NCBI RefSeq assembly: GCF_036711975.1
Contig: NC_091976.1
Coordinates: 25,792,001-25,856,000, forward strand
Length of the DNA: 64,000 nucleotides
From: Onthophagus taurus
Lineage: Eukaryota; Arthropoda; Insecta; Coleoptera; Scarabaeidae
Direction of reading: 5' to 3'
A program made the translations under genes and the position numbers. Positions 1 to 64,000 of this stretch are shown here, in pieces. The notes under the pieces were generated by a model, which searched no databases, was not told where the DNA came from, and saw nothing but the letters and a program-made list of their open reading frames with translations. Numbering within the stretch: the first letter of the stretch is position 1; each line of letters starts with the position of its first letter.

Positions 1-480
1 AATTGTTGATCATAATATATATCACGTCAGCAATGTATGATTAGTTTTTGCAGTTTTACGGAGAAGCCAAAAGCATCTAGTGTCGTTTTGCTTTTTAGAT
101 TGTAGACAATTTGTAGTACTTCCTCGTTAGTGGTAGGAAAAATAAAAAATGATAGTTGAGGATTCATTGGCACGTTTTGCACCAGCGATGTTGGGTTGCA
201 ATCGGAATTGATTGTTTTTGTCGCATTTTTGCCGATTGCGGTAAAAAAGTCATTTAGTTCTTGAGCTGTGATATGTTCAGTATTTGTTCAAAAATTTGTT
301 CCAAATAGCTTTCTGTTTGTTATCTGATATGCTGATTTCTCTTGTTATGTGAGATCTTTTAGTTTCGTCTATTTTCTTTAAATATTGGGTTCTGAAGTTT
401 CTGTATACTCATCTTTTTTCACCTGCTTGATTACTTCGTATACCTGCCTGATTAATTCGGGGTTCTCTGCGATATCTTCG
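1..480 (-). mobile_element. LINE (non-LTR retrotransposon) fragment, region just upstream of reverse transcriptase
   Basis: Read on the minus strand from about 290 to 25, one open stretch gives ELNDFFTAIGKNATK, then FPTTNEEVLQIVYNLKSKT and LDAFGFSVKLQKL, then a stop. Further upstream come KRSHITREI and NKQKAIWN. The order (WN-type motif, NDFF, PTTxEEVLxIVxNLKxKT, xxGxSVKLLK) is that of the stretch before and into the first reverse-transcriptase blocks of jockey/CR1-like LINEs. The catalytic region is missing and the upstream part has a frame change, so this is a dead fragment that may continue past the window start. The clade is not resolved. Confidence 0.7.
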
Positions 481-2456
481 GCCACAACCGCGATATTAAC
501 AACAGAGAGGCTGCTCCGAAGCCGGCCAGACTCCCATACTCTTCAAGACGGGCGGCTAAACCCCATGTCTTGTTGACAAATGTCAAAGAACATTACAAAA
601 TAAATAATAAAACAAAATTTTACCAAACAAAATTTATCACAAAAAATTTTACCAAACGAGACATACCAAACAAAATAGAATATAAGCAATTAGTATAATT
701 ATTACATGAAATTACTCACAAAGGGTTACAAATCTCATCGTTGCAACGGGCTTTTTTCGGCCAACGACCCTACTTCTCCCTTTTCATTTCGACTTTCCTT
801 GACTGAACCTTTCCACTGGAATCCACGCTCTTCTTTGTTTCTCTCATCAGCTGGCTCTGTCCTAATTGATCCAGGACTGACCCTCCAGTTTGTCTCACCA
901 AAACTCCATAACTAAAAACTTCTCTCTGACCTCTGTCTCGGACTCATAGACCCACTGACTCTGACTAACTGACTTCCAAGGAACACCTTTCATTAACTCT
1001 TCCCAAGGAACTCCTTTGACTAACTCTTCCAAGGAACTGCCTCCAAGGAACTAAAGTTCTTCGCAAACCAACCCAATACCAAAGCAACCCAATTCTTTGC
1101 CAATTCCAAAGCAAGCCAATACAACTTAAAAGCATGGCAACCCAACTCATTTCTTTCTATTTCTTATCTGCATATTAATATTATTTACCTCACATATTAT
1201 GCATCTTATGGTTCTACTAGTTTCTCCATCCCAAAATAGCGTTCTGCTCGCTTAATATTCTCCTTAATATTTCATTCCACTCGTTTCTGATCTGGTAATG
1301 TATGGTAATATATGGTTTTTATTATGGGTAGGTTGCTAACCTCGTCCACAAACCATTCTCTTCAATTCAGGCTTTTGTCCAGCAACAGCTACTTAATTTA
1401 GTGACAAATATAAAATGTGCAAAAATGTGTATGTAGCAACTTCAAAACTATTTGAAGCAACTCACATAGCTTGCATATAGCCAGCAGTAGATTTTAAGGG
1501 GGCGCTTCAAAGCGTCCATTTTTATATACGCCGGGAGAGATTACGTAGATGTACATTCACGACTTAATGCTACATATTTATAAAAAAGTAAATACGTAGG
1601 CTTGAAGTACATATATTACTCTACGGAATGACATATTTAGTATTCTAAAATAATCGTGACGCTGACAGAAATAAATTACGAAAGTTAGTCATAATAAGGG
1701 CTTAATACAAATCGTTCTCTAGAAGAGATTAGGGACTCAAACGAGGTGGCAAATATGTCATCTAATGCTTATGTATCTTAGGAACAGATTCCGTATTCGT
1801 AAAAATGCAATAGCTGTGTGATTATTTCATGAATGTGTTTTTTCTGAAGATATGCGATTTTATCACAATTTTTAGTCATTACGAAAAGGTGTAAAATGGG
1901 TTGCCTAAAATCGACAAAACAGTACTAAGTAAACCTTTGGCAATTACTTTGTAGATGGCTTTAGGTACTAATTAAAAATTTAAAAAAAAAATAAATATAA
2001 AAAATAATTAATTGCCAATAAAATGTTATAAAACGTATTATAAATTGATTACTAATCTTGAGTTGGTAATAACATTTGTTCATATCCAATTTCTCTTTTA
2101 ACTACTGAGTAAATAAATATATATAACAGATAGAAGATTTGTAGGCAATTATGAATGAGTTGCTGATCACAGTCCTTCCGCCCAAATTTTTAGTGATTAT
2201 ATTAACACTGAGAAAGTAAGAAATAACACAGCAAATTGTTATCAAGATATAAGAACATAAATAATCGAAAGTAAAGTAATAATAATTTGTAATAGACATA
2301 GATAACAATAATACTATTTATTCACAAAAAAAACGGTTCTACATTATAAAAAATAATAAAAATCAATAACAACTTTAATTTTATTTTACAATAAAAAAAT
2401 CATCTTAGAATAACAATTTTTACAAAACTATTCCACAATAAAAAACCATCATATAT
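481..2456. other. gene-free AT-rich stretch
   Basis: No supportable gene. The part from 960 to 1140 is a C/A-rich strand-asymmetric stretch with recurring CCAAGGAAC and CCAAxxCAACCCAA words. It resembles the strand-asymmetric stretches at 38.5-38.9 kb (opposite orientation) and 63.6-64.0 kb. The rest shows no coding bias. Confidence 0.6.
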
Positions 2457-3616
2457 AGGGTGTTTCGGTGACTCGGGGAATAAATGTAACCACATATACT
2501 AGAGTGAAAATGATGACGATTCATGTAAAAAAAATTAGTAAAAGTCCTCAAATTGCAAAGATACAGGCCATCAAAGTTATGAAATTTTAACACATTTTTC
2601 TAAATATCTTAAACACTATTTATGGTAAAGCGTTGAAATTTGGTACAGCGTAAACTAACATCACGTAAAATCATTAGGCAATTTTTGAGTTGGATCGGTA
2701 CGCGGGAACAATGCTATACAGGCTGTTCATAAAGTTTGTTTGCTCAGAACTTTTTTATCCTATCATTACCCTACATTTATTTTTGCATTTTCTAATAGTA
2801 AATTTAGTTTAGAAACTTTTATCACTCTTAGAGAATATTGATAAAAACCACCGTTTCCGTATTAAATGCAAAAATGTTAGGCTCCGAATTCAATAACACT
2901 AAAAAAAAAAAATAAATAAATAATTTGAATTAGCAATGACAAGTGAAAATCGAACTGAGCTGTCATAACTATTATGTATGCAACATGTCCAAGTGTAGAT
3001 TTAGCTAAATCACATTTTTAATTTGCTTTAGTTGGTTTAATAAAAGAACTCAAAAACAATAAATTAAAAATCAACACTAACACGAATAATAAGAAAAGTA
3101 CATAAAATAACAAGACAAGTAATAAAAAATACTAAAGGATGTTCAAAAACTTAGATTTCTTTTTTTTAGTAATAGCACTATTGAAATCGGAACCCAACAT
3201 TTTTGGATTTAACACGAAAACGGTGATTTTTATGAATATTATCTAAGAGTAATAAAAGTTTCTAAACTAAATTTACTATTAGAAACTGCAAAAATAAATG
3301 TAGGGTTATGAAAGAATAAAAAAGTTCTGAGCAAACAAACTTTAGGAACAGCCGGTAAGCATTGTTCCCGCGGACCGATCCAACTCATAAATTGCCTAAC
3401 AATTTTACACGACATTGATTTATACTGTACCAAATTTCAGCGCTTTACTGTAAATAGTGTTTAAGATATTTGGAAAAATGTGTTAAAATTTCCTAAGTTT
3501 GGTGGCCTGTATCTTTGAAATTTGAAGACTTTTACTATTTTTTTTTACATGAATCGTCATCATTTTCACTCTAGTATATGTGGTTAAATTTATTCCCCGA
3601 GTCACCGAAACACCCT
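2457..3616. mobile_element. large fold-back (long terminal inverted repeat) element
   Basis: The ends are inverted copies of each other: the left end reads AGGGTGTTTCGGTGACTCGG and the right end is its complement, ending ACACCCT. The arms run for about 420 bp (2457-2880 against 3180-3616) and stay alignable through blocks such as TTTGGTACAG, the TTGGATCGGT region and TTTAGTTTAGAAACTTTTAT. The central 300 bp is AT-rich and non-coding. The arms differ by scattered substitutions and small indels, so the insertion is not recent. It has no transposase and is a non-autonomous fold-back DNA element. Superfamily uncertain. Confidence 0.8.
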
Positions 3617-5571
3617 GTATACAATATAATCAAGTGACGAATTCAGTAATGTTGTAAAATTAAATGCATGAATATTGTTGAAATATTAATCATTGACTGA
3701 CGAAATTAAACCGATTTTTTTATCAATTTTATGAACCCAAGAGGTTCGAATCGCCACCTTAAAGAAAATACTAAAGAGACAAAAAAGTACCACTAAAGTA
3801 TGTGCTTATAACCCATATTTTTTTATGTTAATATTACATAGCGTTAAAAAGTTCTTATAAAATAAATCAAGGGGATGGTGAATTGCATCCCCTTAGAGGG
3901 TGCTAGGGAAGTTTAAGGTATGGTTGAAAATAAGGTATCAGCCAGTAGTACATACATACAAAAATTCAAATTCTATGGTTTACTTATACTCGAAATAAAA
4001 GATAAAATGTAAATTTTTGGCTCCACTTTGACAGCTCATAGCTCGAAAACAAAAGAGTTGGGACCCTATGTTTATATAAAAAACTTATGTTATTTTGGCA
4101 AGTACTACATCCTAGTAAAGCTTCCCGATTAAAAACTGATCCACCCTGTATATGGCCAAAAATCTGATTCCTGTGGAATTGGGTCAAAAATGTTTAATAT
4201 TGTTGTAATACATTGTTAATGTTGAGTTAGGATCTAATACTGGTAAAAAAAATTTGTGTTAACCAAAATTTAGGTAATAGAAATATTTGAATAAATAATT
4301 GAAAATAAAAATTAATTGTTTAAAAGTAAAAATGTTAAGTTATGAAAATAACACCAAATAATATCGAGAATAGGCATCGCGTAAGGCTAAACCAGAATAT
4401 ATTCCTCAATGAATAAAATATTTTAACGGTAGGATGACTAATTGTAAGCTGATATAAAAAAGCGTCGCTATGAATAACTGAATTGAACTCTCGACGACCT
4501 CTTTTAACCAACAGCGGAACTATACAAATTTTTTTTGCACTTTTGCGAACATCACGTGATTGAACCGCGACCTTAAAGAAAAAGTATAAAGTGTAGATAA
4601 GCTAAGTGTAAGTGTTGGAATAATGGTTTATGCAATCTTCTTTAATAAATGTCGTAACTACGATAACCACAATTTAAAAGTTGACAATTTAATTAATTTA
4701 GAACCTAATTTATTTAACACTATTTAATGTACCAACCTAATACACACTCCATTTAAATCTTCATTTCTATGAGTTTTAAATTGGTATATAAGCGCCATCT
4801 CTTATTTGTACGCTTTACCAATGTAATAAACTTGAATTCCTTTGCAGAAATCTTCTGTAAAGACGGCGAAAGTTTTAGATTTATTCGCATAACTGCGCAA
4901 TAATTTATTATTCAATATACAAATAATCAATTCTTAATATATGTTCTCTTAAAAAACTAAAATGTTATAATAATTTTTTAATAAAAACTGTTTAGAATAC
5001 AAAGTTCATATTCTGTAATTCTAAGAAAAGTCGATAATATCGGAAATCTTCGGGGATGCAATTCAGGTTGCTTCAACAAAGTATACAGAGTCTACAGATA
5101 TTTTATACATAATGAAAAACTTGAATTTTATTCTGATTACATGATTTTCATCTAAAAATCCTTGTTTATAGATATACCTAGTTATACAAAGAATTTAGTT
5201 CGTGGTCGTGATCCCTAGATGGCAGGGTCATTTATGTATTAACCATCTGCTAACTAACCCTCTGTTAATTAACCGTCTGTTAATTAATCGTTACCTAATT
5301 AATACCCAAATTACATCAACTTTTTTAGATTTTAAAATATAACTTTATTTCATCTTCATTATAAACTCAATATATTTTAACATAATACTTTTATAATACT
5401 CACATAACTCTTAATCTAACCTACTACATTATATACATAAATTTAAAATCCTTTAAGTAAAAGCTAAATTAAAACACAAAGAAAATCTTTTTCCTTAAAA
5501 GTAACAAAACAACTTGATATAAATAATCACTGGCTTAGAAATATATAAGAAATTATAAATCGTACTCATTT
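3617..5571. other. gene-free stretch with one dispersed repeat fragment
   Basis: Positions 3965-4155 are a single-armed copy of the repeat seen palindromically at 8.23-8.53 kb (shared words CTATGTTTATATAAAA, AGTACTACATCCTAGTAAAG and the end CACCCTGTATAT). Nothing else is recognisable; 5235-5300 has a short tandem of TTAATTAACC(A/G)TCTG words. Confidence 0.6.
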
Positions 5572-7089
5572 TTATTTATGATTACTTTTAACTGATGTAT
5601 AACTCTTAAACGTCGTAGGTAACTGTGGGGGATAAGCCAATTCTGAGGAATCACTTGGTATGGTATAAATTTGTTGCGGGGAATTATAACGTTTTTGATT
5701 CAATTTTTCCGAAGATTTCTTCACCAAACTATTCAAACCTTGTTGTTCTTGTTGTTTATAATATTGATATTGAAGCACCGATGGAACATAGGAATCCAAA
5801 AGACTTTGTGGTTCCCCTTTCGGAGTGTATTGAGTTTTTTCAACCGGCACGTAACTAATTTGTTGTTGAAGTTGAGGTTGTTGTGGCGTTTCAGAAAATT
5901 GAGGTTGATTCTCATATTGCGAGTTGGAATTTTGCGCTTGATATTCCGCTTCTTGAGTAAAAATTTGAGGCCCAACATTATTATATTGTGAATCTTGTTT
6001 GACATACGGCACAGGAACGTACATGAAGTATTTTACTTGTCCTTTTGAATCAACCACCATTTGAATGTTATTCGACGAAGATGGTTGGAGATAAACATAT
6101 TGAGGGGTGTTAATTTGATTGTCAATGATATAAGGGGTTTGTTCATATGGGTATTGATTAATTATTTGTGGTTGGGGTTGGGGTTGAGGTTGAATTTGGG
6201 GTTGTTGTTGATAATAATATTGGGGAGGGGAATATTGAATTTGTTCTTGTTGATTTTCTTGTTGATTCTCTTGATGAATTTCTTGTTGGATTTTCGTCGA
6301 TTGAAATTGCAATTTTGGTTTGTCATTTATCGGTGTAAATCCAAAATTATTCGGTTGCGATGATCTAAAGGAAGGTGGGTTATAAGGTTGGGAATATTTT
6401 GGCGAAAATTTTAACGTGCTTTTTTGTTCTTTGTTTTCTCTTTCACTCGCCAAGTTATCGCGTTCGATATCTTCAAGCTTCAATTGCTTTTCAGCAATAA
6501 CAACCGTGAAGAAACAACAAAGAAGTATTAAAGATTTCTGAAAGCAAAAGAAAATTTCTTTTTTATGATACACTTAAAAAATTGTTACATTTTTTTCTTA
6601 TAAACTATGGTTAATTTCAACATCCAGAATGCTTCCAGCTCACTTTCACTCTTCGTTGATCTCTTATCCAAGTGTGTTGGGCGACCAACGCCTACTTTGG
6701 GTTTAAAAGCGAGCTACTTTCACTTGGACGAATTCTTTTTTGTCGCATCAGGAGCGGTGATAATAAATTATCAGAAGATATGAGGAAGCAGTGGGTATTT
6801 TGCAAAACCAGGAAATGATGGCGTGTAAAGTACCCGCATATAATTCGATTTATTATTAAATTTATTACCGTTATGAACAGTTTATGAACAATATTTTATT
6901 AAATATTTATATTATTGTAATTTAAACTTTAATAAAACATTATAAGCTCGATTAAGTTTCCAATAAGAAGCGTTTTAGTTGATTGAATAAAATTACTAGA
7001 TTTTAGAAAAAAAAGATGATTCCAAATTGCAATAATAATTGAATGTGATGTTAAAAACTATTAATAAAAAAAATCTTTTTGCTTACCAT
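5572..7089 (-). CDS. secreted Gln/Pro/Tyr-rich low-complexity protein
   Basis: Two coding exons: the ATG alone (7087-7089), followed at once by a GTAAGC donor, then 5572-6537 after a TTTCAG acceptor. The join is phase 0 and gives 322 residues. It starts MKSLILLCCFFTVVIA, a clear signal peptide cut near residue 16. The mature part is charged first (about 17-40) and then low-complexity: PxYxPPSF, a QENQQENQQEQ tract, a QPQPQPQ tract, YVYLQPSSSN, YFMYVPVPYV and many QYxxQ blocks. No cysteine or known domain follows the signal. The architecture matches the gene at 14.8-15.8 kb, so the two look like distant paralogues. Likely an extracellular structural protein (cuticle, eggshell or silk-like), but the function is not recognised. 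Choosing the ATG at 6573 instead would ignore the acceptor and place charged residues before the signal. Confidence 0.75.
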
Positions 7090-7119
7090 GTTAAAAGATG
7101 AGTCGTGTGTAGTCCCAGT

Positions 7120-7154
7120 ACTGTTCTGGACGAAGAACGGATACAGTTTAATAA
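7120..7154 (-). promoter_or_regulatory. putative core promoter of the Gln/Pro/Tyr-rich gene
   Basis: On the minus strand a TATA-like TTATTAAA (7147-7154) lies about 32 bp before an initiator-like ACAGT (near 7122). That leaves a 5' leader of roughly 35 bases before the ATG. Confidence 0.4.
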
Positions 7155-7159
7155 GCGGA

Positions 7160-8232
7160 TGACCAGGAAGCATGCATTTGTACCAAGAGCGTCTCGGTCA
7201 GGTGAGCGGCCACCCTACCAATGGTACATTAAAAAAGATTCTTCCACCACACCATCGGTGACGTTCCACACAACACTAAACGACTTCTTATCAAATACGA
7301 TCTTTTATTCCCAATAAAATTTTATTTACACATTTTTCTTAAAACATTACATTAAATTTGTTGTATTAAGTAATTAAAAGTGCTTTTACTTTAATTTCGC
7401 GCTTAATTTCACATTAAAAAATAATTGAATCAAAGAAATTTTTGTGGTTATCTCCTTTAATTCCAATTAATTCTTAAAGGCGGTTTTAGATGTATCTTCA
7501 AAGGAAAGTAACGTCCTTCTTCAAGGTCTTTTCTTTTGGAAAAGCAATCGATTCTTCGCCCGTTCTAAATCATCACAAAGTTAACATTGTGATGATTTCT
7601 GCAATAGAGTTAATTAAAAAATTAAAAAGATATTGATTTTCTGTGTTTAAGGAAATGTGAAAATGGGAAATTGTACCTTTATCGTTATAAATATTAATGC
7701 TGGTGGTGGTTTCTCTTTTTGTTCCTTATTTTCTAATAAGGAATAACATAATGTATTTGGATCTTTTTGAAAATGTTTAAAACAATAATTTATTTTCTGT
7801 GGGAGAGTTATTAACATTCTATTCTAAATAAACCATCCTCTATTTGAAAGGATGTTTCGGTTTTTATTACGGCGCACTTCACCTTTTTCAACTATGAATT
7901 TTAACAGCGATTCGAACGTATAAGAAAATTTGTAGTCGTCCTTTCACCTGTCAATCTTTTAAACTATCTGGCAAAGAAAGTAAATCCACCAAAAACAAAC
8001 AACTCTTTGATGTCATATATTTGGAATTAAAAAAAGTAGAAGAAAGTGTATTAAGAAATGGTTAGAAAAACAACTTATTATTATATTATAAGTTATGTTT
8101 GTTTATTTGGATTCACACGTAATCATCAGCTTTGGAGGATTGTAGCGCCTCGGCTGTAAGCGACCTTGGCGGAGTGAGAACAAATGTGTTCTTATAAGAG
8201 TGTTGAATACTTTGCGATTTTTTCAGTTTTTG
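7160..8232. other. gene-free stretch with one GC-rich motif copy
   Basis: AT-rich DNA without coding signal. At 8146-8175 is one copy of the GC-rich TAGCGCCTCGGC...GCGACC motif that recurs three times at 10.17-10.39 kb. Confidence 0.5.
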
Positions 8233-8530
8233 TGTTCAGTTTTTAATCGAGATACTTTACTAGGACGTAGTACTTGCCAAAATAACACAAGTGTTTTATA
8301 TAAACATAGGGTCGCAACACTTTTGTTTTCGAGTTATGAACTGTCAAAGTTGAGCTAAAAATACACATTTTATCTTTTATTTCGGGTATAACTAAACCAA
8401 AGGTTTTGAAATTTTGTATGTATGTACTGAAAAGAGTTGCGGCCCTATGTTTATATAAAAAAATTGTGTTATTTTGGCCAGTACTACATCCTAGTAAAGT
8501 TTCTCGATTAAAAACTGAACCACCCTGTAT
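8233..8530. mobile_element. small fold-back element
   Basis: The left arm (about 8235-8330: TCAGTTTTTAATCGAGA, then ACTTTACTAGGA) is the reverse complement of the right arm (about 8430-8523: CATCCTAGTAAAG, then TCGATTAAAAACTGAA). The arms are roughly 90 bp with a short spacer, and the right end runs into CACCCTGTATAT. A one-armed relative lies at 3965-4155. No coding capacity. Confidence 0.75.
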
Positions 8531-8633
8531 ATAGGGTGAGAACTACTAAATCGTTTGATAAACAAAAAAATATTTTATACTAAAGTTGTTTGAATCACCA
8601 CTTTCTATTACGTAAAATTATTTTTACTTATAC

Positions 8634-8876
8634 AGGTGTTCCATTTAAGCGTAACGGAGAGTACGTAAATTTGTTTAAATCAGCGGTTCTCAAACTTGTA
8701 TCCTTGCGTACCACTAAGGCTATTTTAAAAATCAGGTAGTACCACTGAACAAAAAAAAACAATAATGATAATGCAAATATAAACTGTTTTGCGTACCACT
8801 TGAGAACTTCTCGCGTACCATCAGTGGTACGCGTACCATAATTTGAGAACCACTGGTTTAAATGGAACACCCTGTA
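8634..8876. mobile_element. palindromic element with ACAGG(G)TGTTCC ends, split by a hAT MITE
   Basis: The ends ACAGGTGTTCCATTTAA (left) and TTAAATGGAACACCCTGT (right) are inverted copies. The same terminal words occur at 9.1-9.2 kb. With the inner hAT insertion removed, the element is only about 60 bp. Confidence 0.65.
8681..8855. mobile_element. hAT-superfamily MITE, 175 bp, with 8-bp target duplication
   Basis: The termini are CAGCGGTTCTCAAA and, inverted at the other end, CAGTGGTTCTCAAAT, the classic hAT end consensus. The element is flanked exactly by the 8-bp direct repeat GTTTAAAT (8673-8680 and 8856-8863), the target-site length expected for hAT. Subterminal GCGTACCAC blocks are also inverted. 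There is no transposase. Confidence 0.92.
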
Positions 8877-9096
8877 TATTTTATCATATTATGAATACAA
8901 TTAAATTTGTTTATACAACAGTATATGTTCCTATTTCACAACGTTCATAGTTCCTCAGATATTCAATAATTATTCTTCCAAAATGTGCCCATTACAGGAT
9001 CTTTTTAAAAACGATGTAAAAACGATTCAATTTTGTCTTGAAACTATGTGAGATAATAGTTAAAGCCAGTAGGTAGTGGGTAGTAGGCAGTAGGTA

Positions 9097-10030
9097 GGTG
9101 TTCATAAAGCTTAGTTCCTTTTGATGTTTTTCAAATGGCTTATTTTTAAGATTTTTAAATGGAACACCCTGTATATTGTATGCAAGTTGAATTCCTCATA
9201 AAGTTCCCTTTAATTAATGATAAGTATGTCATATGTCTAACTTTAATAGTTTTCCTGATATTTAGAATTTAAAGAAAAATGTGTAATAAAATTTCATTAT
9301 TGTACTTAAAAAGGTGACATAATGTAATATATTCTGTCCTTTTTTTGTCACTTTTTTTTTGTTTGTCTGTCATTTGAAAATAAGTAATATTATATTAAAA
9401 TACAATTAAAAAAAACTTTAATAAATAAACAATCAAAACGTGATAAAAATACAAAAAATACAATTAAATGGCAGAACAATAAAATAATAATAAAACTATT
9501 AAATAATAAAACTATAAACAATTACTAAACGTTGCTCAACAAGTAGGTATTAATTTAATTAATATTTAGAAGTTGTTCAAAATGCCGCCCATTTTCTATT
9601 CTACAAGCATTAATGCGCTGTAATGGACTTTGAGGTATCTCTTAACATATGCATCTTATTTTCTCTAAAGTCATAATTTATATGGCAGAACAATTGCATT
9701 TTTAAATCTCATAAAGTACCAAGTCGCATTAAAATTTGGTATATGGCAGCAAAATTATTTTACATTATAAAATATTAATCAAATAATAAAAGGAAGAACA
9801 AAAAAAACTGATAAAAACAGACAGAATATAATATTAAGTACAATAACGAATATTAATTATAAATATCAGAAAAACTTAAAGTTAGATATATGACATATTT
9901 ATCATTAATTAAATGTAATTTGATGGGCAATTCAATTTCCAAGTTCCATTTTCAAGTTCCATTTAAAAAACTTATGAAAAAGCTATTTGAAAAACATCAA
10001 AAGTAACTAAGCTTTATAAATACGCTGTAT
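9097..10030. mobile_element. fold-back element with arms of about 250 bp
   Basis: The left arm (TTCATAAAGCTTAGTTCCTTTTGATGTTTTTC, then ...TTAATGATAAGTATGTCATAT) is mirrored at 9.84-10.03 kb (ATATGACATATTTATCATTAATT, then GAAAAACATCAAAAGTAACTAAGCTTTATAA). A GGAACACCCTGTATA word, shared with the element at 8.63 kb, lies inside the left arm. The centre is simple and AT-rich. Non-autonomous. Confidence 0.75.
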
Positions 10031-10167
10031 AGCGTATCTAATATTTTTGGATACTATCATTTACCTACTAGCTTTGACCATTATCTGACATTGATTGTAA
10101 ATATCTTCTTGTAAGAAACTTTGTATCTTTACCATGAGATATAAAGAACGTTTCGTGTTTATACAGC

Positions 10168-10395
10168 AAATGTAGCGCCTCGTCCGCCAGCGACCTCGGC
10201 AAAGTGACATTAAATGTCTTCTTATAAGATTGTTGAATACTTTGCGTTTTTATTAATAAGTATATCAGGAACGATATCGTTTCAAATCGCCGAGGTCGCT
10301 TGCGGGCGAGGCGCTACTTTTGCTGTATTAACATGAAATCGTCTTCTTTAGAAGTTTCTAGCGCCTCGGCCGCAAGCGACCTCGGCGATTTAATT
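10168..10395. repeat. three copies of a GC-rich motif in AT-rich DNA, two of them inverted
   Basis: Copies of roughly 30 bp at 10172 (TAGCGCCTCGTCCGC), about 10283-10315 (minus strand) and 10361 (TAGCGCCTCGGCCGCAAGCG) all continue into GCGACCTCGGC. Each can form a small CGAGG/CCTCG hairpin. The flanks also repeat (TCTTCTTATAAGATTGTTGAATACTTTGCG at 8.19 and 10.22 kb). It looks like the conserved end of a dispersed repeat; no RNA family is recognised. Confidence 0.55.
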
Positions 10396-11825
10396 GTAAA
10401 TATCTTCTTGTAACTTTATAACTTTACCAAGAGATATAAAGAACGATTTCGTCTCAAATCTCATATAATAAATTACCATCTTGTATTTTGGATGCTAAAA
10501 ACGGATTTCTATTTATTTAACAGTTTTAAGTAATGGTAAAGGCGTGTTACTTTGAGCTTAAATTCTTACTCAAACCCGGCATTTCGTGACTACAAAACAT
10601 AAAAAAGACAACTATTTGAATCTGTTGTTTAACCGAGATTAAACTATTACCATTATGGGATACGGATTTTCTCTTTCACTTCGTACAATTTTACAGTTGC
10701 GTTATTCGCATTCTTTCTTTTTCTTTGCAACGAAATAGTTAGGGGGAAGACCATTGGCCTCGCCCATATTTATGTAATATATTTTTTAAGACCAGATTTC
10801 TTTATTATTGTTATTATTATCGTTAATTTAGTCATCGGAGTGGCTATATATGGATAATAACGCGGTGAAAGTATATTATTCTAAATACTGTCTCTTTTTT
10901 TCTAATCGCGATGTATTCTTTTTTGATGACGGAATAAACTTTTTTAGCTTCGAAGTGATATGTTCGCCTCCATCTCCACTTGGTTGTGTTGATGCGCACC
11001 CAATTTTTGAGTTAATGCGAATTTCTTCGAGAAATGTTGCTAATTGGCCCAACTCGGTCGTCGTTTTTCATTAAGGACTTCTTTGGGATAAATGATTTGG
11101 TCTATTTCAGCTTGGAATGACTTTGGAGCGAAGTCCAAAGTCCAACCATAATCAAAATGTTCCATCTTTCTGATCTTTCTTCAAGACATCACCTCACTGC
11201 AGTGCATTATACTCGATAATACACTCTCCATTTGCCGATTGTTGTTTCTTGGCTAAAAATCCAGGTCGGATATTTTCTATAATCATTGTTTCGTCTAGGT
11301 CAAGAATCTCTACCTCTTTTTTGACAAGACGCAGTTGCCAGAACGATGTATTTGGTACTTTATGATACAAAAAGATTACAAAATGGTAATTGCACATCAC
11401 TGCCCTATTTAATGAGAAACCTTGATCGTGTATTCAAATGATTCTAGACGTAAATTAGGTTAAAATTTAAGAACAAAAACTTTTTTGATATTTAAAAGTC
11501 TTGAACCAATCACCCAGAATGACATAACAAAAATGTTTGAGATACGTTAATAATGATGCGAATAATAATACGATTTCACTAGGTGTGGCTTTTTTTTCGT
11601 TTGACGAATCCTCCTCCAAATTGGAAGATGACCGGGGAAAGTATCTCATTAAAGATTCGGATAAATAATAAAGTGCCAGTCGATAGCGGTTTTAAGATTA
11701 ATATCTTTCTTGAAAATCGCACAATTTATTATCAAATCACGGATATTTTAGAGTTTCTAAATTTATTCAAGATTTTTATCAGTTTATTAAGTGTTGTGGG
11801 AAAATATTTAATAATATTTATTAAA
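10396..11825. other. gene-free stretch
   Basis: No supportable gene. A short open stretch on the minus strand (11194-11400) starts in mid-sequence, matches nothing recognised and lacks splice partners. Confidence 0.45.
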
Positions 11826-14135
11826 AAATTAAAACGACGATGTAAAATGGATGATATTTAATGTCGTGAATATATATAGATAGTCAAAGTGATGAAAGTG
11901 AAAAGGTATTGAGCGAAATAAGTGGTGGAAATAACTAGATCTAGAACTAGAAACATTCCAATTTAGGCGGTATTGGACTGCAAAATGTTTAATATATTCT
12001 ATTCGTATTGTGTAATGTTGTTTGAAACTCCTTAAGGACCATAATATAAAAGACAAATCTGTTATCTTAAAAGATCGATTTTCTAAAAAAATTTGCGTGA
12101 TTTGCTGAATTTAGCTGAAAAACTGTAAAACTATTTTTGTGCCTAGACCATGAAAGTAAACTTTGCAGACTATATTTTACTCATTATTCTAAATCTAAAC
12201 TATCAATAGTAATTAATTCAAAAGGACGGAGCAAAGTTAAATTCGGTTATGCTGTGTTATAATTCAACCGCGTTATTCATCACTTGACTAAGCGACAAAT
12301 GAATAATGTTGAGAAAAACGGGATTTTCGTTTTCATCTCTCTAAAAATATAAGACTTCTCAGAATAGACAGGATCAAACTATTGAAAATTGTTTGGTGCC
12401 TGTCCATTTTTATCACAGAACACTGATGACAGCTATCATAAGCACACAAGCTTGGTCACTCGTTACGTTTTACGATTATACATTATACAGAGTGTTTCTG
12501 TAAGTGGTGGCATAATTTAATCATTAAAATAGAGACAAAATGATGACATTTTGTACATTTAAACTGGTTTTTATTTTATATAGAATTTATTCTAACCAGT
12601 TTCAGCCCTTGGCCATCTTCAAAGACTCTATAAATAGATTAATATCTCTCATCTTATCCATTTTACAAACAACTTTTGTTAAAAAAGTTCACATATCAAA
12701 GTCGAAATCACATTATTAGTTACTAATTTACAAAATTAACGTTTAAAAAGTTGTAAAATGAAATTAAGGGCGAAGAGTTACAAGTTTACAGGTTAAAATT
12801 TAAGCACACACTTTTTTAACAAAAGAAATATTAAGAAACTTGGGAAAAATTCAAGTTCCAAATCATCATATGGCTTAAATATCGACGATTTTTTTAAAAT
12901 CAATGTGAAATGACCCAAAAAACACGTTAAAAATAAAAAGAAATTACGGAAAAGTGATTAACTTCAGTTATAAAACTTGCATTATATGATAACTAACTTC
13001 AGGTTTAAAATGTCAACCTCAATTTTGACATATTTGTAATCTTCATTAAAAATCCTTTAAAATGAGTACAAACACGACCTATTTATCTTCAATATTAATG
13101 AAGTTATGGTCAACTTCCGGTTAAGAATGTCAACGTCAATTTTGACATATTTGTAATCGTCGTGAAAAATCCTTTAAAATGAGTCCAAACATGATACGTT
13201 TAATTCCAATATTACTCGAGATATAAGCAACTTCCGGTTTGAAATGTCAATATCATTTTGACATATTCTTAATTTTTATAAAATGTCTTAATATTTGTCA
13301 CAAAACAAAAATATAATAAAAAAAAATTAAAAATTAAGGTTGGTATTAATATTTAAAAATTAATTTGTTATCTTCATTGTTGCTAACTTCGGGTTTAATG
13401 TTTTTTATTCTAACTTTTTTGTTATTTGAGATAAGTACGTCATCTTTGGACTCATTTTAAAGGTTTTTTAATGAAGATGACAAATATGTCAAAATTTACG
13501 TTGACGTTTCCAACCGGAAGTGATTGTATTTTCGTTAATATTAAAGTTAAATATGTCGAGTTTGGACTCATTTTAAAGGATTTTTTATGAAGTAGACAAA
13601 TATGTCAAAATTAAAAGTTGAAAGTTCGAACTTTTTGGTTTTATGAGATAAATGCGTCAAGTTTTGACTCACTTTAAAGATTATTTTATGAAGATTACCA
13701 ATATAATAATAAAATTAAAGTTGACATTGACAACTGAAAGTTTTTTTCACCACTAAACCCGAATAGTAAATACAAATAGGTACATTTTAAGTACAATTCA
13801 CTGTATAATTTATGTAATGTAATGTAATGATATAGGCAACACAACATGATGTAAAAAGGATTGCCTAACGAAATAAAAAATTTATTTAAACATTTCAAAT
13901 CAAAAAATTAAGTTTATTTACTTTCTTTCTTACATCTTTCACTTTTATGAGAACTCATCTATAAAAAAAACTTTTCTTCTAGTAAGTTACCAAAAAACAG
14001 AACTTTCTTTATTTTTCTTTCACTTTTAATAAAACCCACCATTTATTTCGCTCAATACCTTTTCACTTTCATCATTTTGTCTATCTATGTATATTCACCA
14101 CATTAAATATCATTTTCCACTTTACATTGTCGCTT
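11826..14135. repeat. 2.3-kb palindromic region with internal 120-bp tandem repeats
   Basis: Outer arms of about 100 bp (11826-11930 and 14035-14135) are inverted copies, sharing GAAAAGGTATTGAGCGAAATAA and GATGATATTTAATGT-like words. Between them, 12.96-13.27 kb holds tandem copies of about 120 bp (TTTTGACATATTTGTAAT, then CCTTTAAAATGAGT, then AACTTCCGGTT). These recur in the opposite orientation at 13.43-13.74 kb. This is the structure of a large fold-back element with subterminal tandem repeats. No transposase was seen. Confidence 0.6.
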
Positions 14136-14772
14136 AGATGTTAACAATCCCATTTGAAATTATCATTATTCATGAATGCAATTTTAATTGTATAACCAGA
14201 TGTTGCTGTTTAGAAAGACATGTTTTCTCTCGAACAAATTTTATTTCCCTCATTTTAATCAATCCAAAGTAAAAGTAAATATAAGGCGTAGCAAATCATA
14301 CAATCGAAAGTCGTCTACTTAATCTACTTTTTTACTTAATTCCTTATTTTTTATTTTCCTTTCTCACTATCTTTTTTTACCTATCTTTCAGGATTATTTA
14401 TTTTGTGCCCGAAATTAATTACTTAGCATTGCGACTTTCCTCAAGTGAAATCTTGTTCAATGCGAGGTATTTTTAATGATATTTTAATTACTCTTTTGCG
14501 TGTCTTTTGTTGTAGTAATCTCGGTTAATTTTCTAGGGTAGAAGAAAAATGGTCAGGTTTTTGAGATGTTTTATTACGCAAATTGTTTATTTTGGGAAAG
14601 TGTCAGAAATAATTATTTATTTCACAAAATATCGTAAATTATAACAATTGTAACATCGGAAACGCAATTAAACACTACGTTACATAACGCTAAGAACGCT
14701 ATAAATTAAATTACGTAATTAAAATGATCTATAATACATTATTTACAATTTTTCAATCTTTTTTAACGAAAA
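14136..14772. other. gene-free AT-rich stretch
   Basis: The 3' flank of the following minus-strand gene. Nothing recognisable. Confidence 0.5.
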
Positions 14773-15818
14773 TTATCCTTTTGTATTGTAATTACTATAA
14801 TTGTTGCCATTATTATTATTATTATTATTGCTGGAATAATTTGTGTTTTGATTATTTCCTTTAACATCTTCATTACTGGTTGGTTGATATTCTTGGTTTA
14901 AATTATTATCTTGAATTTTTCCCGAATTTTGAGAGCTATACAATTGTTGTAAAGCAGCAGTATTTAGTGGTGTTGAACTTTTCAATGGCGTTATTGGTTG
15001 TCCAGAATTAATTTGAGCTTTAATTTGAGCTTGTTGTTCTGGGGTGAAATTTTCTAACCCGGTAATAATAGTTGGGGGATTTCTGTAATTAACTTGAGGG
15101 ACATATTTTTGAGCAGCCAATTGGGCTAATGCTGATATATGATTTAAAGATGTTGAATGTCCAAATTGGCCCGAAGGATACGGAATAAACTGAGGAACTT
15201 CGGATGGAGCCGATTGTGGAACATTATAACTTGGTTGAGATTGAATTTGAGGTTGGGGTGGAATTTGTTGACCTTGGATTGGTGCGTTTTGATATTGTTG
15301 ATATGGTTGTTGGATTAAATGGTAATAAGGAAGAGGTTGTGGGGGAATAAATTGAGGTTGAGGTTGCGAATGTTGAACATTTCCTATATTGGGGACAAAA
15401 TTTCCTTGGAGAAATTGAACCCGAGCTTGAGGATTTCCATGGAAATACTGAAGGAGTTGTTGAGCAGCTGTCGTTAAAAGTTGTTGTTGTAACTGAGCCG
15501 GTTGGGCGATTACGATCATAGCTGGTTGATGTTGAGGAGGTTGATATTGAGCTGAATAAGGTGATGGAGGGGGGTAATATTGTTGAATAGCAGGTTGTTG
15601 AGTGAAATATTGAGAATCTTGATTTTTTTGGTTCGATAAAGGAATTGCGTTAAGATTCTTAGCTGAAGAAACTCCTCTCCCTGTTGATTGAGTTTCCGAA
15701 GATTCTAAATCAACAGCTTGGGTTGTAAGAAGAAGACATGTAAAGACCTAAATTAAAAGAAAAATTAATTAAAATGAGACTAACGAAGAAATTTTAAACT
15801 TACAAAATATTTCTTCAT
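14773..15818 (-). CDS. secreted Gln/Pro/Asn-rich low-complexity protein
   Basis: Two coding exons: 15804-15818 (MKKYF) with a GTAAGT donor, and 14773-15747 after a TTTTAATTTAG acceptor. The join is phase 0 and gives 329 residues. The assembled N-terminus MKKYFVFTCLLLTTQAVDL is a signal peptide. The mature protein is QYYPPPSPY- and QPQ-rich, with a QLxQQLLTTAAQQLLQYF helix-like stretch, QxxPPQPLPYYHL, and a conserved-looking PTIITGLENFTPEQQAQIKAQ segment. The tail is Asn-rich with a (N)8 run. Layout, size and exon break resemble the gene at 5.6-7.1 kb. Function not recognised; an extracellular structural or coat protein is the best guess. Confidence 0.75.
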
Positions 15819-15943
15819 CTTTGAATCAAAAATAAATCCAAGTAAAATAAGGTCGAAATATCACTTTAATTCAATGAAACACTTAAACACTGTTAACGTT
15901 CTCTAACCGGGCCACAAATGTATGGGGAGTACCGAAACTTGGG

Positions 15944-15951
15944 TTTATATA
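15944..15951 (-). promoter_or_regulatory. TATA box of the Gln/Pro/Asn-rich gene
   Basis: TATATAAA on the minus strand, about 125 bp before the ATG. It is the only strong TATA upstream of this gene. Confidence 0.5.
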
Positions 15952-15959
15952 CCGGGAGA

Positions 15960-17333
15960 ATTTTTTTCCATAAAACGGTCACTTTGTTCCAGATTTGAAA
16001 GAGGTGGTAGCCCCACAATTTCTCTGATAGTCGCAGTCTTGTTTTTTTCTTCGCAACGTTCCTCAACGATAGTCACTTTCGCCCAAGAACATTACGTTCG
16101 TTGTCTGTGCTCTGTACCATAAATATACAGTTTGTTCATCATTAATTTTCACATGTTATCAAATTATCACCTTAAATTACCAATTTTTTATCTTCAATAA
16201 AAATCTAATACAAAAAAATATGTTTAAATCTTCTTACAAATCTTCTTATAAAAATAAATCATGAAAGATCCTTTTTGTTATTCAATTCAATTCCGATCCC
16301 GATTATCGATAAAATTCGAAATTCAGGTTTCGTATTCTTCTGGGTCGCAATTGGACATTGCATGCAAAACGCATTGACAATCAGTTTTACAACACTTCCT
16401 GCTGAATGTAATTTGGGTTAAAAGTGCAACTAGAACACCAATTAAATAAGTATTAAGCAAATGTTAAGATTAAAATATCTAATCGTTTTATTGCTCATAC
16501 CTTATACAGGGTAATCTTAAATTACTTAATAAAAGGAACTCTTAAAAATTGATGATTAATAATAACAAATTCGTTCTTGGTGTTTACGACAAGTAAGAAG
16601 TTTGCAAAACCAATCCAATGTTAGGTGTTGATGAATCTTACAAAGTGATAACCTAATTGTGTTATGTGCTTGAAAATTGTATCTTATGTAATATAATAAA
16701 CTGCTCTATGTGATAGAAGGAAGGACTTTAATTATTGTCCAAATATTATTTACGTGCATACTCAAATTATAAATGTTTGCTCAAAACTGATTCTAGCACT
16801 TTAGTTTCAACGGACGGATTCTCTTGGACACATCATGCGTGGAAGAAAACTCAAATGTTACGCAGAGGACCTTCCTTGCTACCTTTTTCCAGCTACTATG
16901 TCCTATGTACTATAAGATTCAAGACTTTTGGGTTAATACATTTAATAACTACGGAGACAATCGTTTTTTTAGCTGTGCAAAGGATAAGTACAAACTGCTA
17001 TCTATGTGATGTCTCAATTTATAGGCAATTAGAATATGCTTAACTGCCATCAATAAGGTGTGCAACTCGTTGAAGCCACCAGAGTAGGCAGATGGAGTTT
17101 TGTAATCTGATGCTATTTAAATTCTCTTCGTTTTCTGTAAAAAACGTGCTCTTGCCTATAAAGTAGATTATTAATGGCAAAACCACACCGCCTGCTCTTC
17201 AATATACCTAATTATGATTTGGTGTAATTCTGCACTGACTGTTTTTTACGAATATGTCACCCAGGCAATTCCATCATATTGTACAGACTTATAATGCAAC
17301 TCATTCTACCAATTTGATGATTATGGGATCTGC
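15960..17333. other. gene-free stretch
   Basis: Short open stretches here (15922-16122 and 16735-17043) have no splice partners, signal peptide or known motif. Nothing else was seen. Confidence 0.45.
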
Positions 17334-19975
17334 TGCGTAAGGAATGTTGGAATTTTTTCAAAAATGGTCTGTTAATGTTTATTTTCAAAACTAAATAAGA
17401 TTTTCAAAATCGGATTTCACCGTAATAAAATATATAATTAACTTTATATATCTTGAAAATATCACAATAATATTTCAAAAAAATGAATTTTTCGCGAATT
17501 TTTAATTGTAATGGAAAAAAAGGATCAACCTTGGTAAACTACAAAATATTGATCACTTTAAAAATGTTATAACTTAAAAACTAAATGTAATTTTAAAAAA
17601 TGGTTTGCACCATTAAAAAGGTGCCTCTTTTCTTTATATACCGACTTATTTTCAAACCGATTGCGTAAGGAATAGAATTTTAACGATTTTTTCAAAAAAT
17701 CGTCTACAAATGTGTATGGTTGCGATTAAAGGAATTTATTTTCGAAACTAAATGAGATTTTCAAAATTGGATTTCACTGTGATAAAATATATAATTAACT
17801 TTATATATCTTGAAAATATCATGACATTATTTCAAAAAATGAATTTTTCGCGAATTTTTAATTGTAATGGAAAAAAAGTATCAATTTTGATAAACCACAA
17901 AATATCGTTCACTTTAAAAATGTTATAACTCAAAAACTAAACGGAATTTTAAAAAATGGTTTGCACCATTAAAAAGGTGCCCCTTTTCTTTATATACCGA
18001 CTTATTTTCAAAACGATTGCATAAGAAATAGATTTTTAACGATTTTTTCAAAAAATGGTCAACAAATGTGTATGGTTGCGATTAAACAAATTTATCTTCC
18101 ACCCTTAATGAGATTTTTCCAATCGGATTTCACCGTGATAAGGCATATAATTAAGTTTATATATCTTGAAAATATCACAACAATATTTCAAAAAATGAAT
18201 TTTTTGCGAATTTTTAATTGTAATGGAAAGAAAGTATCAACCTTGATAAACAACAAAATATCGTTCACTTTAAAAATGTTATAACTCAAAAACGAAATGG
18301 ATTTTAAAAAAACGGATTGCACCATTAAAAAGGTGCCTCTTTTCTTTATATACCGACTTATTTTCAAAATGATTGTGTAAGGAATAGAATTTTAACGATT
18401 TTTTTCAAAAAATGGTCAACAAATGTGTGTGGTTGCGATTAAACGAATTTATCTTCGAAACTTAATTAGATATTTGAAATCGGATTTCACCATGATAAAA
18501 TATATAATTAACTTTATATATCTTGAAAATATCACAATAATATTTCAAAAAAATTAACTTTTCGCGAATTTTTAATTTGAATGGAAAAAAAGTATCAACC
18601 CTGATAAACCACAAAATATCGTTCACTTTAAAAATGTTATAACTCAAAAACTAAATGTAATTTTAAAAAATGGTTTGCACCATTAAAAAGGTGCCTCTTT
18701 TCTTTATATACCGACTTATTTTCAAAACGATTGTGTACGGAATAGATTTTTAACGATTTTTTCAAAAAATAGTCAACAAATGTGTGTGGTTGCGATTAAA
18801 CTAATTTATCTTCGAAACTTAATTAGATTTTTAAAATCGGATTTCACCGTGATAAAATATATAATTAACTTTATATATCTTGAAAATATCATAACATTAT
18901 TTCAACAAATGATTTTTTCGCGATTTTTTAATTGTAATCAAAAAAAAAGTATCAACCTTGGTAAACCACAAAATATTGATCACTTTAAAAATGTTATAAC
19001 TCAAAAATTAAATGTAATTTTAGAAAATGGTTTGCACCATTAAAAAGGTGCCTCTTTTCTTTATATACCGACTTATTTTCAAAACGATTGCATAAGAAAT
19101 AGATTTGTAACGATTTTTTCAAAAAATGGTCAACAAATGTGTATGATTGCGATTAAACAAATTTATTTTCGAAACTTAATGAGATTTTCAAAATCGGATT
19201 TCACCGTGATGAAATACATAATTAACTTTGTATATCTTGAAAATATCATAACAATATTTGAAAAAATGAATTTTTCGCTAATTTTTAATTGTAATGGAAA
19301 AAAAGTATCAACCTTGATAAACCACGAAATATCGTTCACTTTAAAAATGTTAAAACTCAAAAACTAAATGTAATTTTAAAAAATGCTTTGCACCATTAAA
19401 AAGGTACATCTTTTCTTTATACACCGACTTATTTTCAAAACGATTGTGTAAGGAATAGAATTTTAACGATTTTTTCAAAAAAGGTCTACAAATGTGTATG
19501 GTTGCGATTAAAGGAATATATTTTCGAAACTAAATGAGATTTTCAAAATCGGATTACACCGTGATAAAATATACAATTAACTTTATATATCTTGAAAATA
19601 TCATAACATTATTTCAAAAAATGATTTTTTTGCGATTTTTTAATTGTAATGGAAAAAAGTATCAACCTTGGTAAACCACAAAATATTGATCACTTTAAAA
19701 ATGTTATAACTCAAAAACTAAATGGAATTTTAAAAAATGGGTTGCACCGTTAAAAAGGTACCTGTTTTCTTTACATTTTTCAAAACGATTGCGTAAGAAA
19801 TAGATTTTTAATGATTTTTTCAAAAATGGTCAACAAATGTGTATGGTTGCGATTAAACAAATTTATCTTCCACCCTTAATGAGATTTTTCAAATCGGATT
19901 TCACCGTGATAAAACATGTAATTAACTTTATATATTTTGAAAATATCATAACAATATTTAGAAAAATTTTAAACT
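17334..19975. repeat. satellite array, about 7.4 copies of a 357-bp unit
   Basis: The landmark CGATTGxxTAAG recurs at about 17658, 18014, 18370, 18728, 19085, 19441 and 19786, a period of 345-358 bp. Each unit holds TATATCTTGAAAATATCA, ATGTTATAACTCAAAAACTA, GCACCATTAAAAAGGTGC (itself a perfect small hairpin) and TCTTTATATACCGACTTATT. Copies differ by scattered substitutions. Short open frames inside the copies have no meaning. Two further copies lie at 22.16-22.73 kb. Confidence 0.92.
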
Positions 19976-21600
19976 GAAAAATATTTTGATAAAAGAATTC
20001 CTTTATTTCCTTTTCTGTATGTTCATATAATCTTGACCTCCCTATATATAAATTAAATATTGCATGAGATAAATTACAAAAGGAAATAACTTTTTGCTGT
20101 CATTTAGAAGTATTGCAAAACAATAATTGCTACATAATTTTCTTATTTGTAAGCAAAAAAAACTTTCATTTTGTTACTAATTTTTTATTCATACTTTTTA
20201 TCTACAATTTACGTAAAATAAGATCGTATTCTCTGAAACCCTAGAAGTTAATAGAAGAAACAACTTTCACCGTTATTTTTTAGTTTACGTCACCTGGAGT
20301 ACTTCGAAAATGGCAAAAGCCGATTTTTCCTTATTTAGTTAATCTGGTGAAAACGTTATATGATATTTAGATTTTAATATTCTCCACGTGAAATGTAAAT
20401 AATTATTTTTCGATTAGTAATTAAAAACGATTGTTTACCAGACCAAAACGGTTTTCGTCGAAAGAAAAAAAAATTAACCCACCGACGAAAAGAGGAGAAA
20501 GAGAAAGGAATTATACTCGGTCAGTAACGCCTTCCGTTTGTTATTTGAAACGGGAAGTTGAGAATTATTCGGAGATTGCAGGAGATTCGAAAGGCTTAAA
20601 CTTCTTACTTGGGTGTTAATGTTTTATATCGACAATGAAGATTGCGATCTGAACCTCCACAGAAAATTTGTGATGTAACTTTATAGCTTTCGCGTAATAA
20701 CGTTGAAAATTGAACGTCTTTTCAGGAATTGTATTCGGGAATAACTCGGCTTTAATCCTTTTCAAAACCAAAGACTATTAGGAAAGCACTTTCGTGTACT
20801 AGTTTCTCTTCTCAATCAATATAATTAAAGAGATGCCAATACATAAATTATTTTACTCAATAATTATAGGTAACTCTCTATTTGAAGCCGCAATTATTGC
20901 TGATGAGTTATTGACAAAACAATTACTAAAATTTATTTAGTTGATTTGGTATAGAAATTTATTATTTTTTTTGAAGAATTTTTAAGATGATTAATACTTT
21001 GTATAGGTATTGTTTGTAAATTATAAAATTAACTTAATTGTCGATTATTATTGTTTTCAATCTGACGTAAAGTGTTTGGAAAAACCAAATTGGCTCTGGG
21101 TAATTGTTAAGATTTGTCACGAATTTTAATTGCATTACCATAAAAAAACTATTATTCCATGAAACGAGCAAAAGGAAATGTTTAAAAACAGTATTGCGAC
21201 ATATGCACCGTAAGATATTGTATTTTATGGACCGATGTAGTATGTCTAAGTTAGTATATTGCTATCTGGTTGTGTAATGCTTTTTTCTACTATATTATAC
21301 ACCAGGAAATCTGTGGACGATTCGTTAATTTCAAATAAACTAGGTTAGGTAACTTTCCTCCACGCTAAAAATAGCCCAACAAATTTACACTCCCTTAAAT
21401 AACAATTATACATTAACAATAAACCGTGATATAGTATTGTTAAAAGCTAATTGCAAAGAGAATTTAATCGCCACACTTTGCTTTCACTACACATTAAATT
21501 AATGAATTTGCGTTTAATAGAAATCTCTCTCTAATATTTTGTATGAAAGGCGGTCAATTCACAAAAAGATAATTTGCAAATCTGTTAACGTGGAACAGAA
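19976..21600. other. gene-free AT-rich stretch
   Basis: No gene or clear repeat. A short open stretch (20431-20619) lacks any recognisable feature. Confidence 0.5.
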
Positions 21601-23345
21601 TTTTTAAATAATAATTAAAACTATAACTAACATTAGACCTTGAACTAGAAAGTTTCAATTCAATATAAATATACAACAATCTAACGCTGATTAATAATTA
21701 ATAACTAAAACTAGAGCTAACACTAGTACTAGAACTATACAGCCGTAATTATTATAGATATCAAACATTTTTGTTAATATTTTTGATTCAAAATTAAAAT
21801 CTAAACAAGTTTTATTCAAAAAAATTTTTGATTTTACCAATAATTAATAAGATAACCTCAAAAATCTTATTTTTTATACCAGTGTACAGCGCCATCTAGC
21901 GGAAATATCAACTTTTTTTATTAAAATAATCGATTTAAAATTAGAATATAAACAACTTTTATATGAAATATTTTTTAATTAAACCAACTTTTTTAATCGA
22001 GCCCAAATTTTGCATTTAAGGTCATGGAAGTATATAGCCTTAATTAACAGAGATATAAAAAAAATTTATTAATATTTTTGATTCAAAATTAAATTTTAAA
22101 TAAGTTTTATTCGAAACAATTTTTGATTTAACCAATAATTAATGAGATAACCTCAATAACCTCGCAAATTTTTAATTATAATCAACATTGATAAACCACA
22201 AAATATCGTTCACTTTAAAAATGTTATAACTTAAAAACTAAATGGAATTTAAAAAAATGGATTACACCATTAAAAAGGTACCTCTTTTCTTTATATACCG
22301 TGTTATTTTCAAAACGATTGCGTAAGAACTAGAATTTTAACGATTTTTTCAAAAATGGTCAGTAAGTGTTAATCGCTAAATGCATGGTTGCGGTTAAACG
22401 AATTTATCTTCGAAACTAAATAAGATTTTCAAAATCGGATTTCACCGCAATAAAATATATAATTAACTTTATATATCTTGAAAATATCACAACAATATTT
22501 CAAAAAATGAATTTTTTGCGAATTTTTAATTTTAATGGAAAAAAAGTATTAACCTTGATAAACCACAAAATATCGTTCACTTTAGGAATATTATAACTTA
22601 AAAACTAAATGGAATTTTAAAAAATGGGTTGCACCGTTAAAAAGGTACCTCTTTTCTTTATATACCGTCTTATTTTCAAAACGATTGCGTAAGGAATAGA
22701 TTTTTAACGATTTTTTTCAAAAATGGTCAACAATTCAATATAAATATACAACAATCTAACGCTGATTAATAAAACTAAAGCTAAGGCTAGCACTAGAACT
22801 AACACTAAGAACTAGAACGTTTCGGTTTTAACCGTGCGTCTTCAGGCGTGCTAAGCAACCTCGTTTTTATCAGGTAAAGTTGTAAAGCGACCACATTTAA
22901 GGTTATGTAGGTTACACAGCCGTAATTATTATAGATATCAAAAATGTTTGTTAATATTTTTGATTGAAAATTAAAATCTAAGCAAGTTTTATTCGAAAAT
23001 TTTTTTGATTTTATCAATAATTAATAAAATAACCTCAAAAATCTTATTTTTTATACCAGTGTACAGGGGCATCTAGCGAAAATATCAACTTTTTTTATTA
23101 AAATAATCGATTTAAAATTAGAATATAAACAACTTTTATATGAAATATTTTTTAATTAAACCAACTTTTTTAATCAATCTCAAATTTTGCATTTAAAGTC
23201 ATGGAAGTACACAGCCTTAATTAATAGAGATATAAAAAAATTTTATTAACATTTTTGTTTCAAAATTAAATTTTAAGCATGTTTTATTCGAAACAATTTT
23301 TGATTTAACCAATAATTAATGAGATAACTTCAATAATCTTATTTT
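21600..23345. repeat. direct duplication of about 400 bp bracketing two satellite units
   Basis: Positions 21745-22160 and 22915-23345 are direct copies (shared CAGCCGTAATTATTATAGAT, TTTTTTATACCAGTGTACAG and TAATTAATGAGATAAC). A second shared block, CAATTCAATATAAATATACA, starts at about 21655 and 22731. Between them, 22160-22735 holds two diverged copies of the 357-bp satellite (period about 371). The arrangement suggests a duplication that included the satellite insertion, or gene conversion between copies. Confidence 0.75.
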
Positions 23346-23413
23346 TTATACCACTATAACCGGTTCTAGAAAAGTTCAATAAAAATATACAACAATCTAG
23401 CGCTGAATAACAA

Positions 23414-23550
23414 TTAAAACTAGAACTAACACTAGTACTGGAGCTAACACTAGACCTAAAACTAGAAACCTTCGGGTTTAGCCGAACGTCTCTTAAGACG
23501 GCTAATCCCGAATGTTTCTAGTTCTAGGTCTAACATTAGTTTTAGTTTTA
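23414..23550. repeat. perfect-looking hairpin repeat, copy 1
   Basis: A palindrome with arms of about 60 bp. The left arm contains AACTAGAACTAACACTAG and TTCGGGTTTAGCCG; the right arm is its complement (CGGCTAATCCCGAATG, then TTCTAGTTCTAGGTCTAACA). The apex is an ACGTCTCTTAAGAC loop. A dispersed family; see also 23591, 25500 and the half copies at 22798, 26870 and 32530. Confidence 0.8.
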
Positions 23551-23590
23551 GTTCAATAAAAATACACGACAATCTAATACTGAATAACAA

Positions 23591-23720
23591 CTAAAACTGG
23601 AACTAACACTAGTACTGGAACTAACACTAGACCTAGAACTAGAATAATTCGGATTTAGCTGTCTTGAGAGACGTGCGGCTAAATCCGAATGTTTCTAGTT
23701 TTAGGTCTACTGTTAGTTTT
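23591..23720. repeat. hairpin repeat, copy 2
   Basis: Same family, with arms ACTAACACTAGACCTAGAAC and GGATTTAGC/GCTAAATCC. The apical segment (CTTGAGAGACGTGCG) is inverted relative to copies 1 and 3, as expected if the loop flips by recombination or cruciform resolution. Confidence 0.75.
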
Positions 23721-23890
23721 ACTTAGAACATTTAAATAAGAACATCTAAAATTAAAATAAATCGATATATTGACCAAACCACATCAAACGATACCAAAAA
23801 AAATTTATTGATTTAATAAGTCACCACAGCAACTCATAAACACTTCACTTTACAATTTTAACAGTCACTTTTAACTCTCCAACTAAAAAA

Positions 23891-24816
23891 ATGGTAATAA
23901 TTCACGTAAAAAACAAAGATCAAAGCCAATTTTTATACGAAACCACCCTCGATACATCAATTGACGATTTGGTGGTTCAAATCGTTGCTATTTACAACGG
24001 AAGATTAAAAATCCAAAGAATATGTGCTGAAATGGAGGAGTTAGCAAAATACGGAACTTTATATCCCCCCGAAATCTTGGGGTTAACTCCCGAACAAGTT
24101 GAAGAATTAAAATTGGTCGATCACGACGGTGAAAGATGCATACCAAGTGGTGGATTTACCCTTGTTAAAGACCCAATTGGTAGAAGAAACGGGAAACAGC
24201 CCAAAAAAGATATGCAAGATCTCATTAAAAAAAGTGTTAACGAAGCGAAAGAGATGATCTCGAAGAAATTGGTTCTCCAAAATGTTATTATGACGAAAAA
24301 AATTATTCAAAACGCTATTGATTTATTAAAAGGAACGGTTTTAATTGTGTACCCAATGAAATTGCCGGTTCACGATGTTATTAGAATGGAGTTTGATAAC
24401 ATTGAAGATTTATCTGGAACTCAAGCTGCTTTAGAAGTCATCGATCCGGCTTCGGCTCAAATTTGGTTTTGCGGAAAAGAAATGTACCGAGATAAAAAAT
24501 TTGTTCGTGATTATGTTGGAAAATTCGAAAATTGCAAAGTAAACTTATTTTCGTTAATTTATTTGAATTTAATCATTCTTTTTAGGTAATAATGAAAATT
24601 TCAAATCGCGGCGAAGGAGCGCCAAGTAGAGAACCGATAATGAATGAGGATCAAAGGAAACAAATGATGCTTCACGCTTATAGAAAACAAGAAGAGCTAA
24701 AAAAATTAGCGAATGATGATGATGATAGTTACTTAAATTCGAGTTGGGCTGATAGTGGGAATTTAAAACGAGCTTTTCATGGGTTGGATAATATTTCTTG
24801 GAGACCGAGGAAATGA
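23891..24816 (+). CDS. CFAP298: cilia- and flagella-associated protein 298 (C21orf59/kurly homologue)
   Basis: Two exons, 23891-24538 and 24586-24816, around a 47-bp intron (GTAAAC to TTTTTAG), giving 292 residues against 290 for the human protein as I recall it. Recognised from near-colinear blocks: VYNGRLKxQRxCxEMEELA (about 35-53), PPEILGLTPEQVEELKL, CIPSGG, DPIGRRNGKQP, DLLKGTVLIVYPMKLP, IRMEFDNIEDLSGTQAAL (about 170-190), RDYVGKFE. Exon 2 adds RGEGAPSREPI, YRKQEELKKLANDDDDSYLN and RAFHGLDNISWRPRK. The family is a cytosolic factor for assembly of axonemal dynein arms and ciliary polarity. In insects it should act in sperm flagella and chordotonal neurons. The full length and all key blocks are present, so the gene looks functional. 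Confidence 0.96.
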
Positions 24817-24957
24817 ATTAAAAAAAATATTTCCATTTAAAACGATTTATATTTATATCTTAATAGTTTTTTTTAATGTTTTTCGTAAACAATTTCATTT
24901 AGTGTGATTACACCAATTATAACAGATCAAAGATCCAAACCACTTAAATCCTGAGTG

Positions 24958-24966
24958 TATATAAAA
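24958..24966 (+). promoter_or_regulatory. TATA box of secreted peptide gene copy 1
   Basis: TATATAAAA, about 50 bp before the ATG. The whole upstream block (CAAAGATCCAAACCACTTAA) is conserved in copy 2. Confidence 0.7.
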
Positions 24967-25015
24967 GTTGTCAATAAATAGTTTTAGTGAATATCGAGTT
25001 TTATCTCATCAAGAG

Positions 25016-25268
25016 ATGAAATCAATTATTCTTTTGATTTTGTTAGTTTGTTTTGTGAGTTGTTTTGCAGCTCCAACCCCAGATCCTAAGGTAATAAATT
25101 ATTACTAATATTAAATAATTTATTAATTAATTTTTATTTTAGCCTGACCCATATGTGGGGGTAAGTTATGGTTATTGGGGTTACCCCGGATTATATGCAA
25201 GAGTTTGGTGGCCTTCTGGCTATTGGCCGGATGGATATGGATATGGTTATTACCATTATTATTATTAA
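25016..25268 (+). CDS. short secreted Tyr/Gly/Trp-rich peptide, copy 1
   Basis: Exons 25016-25090 and 25143-25268 around a 52-bp intron (GTAATA to TTTTAG), phase 0, 66 residues. Residues 1-19 (MKSIILLILLVCFVSCFAA) are a signal peptide. The mature part begins PTPDPKPDPYVGVSYGYWG and continues YPGLYARVWWP, SGYWPDGYGYGYYHYYY. There is no cysteine in the mature chain; it is about one-third Tyr plus Gly. It resembles YGY/GYG-type short cuticle or antimicrobial-like peptides, but no named family is recognised. The TATA box and the clean splice sites support a real, highly expressed small gene. Copy 2 differs at the last residue. Confidence 0.85.
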
Positions 25269-25499
25269 TACAAAAATTTGTTAACACAACGATGTAAATA
25301 AATCGTTTTAATTTCATCCTCGTTTCTATTTCTATATTATTAACTTAATTACAATGATTGTGGACTTGTGCTACATAGTCAAAGAGTACTCAAAAGTTTG
25401 GAGTGTCATTACAGACTTTTTCGTGCAGTCTAGAATTTTATCAATACAATTCTAGATTGCATTCTTGGTCTTGTGTTACTTCTAGTGATAGTGCTAATG

Positions 25500-25620
25500 T
25501 AAAACTAGAACTAACACTAGACCTAGAACTAGAAACATTCGGATTTAGCCGCACGTCTCTCAAGACGGCTAAATTCGAATGATTCTAGTTCTAGGTCTAG
25601 TGTTAGTTCTAGTTTTAGTG
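25500..25620. repeat. hairpin repeat, copy 3
   Basis: Complete palindrome: the left arm is AACTAGAACTAACACTAGAC... with GGATTTAGCCG, the right arm CGGCTAAATTCGAATG... with CTAGTGTTAGTTCTAGTT. The matching half copy at 26870-26960, on the duplicated segment, follows the MITE directly. Confidence 0.8.
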
Positions 25621-26450
25621 CAATAAAAATATGCAACATAGTGATATTTATGCTAACTAGCGCTAACTACGACTGTCACTAGAACCATTTGGAACATGCC
25701 CAGTATAACTTTTTGATGTTTTCTTGAAGTTTTGAGTTTGATCAGAATAATTCTAAACTTTTCTTGTTTATGATCATTTTGATTCCACAGTTTTTTTATT
25801 CAAACTGGGAGTTCTCTATATTCTTTCCAGATATTTACTTGTATTTCAGAATTGGTCAGAATAATATTTGACATTCTATAAAAATCTGAAGTCTTACCAG
25901 AGTCCTACAAGACTAGCGTCTGGTTGATTCAACATATTAACTTCATTGTTAGTACTCGTTTTCTGGTTTTTGTTTTTATTCAAATTTTAACTTTTATTGA
26001 TAAATTTCTAAAACTACTTTATTCTACAAGAAGGTATTTGTTATTTCTTATTTATATGAGTTTGTACCCACCTCATCTATCCCATGAAGATTCCAGTGTT
26101 TAAAAGTAATTTCAAACTTTTTCTTCCTTTATGCTGTTTGGTCATATTCATTTTAGACTTGCTTTTGTATTCTGGATATTGACCAATGCAACTGCAATAT
26201 TCCGTGTTAATTTGGATTTCGTTTAGACAGTTTCTGACTTTTTCTAAAGTTTGGAGTGTCATTACAGACTTTTTCTTGCAGTTCAAAATTTTACCAATGG
26301 AATTCTAGACTTTTTCTTGTAATTCGGAACATGGCCACCATAATTTTTGATAGTTTCTTGAAGTTTTGAGGTTGATCAGAATAATTCTAAGCTTTTCTTG
26401 TATAAGGTATCTGATCATTCTCGGTCTTGTGTTAGTTCTAGTGATAGTGC

Positions 26451-26862
26451 TATACTCTGTTTTTAAACCAGGAGGAGTATTTTAAATTTGTCACCAGATT
26501 GACCTTGCACGTGATTGGTTGAATGCGAGGAAGGTTCACACACAGGCAATTTTAAATTTTGATTTTGAATTTGAAGGTTAGGTTATTGACAATTCGACAG
26601 TTTCGTGTCATTATTGTAAATTTTGTGTTCTTAAACCCTTCTTTATTATATTTTGAAATAAATACACTCATAACTTCAATGTCAATTTGTATGTTTAGTG
26701 TTGACGATAACAAACGAAAATAAATACAATAATAAGTAAATAAATAAATAAAATTATTAATTTAAATTTACCGCCAAAATATCTAGTGATATTTTCTAGT
26801 GATTTTTCCTAGTGTAAATCTGACTTTCGCGTTTACGCCTCCTGGTTTAAAAACAGAGTATA
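26451..26862. mobile_element. TA-targeted MITE, about 410 bp, with perfect terminal inverted repeats
   Basis: The left end (TACTCTGTTTTTAAACCAGG, positions 26453-26472) and the right end (26841-26860, its exact complement) match with no mismatch over at least 23 bp, flanked on both sides by TA. The duplicated paralogous site at about 25495-25500 lacks the element and reads GATAGTGCTAATGTAAAAC where the filled site reads GATAGTGCTA...TAGTGTAAAAC. TA targeting and the TIR length fit Tc1/mariner-type MITEs. The interior is non-coding. Insertion came after the local duplication, or was lost from one copy. Confidence 0.88.
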
Positions 26863-27710
26863 GTGTAAAACTAGAATCATTCGGGTTTAGCCGTCTTGAG
26901 AGATGTGCAGCTAAATCCGAATGTTTCTAGTTCTAGGTCTAGTGTTAGTTCTAGTTTTAATGCAATAAAAATATGCAACATAGTGATATCTTATGCTAAC
27001 TAGCGCTACCTACCACTGTCACTAGAACCATTTGGAACATGCCCAGTATAACTTTTTCTTGAAGTTTTGTGCTTGATCAGAATAATTCGAAACTTTGCTT
27101 GTTTATGATCATTTTGATTTCACAGTTTTTTTATTAAGACTGGGAGTTGTGTATATTCTTTTCAGATATTTTCTTATATTTTAGAATTGGTCAGAATAAT
27201 ATCTGATATTCTATAAAAATCTAAAGTCTTACCAGAGTCCTACAAGACTAGCGTTTGGTTGATTCAACATTATTTCTTATTTATATGAGTTTGTACCCAC
27301 CTCATCTATCCCATAAAGATTCCAGTGTTTAAAAGTAATTTCAAACTTTTTCTTCCTTTATGCTGTTTGGTCATATTCATTTTAGACTTGCTTTTGTATT
27401 CTGGATATTGACCAAAGCAACTGCAACATTCCGTGTTAATTTGGATTTCGTTTAGACAGTTTCTGACTTTTTCTAAAGTTTGGAGTGTCATTACAGACTT
27501 TTTCTTGCAGTCCAGAATTTTATCAATGGAATTCTATACTTTTTCTTATAATTCGGAACATGGCCAATATAATTTTTGATATTTTCTTGAAGTTAGATTT
27601 ATATTTATATCTTAATAGTTTTTTTGCAACGTTTTTCGTAAACAATTTCATTTAGTGTGATTACACCAATTATAACAGATCAAAGATCCAAACCACTTAA
27701 ATCCTGAGTG

Positions 27711-27719
27711 TATATAAAA
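27711..27719 (+). promoter_or_regulatory. TATA box of secreted peptide gene copy 2
   Basis: TATATAAAA in the same context as copy 1. Confidence 0.7.
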
Positions 27720-27772
27720 GTTGTCAATAAATAGTTTTAGTGAATATCGAGTTTTATCTCTCGATGATCAAA

Positions 27773-28025
27773 ATGAAATCAATTATTCTTTTGATTTTGT
27801 TAGTTTGTTTTGTGAGTTGTTTTGCAGCTCCAACCCCAGATCCTAAGGTAATAAATTATTACTAATATTAAATAAATTATTAATTAATTTTTATTTTAGC
27901 CTGACCCATATGTGGGGGTAAGTTATGGTTATTGGGGTTACCCCGGATTATATGCAAGAGTTTGGTGGCCTTCTGGCTATTGGCCGGATGGATATGGATA
28001 TGGTTATTACCATTATTATTGTTAA
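27773..28025 (+). CDS. short secreted Tyr/Gly/Trp-rich peptide, copy 2
   Basis: Exons 27773-27847 and 27900-28025, intron 52 bp, 66 residues. The protein is identical to copy 1 except that the last residue is Cys (TGT) instead of Tyr (TAT), which leaves a lone C-terminal cysteine. The 5' leader differs by a small replacement just before the ATG (CTCGATGATCAAAATG instead of CATCAAGAGATG). The replacement creates an upstream ATG with an immediate in-frame stop, which could lower translation. Otherwise intact. Confidence 0.85.
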
Positions 28026-28148
28026 TACAAAAGTTTATTAACACAACGAAGTAAATAAATCGTTTTAATTTCATCCTCGTTTCTATTTCTATATTAATAA
28101 CTTAATTACAATGATTGTGGACTTGCGCTACATAGTCAAAGAGTACTC

Positions 28149-29150
28149 TTACGATGACTTTTCCTTTCAAAAAGTAAAAGTAACCGACTCTTTGGTCCGG
28201 CAGTTGTCGAGCCTTTCGTATCTTCTAGTTTTGCATCGTGAAAGTCCAGCAACAGCACGAATCGCTTCGCTGGTAGCGAGGAACGTGCCAATAAAAACCA
28301 TTTACTACGCAAGTTCAAAGTCAAGGCGGAGATTTCGATGGTGCAACTCCTATGGAACGTGCCAACATTTTACACTATTATTCCGCATCGTTCGTTACTA
28401 TCCGCTGGGCGAAAGGAATTTTTATTTAATGTTCTTGCGAAAGCTTCAGATTTTCTTCGGGTTATTAGAGCTTCTACAAACAAGCTCTAATAACCATTTA
28501 ATTGTTTTAGAATATATTATTGTCTATCCTGTTATTGATATTCAGTATGTGATGTATGTAAATCGTACGATTTTCCTTCTTTCACTTGACATTGAGTACG
28601 GAGTAACGATCTTTCGTCGCGGTGGACAACGCCTTCTTTCAGTATGCGGTTTTGTACAAATCAGGGCAAAGTATATAAAATATGCGACCTTTTTATTCTA
28701 GTATTTAACTTTTTATTTATGGTTTTAACGATACAATTTTCAAATCGTTATAAGAGATTAAGAAGATTAATTAACAAGATAAAGTTATCTTGATTTGTTA
28801 AGTATGACTCATTTGAATAAAGGAATTTAACATTCATGAAGCACTTTTGAATTGTACCGATTAATGCATAACAAGTATCTCGAGGCGATTTTTGAATATT
28901 CATTAGAAATTGCGTTAAAATTAAACAGATGGTTTATTGTCCGAAAAACAACTTTCCTATTGTAGTTCATTTGGGCAAGGTTCCACAAAAATTCTGAAAC
29001 AAGACAATCATCCATAGATATGGGCAAATACGATACTTAAAAAAGTAAATATATTTGTACATAGGTGTAAGAAAAAAAAATAGATACACTCCCTGTAACC
29101 CACAGATGCGAACTCCGTCACAGATTTCTTCTATTGGTCCCAACCTGCAC
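28149..29150. other. gene-free stretch
   Basis: A 196-codon open stretch at 28111-28701 starts inside the duplicated repeat, has no signal, motif or amino-acid bias, and is probably chance. 28140-28420 is less AT-rich than its surroundings, but nothing in it is recognised. Confidence 0.4.
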
Positions 29151-29153
29151 TTC

Positions 29154-29204
29154 GAGGTCATCGATTGGTATAAATGCTTCATTTTTCCTCTGCAGGTTAT
29201 CAGT
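29154..29204 (+). promoter_or_regulatory. cuticle-type promoter: AGGTCA half-site, TATA box and initiator
   Basis: CGAGGTCA (29153-29160) is followed by TATAAAT (29169-29175) and the arthropod initiator ATCAGT (29199-29204) about 30 bp on. The half-site lies 9 bp before the TATA box, the same distance as in four other genes of the cluster. Confidence 0.7.
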
Positions 29205-29224
29205 ATCATATTGTTACGAGCAAA

Positions 29225-29662
29225 ATGAAAGTCCTCGTAAGTAACATTTTCTTTGCAGCCAAATCAAAAATTTTTTTTCTAATTTTCTTATAGGCTTTAG
29301 CAGTTATTTGCGCTATCATCGCAGCAGCCTCCGCTGGTTGGGGTGGTGCCCATATTGTACCAGCATCAGCTCATGGTGGTGCTGTAGGTGGCCATATTGG
29401 TGCCGCAGCTGCCATCGTTCCAGCTTCAGCTGGTGGTTATGCCGCACCAGGATGGGGAGGTTGGGCCGGACACGGAGGATGGGGAGGTTGGGGTGGACAT
29501 GGAGCATGGGCCGGTTTAGGAGGATGGGGAGGCTGGAACGGTTGGAACGGATGGGCTGGAGCTGGACATGATGGTCAATGGGTTCCGGAAAATAGTGCCG
29601 CTCACTACGATGATGGTTCTTACAGACCAGAACATCATTATGCTGCCGGGCATCATTGGTAA
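29225..29662 (+). CDS. secreted Gly/Trp/Ala-rich cuticle-type protein with DDGSYRPEHH tail
   Basis: Exon 1 is four codons (29225-29236, MKVL, donor GTAAGT); exon 2 is 29294-29662; 126 residues. MKVLALAVICAIIAAASAG is the signal peptide. Mature part: Ala/His/Gly-rich (IVPASAHGGAVGGHIGAA), then GWGGWAGHGGWGGWGG repeats, a WNGWNGWAG block, and the tail QWVPENSAAHYDDGSYRPEH ending AGHHW. The tail is shared almost exactly with the gene at 34.3-34.8 kb. Codons are G/C-richer than the flanks. It is the only plus-strand member of the cluster. There is no chitin-binding Rebers-Riddiford domain and no mature cysteine; a structural cuticle protein by composition and promoter, not by a named domain. Confidence 0.9.
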
Positions 29663-30297
29663 TGATCGAATTGGAAATTTTGAGACCTCCTAATATTGTG
29701 TTCATTTGTACAAATATGTATTTCAATCTAAAAGCTTTTATCTGTGCAATAAATTTTTGTTTTCACTGAAAATGTTTCTTGTATTTCTTCCAAAATTTAG
29801 TTCATCATCAGTCCATACTGTACACATTATAGGTATTACTAATAACATTTCAGTATGAATAATGTAATAATAACTGAAATACATTCTAAGTAAAACTGAA
29901 AGGTCAATTTATCAATATTAAATAGCAACCATACAAAGAATCATTACTCATAGGCACTCTACACATGGGCACACAAGACTTAAGAGATTATTTCATGTCA
30001 GCTTGTAAGAAAGGCATTAACACTTGCTTCACAACTCTATCATATTTCCTAATCTGAAGTCTTGTGGTTTCATTAGCCAGAGAATTGATATTCCCGAAAA
30101 TCCTCTCGATATTTTTCAACAACTACAATCACCAAAATTTACGAAAATTCGTGGATCATGGACTCTTAGCAGCGTAAATTCCAAGTCAGTTCTAATAAAG
30201 ATTTACTTCTCAAATAAATTTATCATAAGGAACAGTGTTGCCAATATGAGTTATTTTATTCCAGCATAGATGGTTGTCGTGCAGCTAGAACGACAAA
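29663..30297. other. gene-free stretch
   Basis: 3' flank (AATAAA-like signals at about 29748) and AT-rich DNA. Nothing else was seen. Confidence 0.5.
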
Positions 30298-32070
30298 ATA
30301 CAGTAAAACCTCGATATAATGAACAAATACGGGAACAGTTCGTTATGGCCAAAAGTCCGTTATATGAAAAATTTTTAGTTTACACTTTAAACTGTCTTCC
30401 AATGTTTTCAGATTGATGTGTTTAAGTTGAATTTTCTTGAGGAAGGTTTGTTTAGTAAACTGCAATTTAAGGTTCCATACAATTTAAGACAAAGAAATAA
30501 GGATTTGCCTTATCTGAACCTGAATGTAGTGGAAATTGAAAATTGTCGATCATTTCAAAAATTTATTTCTCAAGAACTGAAAGTGATTTTTCAAAACGGC
30601 TTTTTGCATTAAAAAGAGTATACTTTAATTAATAATTGGTGTTATTTCCACAAGGATCCTTCAAGAAATTAATTTTATAGCGAATTTTGAAAGTTATGGA
30701 TGAAAATTGCAACATCGAAAATTTTCTCAAAACTTCAAATATTGTTTTCTGAAAAACTAAAAATAATTTTTCAAAATGTGTTGATTCATTGGAAAGAGGA
30801 CACTTTTATTAACATTTTGGCAAACTTTCATACTCATATTCCAAGATATCGATTTTATACGAATTATTAAAGTTTAATCGGCGAAAATTACAAAATTCGG
30901 AAAAATTGTCAATCATTTCAAAAATTTGTTTCTCAAGAACTGAAAGTGATTTTTCAAAACGGCTTGTTGCATTAAAAAGATGATACTTTAATTAATAATT
31001 GGTGATATTTCCACAAGGATCCTTCAAGAAATTAATTTAATAGCGAATTTTGAAAATTATCGATGAAAATTGCAACATGGAAAATGATATCAAAACTTCA
31101 GATATTGTTTTCTCAAAAACTAAAAGTAATTTTTCAAAACGGGTTTGTGCATTGGAAAGAGGACACTTTTATTAACACTTTGGGAAATTTTCATACTCAT
31201 ATTCCGAGAACTGGATTTTATATGAATTTTTAATACTTAATCGCGAAAATTGCAAAATTTGAAAAAATTTTCGATCAATTCAAAAATTTATTTCTCAAGA
31301 ACTGAAAGTGATTTTTCAAAACGGCTTTTTGCATTAAAAATAGGATACTATAATTAATAATTGGTGATATTTCCACAAGGATCCTTCAAGAAATTAATTT
31401 TATAGCGAATTTTGAAAATTATCGTTGAAAATTGCAACATCAAAAATTTTATCAAAACTTCAAATATTGTTTTTTCAAAAACTAAAAGTTATTTTTCAAA
31501 ACGGATTGGTTCATTGGAAAGAGAACACTTTGGGAAATATTCATACTCATATTCCAAGAAATGGATTTTATACGAATTTTAAAACTTAATCGCGAAAATT
31601 GCAAAATTTGAAAAAATTTTCGATCATTTCAAAAATTTATTTCTCAAGAACTAAAAGTGATTTTTCAAAACGGCTTTTTGCATTAAAAAGATGATACTTT
31701 AATTAATAATTGGTGATATTTCCACAAGGATCCTTCAAGAAATTAATTTTAAAGCGAATTTTGAAAATTATCGATGAAAATTGCCACATCGAAAATTTTA
31801 TCAAAACTTCAAATATTGTTTTCTCAAAAACTAAAAGTTATTTTTCAAAACGGGTTGGTTCATTGGAAAGAGGACACTTTTATTAACACTTTGGGAAATT
31901 TTCATACTCATATTCCAAGAAATGGATTTTATATGAATATTTAAAACTTAATCGCGAAAATTGCAAAATTTGAAAAAATTTTCGATCATTTCAAAAATTT
32001 ATTTCTCAAAAACGAAAAGTGATTTTTCAAAACGGCATGTTGCATTAAAAAGACGATACTTTAATTAATA
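30298..32070. repeat. satellite array, about 360-bp dimers of a 180-bp unit, next to a pogo-like end
   Basis: The left border is a solo CAGTAAAACCTCGATATAAT (30302 on), typical of pogo/Tigger-type transposon ends. The array follows: CCACAAGGATCCTTCAAG recurs at about 30648, 31011, 31370 and 31720 (350-363 bp). Each period has two diverged halves, one with TTTCTCAAGAACTGAAAGTG and TTGCATTAAAAAG, the other with TTCTCAAAAACTAAAAGT and TTCATTGGAAAGAGG. The first half aligns base for base with the core of the 17-20 kb satellite. Confidence 0.85.
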
Positions 32071-32220
32071 ATCGAAAGTGATAACAGCTACAGTTCTGTT
32101 AGTAATGAATGTGATGATGAATTACAAGCGAAGAGAAGGAAACTAGACGAAAATGCAACAAGAGATCTTACAGAGGGTGTTTCTAAATTGATGCGAAATA
32201 TTTCAAGGAGTGATTTTTAG
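32071..32220 (+). pseudogene. orphan coding-like fragment abutting the satellite
   Basis: An open stretch of 49 codons ends in TAG: SDNSYSSVSNECDDELQAKR, RKLDENATRDLTEG, VSKLMRNISRSDF. Its acidic/Ser start, the KRRK nuclear-localisation-like cluster and the amphipathic end look like the C-terminus of a nuclear protein rather than random AT-rich DNA. There is no start and no clear acceptor; the satellite joins directly at its 5' side. It could be a last exon cut off by the array or a transposon-carried fragment. The parent gene is not recognised. Confidence 0.35.
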
Positions 32221-32894
32221 CAAAAATTAAGGGGGTCTTTCACGTAACTTTTTGTTCAAAACCTTCCCTACCGAGTTACAGCACTCTAAAGTTAGGCGAA
32301 AAAAGTTGTTTTTATTTAATAAATCCACTATGGAGGAATTTAGAAGAATGAAACTTTTTGACGATTTTTATAAACTGAAAATGTTATTACAAGGGGCTTA
32401 AAAAATCAAACCGTACAATACTTTGCATCAGAACTTTTTAATGCGTCTACATTTGTCTATTTAAAAACTTGATTTAAATAGAGGGATTCAAAACGCAACT
32501 TTTTTGTCTCTTGACATTTTCTCCTAAAATTGTTAGTTCTAGTTGTAATTGTTATTCAGCGTTAGATTGTGGTATATTTTTATTGTACGAAAAGTTCGGG
32601 TTTAGCCGTGCAAGCAAAACTTTTTCTTTGCAAAACTACTCAATGCCTGGGACAGTGCAAGTACATAGTAGTTTCGTAACTATGGTTACTGCATTTATAT
32701 ATTGCGAGTTATATGAAATTCCCGGTATGTATTAATACAAATAAAACAAAATAGAATACGTGTCTTTTAAAAATTCAGATTTATTACAAAATTTAATAGC
32801 AACTTAATCAGTACATAGCACCATTACTTATCAAACTACACAAACATAGCTGAGAGCCGTCTCCAAAAAATGTAGTTGGTTATCTGGTTAAGCC
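32221..32894. other. gene-free stretch with a hairpin-repeat remnant
   Basis: Positions 32530-32615 are a half copy of the dispersed hairpin repeat (TTGTTAGTTCTAG, TTATTCAGCGTTAGATTGT, TTCGGGTTTAGCCG). Otherwise it is the 3' flank of the next gene. Confidence 0.5.
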
Positions 32895-33270
32895 TTAATG
32901 ACCCCAGTGACCCCATCCATTACCGTTCCAGCCATTCCATCCGTTCCAGCCGTGTCCGTTCCAACCGTTCCAACCATTCCAACCGTTCCAGCCGTTATTC
33001 CATCCATTCCAACCGTTCCATCCGTGTCCCCATCCGCCCCATCCCCAATTTCCGTCCCATCCATGTCCGTTTGAGGTAGCAACTTTTCCTGATGGTCCAG
33101 CAATTACAGCACCATCAGCGCTGGCATGGACGCTTCCAGAAGCCGCATGCCAACCAGCATTGACTGCTACAATGGCAACGAAGAAAACAGCTAATGCCTA
33201 TTGTTGTAAATAGAAAATAATTAAGATTAATAAAGATATGATAAAGAATTTTACTTACGAAGAACTTCAT
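32895..33270 (-). CDS. secreted Trp/Asn/Gly-repeat cuticle-type protein
   Basis: Exon 1 is 33259-33270 (MKFF, donor GTAAGT), exon 2 is 32895-33197, intron 61 bp, 104 residues. MKFFALAVFFVAIVAVNAG is the signal peptide. Next comes the family motif DGAVIAGPSGKVATS (about residues 35-49). The last half is almost entirely WNG repeats: GWNGWNGWNNGWNGWNGWNG, then HGWNGWNGWNGN, ending WGHWGH. In the repeat zone Trp makes up roughly one residue in three, which is exceptional. It lacks the DDGSYRPE tail of its neighbours. The opposite strand shows a Ser/Asn/Arg-rich open frame that is only a shadow. Confidence 0.88.
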
Positions 33271-33335
33271 TTTGTTTGTTGTTCTCGGAGAAACCTCTAA
33301 GATCAAATTGATAACTGCCTGAAGATTGGGTCAGA

Positions 33336-33357
33336 CTTTATAGTAAAGTAGTGACCT
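33336..33357 (-). promoter_or_regulatory. cuticle-type promoter: AGGTCA half-site plus TATA box
   Basis: On the minus strand CGAGGTCA (AGGTCA at 33352-33357) is followed 10 bp later by TATAAAG (33336-33342). Confidence 0.65.
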
Positions 33358-33359
33358 CG

Positions 33360-34347
33360 TGTTTGGTCAAAACAACAACATATGCGTTATAATAAATTCA
33401 CACCCCACTAAAATAACGGGCAATAGGAAAATATCGATACACATTCACAAAAATTCTTAGGCATATTTACTATTGTAACTAAAAATATTCCTGTTTCAAT
33501 GTCAGTATTGAGTAATAATCGCGCCACTTTATCTACCTATAACGAGATATGAACCAGGTTGTTTACAACTTCAGGTGTACGCTATTGGGTAAGTTTATAG
33601 GAGGGGCTGAAAATCTAGGAAAATTTTTAGAGTATTAGTATTTATTTACATATAGCATATTACATTTTTACGAATTAGTATCGAGGAAATCATCGGCAAT
33701 GCTAATAGATTAATAACTTAAATGAGAAAGATATGGCTTTAGAGGTAATTGTAATTACGAGTCGTTATCCTAGATATTATGCATTCAATATCAAGCATTA
33801 ATTAATACTACGTTTAGTTTTATTACATTCACCGTGACCTTTGCATTTTCTACACTTGGTAATGCTAATTATTCTAGATTAATTTTTTTTCTTATTTTAA
33901 TCTTAAACATATATTATTAATAAGTATATCTTGAAGTTTTGCTGTTTAAAGTCTTTTAATCTTGTAACACAATTGAAGTTGTTACACTTTTTTTATAATC
34001 TATGAATGTTATGGTATATAAATGTAATAACTTATTTTTTGCTTCAAATGACGTGGATTCTGATAGAATCGAATATTTTCTTGAATATTGTTTGAGATTG
34101 TATGGGTTAAAAATAACCTCGTGGTTAATCAATAAAATAAAACGATTATATAATGAGCTTAATATAAATAATTTATTTTTCACAAAAAGAAAATTATTTT
34201 ATCAGTACATCGCACCATATACGCAAATAAAATACAATTAAACAAAGTTGTTATTAACAATCGCCAATATGGCTCTTTACAAACATGAAAGACGCTTTGT
34301 ATATTATCATCTAAAAAAACAGCCAGTTCGATTTGTTTAAATTTTCT
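33360..34347. other. gene-free AT-rich stretch
   Basis: Intergenic between two cuticle-type genes. The only open stretches overlap on both strands near 34.0-34.2 kb and look like chance. Confidence 0.5.
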
Positions 34348-34846
34348 TTAATGTCCATGTCCGCCATAATGATGCTCGGGTCTGTAAGAACCATCATCGT
34401 AATGAGCAGCGCTGTTTTCAGGAACCCATTGTCCTTCGTGTCCATTTCCTGCCCATCCACCGTGACCTCCCCAAGCTCCAGCACCTCCCCATCCACCAGC
34501 CCATCCAGCTCCACCCCAACCTCCCCAACCACCGGCTCCATGTCCAGCCCAACCACTGTGATCTCCATGGTTTGAGGTAGAAACTTTTCCGGATGGTCCA
34601 GCGATGACTGAGCTACCATCTCCTGCTACGGAGACAGCTCCAGATCCGGGTCCGTACCATTTACCACCACCGTGGTCACCTCCCCAACCACCCCATCCTC
34701 CATGACCGCCCCATCCTCCATGTCCACCCCATCCTCCAGCTGCTACAGCAGCAATTGCAGCGAAAAGAACAACCTAATAATAATAATTGATAATAATAAA
34801 ATTAAAAATAAATTATTTTATTAGTTATACTCACGAAGACTTTCAT
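34348..34846 (-). CDS. secreted Gly/Trp-rich cuticle-type protein with DDGSYRPEHH tail
   Basis: Exon 1 is 34835-34846 (MKVF, donor GTGAGT), exon 2 is 34348-34773, 145 residues. MKVFVVLFAAIAAVAAG is the signal peptide. Then GGWGGHGGWGGHGGWGGWGG, KWYGPGSGAVSVAG, the family motif SSVIAGPSGKVSTS, a second Gly/Trp block (AGGWGGWGGAGWAGGWGG), and the tail EGQWVPENSAAHYDDGSYRP then EHHYGGHGH. The tail nearly repeats that of the gene at 29.2 kb, so these two are close paralogues despite opposite orientation. It has no cysteine in the mature chain and no chitin-binding domain. Confidence 0.9.
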
Positions 34847-34908
34847 GTTTGATTGTTACTCAAATTGTTGCTTGTACAAATTGATACTAAGATCTTGGTT
34901 TCGTTCCC

Positions 34909-34930
34909 TTTTATACCCAACAATTGACCT
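34909..34930 (-). promoter_or_regulatory. cuticle-type promoter: AGGTCA half-site plus TATA box
   Basis: CGAGGTCA (AGGTCA at 34925-34930) followed 10 bp on by TATAAAA (34909-34915), minus strand. Confidence 0.7.
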
Positions 34931-35593
34931 CGCAAAGACTTGGAATTGACTTGTGCCCCGAACAAAATAACAGACCGTTACAATTACATTGATTTTTTTT
35001 CTAAAACATTGAAACGTAGAGAATGTTGAGAAATAATGCGAAGGTCGAGCATGGTTTAACACCAAAGGCCAGAAAATATAATCCGCACGATTTGCCGAGT
35101 TGAGAACGACCGCATTGGTATTGTACACGGATCGTTGACCCATTGTACCCGTGACCCATTACGCGTTACACCTTGACTTTCATCTTCAATGAAGAAGTAA
35201 TTTGAACTTGAACTCTTCTTGCCTTATAGTATAATGTCAGCACAGAGAGATTTAATCGGTATTCTTCAATGAGAATTCATTACGTTGTTAATTACGTAAT
35301 TTATAACACAACAAAAAATTTAATATAAATAATAAGTCTTTTTAAATCTATTAGATTACTTTTTGGGTGTGTGTTATTATTGTTATAAATAAAACGATAT
35401 CAAGGTTTCTTTATAAAAGTGAAATAAACAGGATCTATTTTTTACCAACAAAATAAAACAATCATTTGTGTGTTTATCACAATTCTTTAATCTTAAAACG
35501 TAACATATATTTAAATCCAATTGGAACCTCTTCATATAACAAATTTTCGGTTCAAATAAACAACGTAATTCATGAAGTCTTAAGTAAATTGAA
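34931..35593. other. intergenic stretch
   Basis: No gene. Open frames overlapping this area on the minus strand are out of frame with the real genes. Confidence 0.5.
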
Positions 35594-36141
35594 CTACCAC
35601 CAGTGGCCACCATGATCGCCAGCACCATGATGTTCAGGTCTGTAAGATCCATCATCGCTACCATCAGGTCCCCAAGCGCCATCATGACCACCCCAAGAAC
35701 CATCATTTCCATCCCAAGATCCATCACCACCATCCCAAGATCCATCTCCACCATCCCAAGCACCGCTATCTCCGTCCCAAGATCCATCATTCCAGGATCC
35801 ATCATTCCACGATCCGTCATTCCAGGATCCGTCATTCCAAGATCCATCGTTCCATGATCCGTCGTTCCATCCACCATTCCATGCGCCGTTCCATCCTCCG
35901 TTCCAGCCACCCCATCCGTGCCAACCTGCACCCCATGGGCCAGCTCCACCAACGTGAACAGCTCCAGGTACTACTCCAGCGTGGATTCCTCCTACTGCTC
36001 CAATCCAACCTGCTTGAGCGGTCGCTATGACCAGCAAAAGGAAAGCGAATATCTAAAAGAGAAAAATTATTTAAAGAAAAAGTGTCGAAGAAAAGTAATT
36101 AAAGAAAAAGTAAAAAGAAATGCTTTTCTTACACTCTTCAT
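35594..36141 (-). CDS. secreted cuticle-type protein with WNDGS tandem repeats
   Basis: Exon 1 is 36133-36141 (MKS, donor GTAAGA), exon 2 is 35594-36052 after TCTTTTAG, 155 residues. MKSIFAFLLLVIATAQAG is the signal peptide. The mature chain has an Ala/Val/Gly/His stretch, WHGWGGWNGGWNGAWNGG, six perfect WNDGS pentapeptides in a row (about residues 66-95), diverged WDGGDGS units, and the family tail DDGSYRPEHHGAG ending GGHWW. The pentapeptide probably expanded by slippage from the same DDGS-type unit. Asp-rich and acidic, unlike the neutral WNG repeats at 33 kb. Confidence 0.9.
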
Positions 36142-36212
36142 AATTGGCGTTGGTGGATTAATTATTGTATGTTGTCTAGTGGACTGATAGCACACTGATG
36201 GGTGCGATGTTG

Positions 36213-36234
36213 TTTTATATGGATAATGTGACCT
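36213..36234 (-). promoter_or_regulatory. cuticle-type promoter: AGGTCA half-site plus TATA box
   Basis: CGAGGTCA (AGGTCA at 36229-36234) 10 bp before TATAAAA (36213-36219). Two ATCAGT initiator-like sites follow at about 36196 and 36185. Confidence 0.7.
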
Positions 36235-37181
36235 CGCACACGCCCAAGAATCCAGATGGCTTGTTGGGTGGTGTTCTTTGTGGTGATACAATTATTCTTT
36301 TCTAATGACATTTAAGTGAGATTTTGCATTTATGCGCGATAAGCAAGTCAGTAGAGCGGAAATATCATTGGAATTTACAATTATTTAATTAGTTATTTTT
36401 ATTGCAATTTAATAATTTTATTTTATAACCATCATTAACCCACAGTCTACACATCACCATATACAACAACAAACAACACCTACATCCAATAACCCTACTT
36501 AATCTTAAAATTAATCTATAATTTTAAGATGAAAGCAACAAGAGAAATGTAATTAAAATAAGGTGTGACAAAAATAAAAACGTACGTCAAGTATAATTTA
36601 TGATTTCAATTTTAACATTAAAAAGGTAACTGTCTGTGTGCATAGAATTGAATATTTAATTGTAATGAATAATTATGTAGGTTTGGAAATGATTTATGAT
36701 GCAATATATTCATTGTTTTCATGATTTCGTTTTTGTCAATATGGAATTAAGCCGGTCTATACGAGTCGTTCTCCACCAGAAATGGAAGAAATGATAACAT
36801 TTACAATGTGCCTAAATTCTTAGCATTAACCTCTACATCAGGAGAACCATCGAACCTTATTCTACATACCAATGATGATCCTGATCAAAAACGTCAAATA
36901 AGTCATTGGTTTTACAAAAAACATGCATTCGCCTTGCTTGAGGTTTGTGCCCTAAACCGAGTTTTAGCTTGAAACTGAGACTTTCATCATGACGTGCTAT
37001 AATATTATTGCGAGAAATTGGAGATTCTTGGTGTGGCAGATGGTGCAAAATATATTGAGATTTCTGTTCATAGATGAAATTCAGACAAACAGATATGGTA
37101 CTGGTAGATCTAGAAGGTAGAAACGTAAAAAATAAAGTCTGACAAATTTTGTAGAAAAAATACCTGGATACATGTCTAATA
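36235..37181. other. gene-free stretch
   Basis: Intergenic AT-rich DNA. No coding or repeat structure recognised. Confidence 0.45.
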
Positions 37182-38521
37182 TACAGATGTCACACAAAAA
37201 ACGCCCCAACCTGTAACTCTGTCATTTACATTCCGATTTTCATGAGCGGGTTATCAAATGAAATGGTTTCATGCATACTATGATTCATGCTACAAATAAA
37301 TTTTTTCCAAGGCCGTCTTCAATTTTAAGCGATTATTAACTTTTGCTTTTCAAATTGCTCTATATATTTTTCTTTACGTCATTGGATAGAGGATAGAGGA
37401 TTGTTTTTCTGAATCCACTGATGTACAATACATCCATTTTGAATATAATTTTAGTAGAGAAAAGACACCTGTATATACAGGTTGCCACACAAGAACGCCG
37501 CTAGCTGTATCTCTGTCATTTACCTTCCAATTTTCATGACCTAGCTATCAAATGAAATGGTTTGATGAATACTATGATTCATGTTACAAATAAGCTTTTT
37601 CCAACGCCATCTTCAATTTCTAGCGATTATCAACATTTGATTTTCAAATTGCTCGGTATGTTTTTCTTCACGCTATTGGATAGAGTTTTTTTTTCTGAAT
37701 CCATTAATGTACAATACATCAACATTAATTGTAATTGTAGCATAGAAAAACATTAAAATAGTTTCTGAACATTCTCTTAAAGTCACTTGTGTTATACTGT
37801 AGTGTGCCATGGGATAAATGAAAAACCAACTTATAAGTATCATTTACAACTGCTTGGGCATTGAAATAGCATTTAATGAGTGTTATCAGTTTTGCGTGTT
37901 ATTTTTTTCCATGGCACACTGCAGTATTACAGAAGTGACTAAGACAATGTTCGGAAAATGTTTTAATTGTTTTTCTCTGCTAAAATTACAATTAATGTTA
38001 ATGTATTGCACATCAATGGGCTCAGAAAACAATTTCTATCCCATAACGTGAAGAAAAACATACCGAGCAATTTGAAAATCAAAAGTTGATAATCGAAGAT
38101 GGCGTTGGAAAAAGTTTATTTGTAGTATGAATCATAGCATTCATCAAACCATTTCATTTGATACCTCGTTCATCAAAATCGGAAGTTAAATGACAGAGTT
38201 ACAGCTTACGGCGTTCTTGTGCGACAACCTGTATATACAGGTGTCTTTTTTCTGCTAAAATTACATTCAAAGTGGATGTATTGCACATCAGTGGATTCAG
38301 AAAAACAATCTCTATCTAACGACGTGAAGAAAAATATATGGAGCAATTTGAAAAACAAAAGTTAATAATCGCTTAAAATTGAAGATGGCCTTGAAAAAAA
38401 TTTATTTGTAGCATGAACCATAGTATTCATCAAACCATTTCATTTGATGTCTCGGTCATGAAAATCGGAATATAAATGACAGAGTTACAGCTTGGGGCGT
38501 TTTTTGTGTGACACCCTGTAT
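37182..38521. mobile_element. three nested palindromes: fold-back element inside a relative
   Basis: The outer element has ends ATACAGATGTCACACAAAAA and, inverted, GTTTTTTGTGTGACACCCTG, with long arms (words TCTGTCATTTACATTCCGAT, ATCAAATGAAATGGTTT). Inside, 37475-38236 has ends TACAGGTTGCCACACAAGAA and its near-complement, and arms of the same family at lower similarity. At the centre, 37782-37945 is a third palindrome (AGTCACTTGTGTTATACTG, GTGTGCCATGG, and complement). The inner element sits at the midpoint of the outer, where the outer arms read ACACCTGTATA, a palindromic target. Non-coding. Confidence 0.8.
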
Positions 38522-38529
38522 CTAGGAGA

Positions 38530-39120
38530 AAATAAGTATACTACGAGGTTAGGTTGGTTTGCAATGGGGTTAGGTTGGTTTGAAATTGGTTTGGATTTGA
38601 ATCAAGATTGATCTATACTGGGTTAAATTGGCTTCTTTGCAGTTGTATTGGCTTGTTGTAGGAGTATGCTCCTTAGTGCTTTCTGATTAGCTTGCTTTGG
38701 ACAGTGCGGTTAGGTTTATATTTAGGTTAGTTTGCTGGATTCGATTGCTAAGAATTGAATCGGGTTGCCAAAGCAATGCAACTCAACTGGATGTCAACCT
38801 CAAATTTAAATAAATTTGGGTTGGATTGGAGGTTGGATTGCTTTGAGCTTGGGATTAAAAATACTTAGAACTCGTACAAATAGAAGAAAGAAAAAAAATC
38901 CATGCTGAAATCTACATAGACAATGGCAAAAGAGCAGAAAATACCTAAATACTATGTCGAAGACAAATGCCTACTTGAATTAAGTTACTTTGTGTGTATT
39001 AAGGTTGGTTTGAATTTGTGATAACTTGGCACAACAACCACAAACTATCGATTTTCCTGGTAAACTTATTCCTTGAATCCTCTACGATCTAGAATCTCAA
39101 CCCAACCCTAACCAACACAA
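38530..39120. repeat. G/T-rich strand-asymmetric stretch with TTAGGTTGG words
   Basis: Dense TTAGGTTGGTTTG, GGATTGGAGGTTGG and GGGTTGCC words on the plus strand. The complementary bias appears at 63.6-64.0 kb and 0.96-1.14 kb. It resembles degenerate telomere-type (TTAGG)n only loosely. Confidence 0.5.
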
Positions 39121-39129
39121 CCCTTTTTT

Positions 39130-40075
39130 TTAAAGAGGTCGGGGAAAACCTGCTATAGAGACAGCCTGCTCTACCAGTGTTTTCCGATCATCTAGATTCC
39201 CATTCCTCCATTACTTATGCTGTGACTTCGCGTTTGTCAGTATGGGCTGCATTTCTTTTTTTGGCCATCAACTCTATGGGGAACTTGCTTGGGGAGCATT
39301 ACAAGCAGTGCTTCGCTGGATACGGTTCTATAGGAACTAGTCACTCTAATCATAATTTTTCTTTGAATTCTGCTAAACTTGTCCACCACTTTTTTGGTTA
39401 CATCCATACAGTATTTGGAAATAAACCACCGAGCTGATTAATTTCCTCGTTTCTTCTCTAGGACCATAGGTCGAGCCCATTACTCTGTGTAGAGCATTTA
39501 CAGTTTTTTGAGTTTTTTGTGACATATTCTGTGTGTTTTTTAATATTTATTGTCACCTCGTCTTTACATTTCCTGCTACTTCGTAATATCGCTTCCGTTT
39601 TTTTTTTCAGAAGAGATCTGCAGGGTAATTTTCTCAAGTTGTAGGTTTTCAATCTCCCAGCCGTTTACCACTACGGTAAGATCGTCAGCATAGGCAACCC
39701 AGTTTCCGTTCATCAAAATCGTCTCGCTGACCTTTTACCAAAATCTGATCAAAAAATGCATTCCATAAAGAGGGTCCAGGATCGATTCCTGTGGAACTCC
39801 TTTGTTAGTCGGATATCCTTGCCCTCATATTCAACAGAACGCTCACTCAGATGGCTTTTGACAGTATTTACGAGATTCTTTGATACTCTCTTCTGTCAAT
39901 CAACGCAACCTAACCCAACTCAACCTAACCCAATCCAACATAATCCAACAAAATGCCATGGTACAGTCGATCAAGCGGGCTCCTCTGGTAATCGGACATT
40001 CCTTGCCCTCATATTCAACAGAACGCTCACTCAGATGGCTTTTAACAGTATTTACGAGATTCTTTGATACTCTCT
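39130..40075 (-). mobile_element. LINE reverse-transcriptase fragment, R1/jockey-like
   Basis: The minus strand encodes, in broken frames, GVPQxSILxP (the GVPQGSxLGP motif, near 39800-39770), then NWVAYADDLTVVVNGWEIEN (39700-39650) with the YADD catalytic box, then KTEAILRSSRKC. Further 3' comes EEWESRWSENTGRAG (39210-39140), the WxxRWxxxTGR motif found after reverse transcriptase in R1-like LINEs. Stops and frame changes show it is dead. A block of about 186 bp (39810-39910 and about 39996-40096, TCATATTCAACAGAACGCTC) is tandemly duplicated next to the CCCAA tract. Confidence 0.75.
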
Positions 40076-40077
40076 TC

Positions 40078-40137
40078 TGTCAATCAACGCAACCCAACCC
40101 AACTCAACCCAACCCAACCCAACCCAACCCAACATAA
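40078..40137. repeat. (AACCC)n simple repeat
   Basis: About ten AACCC/AACTC pentamers. A shorter degenerate version (CAACCTAACCC) lies at 39903-39950, at the equivalent edge of the duplicated LINE block. Confidence 0.85.
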
Positions 40138-40139
40138 TG

Positions 40140-40819
40140 CCATGGTATAATCGATCAAGCGTACATATCCTAGGAAGAACCCCAAATTTGTTACAGTTGG
40201 CCACATCTCCACAAAGTCATGCTGCGATGAAGAAGTGAAGCTTTTACACCAGATATACATAAGTGCATAAGATATTACTTTCAATTCCAAGAATGTTGGC
40301 CCTGATTACATTAGAACAGTCAAGTACAGAAATAATGTTAAGAACGATGCTGAGACCAAAATTGAAAAAGTTGTTATCACCCAACCTTGTGAATCACTGC
40401 ATGCTCCGAAGTAAACTAATTACTTACAGATACCATTAACAATCATTAAAACAAACCGATTTATCTCTCAAATCAGTGCTTATTACTGTTTGCAAAGTAT
40501 TTTGTGTAGTCTTATAGAAAATCCTTTATCATTAGGTTTAAAAAAGAAGCGGTGTCTTTTCTACATTATTAAGAATGTTAATCCCAAGATTAATCTCAAT
40601 AAGATCAATACCATTAGACTAAGAATTTGTAAAATAACACAAATCAGTGTTAATATAAAAACTAAATAATTACATGTAATAATTTATTTATGCACATAAA
40701 AACATAATTACAAACTATAGAAAAAACACAGTGTCATCAGAATAATACAATGGCAGTCGTCTAATTAAACATTTTCACGTAAATCTCATTTACGCTTAAG
40801 CGTTTAATTTTTTTACAAA
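40140..40819. other. gene-free stretch
   Basis: 3' flank of the following gene. Nothing recognisable. Confidence 0.45.
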
Positions 40820-41387
40820 TTAATGTAAGGAATAATGATGTTCGGGTCTGTACGATCCATCATCGTACAAATGTTCAGAAATATCTGGAACGTAACCACC
40901 ATCATGTCCAGCACCTAATCCAAGACCACCGAGTCCTAGTCCAAGACCGAGACCACCGGCGTAGTGTCCTCCGACAGCGTGTCCGTAAACGGTACCAGAT
41001 GGACCAGCGATGACAGCACCACCAGCGTGTCCTAATGCACCATGAGCAAGAGGAGCAATTGGTGCTACAAGACCAACTCCTCCAACAGCAACATGTCCTG
41101 GACTTACAGCACCGCTTACAACACCTCCGGGAATTGGAGCAGCGTTTACAACTCCACCATGGGCTCCACCAACGACGTGGCTACCATCTGGACCAACAAC
41201 AGATCCTTTGGCTGAAGGACCAGCGATGACTGCTCCTGGATTAGCGGGACCAACTAATGATCCACCATAATGACCAGCGTTAGCTGCTGCGAGGGTTACT
41301 AAGAAAATGGCAACCTAAAAAAATTCAATAATTTTTTTTTAATAACTTAATTAAATTTTTTTTTAATGAACTTACGATGGTTTGCAT
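40820..41387 (-). CDS. secreted Ala/Val/Gly-rich cuticle-type protein with GPDGS and DDGSYRPEHH motifs
   Basis: Exon 1 is 41376-41387 (MQTI, donor GTAAGT), exon 2 is 40820-41314, 168 residues. MQTIVAIFLVTLAAANAG is the signal peptide. It combines both subfamilies of the cluster. An N-terminal module (GPANPGAVIAGPSAKGSVVG, PDGSHVVGGAHGG, APIPGGVVSGAVSPG) is shared with the genes at 43, 56, 58 and 60 kb. A second AGPSGTVYGH follows. A Leu/Gly repeat (GLGLGLGLGGLGLG) precedes the tail YDDGSYRPEHHYSLH, shared with the Gly/Trp genes. It has the AGGTCA-TATA promoter. A good candidate for a form near the common ancestor of the two subfamilies, or a fusion of them. Confidence 0.9.
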
Positions 41388-41442
41388 GTTGAATGTGGGA
41401 AGTGAACAATCGACTGATGCTAACCACGTGGTCTTGAAACTA

Positions 41443-41464
41443 TTTTATACCACAAGTTTGACCT
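41443..41464 (-). promoter_or_regulatory. cuticle-type promoter: AGGTCA half-site plus TATA box
   Basis: GGAGGTCA (AGGTCA at 41459-41464) 10 bp before TATAAAA (41443-41449); ATCAGT initiator near 41415. Confidence 0.7.
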
Positions 41465-43232
41465 CCAACAATTTTTCTTTCTCCACTTCGTGAATCCGCG
41501 ACTTCAAAAGAAGGCGTGAAGCATACGAAGTTGAAAAAAATGCGAAAATCCCTCAAAAACGTATTACCACTTCGATTACGAATAGGGTGTGGTTAGAACA
41601 GTTTTTTTTTCTCAACCAACGTTAACGACCAGCGTGATTTTTATGATTAATATTAATTTATAGTCAGAAAAAAAATACGGACAAAGTGCTCCTAACAACC
41701 TTGTGGTCGCGCAATAGAAAGTATAGGGTGGAGACAAACCTACTTGGTAGTTACTGTGACATTAAAACATGTTCACGCAAGTAAAGGAATGTGTAATTAT
41801 ACGCCTTTATTAGAATAATGCGTATCCGTATTACTCCTACTAATTGTAATAAAAATTAATGCTCATTTTATTTTTACAATCATAAAATGGAACAATTTTT
41901 ATTATGATTAAGAGAATTATATTAGATTTTATTATACATTAGATCATGCATTACCATTGAAGTCATTAATATAAATTGTCAGCGACCTTATATGGTCACA
42001 CGACAAGAGAGATCAATCACACCGATTTAAATAATAAACTCGACAGTTGCAACAAGCCGGTTGTAACCCTGTGAGGCAGTGAACCAAGAAAAACATAAGT
42101 GCAACGTTCCTTCAAGACTATGGTATCTAAGAATTGGTGCATAAATCACGTTACGAACGGATATTAAATCCCACACCACCACATTCCATGCAGTAGTAAA
42201 TGTTTATTAATGCTTTATACACATTGTATCCACTTCATTTTTTATACAACGCGATATTTCTAAGTTATGAACTCGATGTGTACCATAAAAATTCATTTAT
42301 CAAAGAAATCGTGATTGAAGTAACTCATTAATTACTTTAAGAGTTGTATATGTAACAATAACGACCAACACCCATCCACTACTTTTTTGCAAGAACGAGT
42401 GGTGAGGTGGCATTGAGTTCTATCCAACCTTGAAAGATTTAAAAGACAATTATAATCGAAGTAATACCACCGAGAACTTCCCTATTTGCTGTCGTTATAA
42501 ATTTAACAAAAAACTCATGGTATTTATCACGGTTGAGTTAGCACACGTACTCATGGAATTCGAAACCCAACCTTATAAAATTTATAAATTGTATAAGGTT
42601 AAGTATTTAGAAAAAGTAATGATTGTGTTTAGTTCTTGACAACACCCAAAGAATTTGTTAAGAGTTTGTTAACATTTAGATTGATCCTGTTCACGATTTC
42701 CAACATGGAGCTTTCACCTCATTTCATACAAACATGGTGTTGTTTTACAACGTATTTATTTTAAATTTCTTCCTTGACATTCGATCATTTGTGAACTTGC
42801 CACAATTTACGAGCTCGTAATAATATAATGAAATAATCACGTTACGTGAATACAATGATTTGAATATCCGTGAATTAAATTGCTTATTTATGTAAATTAA
42901 TTCATAATAGATTAGAATAATTAATATGTTTTGTTCTTTACTGTAAGAGAATCATTTATCGTTATCAATCTTGATTTTATCTTTTTTTGTTTGAAATGAA
43001 ACAAAATGTTTTTCTTTATGAAGAGGTTGAGCATTTATTTATTTATTCACATTTTTTTACAATCGATTATTTTCACAATAAATGAAAAGTCACGATCAAT
43101 TACAATAACCATTTAAGGGCTTAACGTGTCGAACACAACGGAGGCATCTACCAGTAAGAGAGGAGGGAGCAAAGTTTAAAAAAAAGACGAAGGGAGCAAT
43201 AGAAAGTAGGAGGTAATGGTTAATTTTACCAT
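41465..43232. other. gene-free stretch
   Basis: AT-rich intergenic DNA. An open stretch at 42430-42639 has no supporting feature. Confidence 0.45.
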
Positions 43233-43634
43233 TTACCATCCATGCCAACCACCGTGCCATCCTCCCCATGGACCACCCCAAGCGGTTGGTGCTACAGCGC
43301 CACCCCAACCTCCCCATCCCCATCCACCGTGTCCAACAGCGATTCCTCCAGGGGCGACGGCTCCAGTTACAACACCTCCGGGAATTGGAGCAGCAGCGAC
43401 AGCTCCAGCATCACCACCACCGGATACAACACTGCCATCAGGTCCAACAACGGTACCACCAGCAGCTGGTCCTTTGATAGCTGCTCCTGGGTTTCCTGGA
43501 CCAACAAGGGCTCCTCCCCAGAGACCAGCATGAGCATAGGCTAAGCCTACTACGAAAAGTACTGCGGCCTAAGTGAAATAAAAGTTAGAATTTGAAGAAG
43601 ATTTGATTTGGATCAATCTTACCAAGGTATTCAT
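43233..43634 (-). CDS. secreted Ala/Val/Gly-rich cuticle-type protein, GPDGS subfamily
   Basis: Exon 1 is 43623-43634 (MNTL, donor GTAAGA), exon 2 is 43233-43568, 115 residues. Signal peptide MNTLAAVLFVVGLAYAHAG. Mature: LWGGALVGPGNPGAAIKGPA, AGGTVVGPDGSVVSGGGDAG, AVAAAPIPGGVVTGAVAPGG, then a Gly/Trp tail HGGWGWGGWGG and GGPWGGWHGGWHGW. The module order (GPGNPGA, GPAAxG, GPDGS, PIPGGVV) is that of the three genes at 56-60 kb, while the tail is of the Gly/Trp kind and lacks DDGSYRPE. The complementary strand has a long Pro/Thr-rich open frame that is only a shadow of the GC-rich repeats. Confidence 0.9.
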
Positions 43635-43691
43635 GTTTTCCTTAGATGACAGTTCAGATGTGACTATGCCTCTAAGCAGCACCCCAAACAG

Positions 43692-43726
43692 TTTATATAG
43701 CTGGTAGAAGGAACAATTAACCTTCG
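43692..43726 (-). promoter_or_regulatory. TATA box with upstream CGAAGGTT box
   Basis: TATATAAA (43692-43699), with TTCGAAGGTT about 20 bp upstream (43717-43726). The second box type recurs before the genes at 54.9 and 60.5 kb. Confidence 0.55.
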
Positions 43727-44744
43727 AACAAAACGAGAAGAGAGTTGATCGAAGGAGTTTTCATTTATTTATTTAAATGTTATGCTGTTGCGGTGCGGGA
43801 CATAAACAGTTTTCTAGCTTTTTCTAACGCCCTACGGCATATGTGGGGCGCGGCTTCTTTGTTTGGTGAAGTTCACGGTCGATGACTGAAAAATGGAAAA
43901 CGCCTTTGATACGGGACCCACCCTGTTTGTGATTGCGGAAAAATTCTAAATACCCAAGTAGAAGAAAATTTATGGTCACAAGGAAATAAATTTTTATTCT
44001 ACATTATCTAAACTCAATAAACCAATTAAAATAATTAGAATATTTTGCATCCATATAAATAAATACTGAGATTAATGTATTTGTTGTCCCATAAATTTTC
44101 TTTTAGATACCCATTATAAGAAATGGGTTGACATTTCTCCATTACAATACAATGGTATATATGGGCGTTTCCCTTTCATATCTCATTCTAATACCTGAAA
44201 AAAACTCCCCTGTTTGCGGACACAATAAATATATTCTAAACCAGTTTATGGATTTTTAAAAATAAGACTTATGAACGAACTATAGAGTGAATTATTTGAA
44301 TCAAATTCGTAATAAAATTGAGTTGAGTTGATGAGATATTAATTTGAATATTCATTGGTTGGGTGCGTTTGTCGTTATTTAAATAAGATATGAGTTAATA
44401 ACAACCAGATACGTATTATTAATATTTCCTATAAATTACTAATTTAGTTGGGTTACATTTTAAAATTAAAATACTCTTTATTATTAACGAATCGCAAAAT
44501 TTGTCACCACAATACAAATTTTCGTTATTGCTAAAAGTGAAAGTAAATAGATGCAAAAGTCCAATCTAAATCCCACCCTGACTATTCTAGATTCAAAGGC
44601 AATCCACGTGCAATCTCCTTATTATTTCAAACCCACAAGCATTTGTAACTACAACATGTAATCGATATTTTCTCTCATTATTGGTAAGTATCGAACATTA
44701 ATAATCTAACTAATATTTCTCCAATTAATTTCTTTTTAGAAACA
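43727..44744. other. gene-free stretch
   Basis: AT-rich intergenic DNA. No structure recognised. Confidence 0.45.
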
Positions 44745-44952
44745 CAGTGAAACCTCGACATATTATTTTAATATTTTTAAGTCAGTAATTATATAAGTTG
44801 CTCTATTCCATGTTTATAGATAAACTCGGGGTATTCCCCGAATTGTTGATACGTTTGAAGACGCACAGTGTGAATTTGTGTGCATTAAAATTATTGTTAT
44901 AAAGAACATTTGGCTATAACGAACATCACGGTATTAATCCGAGGTTTTACTG
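44745..44952. mobile_element. pogo/Tigger-like MITE, about 208 bp
   Basis: The left end CAGTGAAACCTCGACATATT and the right end, inverted, CAGTAAAACCTCGGATTAAT match the pogo-like terminal consensus CAGTxxAACCTCGxxxTA. The internal TTGGCTATAACGAACATCAC is also typical. The flanking dinucleotides (CA and TA) no longer match, so the copy is old. A solo end of the same kind lies at 30.3 kb. Confidence 0.7.
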
Positions 44953-45299
44953 TAAAACGGTTGTAATTCAAACAAGGCTAAAAATGTAATTGATTTAAAT
45001 AGAAATAAGCACAATTGTAGGTAAAATTTATAAAATAAAACTTAAATTTTAAATTTTTTATTTATTTAATTTTGTTAGAAAATTTTCAAGATTAACTTTA
45101 AAAAACTGTAAGAAAATAATGTCTAGAACCGATATAAGCCTGTACTCGTAATTTGACTGTTGTCCTTCTGAAGATGGTTTAATGTAAACCGAAACCGGTA
45201 AAGGAAGTAAAAATAAAGAAAATTCCATTGTAAAGTGCAATAAATTTAATTTAATCATCCACAATGGAAAGAAAGATTAACAATTTCAACAATTGTAGG

Positions 45300-47600
45300 T
45301 AAGTTTTAATTTTTATTTTAAAATTTGAAATGGGTAATTAAAAATTTTCTACTGATCACAGAGTAGTAAGAACCGCAACCAAATTCAGGCAATAAGAAGT
45401 CATGCCCTTTCGCTATTTGCATCTATATTATTATTTTAAAATAATTGGAAAATCGTATGTCAAGGACGAATTAAGATAAATTGATGAAATTGCAAACATT
45501 TAAAAGGTTATTTAACTCAGATTTAATGTGCCATTAATTATTTCTTATTTTCAACAAACCTCGTTGTTATGATTTTTTAAACCCAACTCTGCAAATTTAA
45601 TTGTTATAATAATAATAAGCATTTAAAAGAGATCGTATCTCAAGAACACATTAAGATATTTTGATGAAATAGCTTACATTTTGAGGATAAACCTCATTGT
45701 TATGATTTTCTAAACCCAACCTTGCTTATTAAATTGTTAGAAACGTTAAGAGCAAAAATTAAAAAAATCGTATCTCAAGAACGAAATTAGATATTTTGAT
45801 GAAATAGCAAACATTTTGAAGGTTATTTAACACAGATTTAGTGTGCCATTAATTATTTCTTATTTCCCATTAACCTCGTTGTTATGATTTTTTAAACCCA
45901 ACTGTGCGTATTAAATTGTTAGAAACGTTACGAGCAGAAATTTAAAAAATCGTATCTCAACAACTAAATGAGATATTTAGATGAAACAGCGTACATTTTG
46001 AAGGTCATTTAACTCAGATTTAGTGTACCATTAATTATTTCTTATTATCCATAAATCACGTTGTTATGATTTTTTAAACCCAACTCTGCATATTAAATTG
46101 TTAGACACGTTACGAGCAGAAATTTAAAAAATCGTATCTCAAGAACTAAATGAGATATTTTGATGAAATAGCGAACTTTTTGAAGGTTATTTAACACAGA
46201 TTTAGTGTGCCATTAATTGTTTCTTATTATCCATAAACATCGTTTTTATGATCTTTTAAGCCCAACTCTGCACATTTAATTGGAAATGTTAAGAATAGAA
46301 GTTTAAAAAATCATATCTCAAGAACGAAATGAGATATTTTGATGAAATAGCAAACATTTTGAAGGTTATTTAACACAGATTTAGTGTGCCATTAATTGTT
46401 TCTTATTATCTATAAACATAGTTGTTATGATTTTTTAAGCCCAACTCTGCATATTAAATTGTTAGAAACGTTAAGAGCAAAAATTTAAAAAATCGTATCT
46501 CAAGAACTAAATGAGGTATTTTGATGAAATAGCGAACAGTTTGAAGGGTATTTAACACAGATTTAGTGTGCAATTAATTATTTCTTATTTTCCATAAACA
46601 TCGTTGTTATGATCGTTAAAACCCAAGTATGCACAATAAATTGTTAGAAACGTTACGAGCAGAAATTTAAAAAATCGTATCTCAAGAACTAAATGAGGTA
46701 TTTTGATGAAATAGCGAACATTTTCAAGGTTATTTAACACAGATTTAGTGTGCCTTTAATTATTTCTTATTATCCATAAACATCGTTGTTATGACTTTTT
46801 AAACCCAACTCTGCACATTTAATTGTTAGAAATGTTAAAAATACAAAATTTAAAAAATCATATCTCAAGAACGAATTGAAATATAATAATGAAATACCCA
46901 ACATTTTTAAGGTTATTTAACACAGATTTAGTGTGCCATTAATTATTTCTTATCATCCATAAACATCGTTGTTATAATTTTTTAAACCCAACTCTGTACA
47001 TCAAATTGCTAGAAACGTTACGAGTAGAACTTTAAACAATCGTATCTCAAGAACGAATTGAGATATTTTGATGAAATAGCAAATATTTTGAAGGCTATTT
47101 AACACAGATTTAGTGTGCCATTAATTATTTCTTATTTTCCATAAGCATCGTCGTTATGATTTTTTAAACCCAACTCTGCATATTTAATTGTTATATTAAG
47201 ATAGAAATTTAAAAGATTGTATCTCAAGAACGAATTGAGATATGATAATGAAATAAAAAGCATTTTAAAGTAGATTTAATCAAGATTTAATAAAGCATAC
47301 ATAATTTTTTATTTCCCAAAAACCTCGTTATTATGAATTTTTAAACCCAACTCTGCAAATTTGATTACTATAAATTTGAAAAACAGAGTTTTAAAACATC
47401 ATATCTCAAGAACGAATTGAGATATCATGATGGTATAGCGAACATTTTGAAGGTAATGTATTAGAGATTTAGTGTACCATTAATTATTTATTAATTTCCG
47501 TAAATATTGTTGTTATGATTTTTTAACCCCAACTCTGCCCGACCTAGTAACAAATTTGAATCCTTTCTTTGGTTATTGTTAAAAAAATCGTAATAAATTA
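45300..47600. repeat. satellite array A, about 12 copies of a 180-bp unit
   Basis: Each unit contains TATCTCAAGAAC(G/T)AAATGAGATA, TTTTGATGAAATAGCGAACA, TTATTTAACACAGATTTAGT, GTGCCATTAATTATTTCTTA and TTTTTTAAACCCAACTCTGC, spaced 177-185 bp. Copies in the middle are most alike and edge copies most diverged. Both edges match those of array B: left edge CAGGCAATAAGAAGT, right edge AATCGTAATAAATTAAGG then TTTTAATAAATCG. The two arrays therefore descend from one copied segment, not from independent expansion. No gene inside. Confidence 0.92.
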
Positions 47601-47757
47601 AGGTTTTAATAAATCGCTTTCAATGAAAAAGATCACATTTGGAAATATCATATTGTTTTTCAGAGCTGACGTCACGAACGGTCCTTCGATCTGTATACCT
47701 GTCTGATTTAAATATAAATAGAAGTATAAATAGAAGTACACTTGTAGGTAAGTTATT

Positions 47758-48706
47758 TTAATATTTCGATAACAAATGGTTTTCTTCTGAATCACACAAA
47801 AAAGAAATTAATTTTTCTAAAAAAACTTTCATTAGAAGACTTCTTTCGTTTGAAATTTGAATAATATCATCATGACAACTTTCCGAATCGTTATCGTAGT
47901 TATTAACGAATACACTAGTAATTAAACTGAACGCGAGCACTTTCATTCCACAACGTTTCGCCGCCAATACTTCCGGTACAATACACATACCAATAACATC
48001 AACGTTACGAGCATTTAAAAACTTCACTTCAGCAACTGTTGCGTAATTCGGGCCGGTTAAATACGCGTAAGTTCCTACGTGTAGTTTATCTTGGAATTCG
48101 AGATCTTTAGTTAAGATATCTTTGGATTTTAAAAGAAGTTTTTTGTCGTAAATTGGGCAGTGATTTGCAAATTTGGGTCCACTTTTCTCGTTCAACGGTT
48201 CATCCACGGGATATAAATCGGGGAATCCCATCAAATAAACATGTTTGTTGATTAATATGATGTCTCCAGGTTGATATTTTGTGTTTATAGCAACTCCAGT
48301 ATTTCCCAAAAATAAATAATCAACTCCCAAAGCTTTTAAGATGTGTATCATCATCGTGCATTGTCTCGAAGTGTACCCCTGGTATAAATGCAACTTCCCT
48401 TGAACAATCAAAATCGGAAGCTTATGGAAGTAACCAAAAATTAATTGATGCGATTTCTTCGACACAACTTTCGGAAAATTCGGAATATCATGATAAGGTA
48501 TACAACAACACCGCCTTATTGTTAAGATTTCAGAAACGATATCAAGATCAGAACTACACATTATTGCTATTTTAACCACATCTTTTATTTTTCCTGATAC
48601 ATACTTCGCAGCTTCCTCAACAGCATGTACCCTAAATACATAAAAAGATTACTAATTAAACCACACCTAATTAATTCACGTACGTTATTCCATCGTCTCC
48701 ACTCAT
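47758..48706 (-). CDS. purine nucleoside phosphorylase paralogue with degenerate active site
   Basis: Exons 48684-48706 (MSGDDGIT start) and 47758-48631 (acceptor ATTTAG), 298 residues against 289 in human PNP. Family blocks are in order: KIAIMCSSDLDIVSEIL, DIPNFPKV, GKLHLYQGYTSRQC (His89, equal to human His86), PGDIILINKHVYLMGF, VGTYAYLTGPNYATVAE, DVIGMCIVPEVLAAKRCGMK, FSLITS and a late His261 (human His257). Spacing from His89 to 261 matches human without gaps, so substitutions can be read directly: Glu201 is Ala205, Asn243 is Ser247, Arg84 is Lys87, Ser220 is Cys224, and NAAGG is NTGVA. Loss of both base-binding side chains suggests a changed substrate or a pseudo-enzyme. The reading frame is intact over 300 codons, so it is under selection or young. 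Confidence 0.9.
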
Positions 48707-48884
48707 CTTCAAAATTATTAACTATAAATTTAGATTATTAAATTTAGAATGATGACAATTTTTTGATTTGTCAAATTTCTTACTCGAAAGAAGGCTAATA
48801 ACCTGTCAAAAAACACCTGGCCCAAAATTATTTTTAAGAATACTTTTGGCATCAAAATTGTTGAGTGATAACATCTAGATCAAA
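48707..48884. promoter_or_regulatory. 178-bp bidirectional promoter between two PNP genes
   Basis: The two start codons face away from each other with only this AT-rich stretch between. A TATAAA-like ACTATAAATT occurs at about 48720-48730. The leaders of both genes must overlap or be very short, so co-regulation is likely. Confidence 0.6.
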
Positions 48885-51800
48885 ATGACCGAAAAACCAG
48901 AAGAATTAGTAGAACCATATCAAGAAATACAAGTTGAAGGAGATAAATCTAAGTCTAAATCTACCCTTACGTAATTTGTAAAATAATAATTTATGTAATA
49001 ATAGAAAATATTACTTTTTAGGTATGAAGAAATTGAAGATTGTGCCAAGTTTATAAAGGAAGCTACAAATACAACTGCTAAAATTGCAGTTATAGCTGGA
49101 TCATCAATGGGTAGGTTTAGATTGAAAAGTTTCAACTGATCATAGAATAGTAAAAACTGCAATTCAGGCAATAAGAAGTACAAAAAAGTCGAAAGTATTC
49201 CAATTAATCATGCCCTTTCTATGTTTGCATCTACATTCTTATTTTAAGGATATTTTGAAAATCATATCTCAAGAACGAAATGAGATATTTTGATGAAATA
49301 GCTAACATTTTGAAGGTTATTTAACACAGATTTAGTGTGCCATTAATTATTTCTTATTTTCCATAAACATCTTTGTTATGATTTTTTAAACCCAACTCTG
49401 CATATTTAATTGGAAATGTTAAGAATAAAAATTTAAAAAATCATATCTCAAGAACAAAATGAGATATTTTGATGAAATAGCGAACATTTTGAAGGTTATT
49501 TAACACAGATTTAGTGTGCCATTAATTATTTCTTATTATCCATAAACATCGTTATTATGATTTCTTAAACCCAACTCTGCATATTTAATTGGAAATGTTA
49601 AGAATAAAAATTTAAAAAATCATATCTCAAGAACAAAATGAGATATTTTGATGAAATAGCGAACATTTTGAAGGTTATTTAACACAGATTTAGTGTGCCA
49701 TTAATTATTTCTTATTATCCATAAACATCGTTATTATGATTTTTTAAACCCAACTCTGCATATTAAATTTTTAAAACGTTAAGAGCAGAAAGTTAAAACA
49801 TCGTATCTCAAGAACGAAACGAGATATTTTGATGAAATAGCGAACATTTTGAAGGTTATTTAACACAGATTTAATGTACCATTAATTGTTTCTTATTATC
49901 CATAAACATCGTGGTTATGATTTTTTAAACCCAACTCTGCATATTTAATTGTTAGAAACGTTAAGAGTAGAAATTTAAAAAAGCGTATCTCAAGAACGAA
50001 ACGAGATATATTGATGAAATAGCGAACATTTGGAAGGTTATTTAACACAGATTTAGTGTGCCATTAGTTATTTCTTATTATCCATAAAAATCGTTGTTAT
50101 GATTTTTTAAACCCAACTCTGCACATAATTGTTATATTAAGAATAGAAATTAAAAAATCGTATCTCAAGAACGAATTAAGATATTTTGATAAAATAGCGA
50201 ACATTTTGAAGGATGTTTAACACAGATATAGTGTGCCATTAATTGTTTCTTATTATCCATAAACCTCGTTATTATGAATTTTTAAACACAACTCTGCAAA
50301 TTTGTAGAATAGAGATTTAAAAAATCGTATCTCACGAACGAATTGAGATATCATAATGATATTGCGAACATTTTAAAGCAAATTTAATGAATATTTGATG
50401 TGCCATAAATAATTTCTTGGTTTCCATAAACTTCAATGTTATGATTTTTTAAACTCAACTCGACATCTTTATTAATATTTTAAAAATAGAAATTTGAAAA
50501 GTCATATCTCAAGAACGAATTGAGATATCACCATGAAATAACAAACATTTTAAAACAAATTTAATAACGATTTAATAAGCCATAAATGATTTCTTATTTC
50601 TCATAAACCGGGTTGTTGCGATTATTTAAACCCGTCTCTGCATGTTGCGTTATGTATCTAAACAATAAAAATTTAAATTGTTGTATCTCCAGAACGAATT
50701 GTGATATGATGATGAAATAACGAACATTTTAAAGCAAATTTAATGAATATTTGATGTGCCATAAATAATTTCTTGGTTTCCATAAACTTTATTGTTATCA
50801 GTTTTAAACTCAATTCAACATCTTTATTAACATTTTAAAAAGAGAAATTTAAAATGTCATATCTCAAGAACGAATTGAGATATCATCATGAAATAACAAA
50901 CATTTTAAAGCAAATTTAATAACGATTTAACGTGCCATAAATGCTTTCTTATTTTTCATAAACATCGTTGTTATGATTTTTTAAACCCACTCTGCACATA
51001 ATTATTATCAATTTAAAGAACACAGTTTTAAAAACTCGTATCTCAAGAACGAATTGAGATATCATGATGATTTTGCGAACATTTTGAAGGTAATTTATTA
51101 GAGATTTAGTGTACCATTAATTATTTCTTAATTTCCGTAAATATCGTTGTTATGATTTTTTAACCCCAACTCTGCATAAAAAATGTGAATAAAAAAATCG
51201 TAATAAATCAAGGTTTTAATAAATCGTTATGAAATTATCAGCAATTATAAATAAAAGCATAAGCTTTTCAATGAAAAAGATCAAATTTGGAGATACCTTT
51301 CAGTTTTTGAGATACAAATTTTTAATGTCAATCGGTTCTTTATATATTTTGAGCCTTCAATACATTTAGTGCATACATAATACAACAAAATAGAAATACA
51401 ATTAACATAAACTAAATTAAACTTAATTTTTCTATATAATCGTTAATTTTTGAAGTAAAAATTATTTTCTTAGATACTTTGGGTTTAAATGTAACAGAAG
51501 CAACGACCATTCAGTACGAATTAATTCCTCATTTCCCAAGAAGTGAATCATCTATTGGTAAAATCATCGCAGGTAATATGGAGAACACACCAGTTTTGAT
51601 TTTTAAAGGACGCTATCACCTTTATGATGGTTACACGATGCAAGAATGCACCATGCATATAAAAGTTTTAAAATTACTCGGTGTTAAGGTTTTAATTATA
51701 ATTAATACTTCCGGGGGAATTAATCAAGATTACAAAATCGGGGATATAATGTTGGTTAAAGACCATATAAATTTACAAGGATTTGCAGGACAAAATCCTT

Positions 51801-52306
51801 TAATTGGTCCAAACGATGAACGATTTGGACCTAGATTTATTCCGATGAATAAAGTGTACGATAAAGATTTATTGGGGAAAGCGAAAAAAATTTTGGATGA
51901 AATTGAATTTGAAGGGACGATTCACGAAGGAGTGTACGCAACAGTTTCTGGGCCAGCTTATGATACGATATCAGAAAATCTGTTTTTAAAAACTTGTGAA
52001 ATTGATGCTGTTGGATTGACGATAATTCCCGAAGTGTTAGTTGCTAAACATAGCGGAATGTCCATCGTAGCTTTCTCAATAATAACAGATCAAGAAATCG
52101 TGGATGAAAATAACGATAAAGAATTTAATCACGAGGAAATGATCGAAATTTGCGATAAAAGAACAAAACAACTCAATGAATTCTTAGAAAAATTTGTTAA
52201 AATTGCTGTCTTATCTAAGGAAGAGGGGGATATTGAATGCGGGGGTGATGAAATCATCACAAAATCTTCCAAACGAATACGTTGTAAATGTAATAATCTT
52301 AATTGA
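48885..52306 (+). CDS. purine nucleoside phosphorylase with Asp/Asp purine site
   Basis: Exons 48885-48970, 49022-49110 and 51474-52306 (donors GTAATT, GTAGGT; acceptors TTTTTAG, TTCTTAG), 335 residues. There is a 29-residue Lys/Glu/Ser N-terminal extension, then TYEEIEDCAKFIKEA, IAVIAGSSMDTLGL, ELIPHFPRSE, GRYHLYDGYTMQECTMH, INTSGGINQDYKIGDIMLVK, DHINLQGFAGQNPLIGPNDE, RFGPRF, EGVYATVSGPAYDTISE, DAVGLTIIPEVLVAKHSGMS and a Lys/Cys tail. Phosphate- and ribose-site residues are kept (Arg105, His107, His278). The base-binding pair is altered: human Glu201 is Asp222 and Asn243 is Asp264, with exact family spacing (42 and 14 residues to the next markers). Asn243Asp in human PNP is reported to favour 6-aminopurines such as adenosine, so an adenosine-type phosphorylase is a reasonable inference. 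Purine salvage, cytosolic. Intron 2 (2.36 kb) holds satellite array B. Confidence 0.92.
49250..51200. repeat. satellite array B, about 11 copies of the 180-bp unit, inside PNP intron 2
   Basis: Same unit and orientation as array A (TATCTCAAGAACGAAATGAG, ATTTAGTGTGCCATTAATTA, TTTTTTAAACCCAACTCTGC). The first five copies are nearly uniform; later ones diverge (GATTTAATAAGCCATAAATG variants at 50.4-50.95 kb). The right edge repeats the AATCGTAATAAATCAAGG and TTTCAATGAAAAAGATCA sequence that borders array A at 47.6 kb. The splice sites on both sides are untouched. Confidence 0.92.
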
Positions 52307-52389
52307 TCTATTTTAATAAAAAAATTTGAATTATTTGCTTATGTTTATTTTAATTTAATCAATATTATAAATACATTTTAATTAACTGT

Positions 52390-52966
52390 TTACCATCCAT
52401 GATGACCATAACCGTAACCATGATCTCCAATTACTGAGTGTCCAAATGCAACAGGTACAGCATGAACGGGAATAGGCGCGTGATCAATTACAGCACTGCT
52501 ATATGAAACAACTTTACTAATAGCTGGTGCAGCTACAGCAATTGGAGCTATAACTGGAGCAACAACTGGAGCTGCATGAGCTACTATTGGAGCTGCATGA
52601 GCTACAATTGGAGCTGCATGAGCTACAACAGGAACAGTTTGTGCAACATATCCCGGTTCTACATGAGCAGATACAACTCCTCCTGGATGTCCATCACTGA
52701 CTACAGCACCTGCATCAGCAGCAGCATGAATAACACTTCCATCAGGACCTACAACGACAGCTTTTGTAGCTGGTCCTTTTACAATCGCCGCTGGTTCAGC
52801 TGGACCAGCTACAACGGCTCCGATTGCGTGTGAGTAAGCTGTGGAGATGATTCCAGCGAAAAGAATGAACAAAAACTGAGAATAAACAAAAATAAATTAG
52901 ATTATTTATTTAGGTTAATCCATATTGATTGAATAATATAAGTTGTGGTCTTACCGAGGAGTTCAT
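52390..52966 (-). CDS. secreted Ala/Val/His-rich cuticle-type protein with AHAAPIV repeats
   Basis: Exon 1 is 52955-52966 (MNSS, donor GTAAGA), exon 2 is 52390-52875 after TTCTCAG, 165 residues. Signal MNSSFLFILFAGIISTAYSH. Family N-terminal motifs are present but diverged: AIGAVVAGPAEPAAIVKGPA, TKAVVVGPDGSVIHAA, GHPGGVVSAHVEPG. The centre carries three VAHAAPIVAHAAPIV heptads followed by APVIAPIAVAAPAI; AAP[AV] repeats are a recognised hallmark of insect cuticle proteins. It ends YGYGHHGW. Its stop lies 83 bp from that of the plus-strand PNP gene (tail to tail), so their 3' ends may overlap. Confidence 0.9.
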
Positions 52967-53028
52967 GGTGATTGAGTGTTCTGGTAAACCGCAAATAGTT
53001 TGTAATTAGATCGGGTTGGACGCCGTCG

Positions 53029-53065
53029 TTTATATACCAAGTTAAATTCGAAAAAGTAGAACCTT
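53029..53065 (-). promoter_or_regulatory. TATA box with upstream AAGGTT box
   Basis: TATATAAA (53029-53036), with CAAGGTT at about 53060-53066 on the minus strand. Confidence 0.5.
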
Positions 53066-53337
53066 GAGGCGAAGGTATTCGCAGTTGAAGGTTGGTTTAA
53101 ACTTCCGTTTGGCGCGAGACTTTTGTTTATCACGAAATGTGATTTAAATAAAAGTGTTTAGTCACGATTAATTAAAAATACTCTCATTTTAGGATTTAAT
53201 TTTATGTGGTTATAATAAATTAATTTTCTTTTTATTATTTACACATTTATTAAAAATATAAAATATAGATTAGAATTGTAGGGAATCCTGGTCGTTATAT
53301 GTACATTAGCACCATTACGCAGAAAATGATATTATTT

Positions 53338-53635
53338 AACATTTTTAGTCACCTCTCCATGAGCTATTATCACTGTCCCAGCTACCGTCATCTCTTTTCC
53401 AGGATCCATCATCACCATCCCATCGCCCATTGTTACAATGTCCATCATTCCAGCCGTTCCAAGCTCCTACACCATACCAACCGTTCCAGTCTCCTCTTTT
53501 CCATCCACTCCTTCTTCTTCTCCAGTTATTACCAACTATAGTTCCTGAAGGTCCAGCAACTACAGTACCTTTACCACCCCATCCTACTGTTTCTGCATTT
53601 ACGCATTAAACAGCAATAGCAAGGAAAGTTACAAT
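53338..53635 (-). pseudogene. truncated tandem copy 1 of the 54.2-54.9 kb gene
   Basis: Matches exon 2 of the intact neighbour from IVTFLAIAV to the C-terminus, but has no exon 1 and no splice acceptor. The TAC codon after AIAV is now TAA, and the Trp/Gly repeats are shortened and diverged (RRRRSGWKRGDW). The last codon is also altered (GDxKC instead of GDGKW). It lies in the first of two incomplete duplication units (53209-53638 and 53639-54079) whose edges carry GGTTATAA. Not a working gene. Confidence 0.85.
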
Positions 53636-53768
53636 CAAGGTTATAAAAAATTAATTTCCTTTTTATTATTTACACATTTATTAAAAAATATAAAATATAC
53701 ATTGGAAATGTACTGAATCCTGGTCGTTATATGTACATTAGCACCATTACGCAGAAAATGATATTATT

Positions 53769-54076
53769 TACCATTTTCCGTCACCTCTCCATGAGCCATC
53801 ATCACCGTCCCAGCTACCGTCATCCCCTTTCCAGGATCCATCATCACCACCCCATCTTCCATCGTTCTAACGTCCATCATTCCAGCCATTCCAACCGTTC
53901 CAAGCTCCTACACCATTCCAGCCGTTGCAGTTTCCTCCTTTCCATCCACTCCATCTTCCTCTCCAGTTATTACCAACTATAGTTCCTGAAGATCCAGCAA
54001 CTACAGTACCTTTACCACCCCATCCTACTGTTCCTGCATTTACGCATTAAACAGCAATAGCAAGGAAAGTTACAAT
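53769..54076 (-). pseudogene. truncated tandem copy 2 of the 54.2-54.9 kb gene
   Basis: Same truncation and the same TAC-to-TAA change in the signal peptide as copy 1, so the defect preceded the second duplication. It adds a stop at DGRxND (CGA or CGT TGG changed to CGT TAG). It is closer in sequence to the intact gene than copy 1 and retains the GDGKW end. Confidence 0.85.
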
Positions 54077-54208
54077 CAAGGTTATAAAAAATTAATTTCC
54101 TTTTTATTATTTACATATTTATTAAAAAATATAAAATATACATTAGAATTGTACTGAATCCTGGTCGTTATATGTACATTAGCACCATTACGCAGAAAAT
54201 GATTTTAT

Positions 54209-54942
54209 TTACCATTTTCCGTCACCTCTCCATGAGCCATCATCACCGTCCCAGCTACCGTCATCGCCTTTCCAGGATCCATCATCACCATCCCATCTTC
54301 CATCGTTCCAACGTCCATCATTCCAGCCGTTCCAACCATTATTCCAGCCATTCCAACCATTCCAACCATTATTCCAGCCGTTCCAACCGTTCCAAGCTCC
54401 TACACCATTCCAGCCGTTATTCCATCCGTTCCAGTCTCCTCCTTTCCATCCACCCCATCCACCCCAACCTCCCCATCCTCCTCTCCAGTTATTAGCAACT
54501 ACAGTTCCTGATGGTCCAGCGACTACAGCACCTTTACCACCCCATCCTGTTGCTCCTGCATTTACGCAGTAAACAGCAATAGCAAGGAAAGTTACAATCT
54601 GAAAATGCAAAAAGAATTGTTTGATTAAAATAGAGAGATAAAGAATTTAGACTTGAGTACATTGACCTGAGTTTAAGTTTATGTTACAATAGTTGGGTTA
54701 AGAAAAAAAATGAGGGTATTGTATAACTAAGGCGGTGTTTCTGTGGGCGTTTAATTGATGCCGGTAAGTTATAAAAGTTAAAGTGACATAATTATGGTAT
54801 TCAATAAAGCGTAGATTTAAGAAATCGAAAACTTGATATTAAACTTATCCTAACAAAATAAAGTACTCCTAGATTATTTAAAATAATAAGTTGTAAACAA
54901 CAAAATAATGGTAATAATTGATGATCTTACCAGAAGTTTCAT
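54209..54942 (-). CDS. secreted Trp/Gly/Asp-repeat cuticle-type protein
   Basis: Exon 1 is 54931-54942 (MKLL, donor GTAAGA), exon 2 is 54209-54598 (acceptor TTTTCAG), 133 residues. The intron (332 bp) is far longer than in its neighbours. Signal MKLLIVTFLAIAVYCVNAG. Then GKGAVVAGPSGTVVANNW (family motif), RGGWGGWGGWGGWKGGDW, WNGWNNGWNGW repeats, and an acidic C-terminal repeat of about nine residues (DGDDGSWKG, DDGSWDG, DDGSWRG) ending DGKW. Source gene of the two truncated copies downstream. The long intron may come from the same local rearrangement. Confidence 0.88.
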
Positions 54943-55001
54943 GTTGCTCACTTTGTTACAATCACAAGTGTACTGATAACGACAACTCGCCCATTGCTGG
55001 T

Positions 55002-55033
55002 ATTTATACTAGTTATTACAAATACTTAACCTT
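55002..55033 (-). promoter_or_regulatory. TATA box with upstream GAAGGTT box
   Basis: TATAAAT (55002-55008), with GAAGGTTAAG about 20 bp upstream (AAGGTT at 55028-55033). ATCAGT initiator near 54974. Confidence 0.6.
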
Positions 55034-55039
55034 CATAGC

Positions 55040-56335
55040 CAACCTCATAACACCACCCATATAGGTTGCGTATGGTACAATTTTTTACGAAAAATTTCTC
55101 CAATCAACAGTATCCCTCTACATCTCTCTAATTCACGGTGTTATCGTATTTTCCCTCTCGATTAATCCAATTAAAATATTTACGGTTTCAGGTTGACCGT
55201 GGCTAATTCATTTGTAATTGTTGTTTATGATAATTTTGTTTATTAATAAAACGTATCGAACTGGGTGTGTTTGTCATAATCCATAAATATGAGGGGTGAT
55301 TTTTATTGTTTTCCTAAAATAGGTTGAAAAGAATGAACTTGAGCTATTTTTAAAACGATCTGTTTGTTTAAAAAAAAATTAATCACTGAAATGTAGTAAT
55401 AAAATGATGTTAGATAGGATGATGAAATCTATTAAGATATTAGTATATATTGTAATGTTTATATTTCTATTGTAATATTAATTTTTCTACTTTTTTACCA
55501 AAGTTGAAGTTGTATTAGAAATTGCAAGTAGCTGCTATATTCCTTAATACTTTTTTTTAAAACTGATACTGTTTAGAGAGGATTAAATACTGGATGTTGT
55601 TGATAGAGGATTGGACTAGGTTAATCTTTTGCAAGTAGCGTCTAGTCCTCCGTTAGCAGCATCTAGTCATCTGCCAGAATTCTTAATTCTGCTGGCAGAG
55701 GACTAGAAACTGCTAATGGAGGGCGAAACACTACTTGTAGAAAATTACCTACTCCTTGCAGAAGACTAGAAACTGCTCACTAAATACTCTATATTGCTTT
55801 CAAAGTACTAGATACTTTTGTTTGAGGACTAAATACTGCTAATTCTTATTTCAGAAAACTAAAACAACTTGCAGAAGATTAGAAACTGATAAAAACACTA
55901 AGAAGGACCTTCTTGTCTTGTTCCAGCAATATTTAGTCTTCTGCAAGTGATATACAGTTCTGACCCAGAAGACTAAAAACTGTTTTCAGAATACTTGATG
56001 CTACTCACACAAGACTTCTGCGAATATAAGACTGAATAGCTACTACTAATACAAGACTTTTCTATTACTTTTTACTTCTACAAGAAGAAAATTTGTTGAG
56101 TGTAAGAATTTATCCCAGTTTCAAAATCCAAATCGCAATATTCTATCCAAGTAATCTAATTCATTTCATAAATATATTTGATAGATTATAATTTTGATTC
56201 ATTAATAAAAACAATGTATAGGTAACTTTTATAATATGATTTTAATATGAATAAATACATTTTGGTACACTGTCACAATATTATTTGCGATGTCATAGCC
56301 TAAGTCTTCAATTGTACAAAAAATCCTCTCTGCAT
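55040..56335. other. intergenic stretch with interspersed AGGACTAGAAACTGCT words
   Basis: Positions 55590-55990 repeat variants of GGACTAGAAACTGCTAAT and their complement many times. 55640-55730 forms an inverted repeat around AATTCTTAATTCT (CTCCGTTAGCAG/CTGCTAATGGAG). No gene. The end (56210-56330) is the duplicated 3' flank of the next gene. Confidence 0.55.
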
Positions 56336-56912
56336 TTACCACTTTCCGCTTGGTCTATAAGATCCATCATCTCCATCATCACAATCATCGCCAAGACCAA
56401 GACCTACGGGTCCAATTGGGCCAACGGCACCAACACTAACAGCACCTAATCCATTAGAAACGACAGTTCCTGATGGTCCGGCTAAAACAGCTCCGCTTAA
56501 TCCGTTGTTAAGTCCAATACCAAGACCAATGGGAACTGGGGCTATAATTGGTGAAGGGATTGCGATTGGGGCTTGAATTGCAATTGGGGCTGGGATTCCG
56601 ACAAGTCCCGGGGAAACTGCACCGCTGACGACTCCTCCAGGAATAGCTCCGGCTGCTATAGCACCAGCTTGCGCAGCTCCAGAAACGATTGATCCATCTG
56701 GGCCGATTACTGATCCCTTTGCTGCAGGTCCTTGAAGGATAGCTCCAGGATTTCCAGGTCCAACAAGTACCCCTCCTAATGGAAGTCCAGGGTATCCATT
56801 AGCAACGCATACAGTAATTGCGAAAAGAACGATCTAAGATAAAAAGTTATGTTTCAATCTTAGAAAACATTATAGGTATTAAATTTTGTTGAGATATTAC
56901 CAAAGTTTTCAT
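56336..56912 (-). CDS. secreted Ala/Val/Ile/Pro-rich cuticle-type protein, GPDGS subfamily
   Basis: Exon 1 is 56901-56912 (MKTL, donor GTAATA), exon 2 is 56336-56833, 169 residues. Signal MKTLIVLFAITVCVANG. Modules: PLGGVLVGPGNPGAILQGPA, AKGSVIGPDGSIVSGAAQAG, AIPGGVVSGAVSPG, an Ile/Pro/Ala stretch (PAPIAIQAPIAIPSPIIAPV), GLSGAVLAGPSGTVVSNGLG, and the acidic tail GDDCDDGDDGSYRPSGKW. A single cysteine lies in the tail, which could allow dimer cross-linking. Tandem paralogue of the 58-kb gene, duplicated together with both flanks. Confidence 0.9.
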
Positions 56913-56981
56913 CTTGGATGTTTGTATGTTTCTGCTGTGAGACTGTTCGTTGTGAACTAAAGTTGATGGCGAGCTTGCAGG

Positions 56982-57058
56982 TTTAAATACTTACTAAATA
57001 GCCTTCAAAAAGCACAAACCAAAGAACTTACCGTTAAAACTAGAAACTGATGCAATGT
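56982..57058 (-). promoter_or_regulatory. promoter shared by the three Ala/Val genes
   Basis: TATTTAAA (56982-56989) with TGAAGGCTA just upstream and ATTGCATCAGTTTCTAG at about 57040-57057 (minus strand). The last box recurs before the genes at 58.6 kb (about 58782) and 60.5 kb (about 60713). Confidence 0.55.
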
Positions 57059-57149
57059 TTTATATGCATTACGCATCCTTGAATGTATTTTTATATTTTT
57101 ATCAATAATTTACTCAAAGATATGTAGGAGTTTTGCTATAATGTCATAT

Positions 57150-57960
57150 AGTTGCATAACAAATCAATAGCTTTGCTGTAAAGGATTTCAGAAAGGAACT
57201 CCTATGTGTTTGTGACAATGTCAAAATGTATTGTATTATTATTTGAAACATTTTTTTATATATGTATAAAGTTTTAAAGTTAATATTATCTCTAAAATTG
57301 TTGATTTCAAAAAATTGTGGCATCCAAACTTTTTGTAGTAATAAAATAATTTTTGGCATGTTAAGTCCGCATTAAATTTTCTTTGAAGTGTTTGTTATTA
57401 GATTAAGATAGCTCATTTAGTTCTTGAGATTTATTACTTTGACAATCTATGAATGTTGGATGGATTTTGAAATTAGGCAAATTTGATTTCAAAAAACTGT
57501 AGGATCAATATGTATGGGTTTGAATTTAGAATAAATTTGCTTTGAAATTTATTTTGTTTTAAGGCGATATCTCAATTTGTTCTTGAGATAAAAATGTTTA
57601 AGATTGATAATTAAAATATTGCATATTACGCAAAGATAAATTCAAAAAATCGTGACATCCAGATTTATTGGAATTAGAAAATAATTTTTGGTATGTTAAA
57701 TCTGGCTTAAATTTCCTTTAAAACATTTTTTATTTCATCATGATATCTCAATGAGTTCTTGAAATACATCATGTTAAAACTTGGCAATTTCACCTCTATG
57801 TGTATTACGCAAATATGAATTCAAAACATTGTAGCTTCTAAATTTATTGCTGTGTCGATTCTAAATTAATTTTGCTTTAAAATGCATTATAGTTTGAGGA
57901 GATATCACAATTTGTGCTTGAAATACAAATTTTTAAAGATATATAAATAATAAAAATGCA
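57150..57960. repeat. diverged inverted satellite, about four copies of 155-170 bp
   Basis: Landmarks TCATTTAGTTCTTGAGAT (57412), TCAATTTGTTCTTGAGAT (about 57581), TCAATGAGTTCTTGAAAT (about 57752) and ACAATTTGTGCTTGAAAT (about 57907) are the complement of the CTCAAGAAC core of the other satellites, so this array runs on the opposite strand. It lies within the DNA between the two duplicated genes. Confidence 0.7.
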
Positions 57961-58086
57961 TGAATAATTTTTATAATATCATTTTAATATGAATAAATAC
58001 ATTTTGGTACACTGCCACAAATAGCAAATAACATAGCCTAAGTCTTCAGTTGAACAGTCATTAAGATCAAAAAATCCTCTCTCCAT

Positions 58087-58646
58087 TTACCACTTTCCAC
58101 TTGGTTTATAAGATCCATCATCGCCATCATCGCAATCATCACCTACAGGGCCAATTGGTCCAAGGGGACCAACAGCATCAACACTGACTGTACCTAATCC
58201 ATTGGAAACCACAGTTCCTGATGGTCCAGCTATAACAGCTCCGCTTAGCCCATTGTTAAGTCCAATACCAATAGGAGCTGGAACTATAATTGGTGAAGGG
58301 ATTGCGATTGGGGCTTGAATTGCAATTGGGGCTGGGATTCCGACAACTCCTGGCGAAACTGCAGCGCTAACGACTCCTCCAGGAATAGCACCAGCTGTTA
58401 TGGCACCAGCTTGCGCAGCTCCAGAAACGACTGATCCATCTGGGCCGATTACTGATCCCTTTGCTGCAGGTCCTTGAAGGATAGCTCCAGGATTTCCAGG
58501 TCCAACAAGTACGCCTCCTAATGGAAGTCCAGGGTATCCATTAGCAACGCATAAAGTAATTGCAAAAAGAAAGATCTAAGAATTAAAAACATTATGCTTT
58601 ATAATTTTAAGAGAGAATTGTCTTGAATCATTACCAAAGTTTTCAT
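58087..58646 (-). CDS. secreted Ala/Val/Ile/Pro-rich cuticle-type protein, tandem paralogue
   Basis: Exon 1 is 58635-58646 (MKTL, donor GTAATG), exon 2 is 58087-58575, 166 residues. Nearly the same as the 56-kb protein through AKGSVIGPDGSVVSGAAQAG and PAPIAIQAPIAIPSP. Differences: IFLFAITLC in the signal, AITAGAIPGG, SAAVSPGVVG, IVPAPIGIGL, and a loss of Leu-Gly-Leu before the tail, which reads GDDCDDGDDGSYKPSGKW (Arg to Lys). 5' and 3' flanks are also duplicated (TTTGGTACACTG at 56268 and 58008), so it arose by unequal exchange of a unit of about 1.75 kb. Confidence 0.9.
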
Positions 58647-58714
58647 TTTGAATTGGTTATGTTTCTTCTATGACACTGTTCGTTGTGAACTAAAATTAAT
58701 GGTGAGTTTGCTGG

Positions 58715-58800
58715 TTTAAATACTTACTATATAGCCTTCAAAAAGCACAAACTAAAGAAGTTACCGTTAAAACTAGAAACTGATGCAATGGTTATACGCA
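58715..58800 (-). promoter_or_regulatory. promoter of the 58-kb gene
   Basis: TATTTAAA (58715-58722), with the ATTGCATCAGTTTCTAG box at about 58780-58797, as in the 56-kb gene. Confidence 0.55.
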
Positions 58801-58994
58801 TTACGGATTGTTGTATATATTTTTATTAATAATTTAAACAAAGATATGCGTTTTGCTATAATGTCATATTGTTGAATAACAAATCATAATTTTTATTTAT
58901 TTCAAATGCTGTTTTCTTTATCTAATTAACTTCATTATGTGATTTTATTATACCATTTTTGTGAACGGCTTGATAACAATCACTTCTAAGTTTC

Positions 58995-59590
58995 TGCTTC
59001 TTCTAAAATTACTTGGTAGTAACTAAGTATGGTGTGGCAAAAAATTGAGGACAAGTTTTGACAAAGTCTTTATTGTTTATCAACCTCTTTTGGCATTCTG
59101 CATTAATAACAATTCACTTGGTATATTAAAGAAAGTAATAAATCTTGTATTCAAAGTTTTCAAAAAAATTTTAGCAAACTGAAGATATATTGAGAATCTA
59201 TCCTCCAAGTTTATAAATCTTCTAAAATTATCTGATAGTAACTATGTATGGTGTGCCAAAAAATTAAGGACAAGTTTGGCAATGTCTTTATTGTTGTTTA
59301 TCAACCACTTTTAGCATACTGCATTAGTAACAAGTCACTCGGTATATTAAAGAAAGTAATAAAACTTGTATGATTCATAGTTTTCAAAAAATTTTTAGCA
59401 AACTCAAGATATATTTAGTAACTATATTAATAACAACCTTTGCATTGTATGTGAAAAAAAAATGGTGATCATTTTGATTATCATTAAGTTTTGACAATTC
59501 ACTCTGTATAGCAAAGATAATAGTGAAACTTGTAAGATCTACTTGTAACTCCAAAGATATTTGGAAACTACATTAATTTACTTTATGTAT
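58995..59590. repeat. tandem duplication of about 210 bp, two and a half copies
   Basis: ACTAxGTATGGTGTGxCAAAAA starts at about 59018 and 59230. The copies share ACTTGGTATATTAAAGAAAGTAA-type words and AAATTTTAGCAAACT. A third, weak copy follows to about 59590. Non-coding intergenic DNA. Confidence 0.7.
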
Positions 59591-59846
59591 TTATTAATAA
59601 AGATCTCTTCATCTTATATGATCAACTACAGTGTCTATATGATTCTTAATAACTTTATGGTTTGAGATATTTTCTTTAATATATGTTAGTAAAGGGTGAA
59701 AGTACAAGAAAATACAGTTTTTTATGAACATACGAAAAAAGTTTTATTTATATACACCAATATGATACATTGGAAAAGTACAAAGTACAACATAAGTTTA
59801 AGAAAATCATAGCCTTCAAGAAAAACCATCTTCCTGCTTCTTATCA

Positions 59847-60500
59847 TTACCATTTTCCACCCCATCTACCCTCATCCCATCTTCCATCATCTCCTTTTCC
59901 GTTCCAACTACCATCATCCCATCTACCATCATCCCATCTGCCATCGTCCCAACTTCCACCGTTCCATCCTCCAGAAACAACAACTTGGCTGCTAACAGCA
60001 GGAGCAACAACTGCACCACCCCATCCTGCACCACCCCATCCTGCTCCACCCCATCCTGCTCCACCCCAACCGGCTCCTCCCCATTTACCCAATCCATTAG
60101 TAATGACAGTTCCTGATGGTCCAGCTAAGATAGCACCTCCTCCAATTTTACCTACACCAATTGGTACAGCGGCTGGGACAACAACAGGGGCAATTGGAGC
60201 TGCAACGATACCGGATGAAACTACTCCTTTAACAACTCCACCGGGAATTGGAGCTGCTGCTAAAGCTCCAGCTTGTCCACCTCCAGAAACAACGCTTCCA
60301 TCTGGACCGATTACGGTTCCTTTGGCAGCAGGCCCTTGAAGGACCGCTCCTGGATTACCTGGACCAACTAAAGCTGCGCCCAAAGATAGGCTTGGTAAAC
60401 AGTTGACTGTGCAGATAGCAACAGCAAAAAGAACAATCTTAAAAAAATAATTATTAATTTTAATTCATGAAAAGTTTATTTTTCTTACCAAAGACTTCAT
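59847..60500 (-). CDS. secreted Ala/Val/Gly cuticle-type protein with GWGGA and WDDGR repeats
   Basis: Exon 1 is 60489-60500 (MKSL, donor GTAAGA), exon 2 is 59847-60437 (acceptor TTTAAG), 200 residues, the longest of the cluster. Signal MKSLIVLFAVAICTVNC. Modules: ALVGPGNPGAVLQGPAAKGT, VIGPDGSVVSGGGQAG, APIPGGVVKGVVSSG, IAPVVVPAAVPIGVG, GGAILAGPSGTVITNGLG. Then four perfect GWGGA pentapeptides in a row, VVAPAVSSQVVVSGGW, and WDDGRWDDGRWDDGSW with a GGKW end. It joins the GPDGS N-terminal module to a Trp/Asp repeat tail of the kind seen at 36 and 54 kb, another case of module mixing. Both long complementary-strand open frames are shadows. Confidence 0.9.
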
Positions 60501-60574
60501 TTTCTCAATTTTGGTTGCTTTGTGGATTGTAAAACTGTTTGAGTTGAACTGACTTTACCCTTCTGGCTTATGAG

Positions 60575-60600
60575 TTTAAATACGAAGAACTTAACCTTCG
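60575..60600 (-). promoter_or_regulatory. TATA box with CGAAGGTT box
   Basis: TATTTAAA (60575-60582), with TTTCGAAGGTTAAG about 11 bp upstream; the GATGCAATA/ATTGCATCAG box lies near 60713-60730. Confidence 0.6.
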
Positions 60601-61121
60601 AAAAAGCTTGAACGGGTCGTAATTTCTTTTCAAATATTCAAAGTTGCATTTTTAAGTTTTGATTTGAACGGAGAGGGGGTCGCAAGCCGATCCGGTAGAC
60701 AAAGGTTGAGAACGAGAAACTGATGCAATACTTTTAGTGAATTGCCGAGGCGACGATAATATTAAATAGTGTAAGGGTGATTTTTATATTTTGAACGTGA
60801 AAAATTAAAATTTTTATACACTATAAAGTTATTTCTTGGGTAAGTAAAGTAGCTCAATAATTTAATTCAAATTTCTGGTAAAAAATGATTCATCTTAAAA
60901 TATTTTTGATTTTTATTATTTATTTTTATACATATTGTTTTAATTTATTTAATTAATTATATGAAATAATTTTAGATACCATTGCATCATCTTGTGATAA
61001 TTAAATAAAAAAAGTAATTAAAAACTGTATTTTATTTATTATTTCAAAGAACCTAATCCTCAATACAACAATTTAAGAAATAAAAACTTAATTAAATGAT
61101 TATTAATACATTAAATTTTAA
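60601..61121. other. intergenic stretch
   Basis: AT-rich DNA between the last cuticle-type promoter and the MED25 3' end. Nothing else was seen. Confidence 0.5.
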
Positions 61122-63319
61122 TTAATTAAACATCATATCGAAACCTTCATCAAATTGAACTTGTTGATTACCGCCTTGTCCTTGCATTTGTTGGCCCATA
61201 TTTGGTCTTGGCCCACTTCCCATTTGTTGCATTCCCATAACTTGACGATATGGTTGCTATTAAAAATATGCATCAATAAGATTAAAATCATGATTAAAAT
61301 TTTTATTTACCGCTTGTAACAAATGTCTTAATTGATTATTTCCCATAACAGGACGAACCATTCGTTGATTATTAATACTATTAGCTTGGGCATTATTTTG
61401 ATTAGCCAAACGTTGTTGCTAAATAAAATTTAAATCCAAACAATTCAAATAATAAACACAAAAATAAAAACCTTACATCCATCATTTTATACTGCATTTC
61501 TTGTTGTTGAGCTATTTGTAAAGCTTCTTGTAATTGTGATGTCTTCATATGGCTAATTCTTTCCAATTGATTTTTGTACTGTTGTTCTTGCTGTTGAGCG
61601 GCCTCTAAAGTCTGTTTTAGCTGATTAATCTTTTCTAGATTTTGTTGCCGATCCATTTGAATTTGATTTTCGAATGGAGCTCTTTGGACGGGCCCCGACA
61701 TCATTGGACCACCCATTGATTGTTGGTTTTGTTGCGTGGTTTGTTGCATTTGTCCGGCAACTTGTTGCATATTTTGCATGCGAATTCTTGGTGGCATTCC
61801 CGGCGCTCCAGAAACTACGTTAGCTTGAAGTACATTCATTCCTGGAGCGCCTTGACCCGTTTGCGGAACGACATTTTGCGTGATTTGCCCACCACCCATC
61901 GTCATTGTGTTAGTTTGGGATATCATTAAACCTTGTTGGGTCGATTGAGAAGTAACTGGACTATTTCCTGGTTGAAGTTGAGTAGGAGCTCCGCTAATTG
62001 GAATGTTTCCACCAACTTGGGGCGACATATTAGGACCAGGATTTTGCCTGGGGTTGGATTGCATCGATTTTTGTTGTTGAATCACTTTTCTTAAACGATC
62101 AACGAAAGCGGCTTGATCGTTGGGAATAAAACCTAAATACGCCTGCTTTTCAGCTGTGTATAATAAAATTAAAACTTTTATGTCGCATGTGTTTAAGCTG
62201 TTTGATGAACTCGTAAAATGAACGCAACCGGCCTAAAAATGTATTAAATAAGAATTGATTAAATATTAAGATTGGAATTTTACAAATCCTGAATTCATAA
62301 CTTTTGTTAATGATTCTAAAGCATCACATTGTTGAGGATGGAACAAAACTGATTTTGAATTTTTTAAATAAGCCCCTCCAATCGTTCCTATAAGTTGTTT
62401 TGGCATCAATTGCATCATCAATTTTGTGGGCCAACCATCCGCTTTCCTAAAATAAATTAACGTTATGATCAATTTTTTTTTCTTTTTTTAAATTTTTTAC
62501 AATTCCGGTTCTCCATCTTTAGAATTCGAAGTAACCTGACAGGGAACTTGCTTAGTTTGTTTGGGATCGTTCAAATTGGGCGTCTTTAACTTCTCAATCC
62601 ACTCAAGAACACCATGCCAAATCGTTTGCCTTTGGCGACCATTACTTAACTGTTGACTTTGTTGTCCGCTTTGAGCAACTTGAGCGGGTGAAGCACCAAC
62701 AGGAGCATTTCCAGCCACGCTTTGAGCGGGACTTTGTTGCATTTGTCCCTGCGATTGATTCACCATATTTTGATTAATCCTAACTGGTTGTTGTTGTTGT
62801 TGCGCCTGTTGCTGCTGAACCTGCTGCTGTTGAGCTTGCTGTTGTTGTTGTAATTGTTGCTGTTGGGCTTGTTGTTGAGCTTGTTGTTGTTGTTGTTGTT
62901 GCATTGGGGAGTTACCACCAACTAATAAAATATAATCAACATTTAAATAATCTAAAAAAAATTTTATTATTACGTTGAAATTGGTTAACAGATCCTCCAG
63001 GCATTGAAGATGGTGGTTGAGTTAATTGAGCGATAAGGGCGCTTCCTTGAACTTGATTTGTATTTGGTTGAGTGTTTGGCATAAACGGTTGGCGTGGGGG
63101 CATAACCCATCTATTAGAAGGTTGTCTTTGTCCCATAGCTACACAAAAAATTGTGTTTATATAGAAATATCGTATTAAATAAAATAGAACCTTGTCCAGC
63201 TTGATGATAACTTGGAGGAGCCGGAAGTTGGGTATTTGCAAACTGGGGATTTGGAAATCTTTGCTGCCCAACCATCCCAACCATTGATGGGTTGTGACTC
63301 ATGCCGGAAAATAGAACAT
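61122..63319 (-). CDS. MED25: Mediator complex subunit 25, 3' exons (5' end outside window)
   Basis: Seven exons in frame: 63191-63319, 62974-63138, 62501-62921, 62284-62446, 61477-62232, 61311-61418, 61122-61256 (about 625 codons). Order: Pro/Gln linker; a QQQQQAQQQ tract (62.8-62.9 kb); then the activator-binding PTOV/ACID domain, with [79 protein letters not shown] and [20 protein letters not shown]. After it come a Gln-rich coiled segment, an LxxLL nuclear-receptor box (NNQLRHLLQ) and an acidic DEGFDMMFN end. This is the animal MED25 layout. The N-terminal von Willebrand A domain that anchors it to Mediator is absent; the first exon seen begins with two bases of a split codon after an ATAG acceptor, so 5' exons lie beyond 64000. 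One donor (CAAG|GTTCTA) is weak. Confidence 0.93.
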
Positions 63320-64000
63320 CTATTTAGAATTAAAAAAATTATTTAATTAAACATTAATTAATTTAATTTTTGATAGAATCCATGTTGCAGGACTTTTGAG
63401 TTACTCTTTCATTTCAAGTTAAGTTTCATGTAATAAATGTTACAAAGCGTTAAAACCCCGATATTCATTTAGAAACATCTGTATATAAACCAATACCATA
63501 TAACTCTATTACAACAACCACTAAGGACATTTTTTTAAGATATAACATTAATTTATCATATTCTAACAATGATTAAACACTGATTAAATTATGCTCTAAC
63601 TAATCCAACAAGAAAGAAAGATAATCAATCTCCAAAATAACTTAACCACAAAGTAGCTCCAACGAAACTCAACCATAAAGTAACAAAACTGGTCAGTTTA
63701 GGAACCCAATACAACTACACTATCTTCGAACTAATCCAACCCTTCCTCAAAACAAAAAAATCCAAGTCCAAAGCCAGCCCCAAAATAATCCAACTCATTA
63801 TAATATAAAGTTGACAAGTTGGACTGGATTGCTCTAACGAAACTCAGCCATAAAGTAACAAAACTGTTAAACATGTCACTTTGGGAAGCTAACACAACCA
63901 GAAGCTATTGCATCTTTGAACTAATCCAACCCAACCTCAAAACAACTCATTCCAACTCAATCCAGCATCCAAGCAATGCAACGTTACCCAAACCAGCCAC
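63320..64000. other. MED25 intron with C/A-rich repeat
   Basis: No further exon is visible. From 63590 to the end the plus strand is strongly C/A-biased, with AACTCAACCATAAAGTAACA repeated at 63668 and 63841 (as AACTCAGCC) and frequent CTAATCCAACCC words, similar to 0.96-1.14 kb and the complement of 38.5-38.9 kb. Confidence 0.6.

Follow-up and report, generated by a model that had tools for sequence, protein, structure and literature searches.

The window, a 64,000-nucleotide stretch of the Onthophagus taurus genome, carries at 47758-52306 two divergent genes of the PNP family, neither of which has the Glu201 and Asn243 of human PNP. This raises the question of whether both products are still phosphorylases and, if so, which nucleosides they would act on.

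A head-to-head PNP pair and a canonical third gene

Gene models and PF01048 profiles agree with the initial annotation that PNP-plus and PNP-minus (named here by strand) lie head-to-head, and the 178 bp that it placed between the two ATGs are real (Table 1). PNP-plus, with GT-AG introns, encodes 335 aa, and PNP-minus, with one GT-AG intron, encodes 298 aa. AlphaFold2 gave a pLDDT of 83.8 and a pTM of 0.82 for PNP-plus exon 3 alone, and 85.5 and 0.87, respectively, for PNP-minus exon 2. A motif scan of the gap between the ATGs returned only a TATA-like word and an initiator-like match, once each, and four hits to a loosely defined downstream-element pattern.

Table 1. Features of the PNP gene pair, in positions of the window
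Feature	Position	Strand	Remarks
PNP-minus exon 2	47758..48631	-	entire PNP domain and stop
Ser243 codon, PNP-minus	47914..47916	-	from bovine PNP alignment
Ala201 codon, PNP-minus	48040..48042	-	from bovine PNP alignment
Phosphate loop, residues 32-36, PNP-minus	48541..48555	-	rewritten; SSDLD instead of GSGLG
PNP-minus exon 1	48684..48706	-	start codon 48706-48704; donor checked
Gap between the two start codons	48707..48884	.	178 bp, 25% G+C
PNP-plus exon 1	48885..48970	+	start codon 48885, N-terminal extension; open frame, GT donor at 48971
PNP-plus exon 2	49022..49110	+	helix 1, strand 1, phosphate loop GSSM; splice sites checked
Satellite array in intron 2 of PNP-plus	49258..51178	.	unit ~180 bp
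PNP-plus exon 3	51474..52306	+	remainder of PNP domain, low-confidence C-terminal tail, stop
Asp201 codon, PNP-plus	51962..51964	+	human Glu201; from bovine PNP alignment
Asp243 codon, PNP-plus	52088..52090	+	human Asn243; from bovine PNP alignment
AATAAA 3' of PNP-plus	52315..52320	+	

The PF01048 profile assigned both products to PNP (134.1 bits for the plus copy and 103 bits for the minus copy; cut-off 25.1), and Anopheles gambiae PNP was the best PDB match of both (E 9.5e-72 and 3.5e-55, respectively). The plus copy scored above the curated cut-offs of TIGR01697 (249.1; cut-off 197.1) and PRK08202 (253.5; cut-off 218) and below that of TIGR01700 (256.4 vs 293.35); the minus copy fell below all three (178.1, 173.9 and 191.8, respectively), and none of its 11 NCBIfam matches attained its cut-off. 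Both copies share fold, length, PF01048 and the residues H86, Y88, F159 and H257 with trimeric PNPs (Anopheles gambiae 2p4s, human, bovine), but the loop at 60-64 is altered here, and the E/N found at 201/243 in those enzymes is D/D in the plus copy and A/S in the minus copy. MTA phosphorylase (MTAP), likewise a phosphorylase using 6-aminopurine nucleosides, has Asp at the position equivalent to 243 and, in our alignment, Ser at the 201-equivalent position. Misannotation of an MTAP was considered and rejected, since both copies lie far below the NCBIfam cut-off of TIGR01694 (63 bits for plus and 36.5 for minus vs 274.85) and a separate MTAP gene is encoded elsewhere in the genome.

A search of this insect's own genome gave nine PF01048 matches; with PNP protein queries only the plus copy, the minus copy and one gene on another contig (C1), which has the canonical E201/N243 pair, were found. 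In a tree with 14 of the 80 bacterial rows, the branch lengths were 1.32 (plus), 2.57 (minus) and 0.36 (C1 PNP). The canonical third gene on another contig, together with the long branches, indicates that the head-to-head genes are fast-evolving extra copies. A 51-row tree, from which the minus copy was omitted and in which 47 of 171 bacterial rows were included, placed the plus copy within the animal group (99/94) and required three separate changes to D243. Intron 2 of PNP-plus has the same position and phase as an intron of the C1 gene, and bacterial acquisition of the plus copy was rejected because of this shared intron and the grouping with animal PNPs. A search of viral contigs for relatives gave 10 pattern matches, none of which was confirmed. 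Among telomere-type repeats, TCAGG gave no match in this genome and TTAGG a single short array in the interior.

Asp at positions 201 and 243 of the plus copy

Residues were numbered by alignment with bovine PNP, whose numbering equals that of human PNP here. The alignment bore out the reading of Asp/Asp at 201/243 in the plus copy and of Ala/Ser, with phosphate-site changes, in the minus copy. The spacing to the human residues had been described as gap-free, which holds for residues 84 to 260 of the plus copy; gaps do occur near residue 60 in both copies (2 residues missing in plus and 1 in minus, the placement of the latter being alignment-dependent), and the minus copy has two insertions, one of 2 residues and one of 1; the 201/243 assignments are unaffected by any of these gaps and insertions. 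Thus, the Glu201 and Asn243 pair of 6-oxopurine-specific (mammalian-type) PNPs occurs in neither copy, and the Asp at 243 that defines the D243 type occurs in the plus copy, the minus copy having Ser.

S33, R84, H86, Y88 and H257, which have catalytic roles in PNP phosphorolysis, are all kept in the plus copy; its further changes are T220 (from Ser), L219, T116, S117 and Y200. H64 and T60 are absent from both copies, and A116 is changed in both. The conserved active-site positions of the plus copy were not better retained than the rest (10/19 vs 44/80), and an alternative active-site list gave the same outcome for either copy (p 0.28 to 1). The substitutions at these positions were mild (mean BLOSUM62 1.22 vs 0.26 at other changed conserved positions). 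Ser33, Arg84, His86 and Ser220 have phosphate-site roles in PNPs. All four are listed as active-site residues in one report (PMC9916683).

In PNP from human, calf and Kluyveromyces, mutations of the N243D type yield enzymes that cleave adenosine (PMC6128611, PMC5074518, PMC6274182), in agreement with the gain of activity named in the initial annotation. These reports give a 5,000-fold kcat for human N243D (PMC6128611) and, for K. lactis N256D, an adenosine KM of 10.3 uM and a kcat/KM of 2.2e6 with persisting use of inosine (PMC5074518); human E201Q:N243D (hDM) cuts adenosine prodrugs (PMC2799393). These engineered PNPs have Asp at 243 like the plus copy, and hDM is also changed at 201, but the plus copy is a natural sequence in which residue 201 is Asp, not Gln or Glu, and the pocket is changed further. 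Schistosoma mansoni PNP2 (SmPNP2) is the product of an animal's second PNP gene, changed in both its pocket and its phosphate loop and altered in specificity: cytidine, inosine and adenosine are all cleaved, and the phosphate loop is kept open by the substitution A118L, at the alanine that corresponds to human 116 if the numbering offset is applied (PMC6128611). Unlike the plus copy, SmPNP2 retains Glu203/Asn245 (human 201/243).

Asp243 in bacterial PNPs

We carried out a census of 172 unique bacterial trimeric PNP ORFs, 171 of them scorable at 243, after 5 of 178 ORFs had been dropped for length. One part comprised the best 80 of 363 loci located with peptide patterns from the region of residues 80-92; conservation of R84, H86, Y88 and E89 in those loci is partly by construction, because the patterns span these residues. 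The other part comprised 70 loci, 30 of which ranked highest in an HMM search of a single phylum (114 of 299 genomes above the cut-off), the other 40 being hand-picked from the same list, including six chosen for two side-by-side matches. The 201/243 pairs in this sample were EN (115), ED (42), SD (7), CD (4) and MD (3), with one ORF unscorable. Asp243 was therefore present in 56 of 171 sampled proteins, and a residue other than Glu at 201 was found in 14 of these 56 vs none of the 115 N243 proteins (Fisher 4.8e-8; p 9e-5 after clustering at 70% identity to 91). Where a locus held two PNP ORFs, one was an N243 and the other a D243 copy in 26 of 27 cases.

Judged by its residues, the plus copy fits this recurring bacterial D-type pattern, and the D243-type reading is strengthened, with Glu201 missing solely alongside D243 in the sampled proteins. 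The bacterial D243 PNPs (Planctomycetes, Spirosomataceae and Zixibacteria; tandem copies of Bacillota; e.g. 4lna and 4m1e) share D243 with the plus copy, are the only sampled class in which E201 is missing, and often adjoin an N243 copy. They differ from it in having separate origins in the tree, in having S, C or M but never D in place of E201 (the exact D201/D243 pair occurred in 0/171), and in retaining H64 and S220, with Ser or Thr at residue 33. Three other residues present in the plus copy (T116, L219, T220) were each found in 0/172 sampled ORFs. Among the literature matches listed, none concerned the substrate or adenosine use of bacterial D243 PNPs; nor, among matches that covered few subscription journals, was anything on point found for trimeric PNPs with a natural D243, or for duplicated PNPs or an adenosine phosphorylase in insects.

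A constrained minus copy with changed catalytic residues

In the minus copy the phosphate site is changed by G32S, G34D, G36D, R84K and S220C, and S33 and H86 are retained. Its conserved active-site positions were kept in 8 of 19 cases vs 39/80 for other conserved positions (mean BLOSUM62 at changed positions 0.18 vs -0.42), and its Ala201/Ser243 pair was found in 0/171 sampled bacterial PNPs. Pairwise dN/dS (NG86) was 0.19-0.31, with dS saturated so that the ratios show only a value below 1; maximum-likelihood dS values were implausible (4.2 to 21.3). Changed catalytic residues (A201, S243, K84, C220, D34/D36) are thus combined with a constrained frame, as expected of a pseudoenzyme, and the residue map points to a protein that is probably no ordinary phosphorylase.

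The trimer interface

The conserved interface positions of the plus copy were kept in 22 of 26 cases vs 44/80 for its other conserved positions (p 0.0096, uncorrected, from a set of six tests); those of the minus copy, which has Y137/Y145, were kept in 16 of 26 vs 39/80 (p 0.27). N137/N145 of one subunit face N199/E205 of the next across the trimer interface (PMC9916683). This cluster is split between the copies: N137/N145 are retained in the plus copy, where residue 199 is Ala, and N199/E205 in the minus copy, where 137 and 145 are Tyr. Tyr at 137 or 145 was found in 0/172 sampled bacterial ORFs, and A199 in 5/172. The interface changes look reciprocal, a weak structural hint of a possible heteromer.

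Discussion

We propose, as a reading with an even chance of being right, that the plus copy is an adenosine-accepting trimeric PNP and the minus copy a pseudoenzyme or other-ligand protein, both arising from a double duplication. An ancestral PNP gene would have been duplicated and the extra copy duplicated again to give the head-to-head pair, the canonical C1 PNP presumably handling the ordinary inosine and guanosine work. The plus copy, which from its sequence most likely accepts adenosine, would act as a trimer and carry out phosphorolysis through S33, R84, H86, Y88 and H257. Asp243 would serve as hydrogen-bond acceptor for the 6-amino group and for N7-H, and Asp201, whose side chain is shorter than that of Glu by one carbon, would cease to enforce the N1-H contact; we propose that adenosine, and probably some inosine, thereby becomes a substrate. 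The adenine released could be recycled by an APRT; contig C7 has two adjoining APRT-like stretches, which match positions 18-96 and 95-167 of a 169-position profile; both score below the whole-family cut-off, and the second is read across a TAG. The minus copy, having kept fold and constraint and lost its base contacts, R84, Ser220 and the phosphate-loop glycines, would most likely be a pseudoenzyme or bind another ligand, perhaps as a partner of the plus copy. Counted against the adenosine reading are the active-site positions, which are no better kept although strong catalytic constraint should keep them, and the loss in the plus copy of H64 and T60, which belong to the site-closing loop. 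Further points against it are the absence from the bacterial sample of T116, L219 and T220 and of an exact D201/D243 pair, and the loop-opening A118L of SmPNP2 at the position equivalent to 116. A second adenosine phosphorylase would also not be needed, because this genome encodes an MTAP and an MTAP can itself act as one (PMC5147791).

It is unlikely, though deserving of some weight, that both copies have left catalysis as fold-retaining binding or structural proteins, D201/D243 of the plus copy being drift. The long branches, the loss of H64, T60 and A116 in both, and equally frequent change at active-site and other conserved positions are what this would predict, but the conservative changes of the plus copy, its retained catalytic residues (S220 apart), its interface kept above the rest and a 201/243 pair that obeys the bacterial rule argue against it. 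A different nucleoside as substrate of the plus copy, one with donors at N1 and C6 of the base (e.g. isoguanosine), is quite improbable: D201 and D243 are both acceptors, and the altered pocket of SmPNP2 admits even cytidine (PMC6128611), but E/D and Q/D pockets are already enough for adenosine-type substrates (PMC2799393, PMC5074518).

Decay of the minus copy is very improbable. Many conserved residues are changed and the branch is long, yet its frame of 298 codons is stop-free at saturated synonymous divergence, no neutral simulation was (0/500 runs in each of six settings), the splice sites match the consensus, and the modelled fold is confident overall; intact frames, dN/dS below 1 and the neutral runs make pseudogenes of both copies unlikely. 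A mixed trimer, with active sites from the plus copy only and the minus copy as a partner that does not catalyse but stabilises or regulates (a prozyme arrangement), is a doubtful but not negligible alternative. The head-to-head genes with their short gap, the divided 137/145 and 199/205 cluster and the absence of Tyr137/145 from the sampled bacterial ORFs favour it; however, few positions are involved, A199 also occurs in bacteria, one like-like contact is unavoidable, the minus copy does not conserve its interface better than its other positions, and model confidence in its inter-subunit loop is among the lowest (block mean pLDDT 68, 56 and 74). The fullest version, in which an animal's own PNP gave rise to a dedicated adenosine phosphorylase that exists obligately in a mixed trimer with its non-catalytic, head-to-head sister, the interface halves being divided between them, is improbable. 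The initial interpretation as a whole is partly supported: the residue assignments, the N243D precedent, the altered and probably non-canonical minus copy, and dN/dS with no sign of values near 1 all stand.

The single change by which engineers turn PNP towards adenosine occurs here in a gene of an animal whose genome also keeps a canonical copy. The same position has changed separately in bacteria, where Glu201 is missing solely when Asn243 is Asp in the sampled proteins. This pattern points to a simple and testable rule by which base specificity might be read from sequence. Should the prediction for the plus copy hold, adenosine could be converted straight into adenine in this animal, bypassing deamination to inosine, which would bear on purine salvage and adenosine signalling in insects.

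Structure of the gene pair and its surroundings

The initial annotation had described two divergent PNP genes with 178 bp between their starts, and gene models confirmed them: PNP-plus and PNP-minus are transcribed divergently from start codons 178 bp apart, with GT-AG at every splice site (Table). The window corresponds to C11:25792001-25856000 of genome G000. A satellite whose repeat unit is about 180 bp makes up most of intron 2 of PNP-plus and also lies directly downstream of PNP-minus. In the intron of the third, canonical PNP gene, on another contig (C1), hits lie about 180 bp apart, a spacing which suggests that this intron also holds a repeat array. The window further contains a series of short reading frames that are rich in Gly and Ala and look secreted, many of them bearing GPSGTV, GPDGS or similar motifs; neither of the two tested had a Pfam match, and the series is perhaps a cuticle-type cluster.

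Table. Coordinates of the genes, repeats and loci described.
Feature	Location	Strand	Remark
PNP-plus	exons 48885-48970, 49022-49110, 51474-52306	+	335 aa, three exons
PNP-minus	exons 48706-48684, 48631-47758	-	298 aa, two exons
Satellite arrays	45687-47538, 49258-51178		unit about 180 bp
Gly/Ala-rich frames	34348-36052, 40820-41314, 52390-54646, 56336-60464	-	
C1 PNP	C1:43743325-43744047		
C1 PNP intron hits	L010, about 5500-9300		
PF01048 gene	L011 3844-4899	-	single 351-aa frame
MTAP-like gene	L013 4248-3357 (G000:C7:4075612-4076100)	-	
N243+D243 tandem loci	L020, L024, L028, L031, L058, L068, L074, L075, L085, L090, L091, L093, L096, L098, L101, L102, L105, L109, L111, L120, L131-L136		bacterial

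Active-site residues

Alignment to bovine PNP, whose numbering here equals the human, showed that the earlier assignments at the base-contact pair 201/243 were right, namely Asp/Asp in PNP-plus and Ala/Ser in PNP-minus. Both proteins retain S33, H86, Y88, F159 and H257 and have lost H64 and T60. PNP-plus also retains R84 and is changed to T116, S117, Y200, D201, L219, T220 and D243; PNP-minus is changed to S32, D34, D36, K84, T116, G117, V118, A119, Y200, A201, C220 and S243. We took 23 active-site positions from PMC9916683 and scored those at which C1, Anopheles and bovine PNP agree. Conserved active-site positions were kept no better than the rest in PNP-plus (10/19 vs 44/80) or PNP-minus (8/19 vs 39/80), and a second list of active-site positions led to no different result (p 0.28 to 1). 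The active-site changes were nevertheless mild in PNP-plus (mean BLOSUM62 1.22 vs 0.26 at other changed conserved positions; 0.18 vs -0.42 in PNP-minus), and its interface positions were kept (22/26) above the rest (44/80; p 0.0096, uncorrected for the six comparisons made). The mild changes and kept interface favour PNP-plus as a working enzyme, whereas the retention counts speak against a catalytic reading of the pair.

The third PNP gene and the origin of the pair

A PF01048 search of the 290.8-Mb genome gave nine matches, several being exons of one gene, and PNP-protein searches found a single locus beyond the pair, on C1. Its identity of 62% with Anopheles gambiae PNP, against 56% with bovine PNP, makes the genome look insect-like. 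The gene was assembled from two domain exons, the first exon not being found; it carries E201 and N243, and has the residues common to Anopheles and bovine PNP at all scored sites except residue 35 (Met for Leu). Other PF01048 genes (L011, and L007 and L009 in pieces) resemble uridine phosphorylase.

C1 PNP and PNP-plus agree in the position and phase of intron 2, which PNP-minus lacks. The intron 1 boundary is identical in PNP-plus and PNP-minus, the C1 intron 1 lying two codons upstream, judged by the acceptor. The pair shares eight derived residues, including 36D, 116T, 200Y and 221I, as well as a shortening of the loop around residue 60, and groups apart from the other rows in a 19-row tree (support 91/82). 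Branch lengths there are 1.32 for PNP-plus, 2.57 for PNP-minus and 0.36 for C1 PNP, and the grouping may reflect long-branch attraction.

Residues 201 and 243 in bacterial PNPs

Bacterial trimeric PNPs were gathered from 150 loci: the best 80 of 363 from a peptide-pattern search, the 30 top matches among 299 genomes belonging to the same phylum as a Clostridiaceae locus, and 40 further stretches chosen by hand from the list which that second search produced. These yielded 178 ORFs, 173 past the length filter and 172 unique. The 201/243 pairs were EN (115), ED (42), SD (7), CD (4) and MD (3), with one unscorable; D243 is thus common in the sample (56 proteins vs 115 with N243). E201 was missing only in D243 proteins (14/56 vs 0/115; Fisher 4.8e-8), and the association persisted after clustering at 70% identity (91 representatives, p 9e-5) and 60% identity (51, p 0.004), although these p-values overstate the significance, the rows being related. 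In a 51-row tree without PNP-minus, D243 requires three changes, all forced by well-supported branches and one in PNP-plus, and non-E201 requires three, two of them forced. Alignments identified 4lna, 4m1e and 8swt as solved structures of D243 enzymes. No scored bacterial ORF had A201, S243 or the exact D201/D243 pair, and T116, L219 and T220 of PNP-plus each occurred in 0/172.

Two PNP ORFs were present in 27 of the 150 loci, and 26 of these pair an N243 copy with a D243 copy; the remaining one has a D243 copy beside an unscorable ORF. Ser, Cys or Met at 201 in tandem loci was confined to D243 copies.

Predicted roles of the two proteins

Published accounts describe engineered Asp243 enzymes: human N243D raised kcat for adenosine 5,000-fold (PMC6128611), adenosine phosphorolysis is also described for the N243D forms of calf and human PNP (PMC6274182), the human double mutant E201Q:N243D cleaves prodrugs based on adenosine (PMC2799393), and K. 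lactis N256D has an adenosine KM of 10.3 µM and kcat/KM of 2.2e6 with inosine use retained (PMC5074518). Because such mutants take adenosine, PNP-plus is best read as a predicted adenosine-accepting phosphorylase, perhaps keeping some inosine activity, and this reading, proposed initially, is strengthened by the bacterial 201/243 rule. Against this reading stand T116, L219 and T220 of PNP-plus, each absent from the bacterial ORFs, and the position of T116, which by numbering offset is that of the alanine whose change in Schistosoma PNP2 holds the phosphate loop open (PMC6128611). Adenine would probably be usable, since C7 carries two neighbouring APRT-like stretches (profile positions 18-96 and 95-167 of 169; 79.8 and 67.3 bits against a whole-family cut-off of 185.85, which neither reaches; the second is read through a TAG). 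MTAP, however, is present in the genome and can serve as an adenosine phosphorylase in Schistosoma (PMC5147791), so there is no need for a further enzyme of this kind.

For PNP-minus, the initial annotation had named a dN/dS near 1 as a sign of relaxed selection; the values (NG86) were 0.31 against PNP-plus and 0.19 against C1, with dS above 2. Its frame is intact, and neutral simulations from the PNP-plus or C1 coding sequence were stop-free in 0/500 in each of six settings. Its model shows a PNP fold that is confident overall (pLDDT 85.5, pTM 0.87), with the lowest confidence in a stretch of the inter-subunit loop, and is closest to 2p4s (TM 0.88). All 11 of its NCBIfam matches fell below their own cut-offs. 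PNP-minus has replaced its base contacts as well as Arg84, Ser220 and the glycines of its phosphate loop, which makes ordinary phosphorolysis unlikely. A second, divergent MTAP-like gene (L013), about 25 kb from the normal MTAP (L012; 84/189 aligned residues identical), carries Ala where the base is contacted and Cys where phosphate is, matching the replacements A201 and C220 of PNP-minus.

Across the subunit interface of calf PNP, N137 and N145 on one side contact N199 and E205 on the other (PMC9916683). PNP-plus retains N137/N145 and has A199, and PNP-minus has Y137/Y145 and retains N199/E205; Tyr at 137 or 145 occurred in 0/172 bacterial ORFs and Ala at 199 in 5/172. This split is suggestive, not more, of a mixed trimer, and a heteromer is still a guess.

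The rewritten head-to-head pair is confirmed as an observation, and its interpretation as a whole is partly supported. No account of the N243/D243 tandem division in bacteria was found among the literature matches listed; the tandem copies may represent a general split into 6-oxo and 6-amino purine enzymes. The Onthophagus pair is a variant within the known PNP enzyme family.
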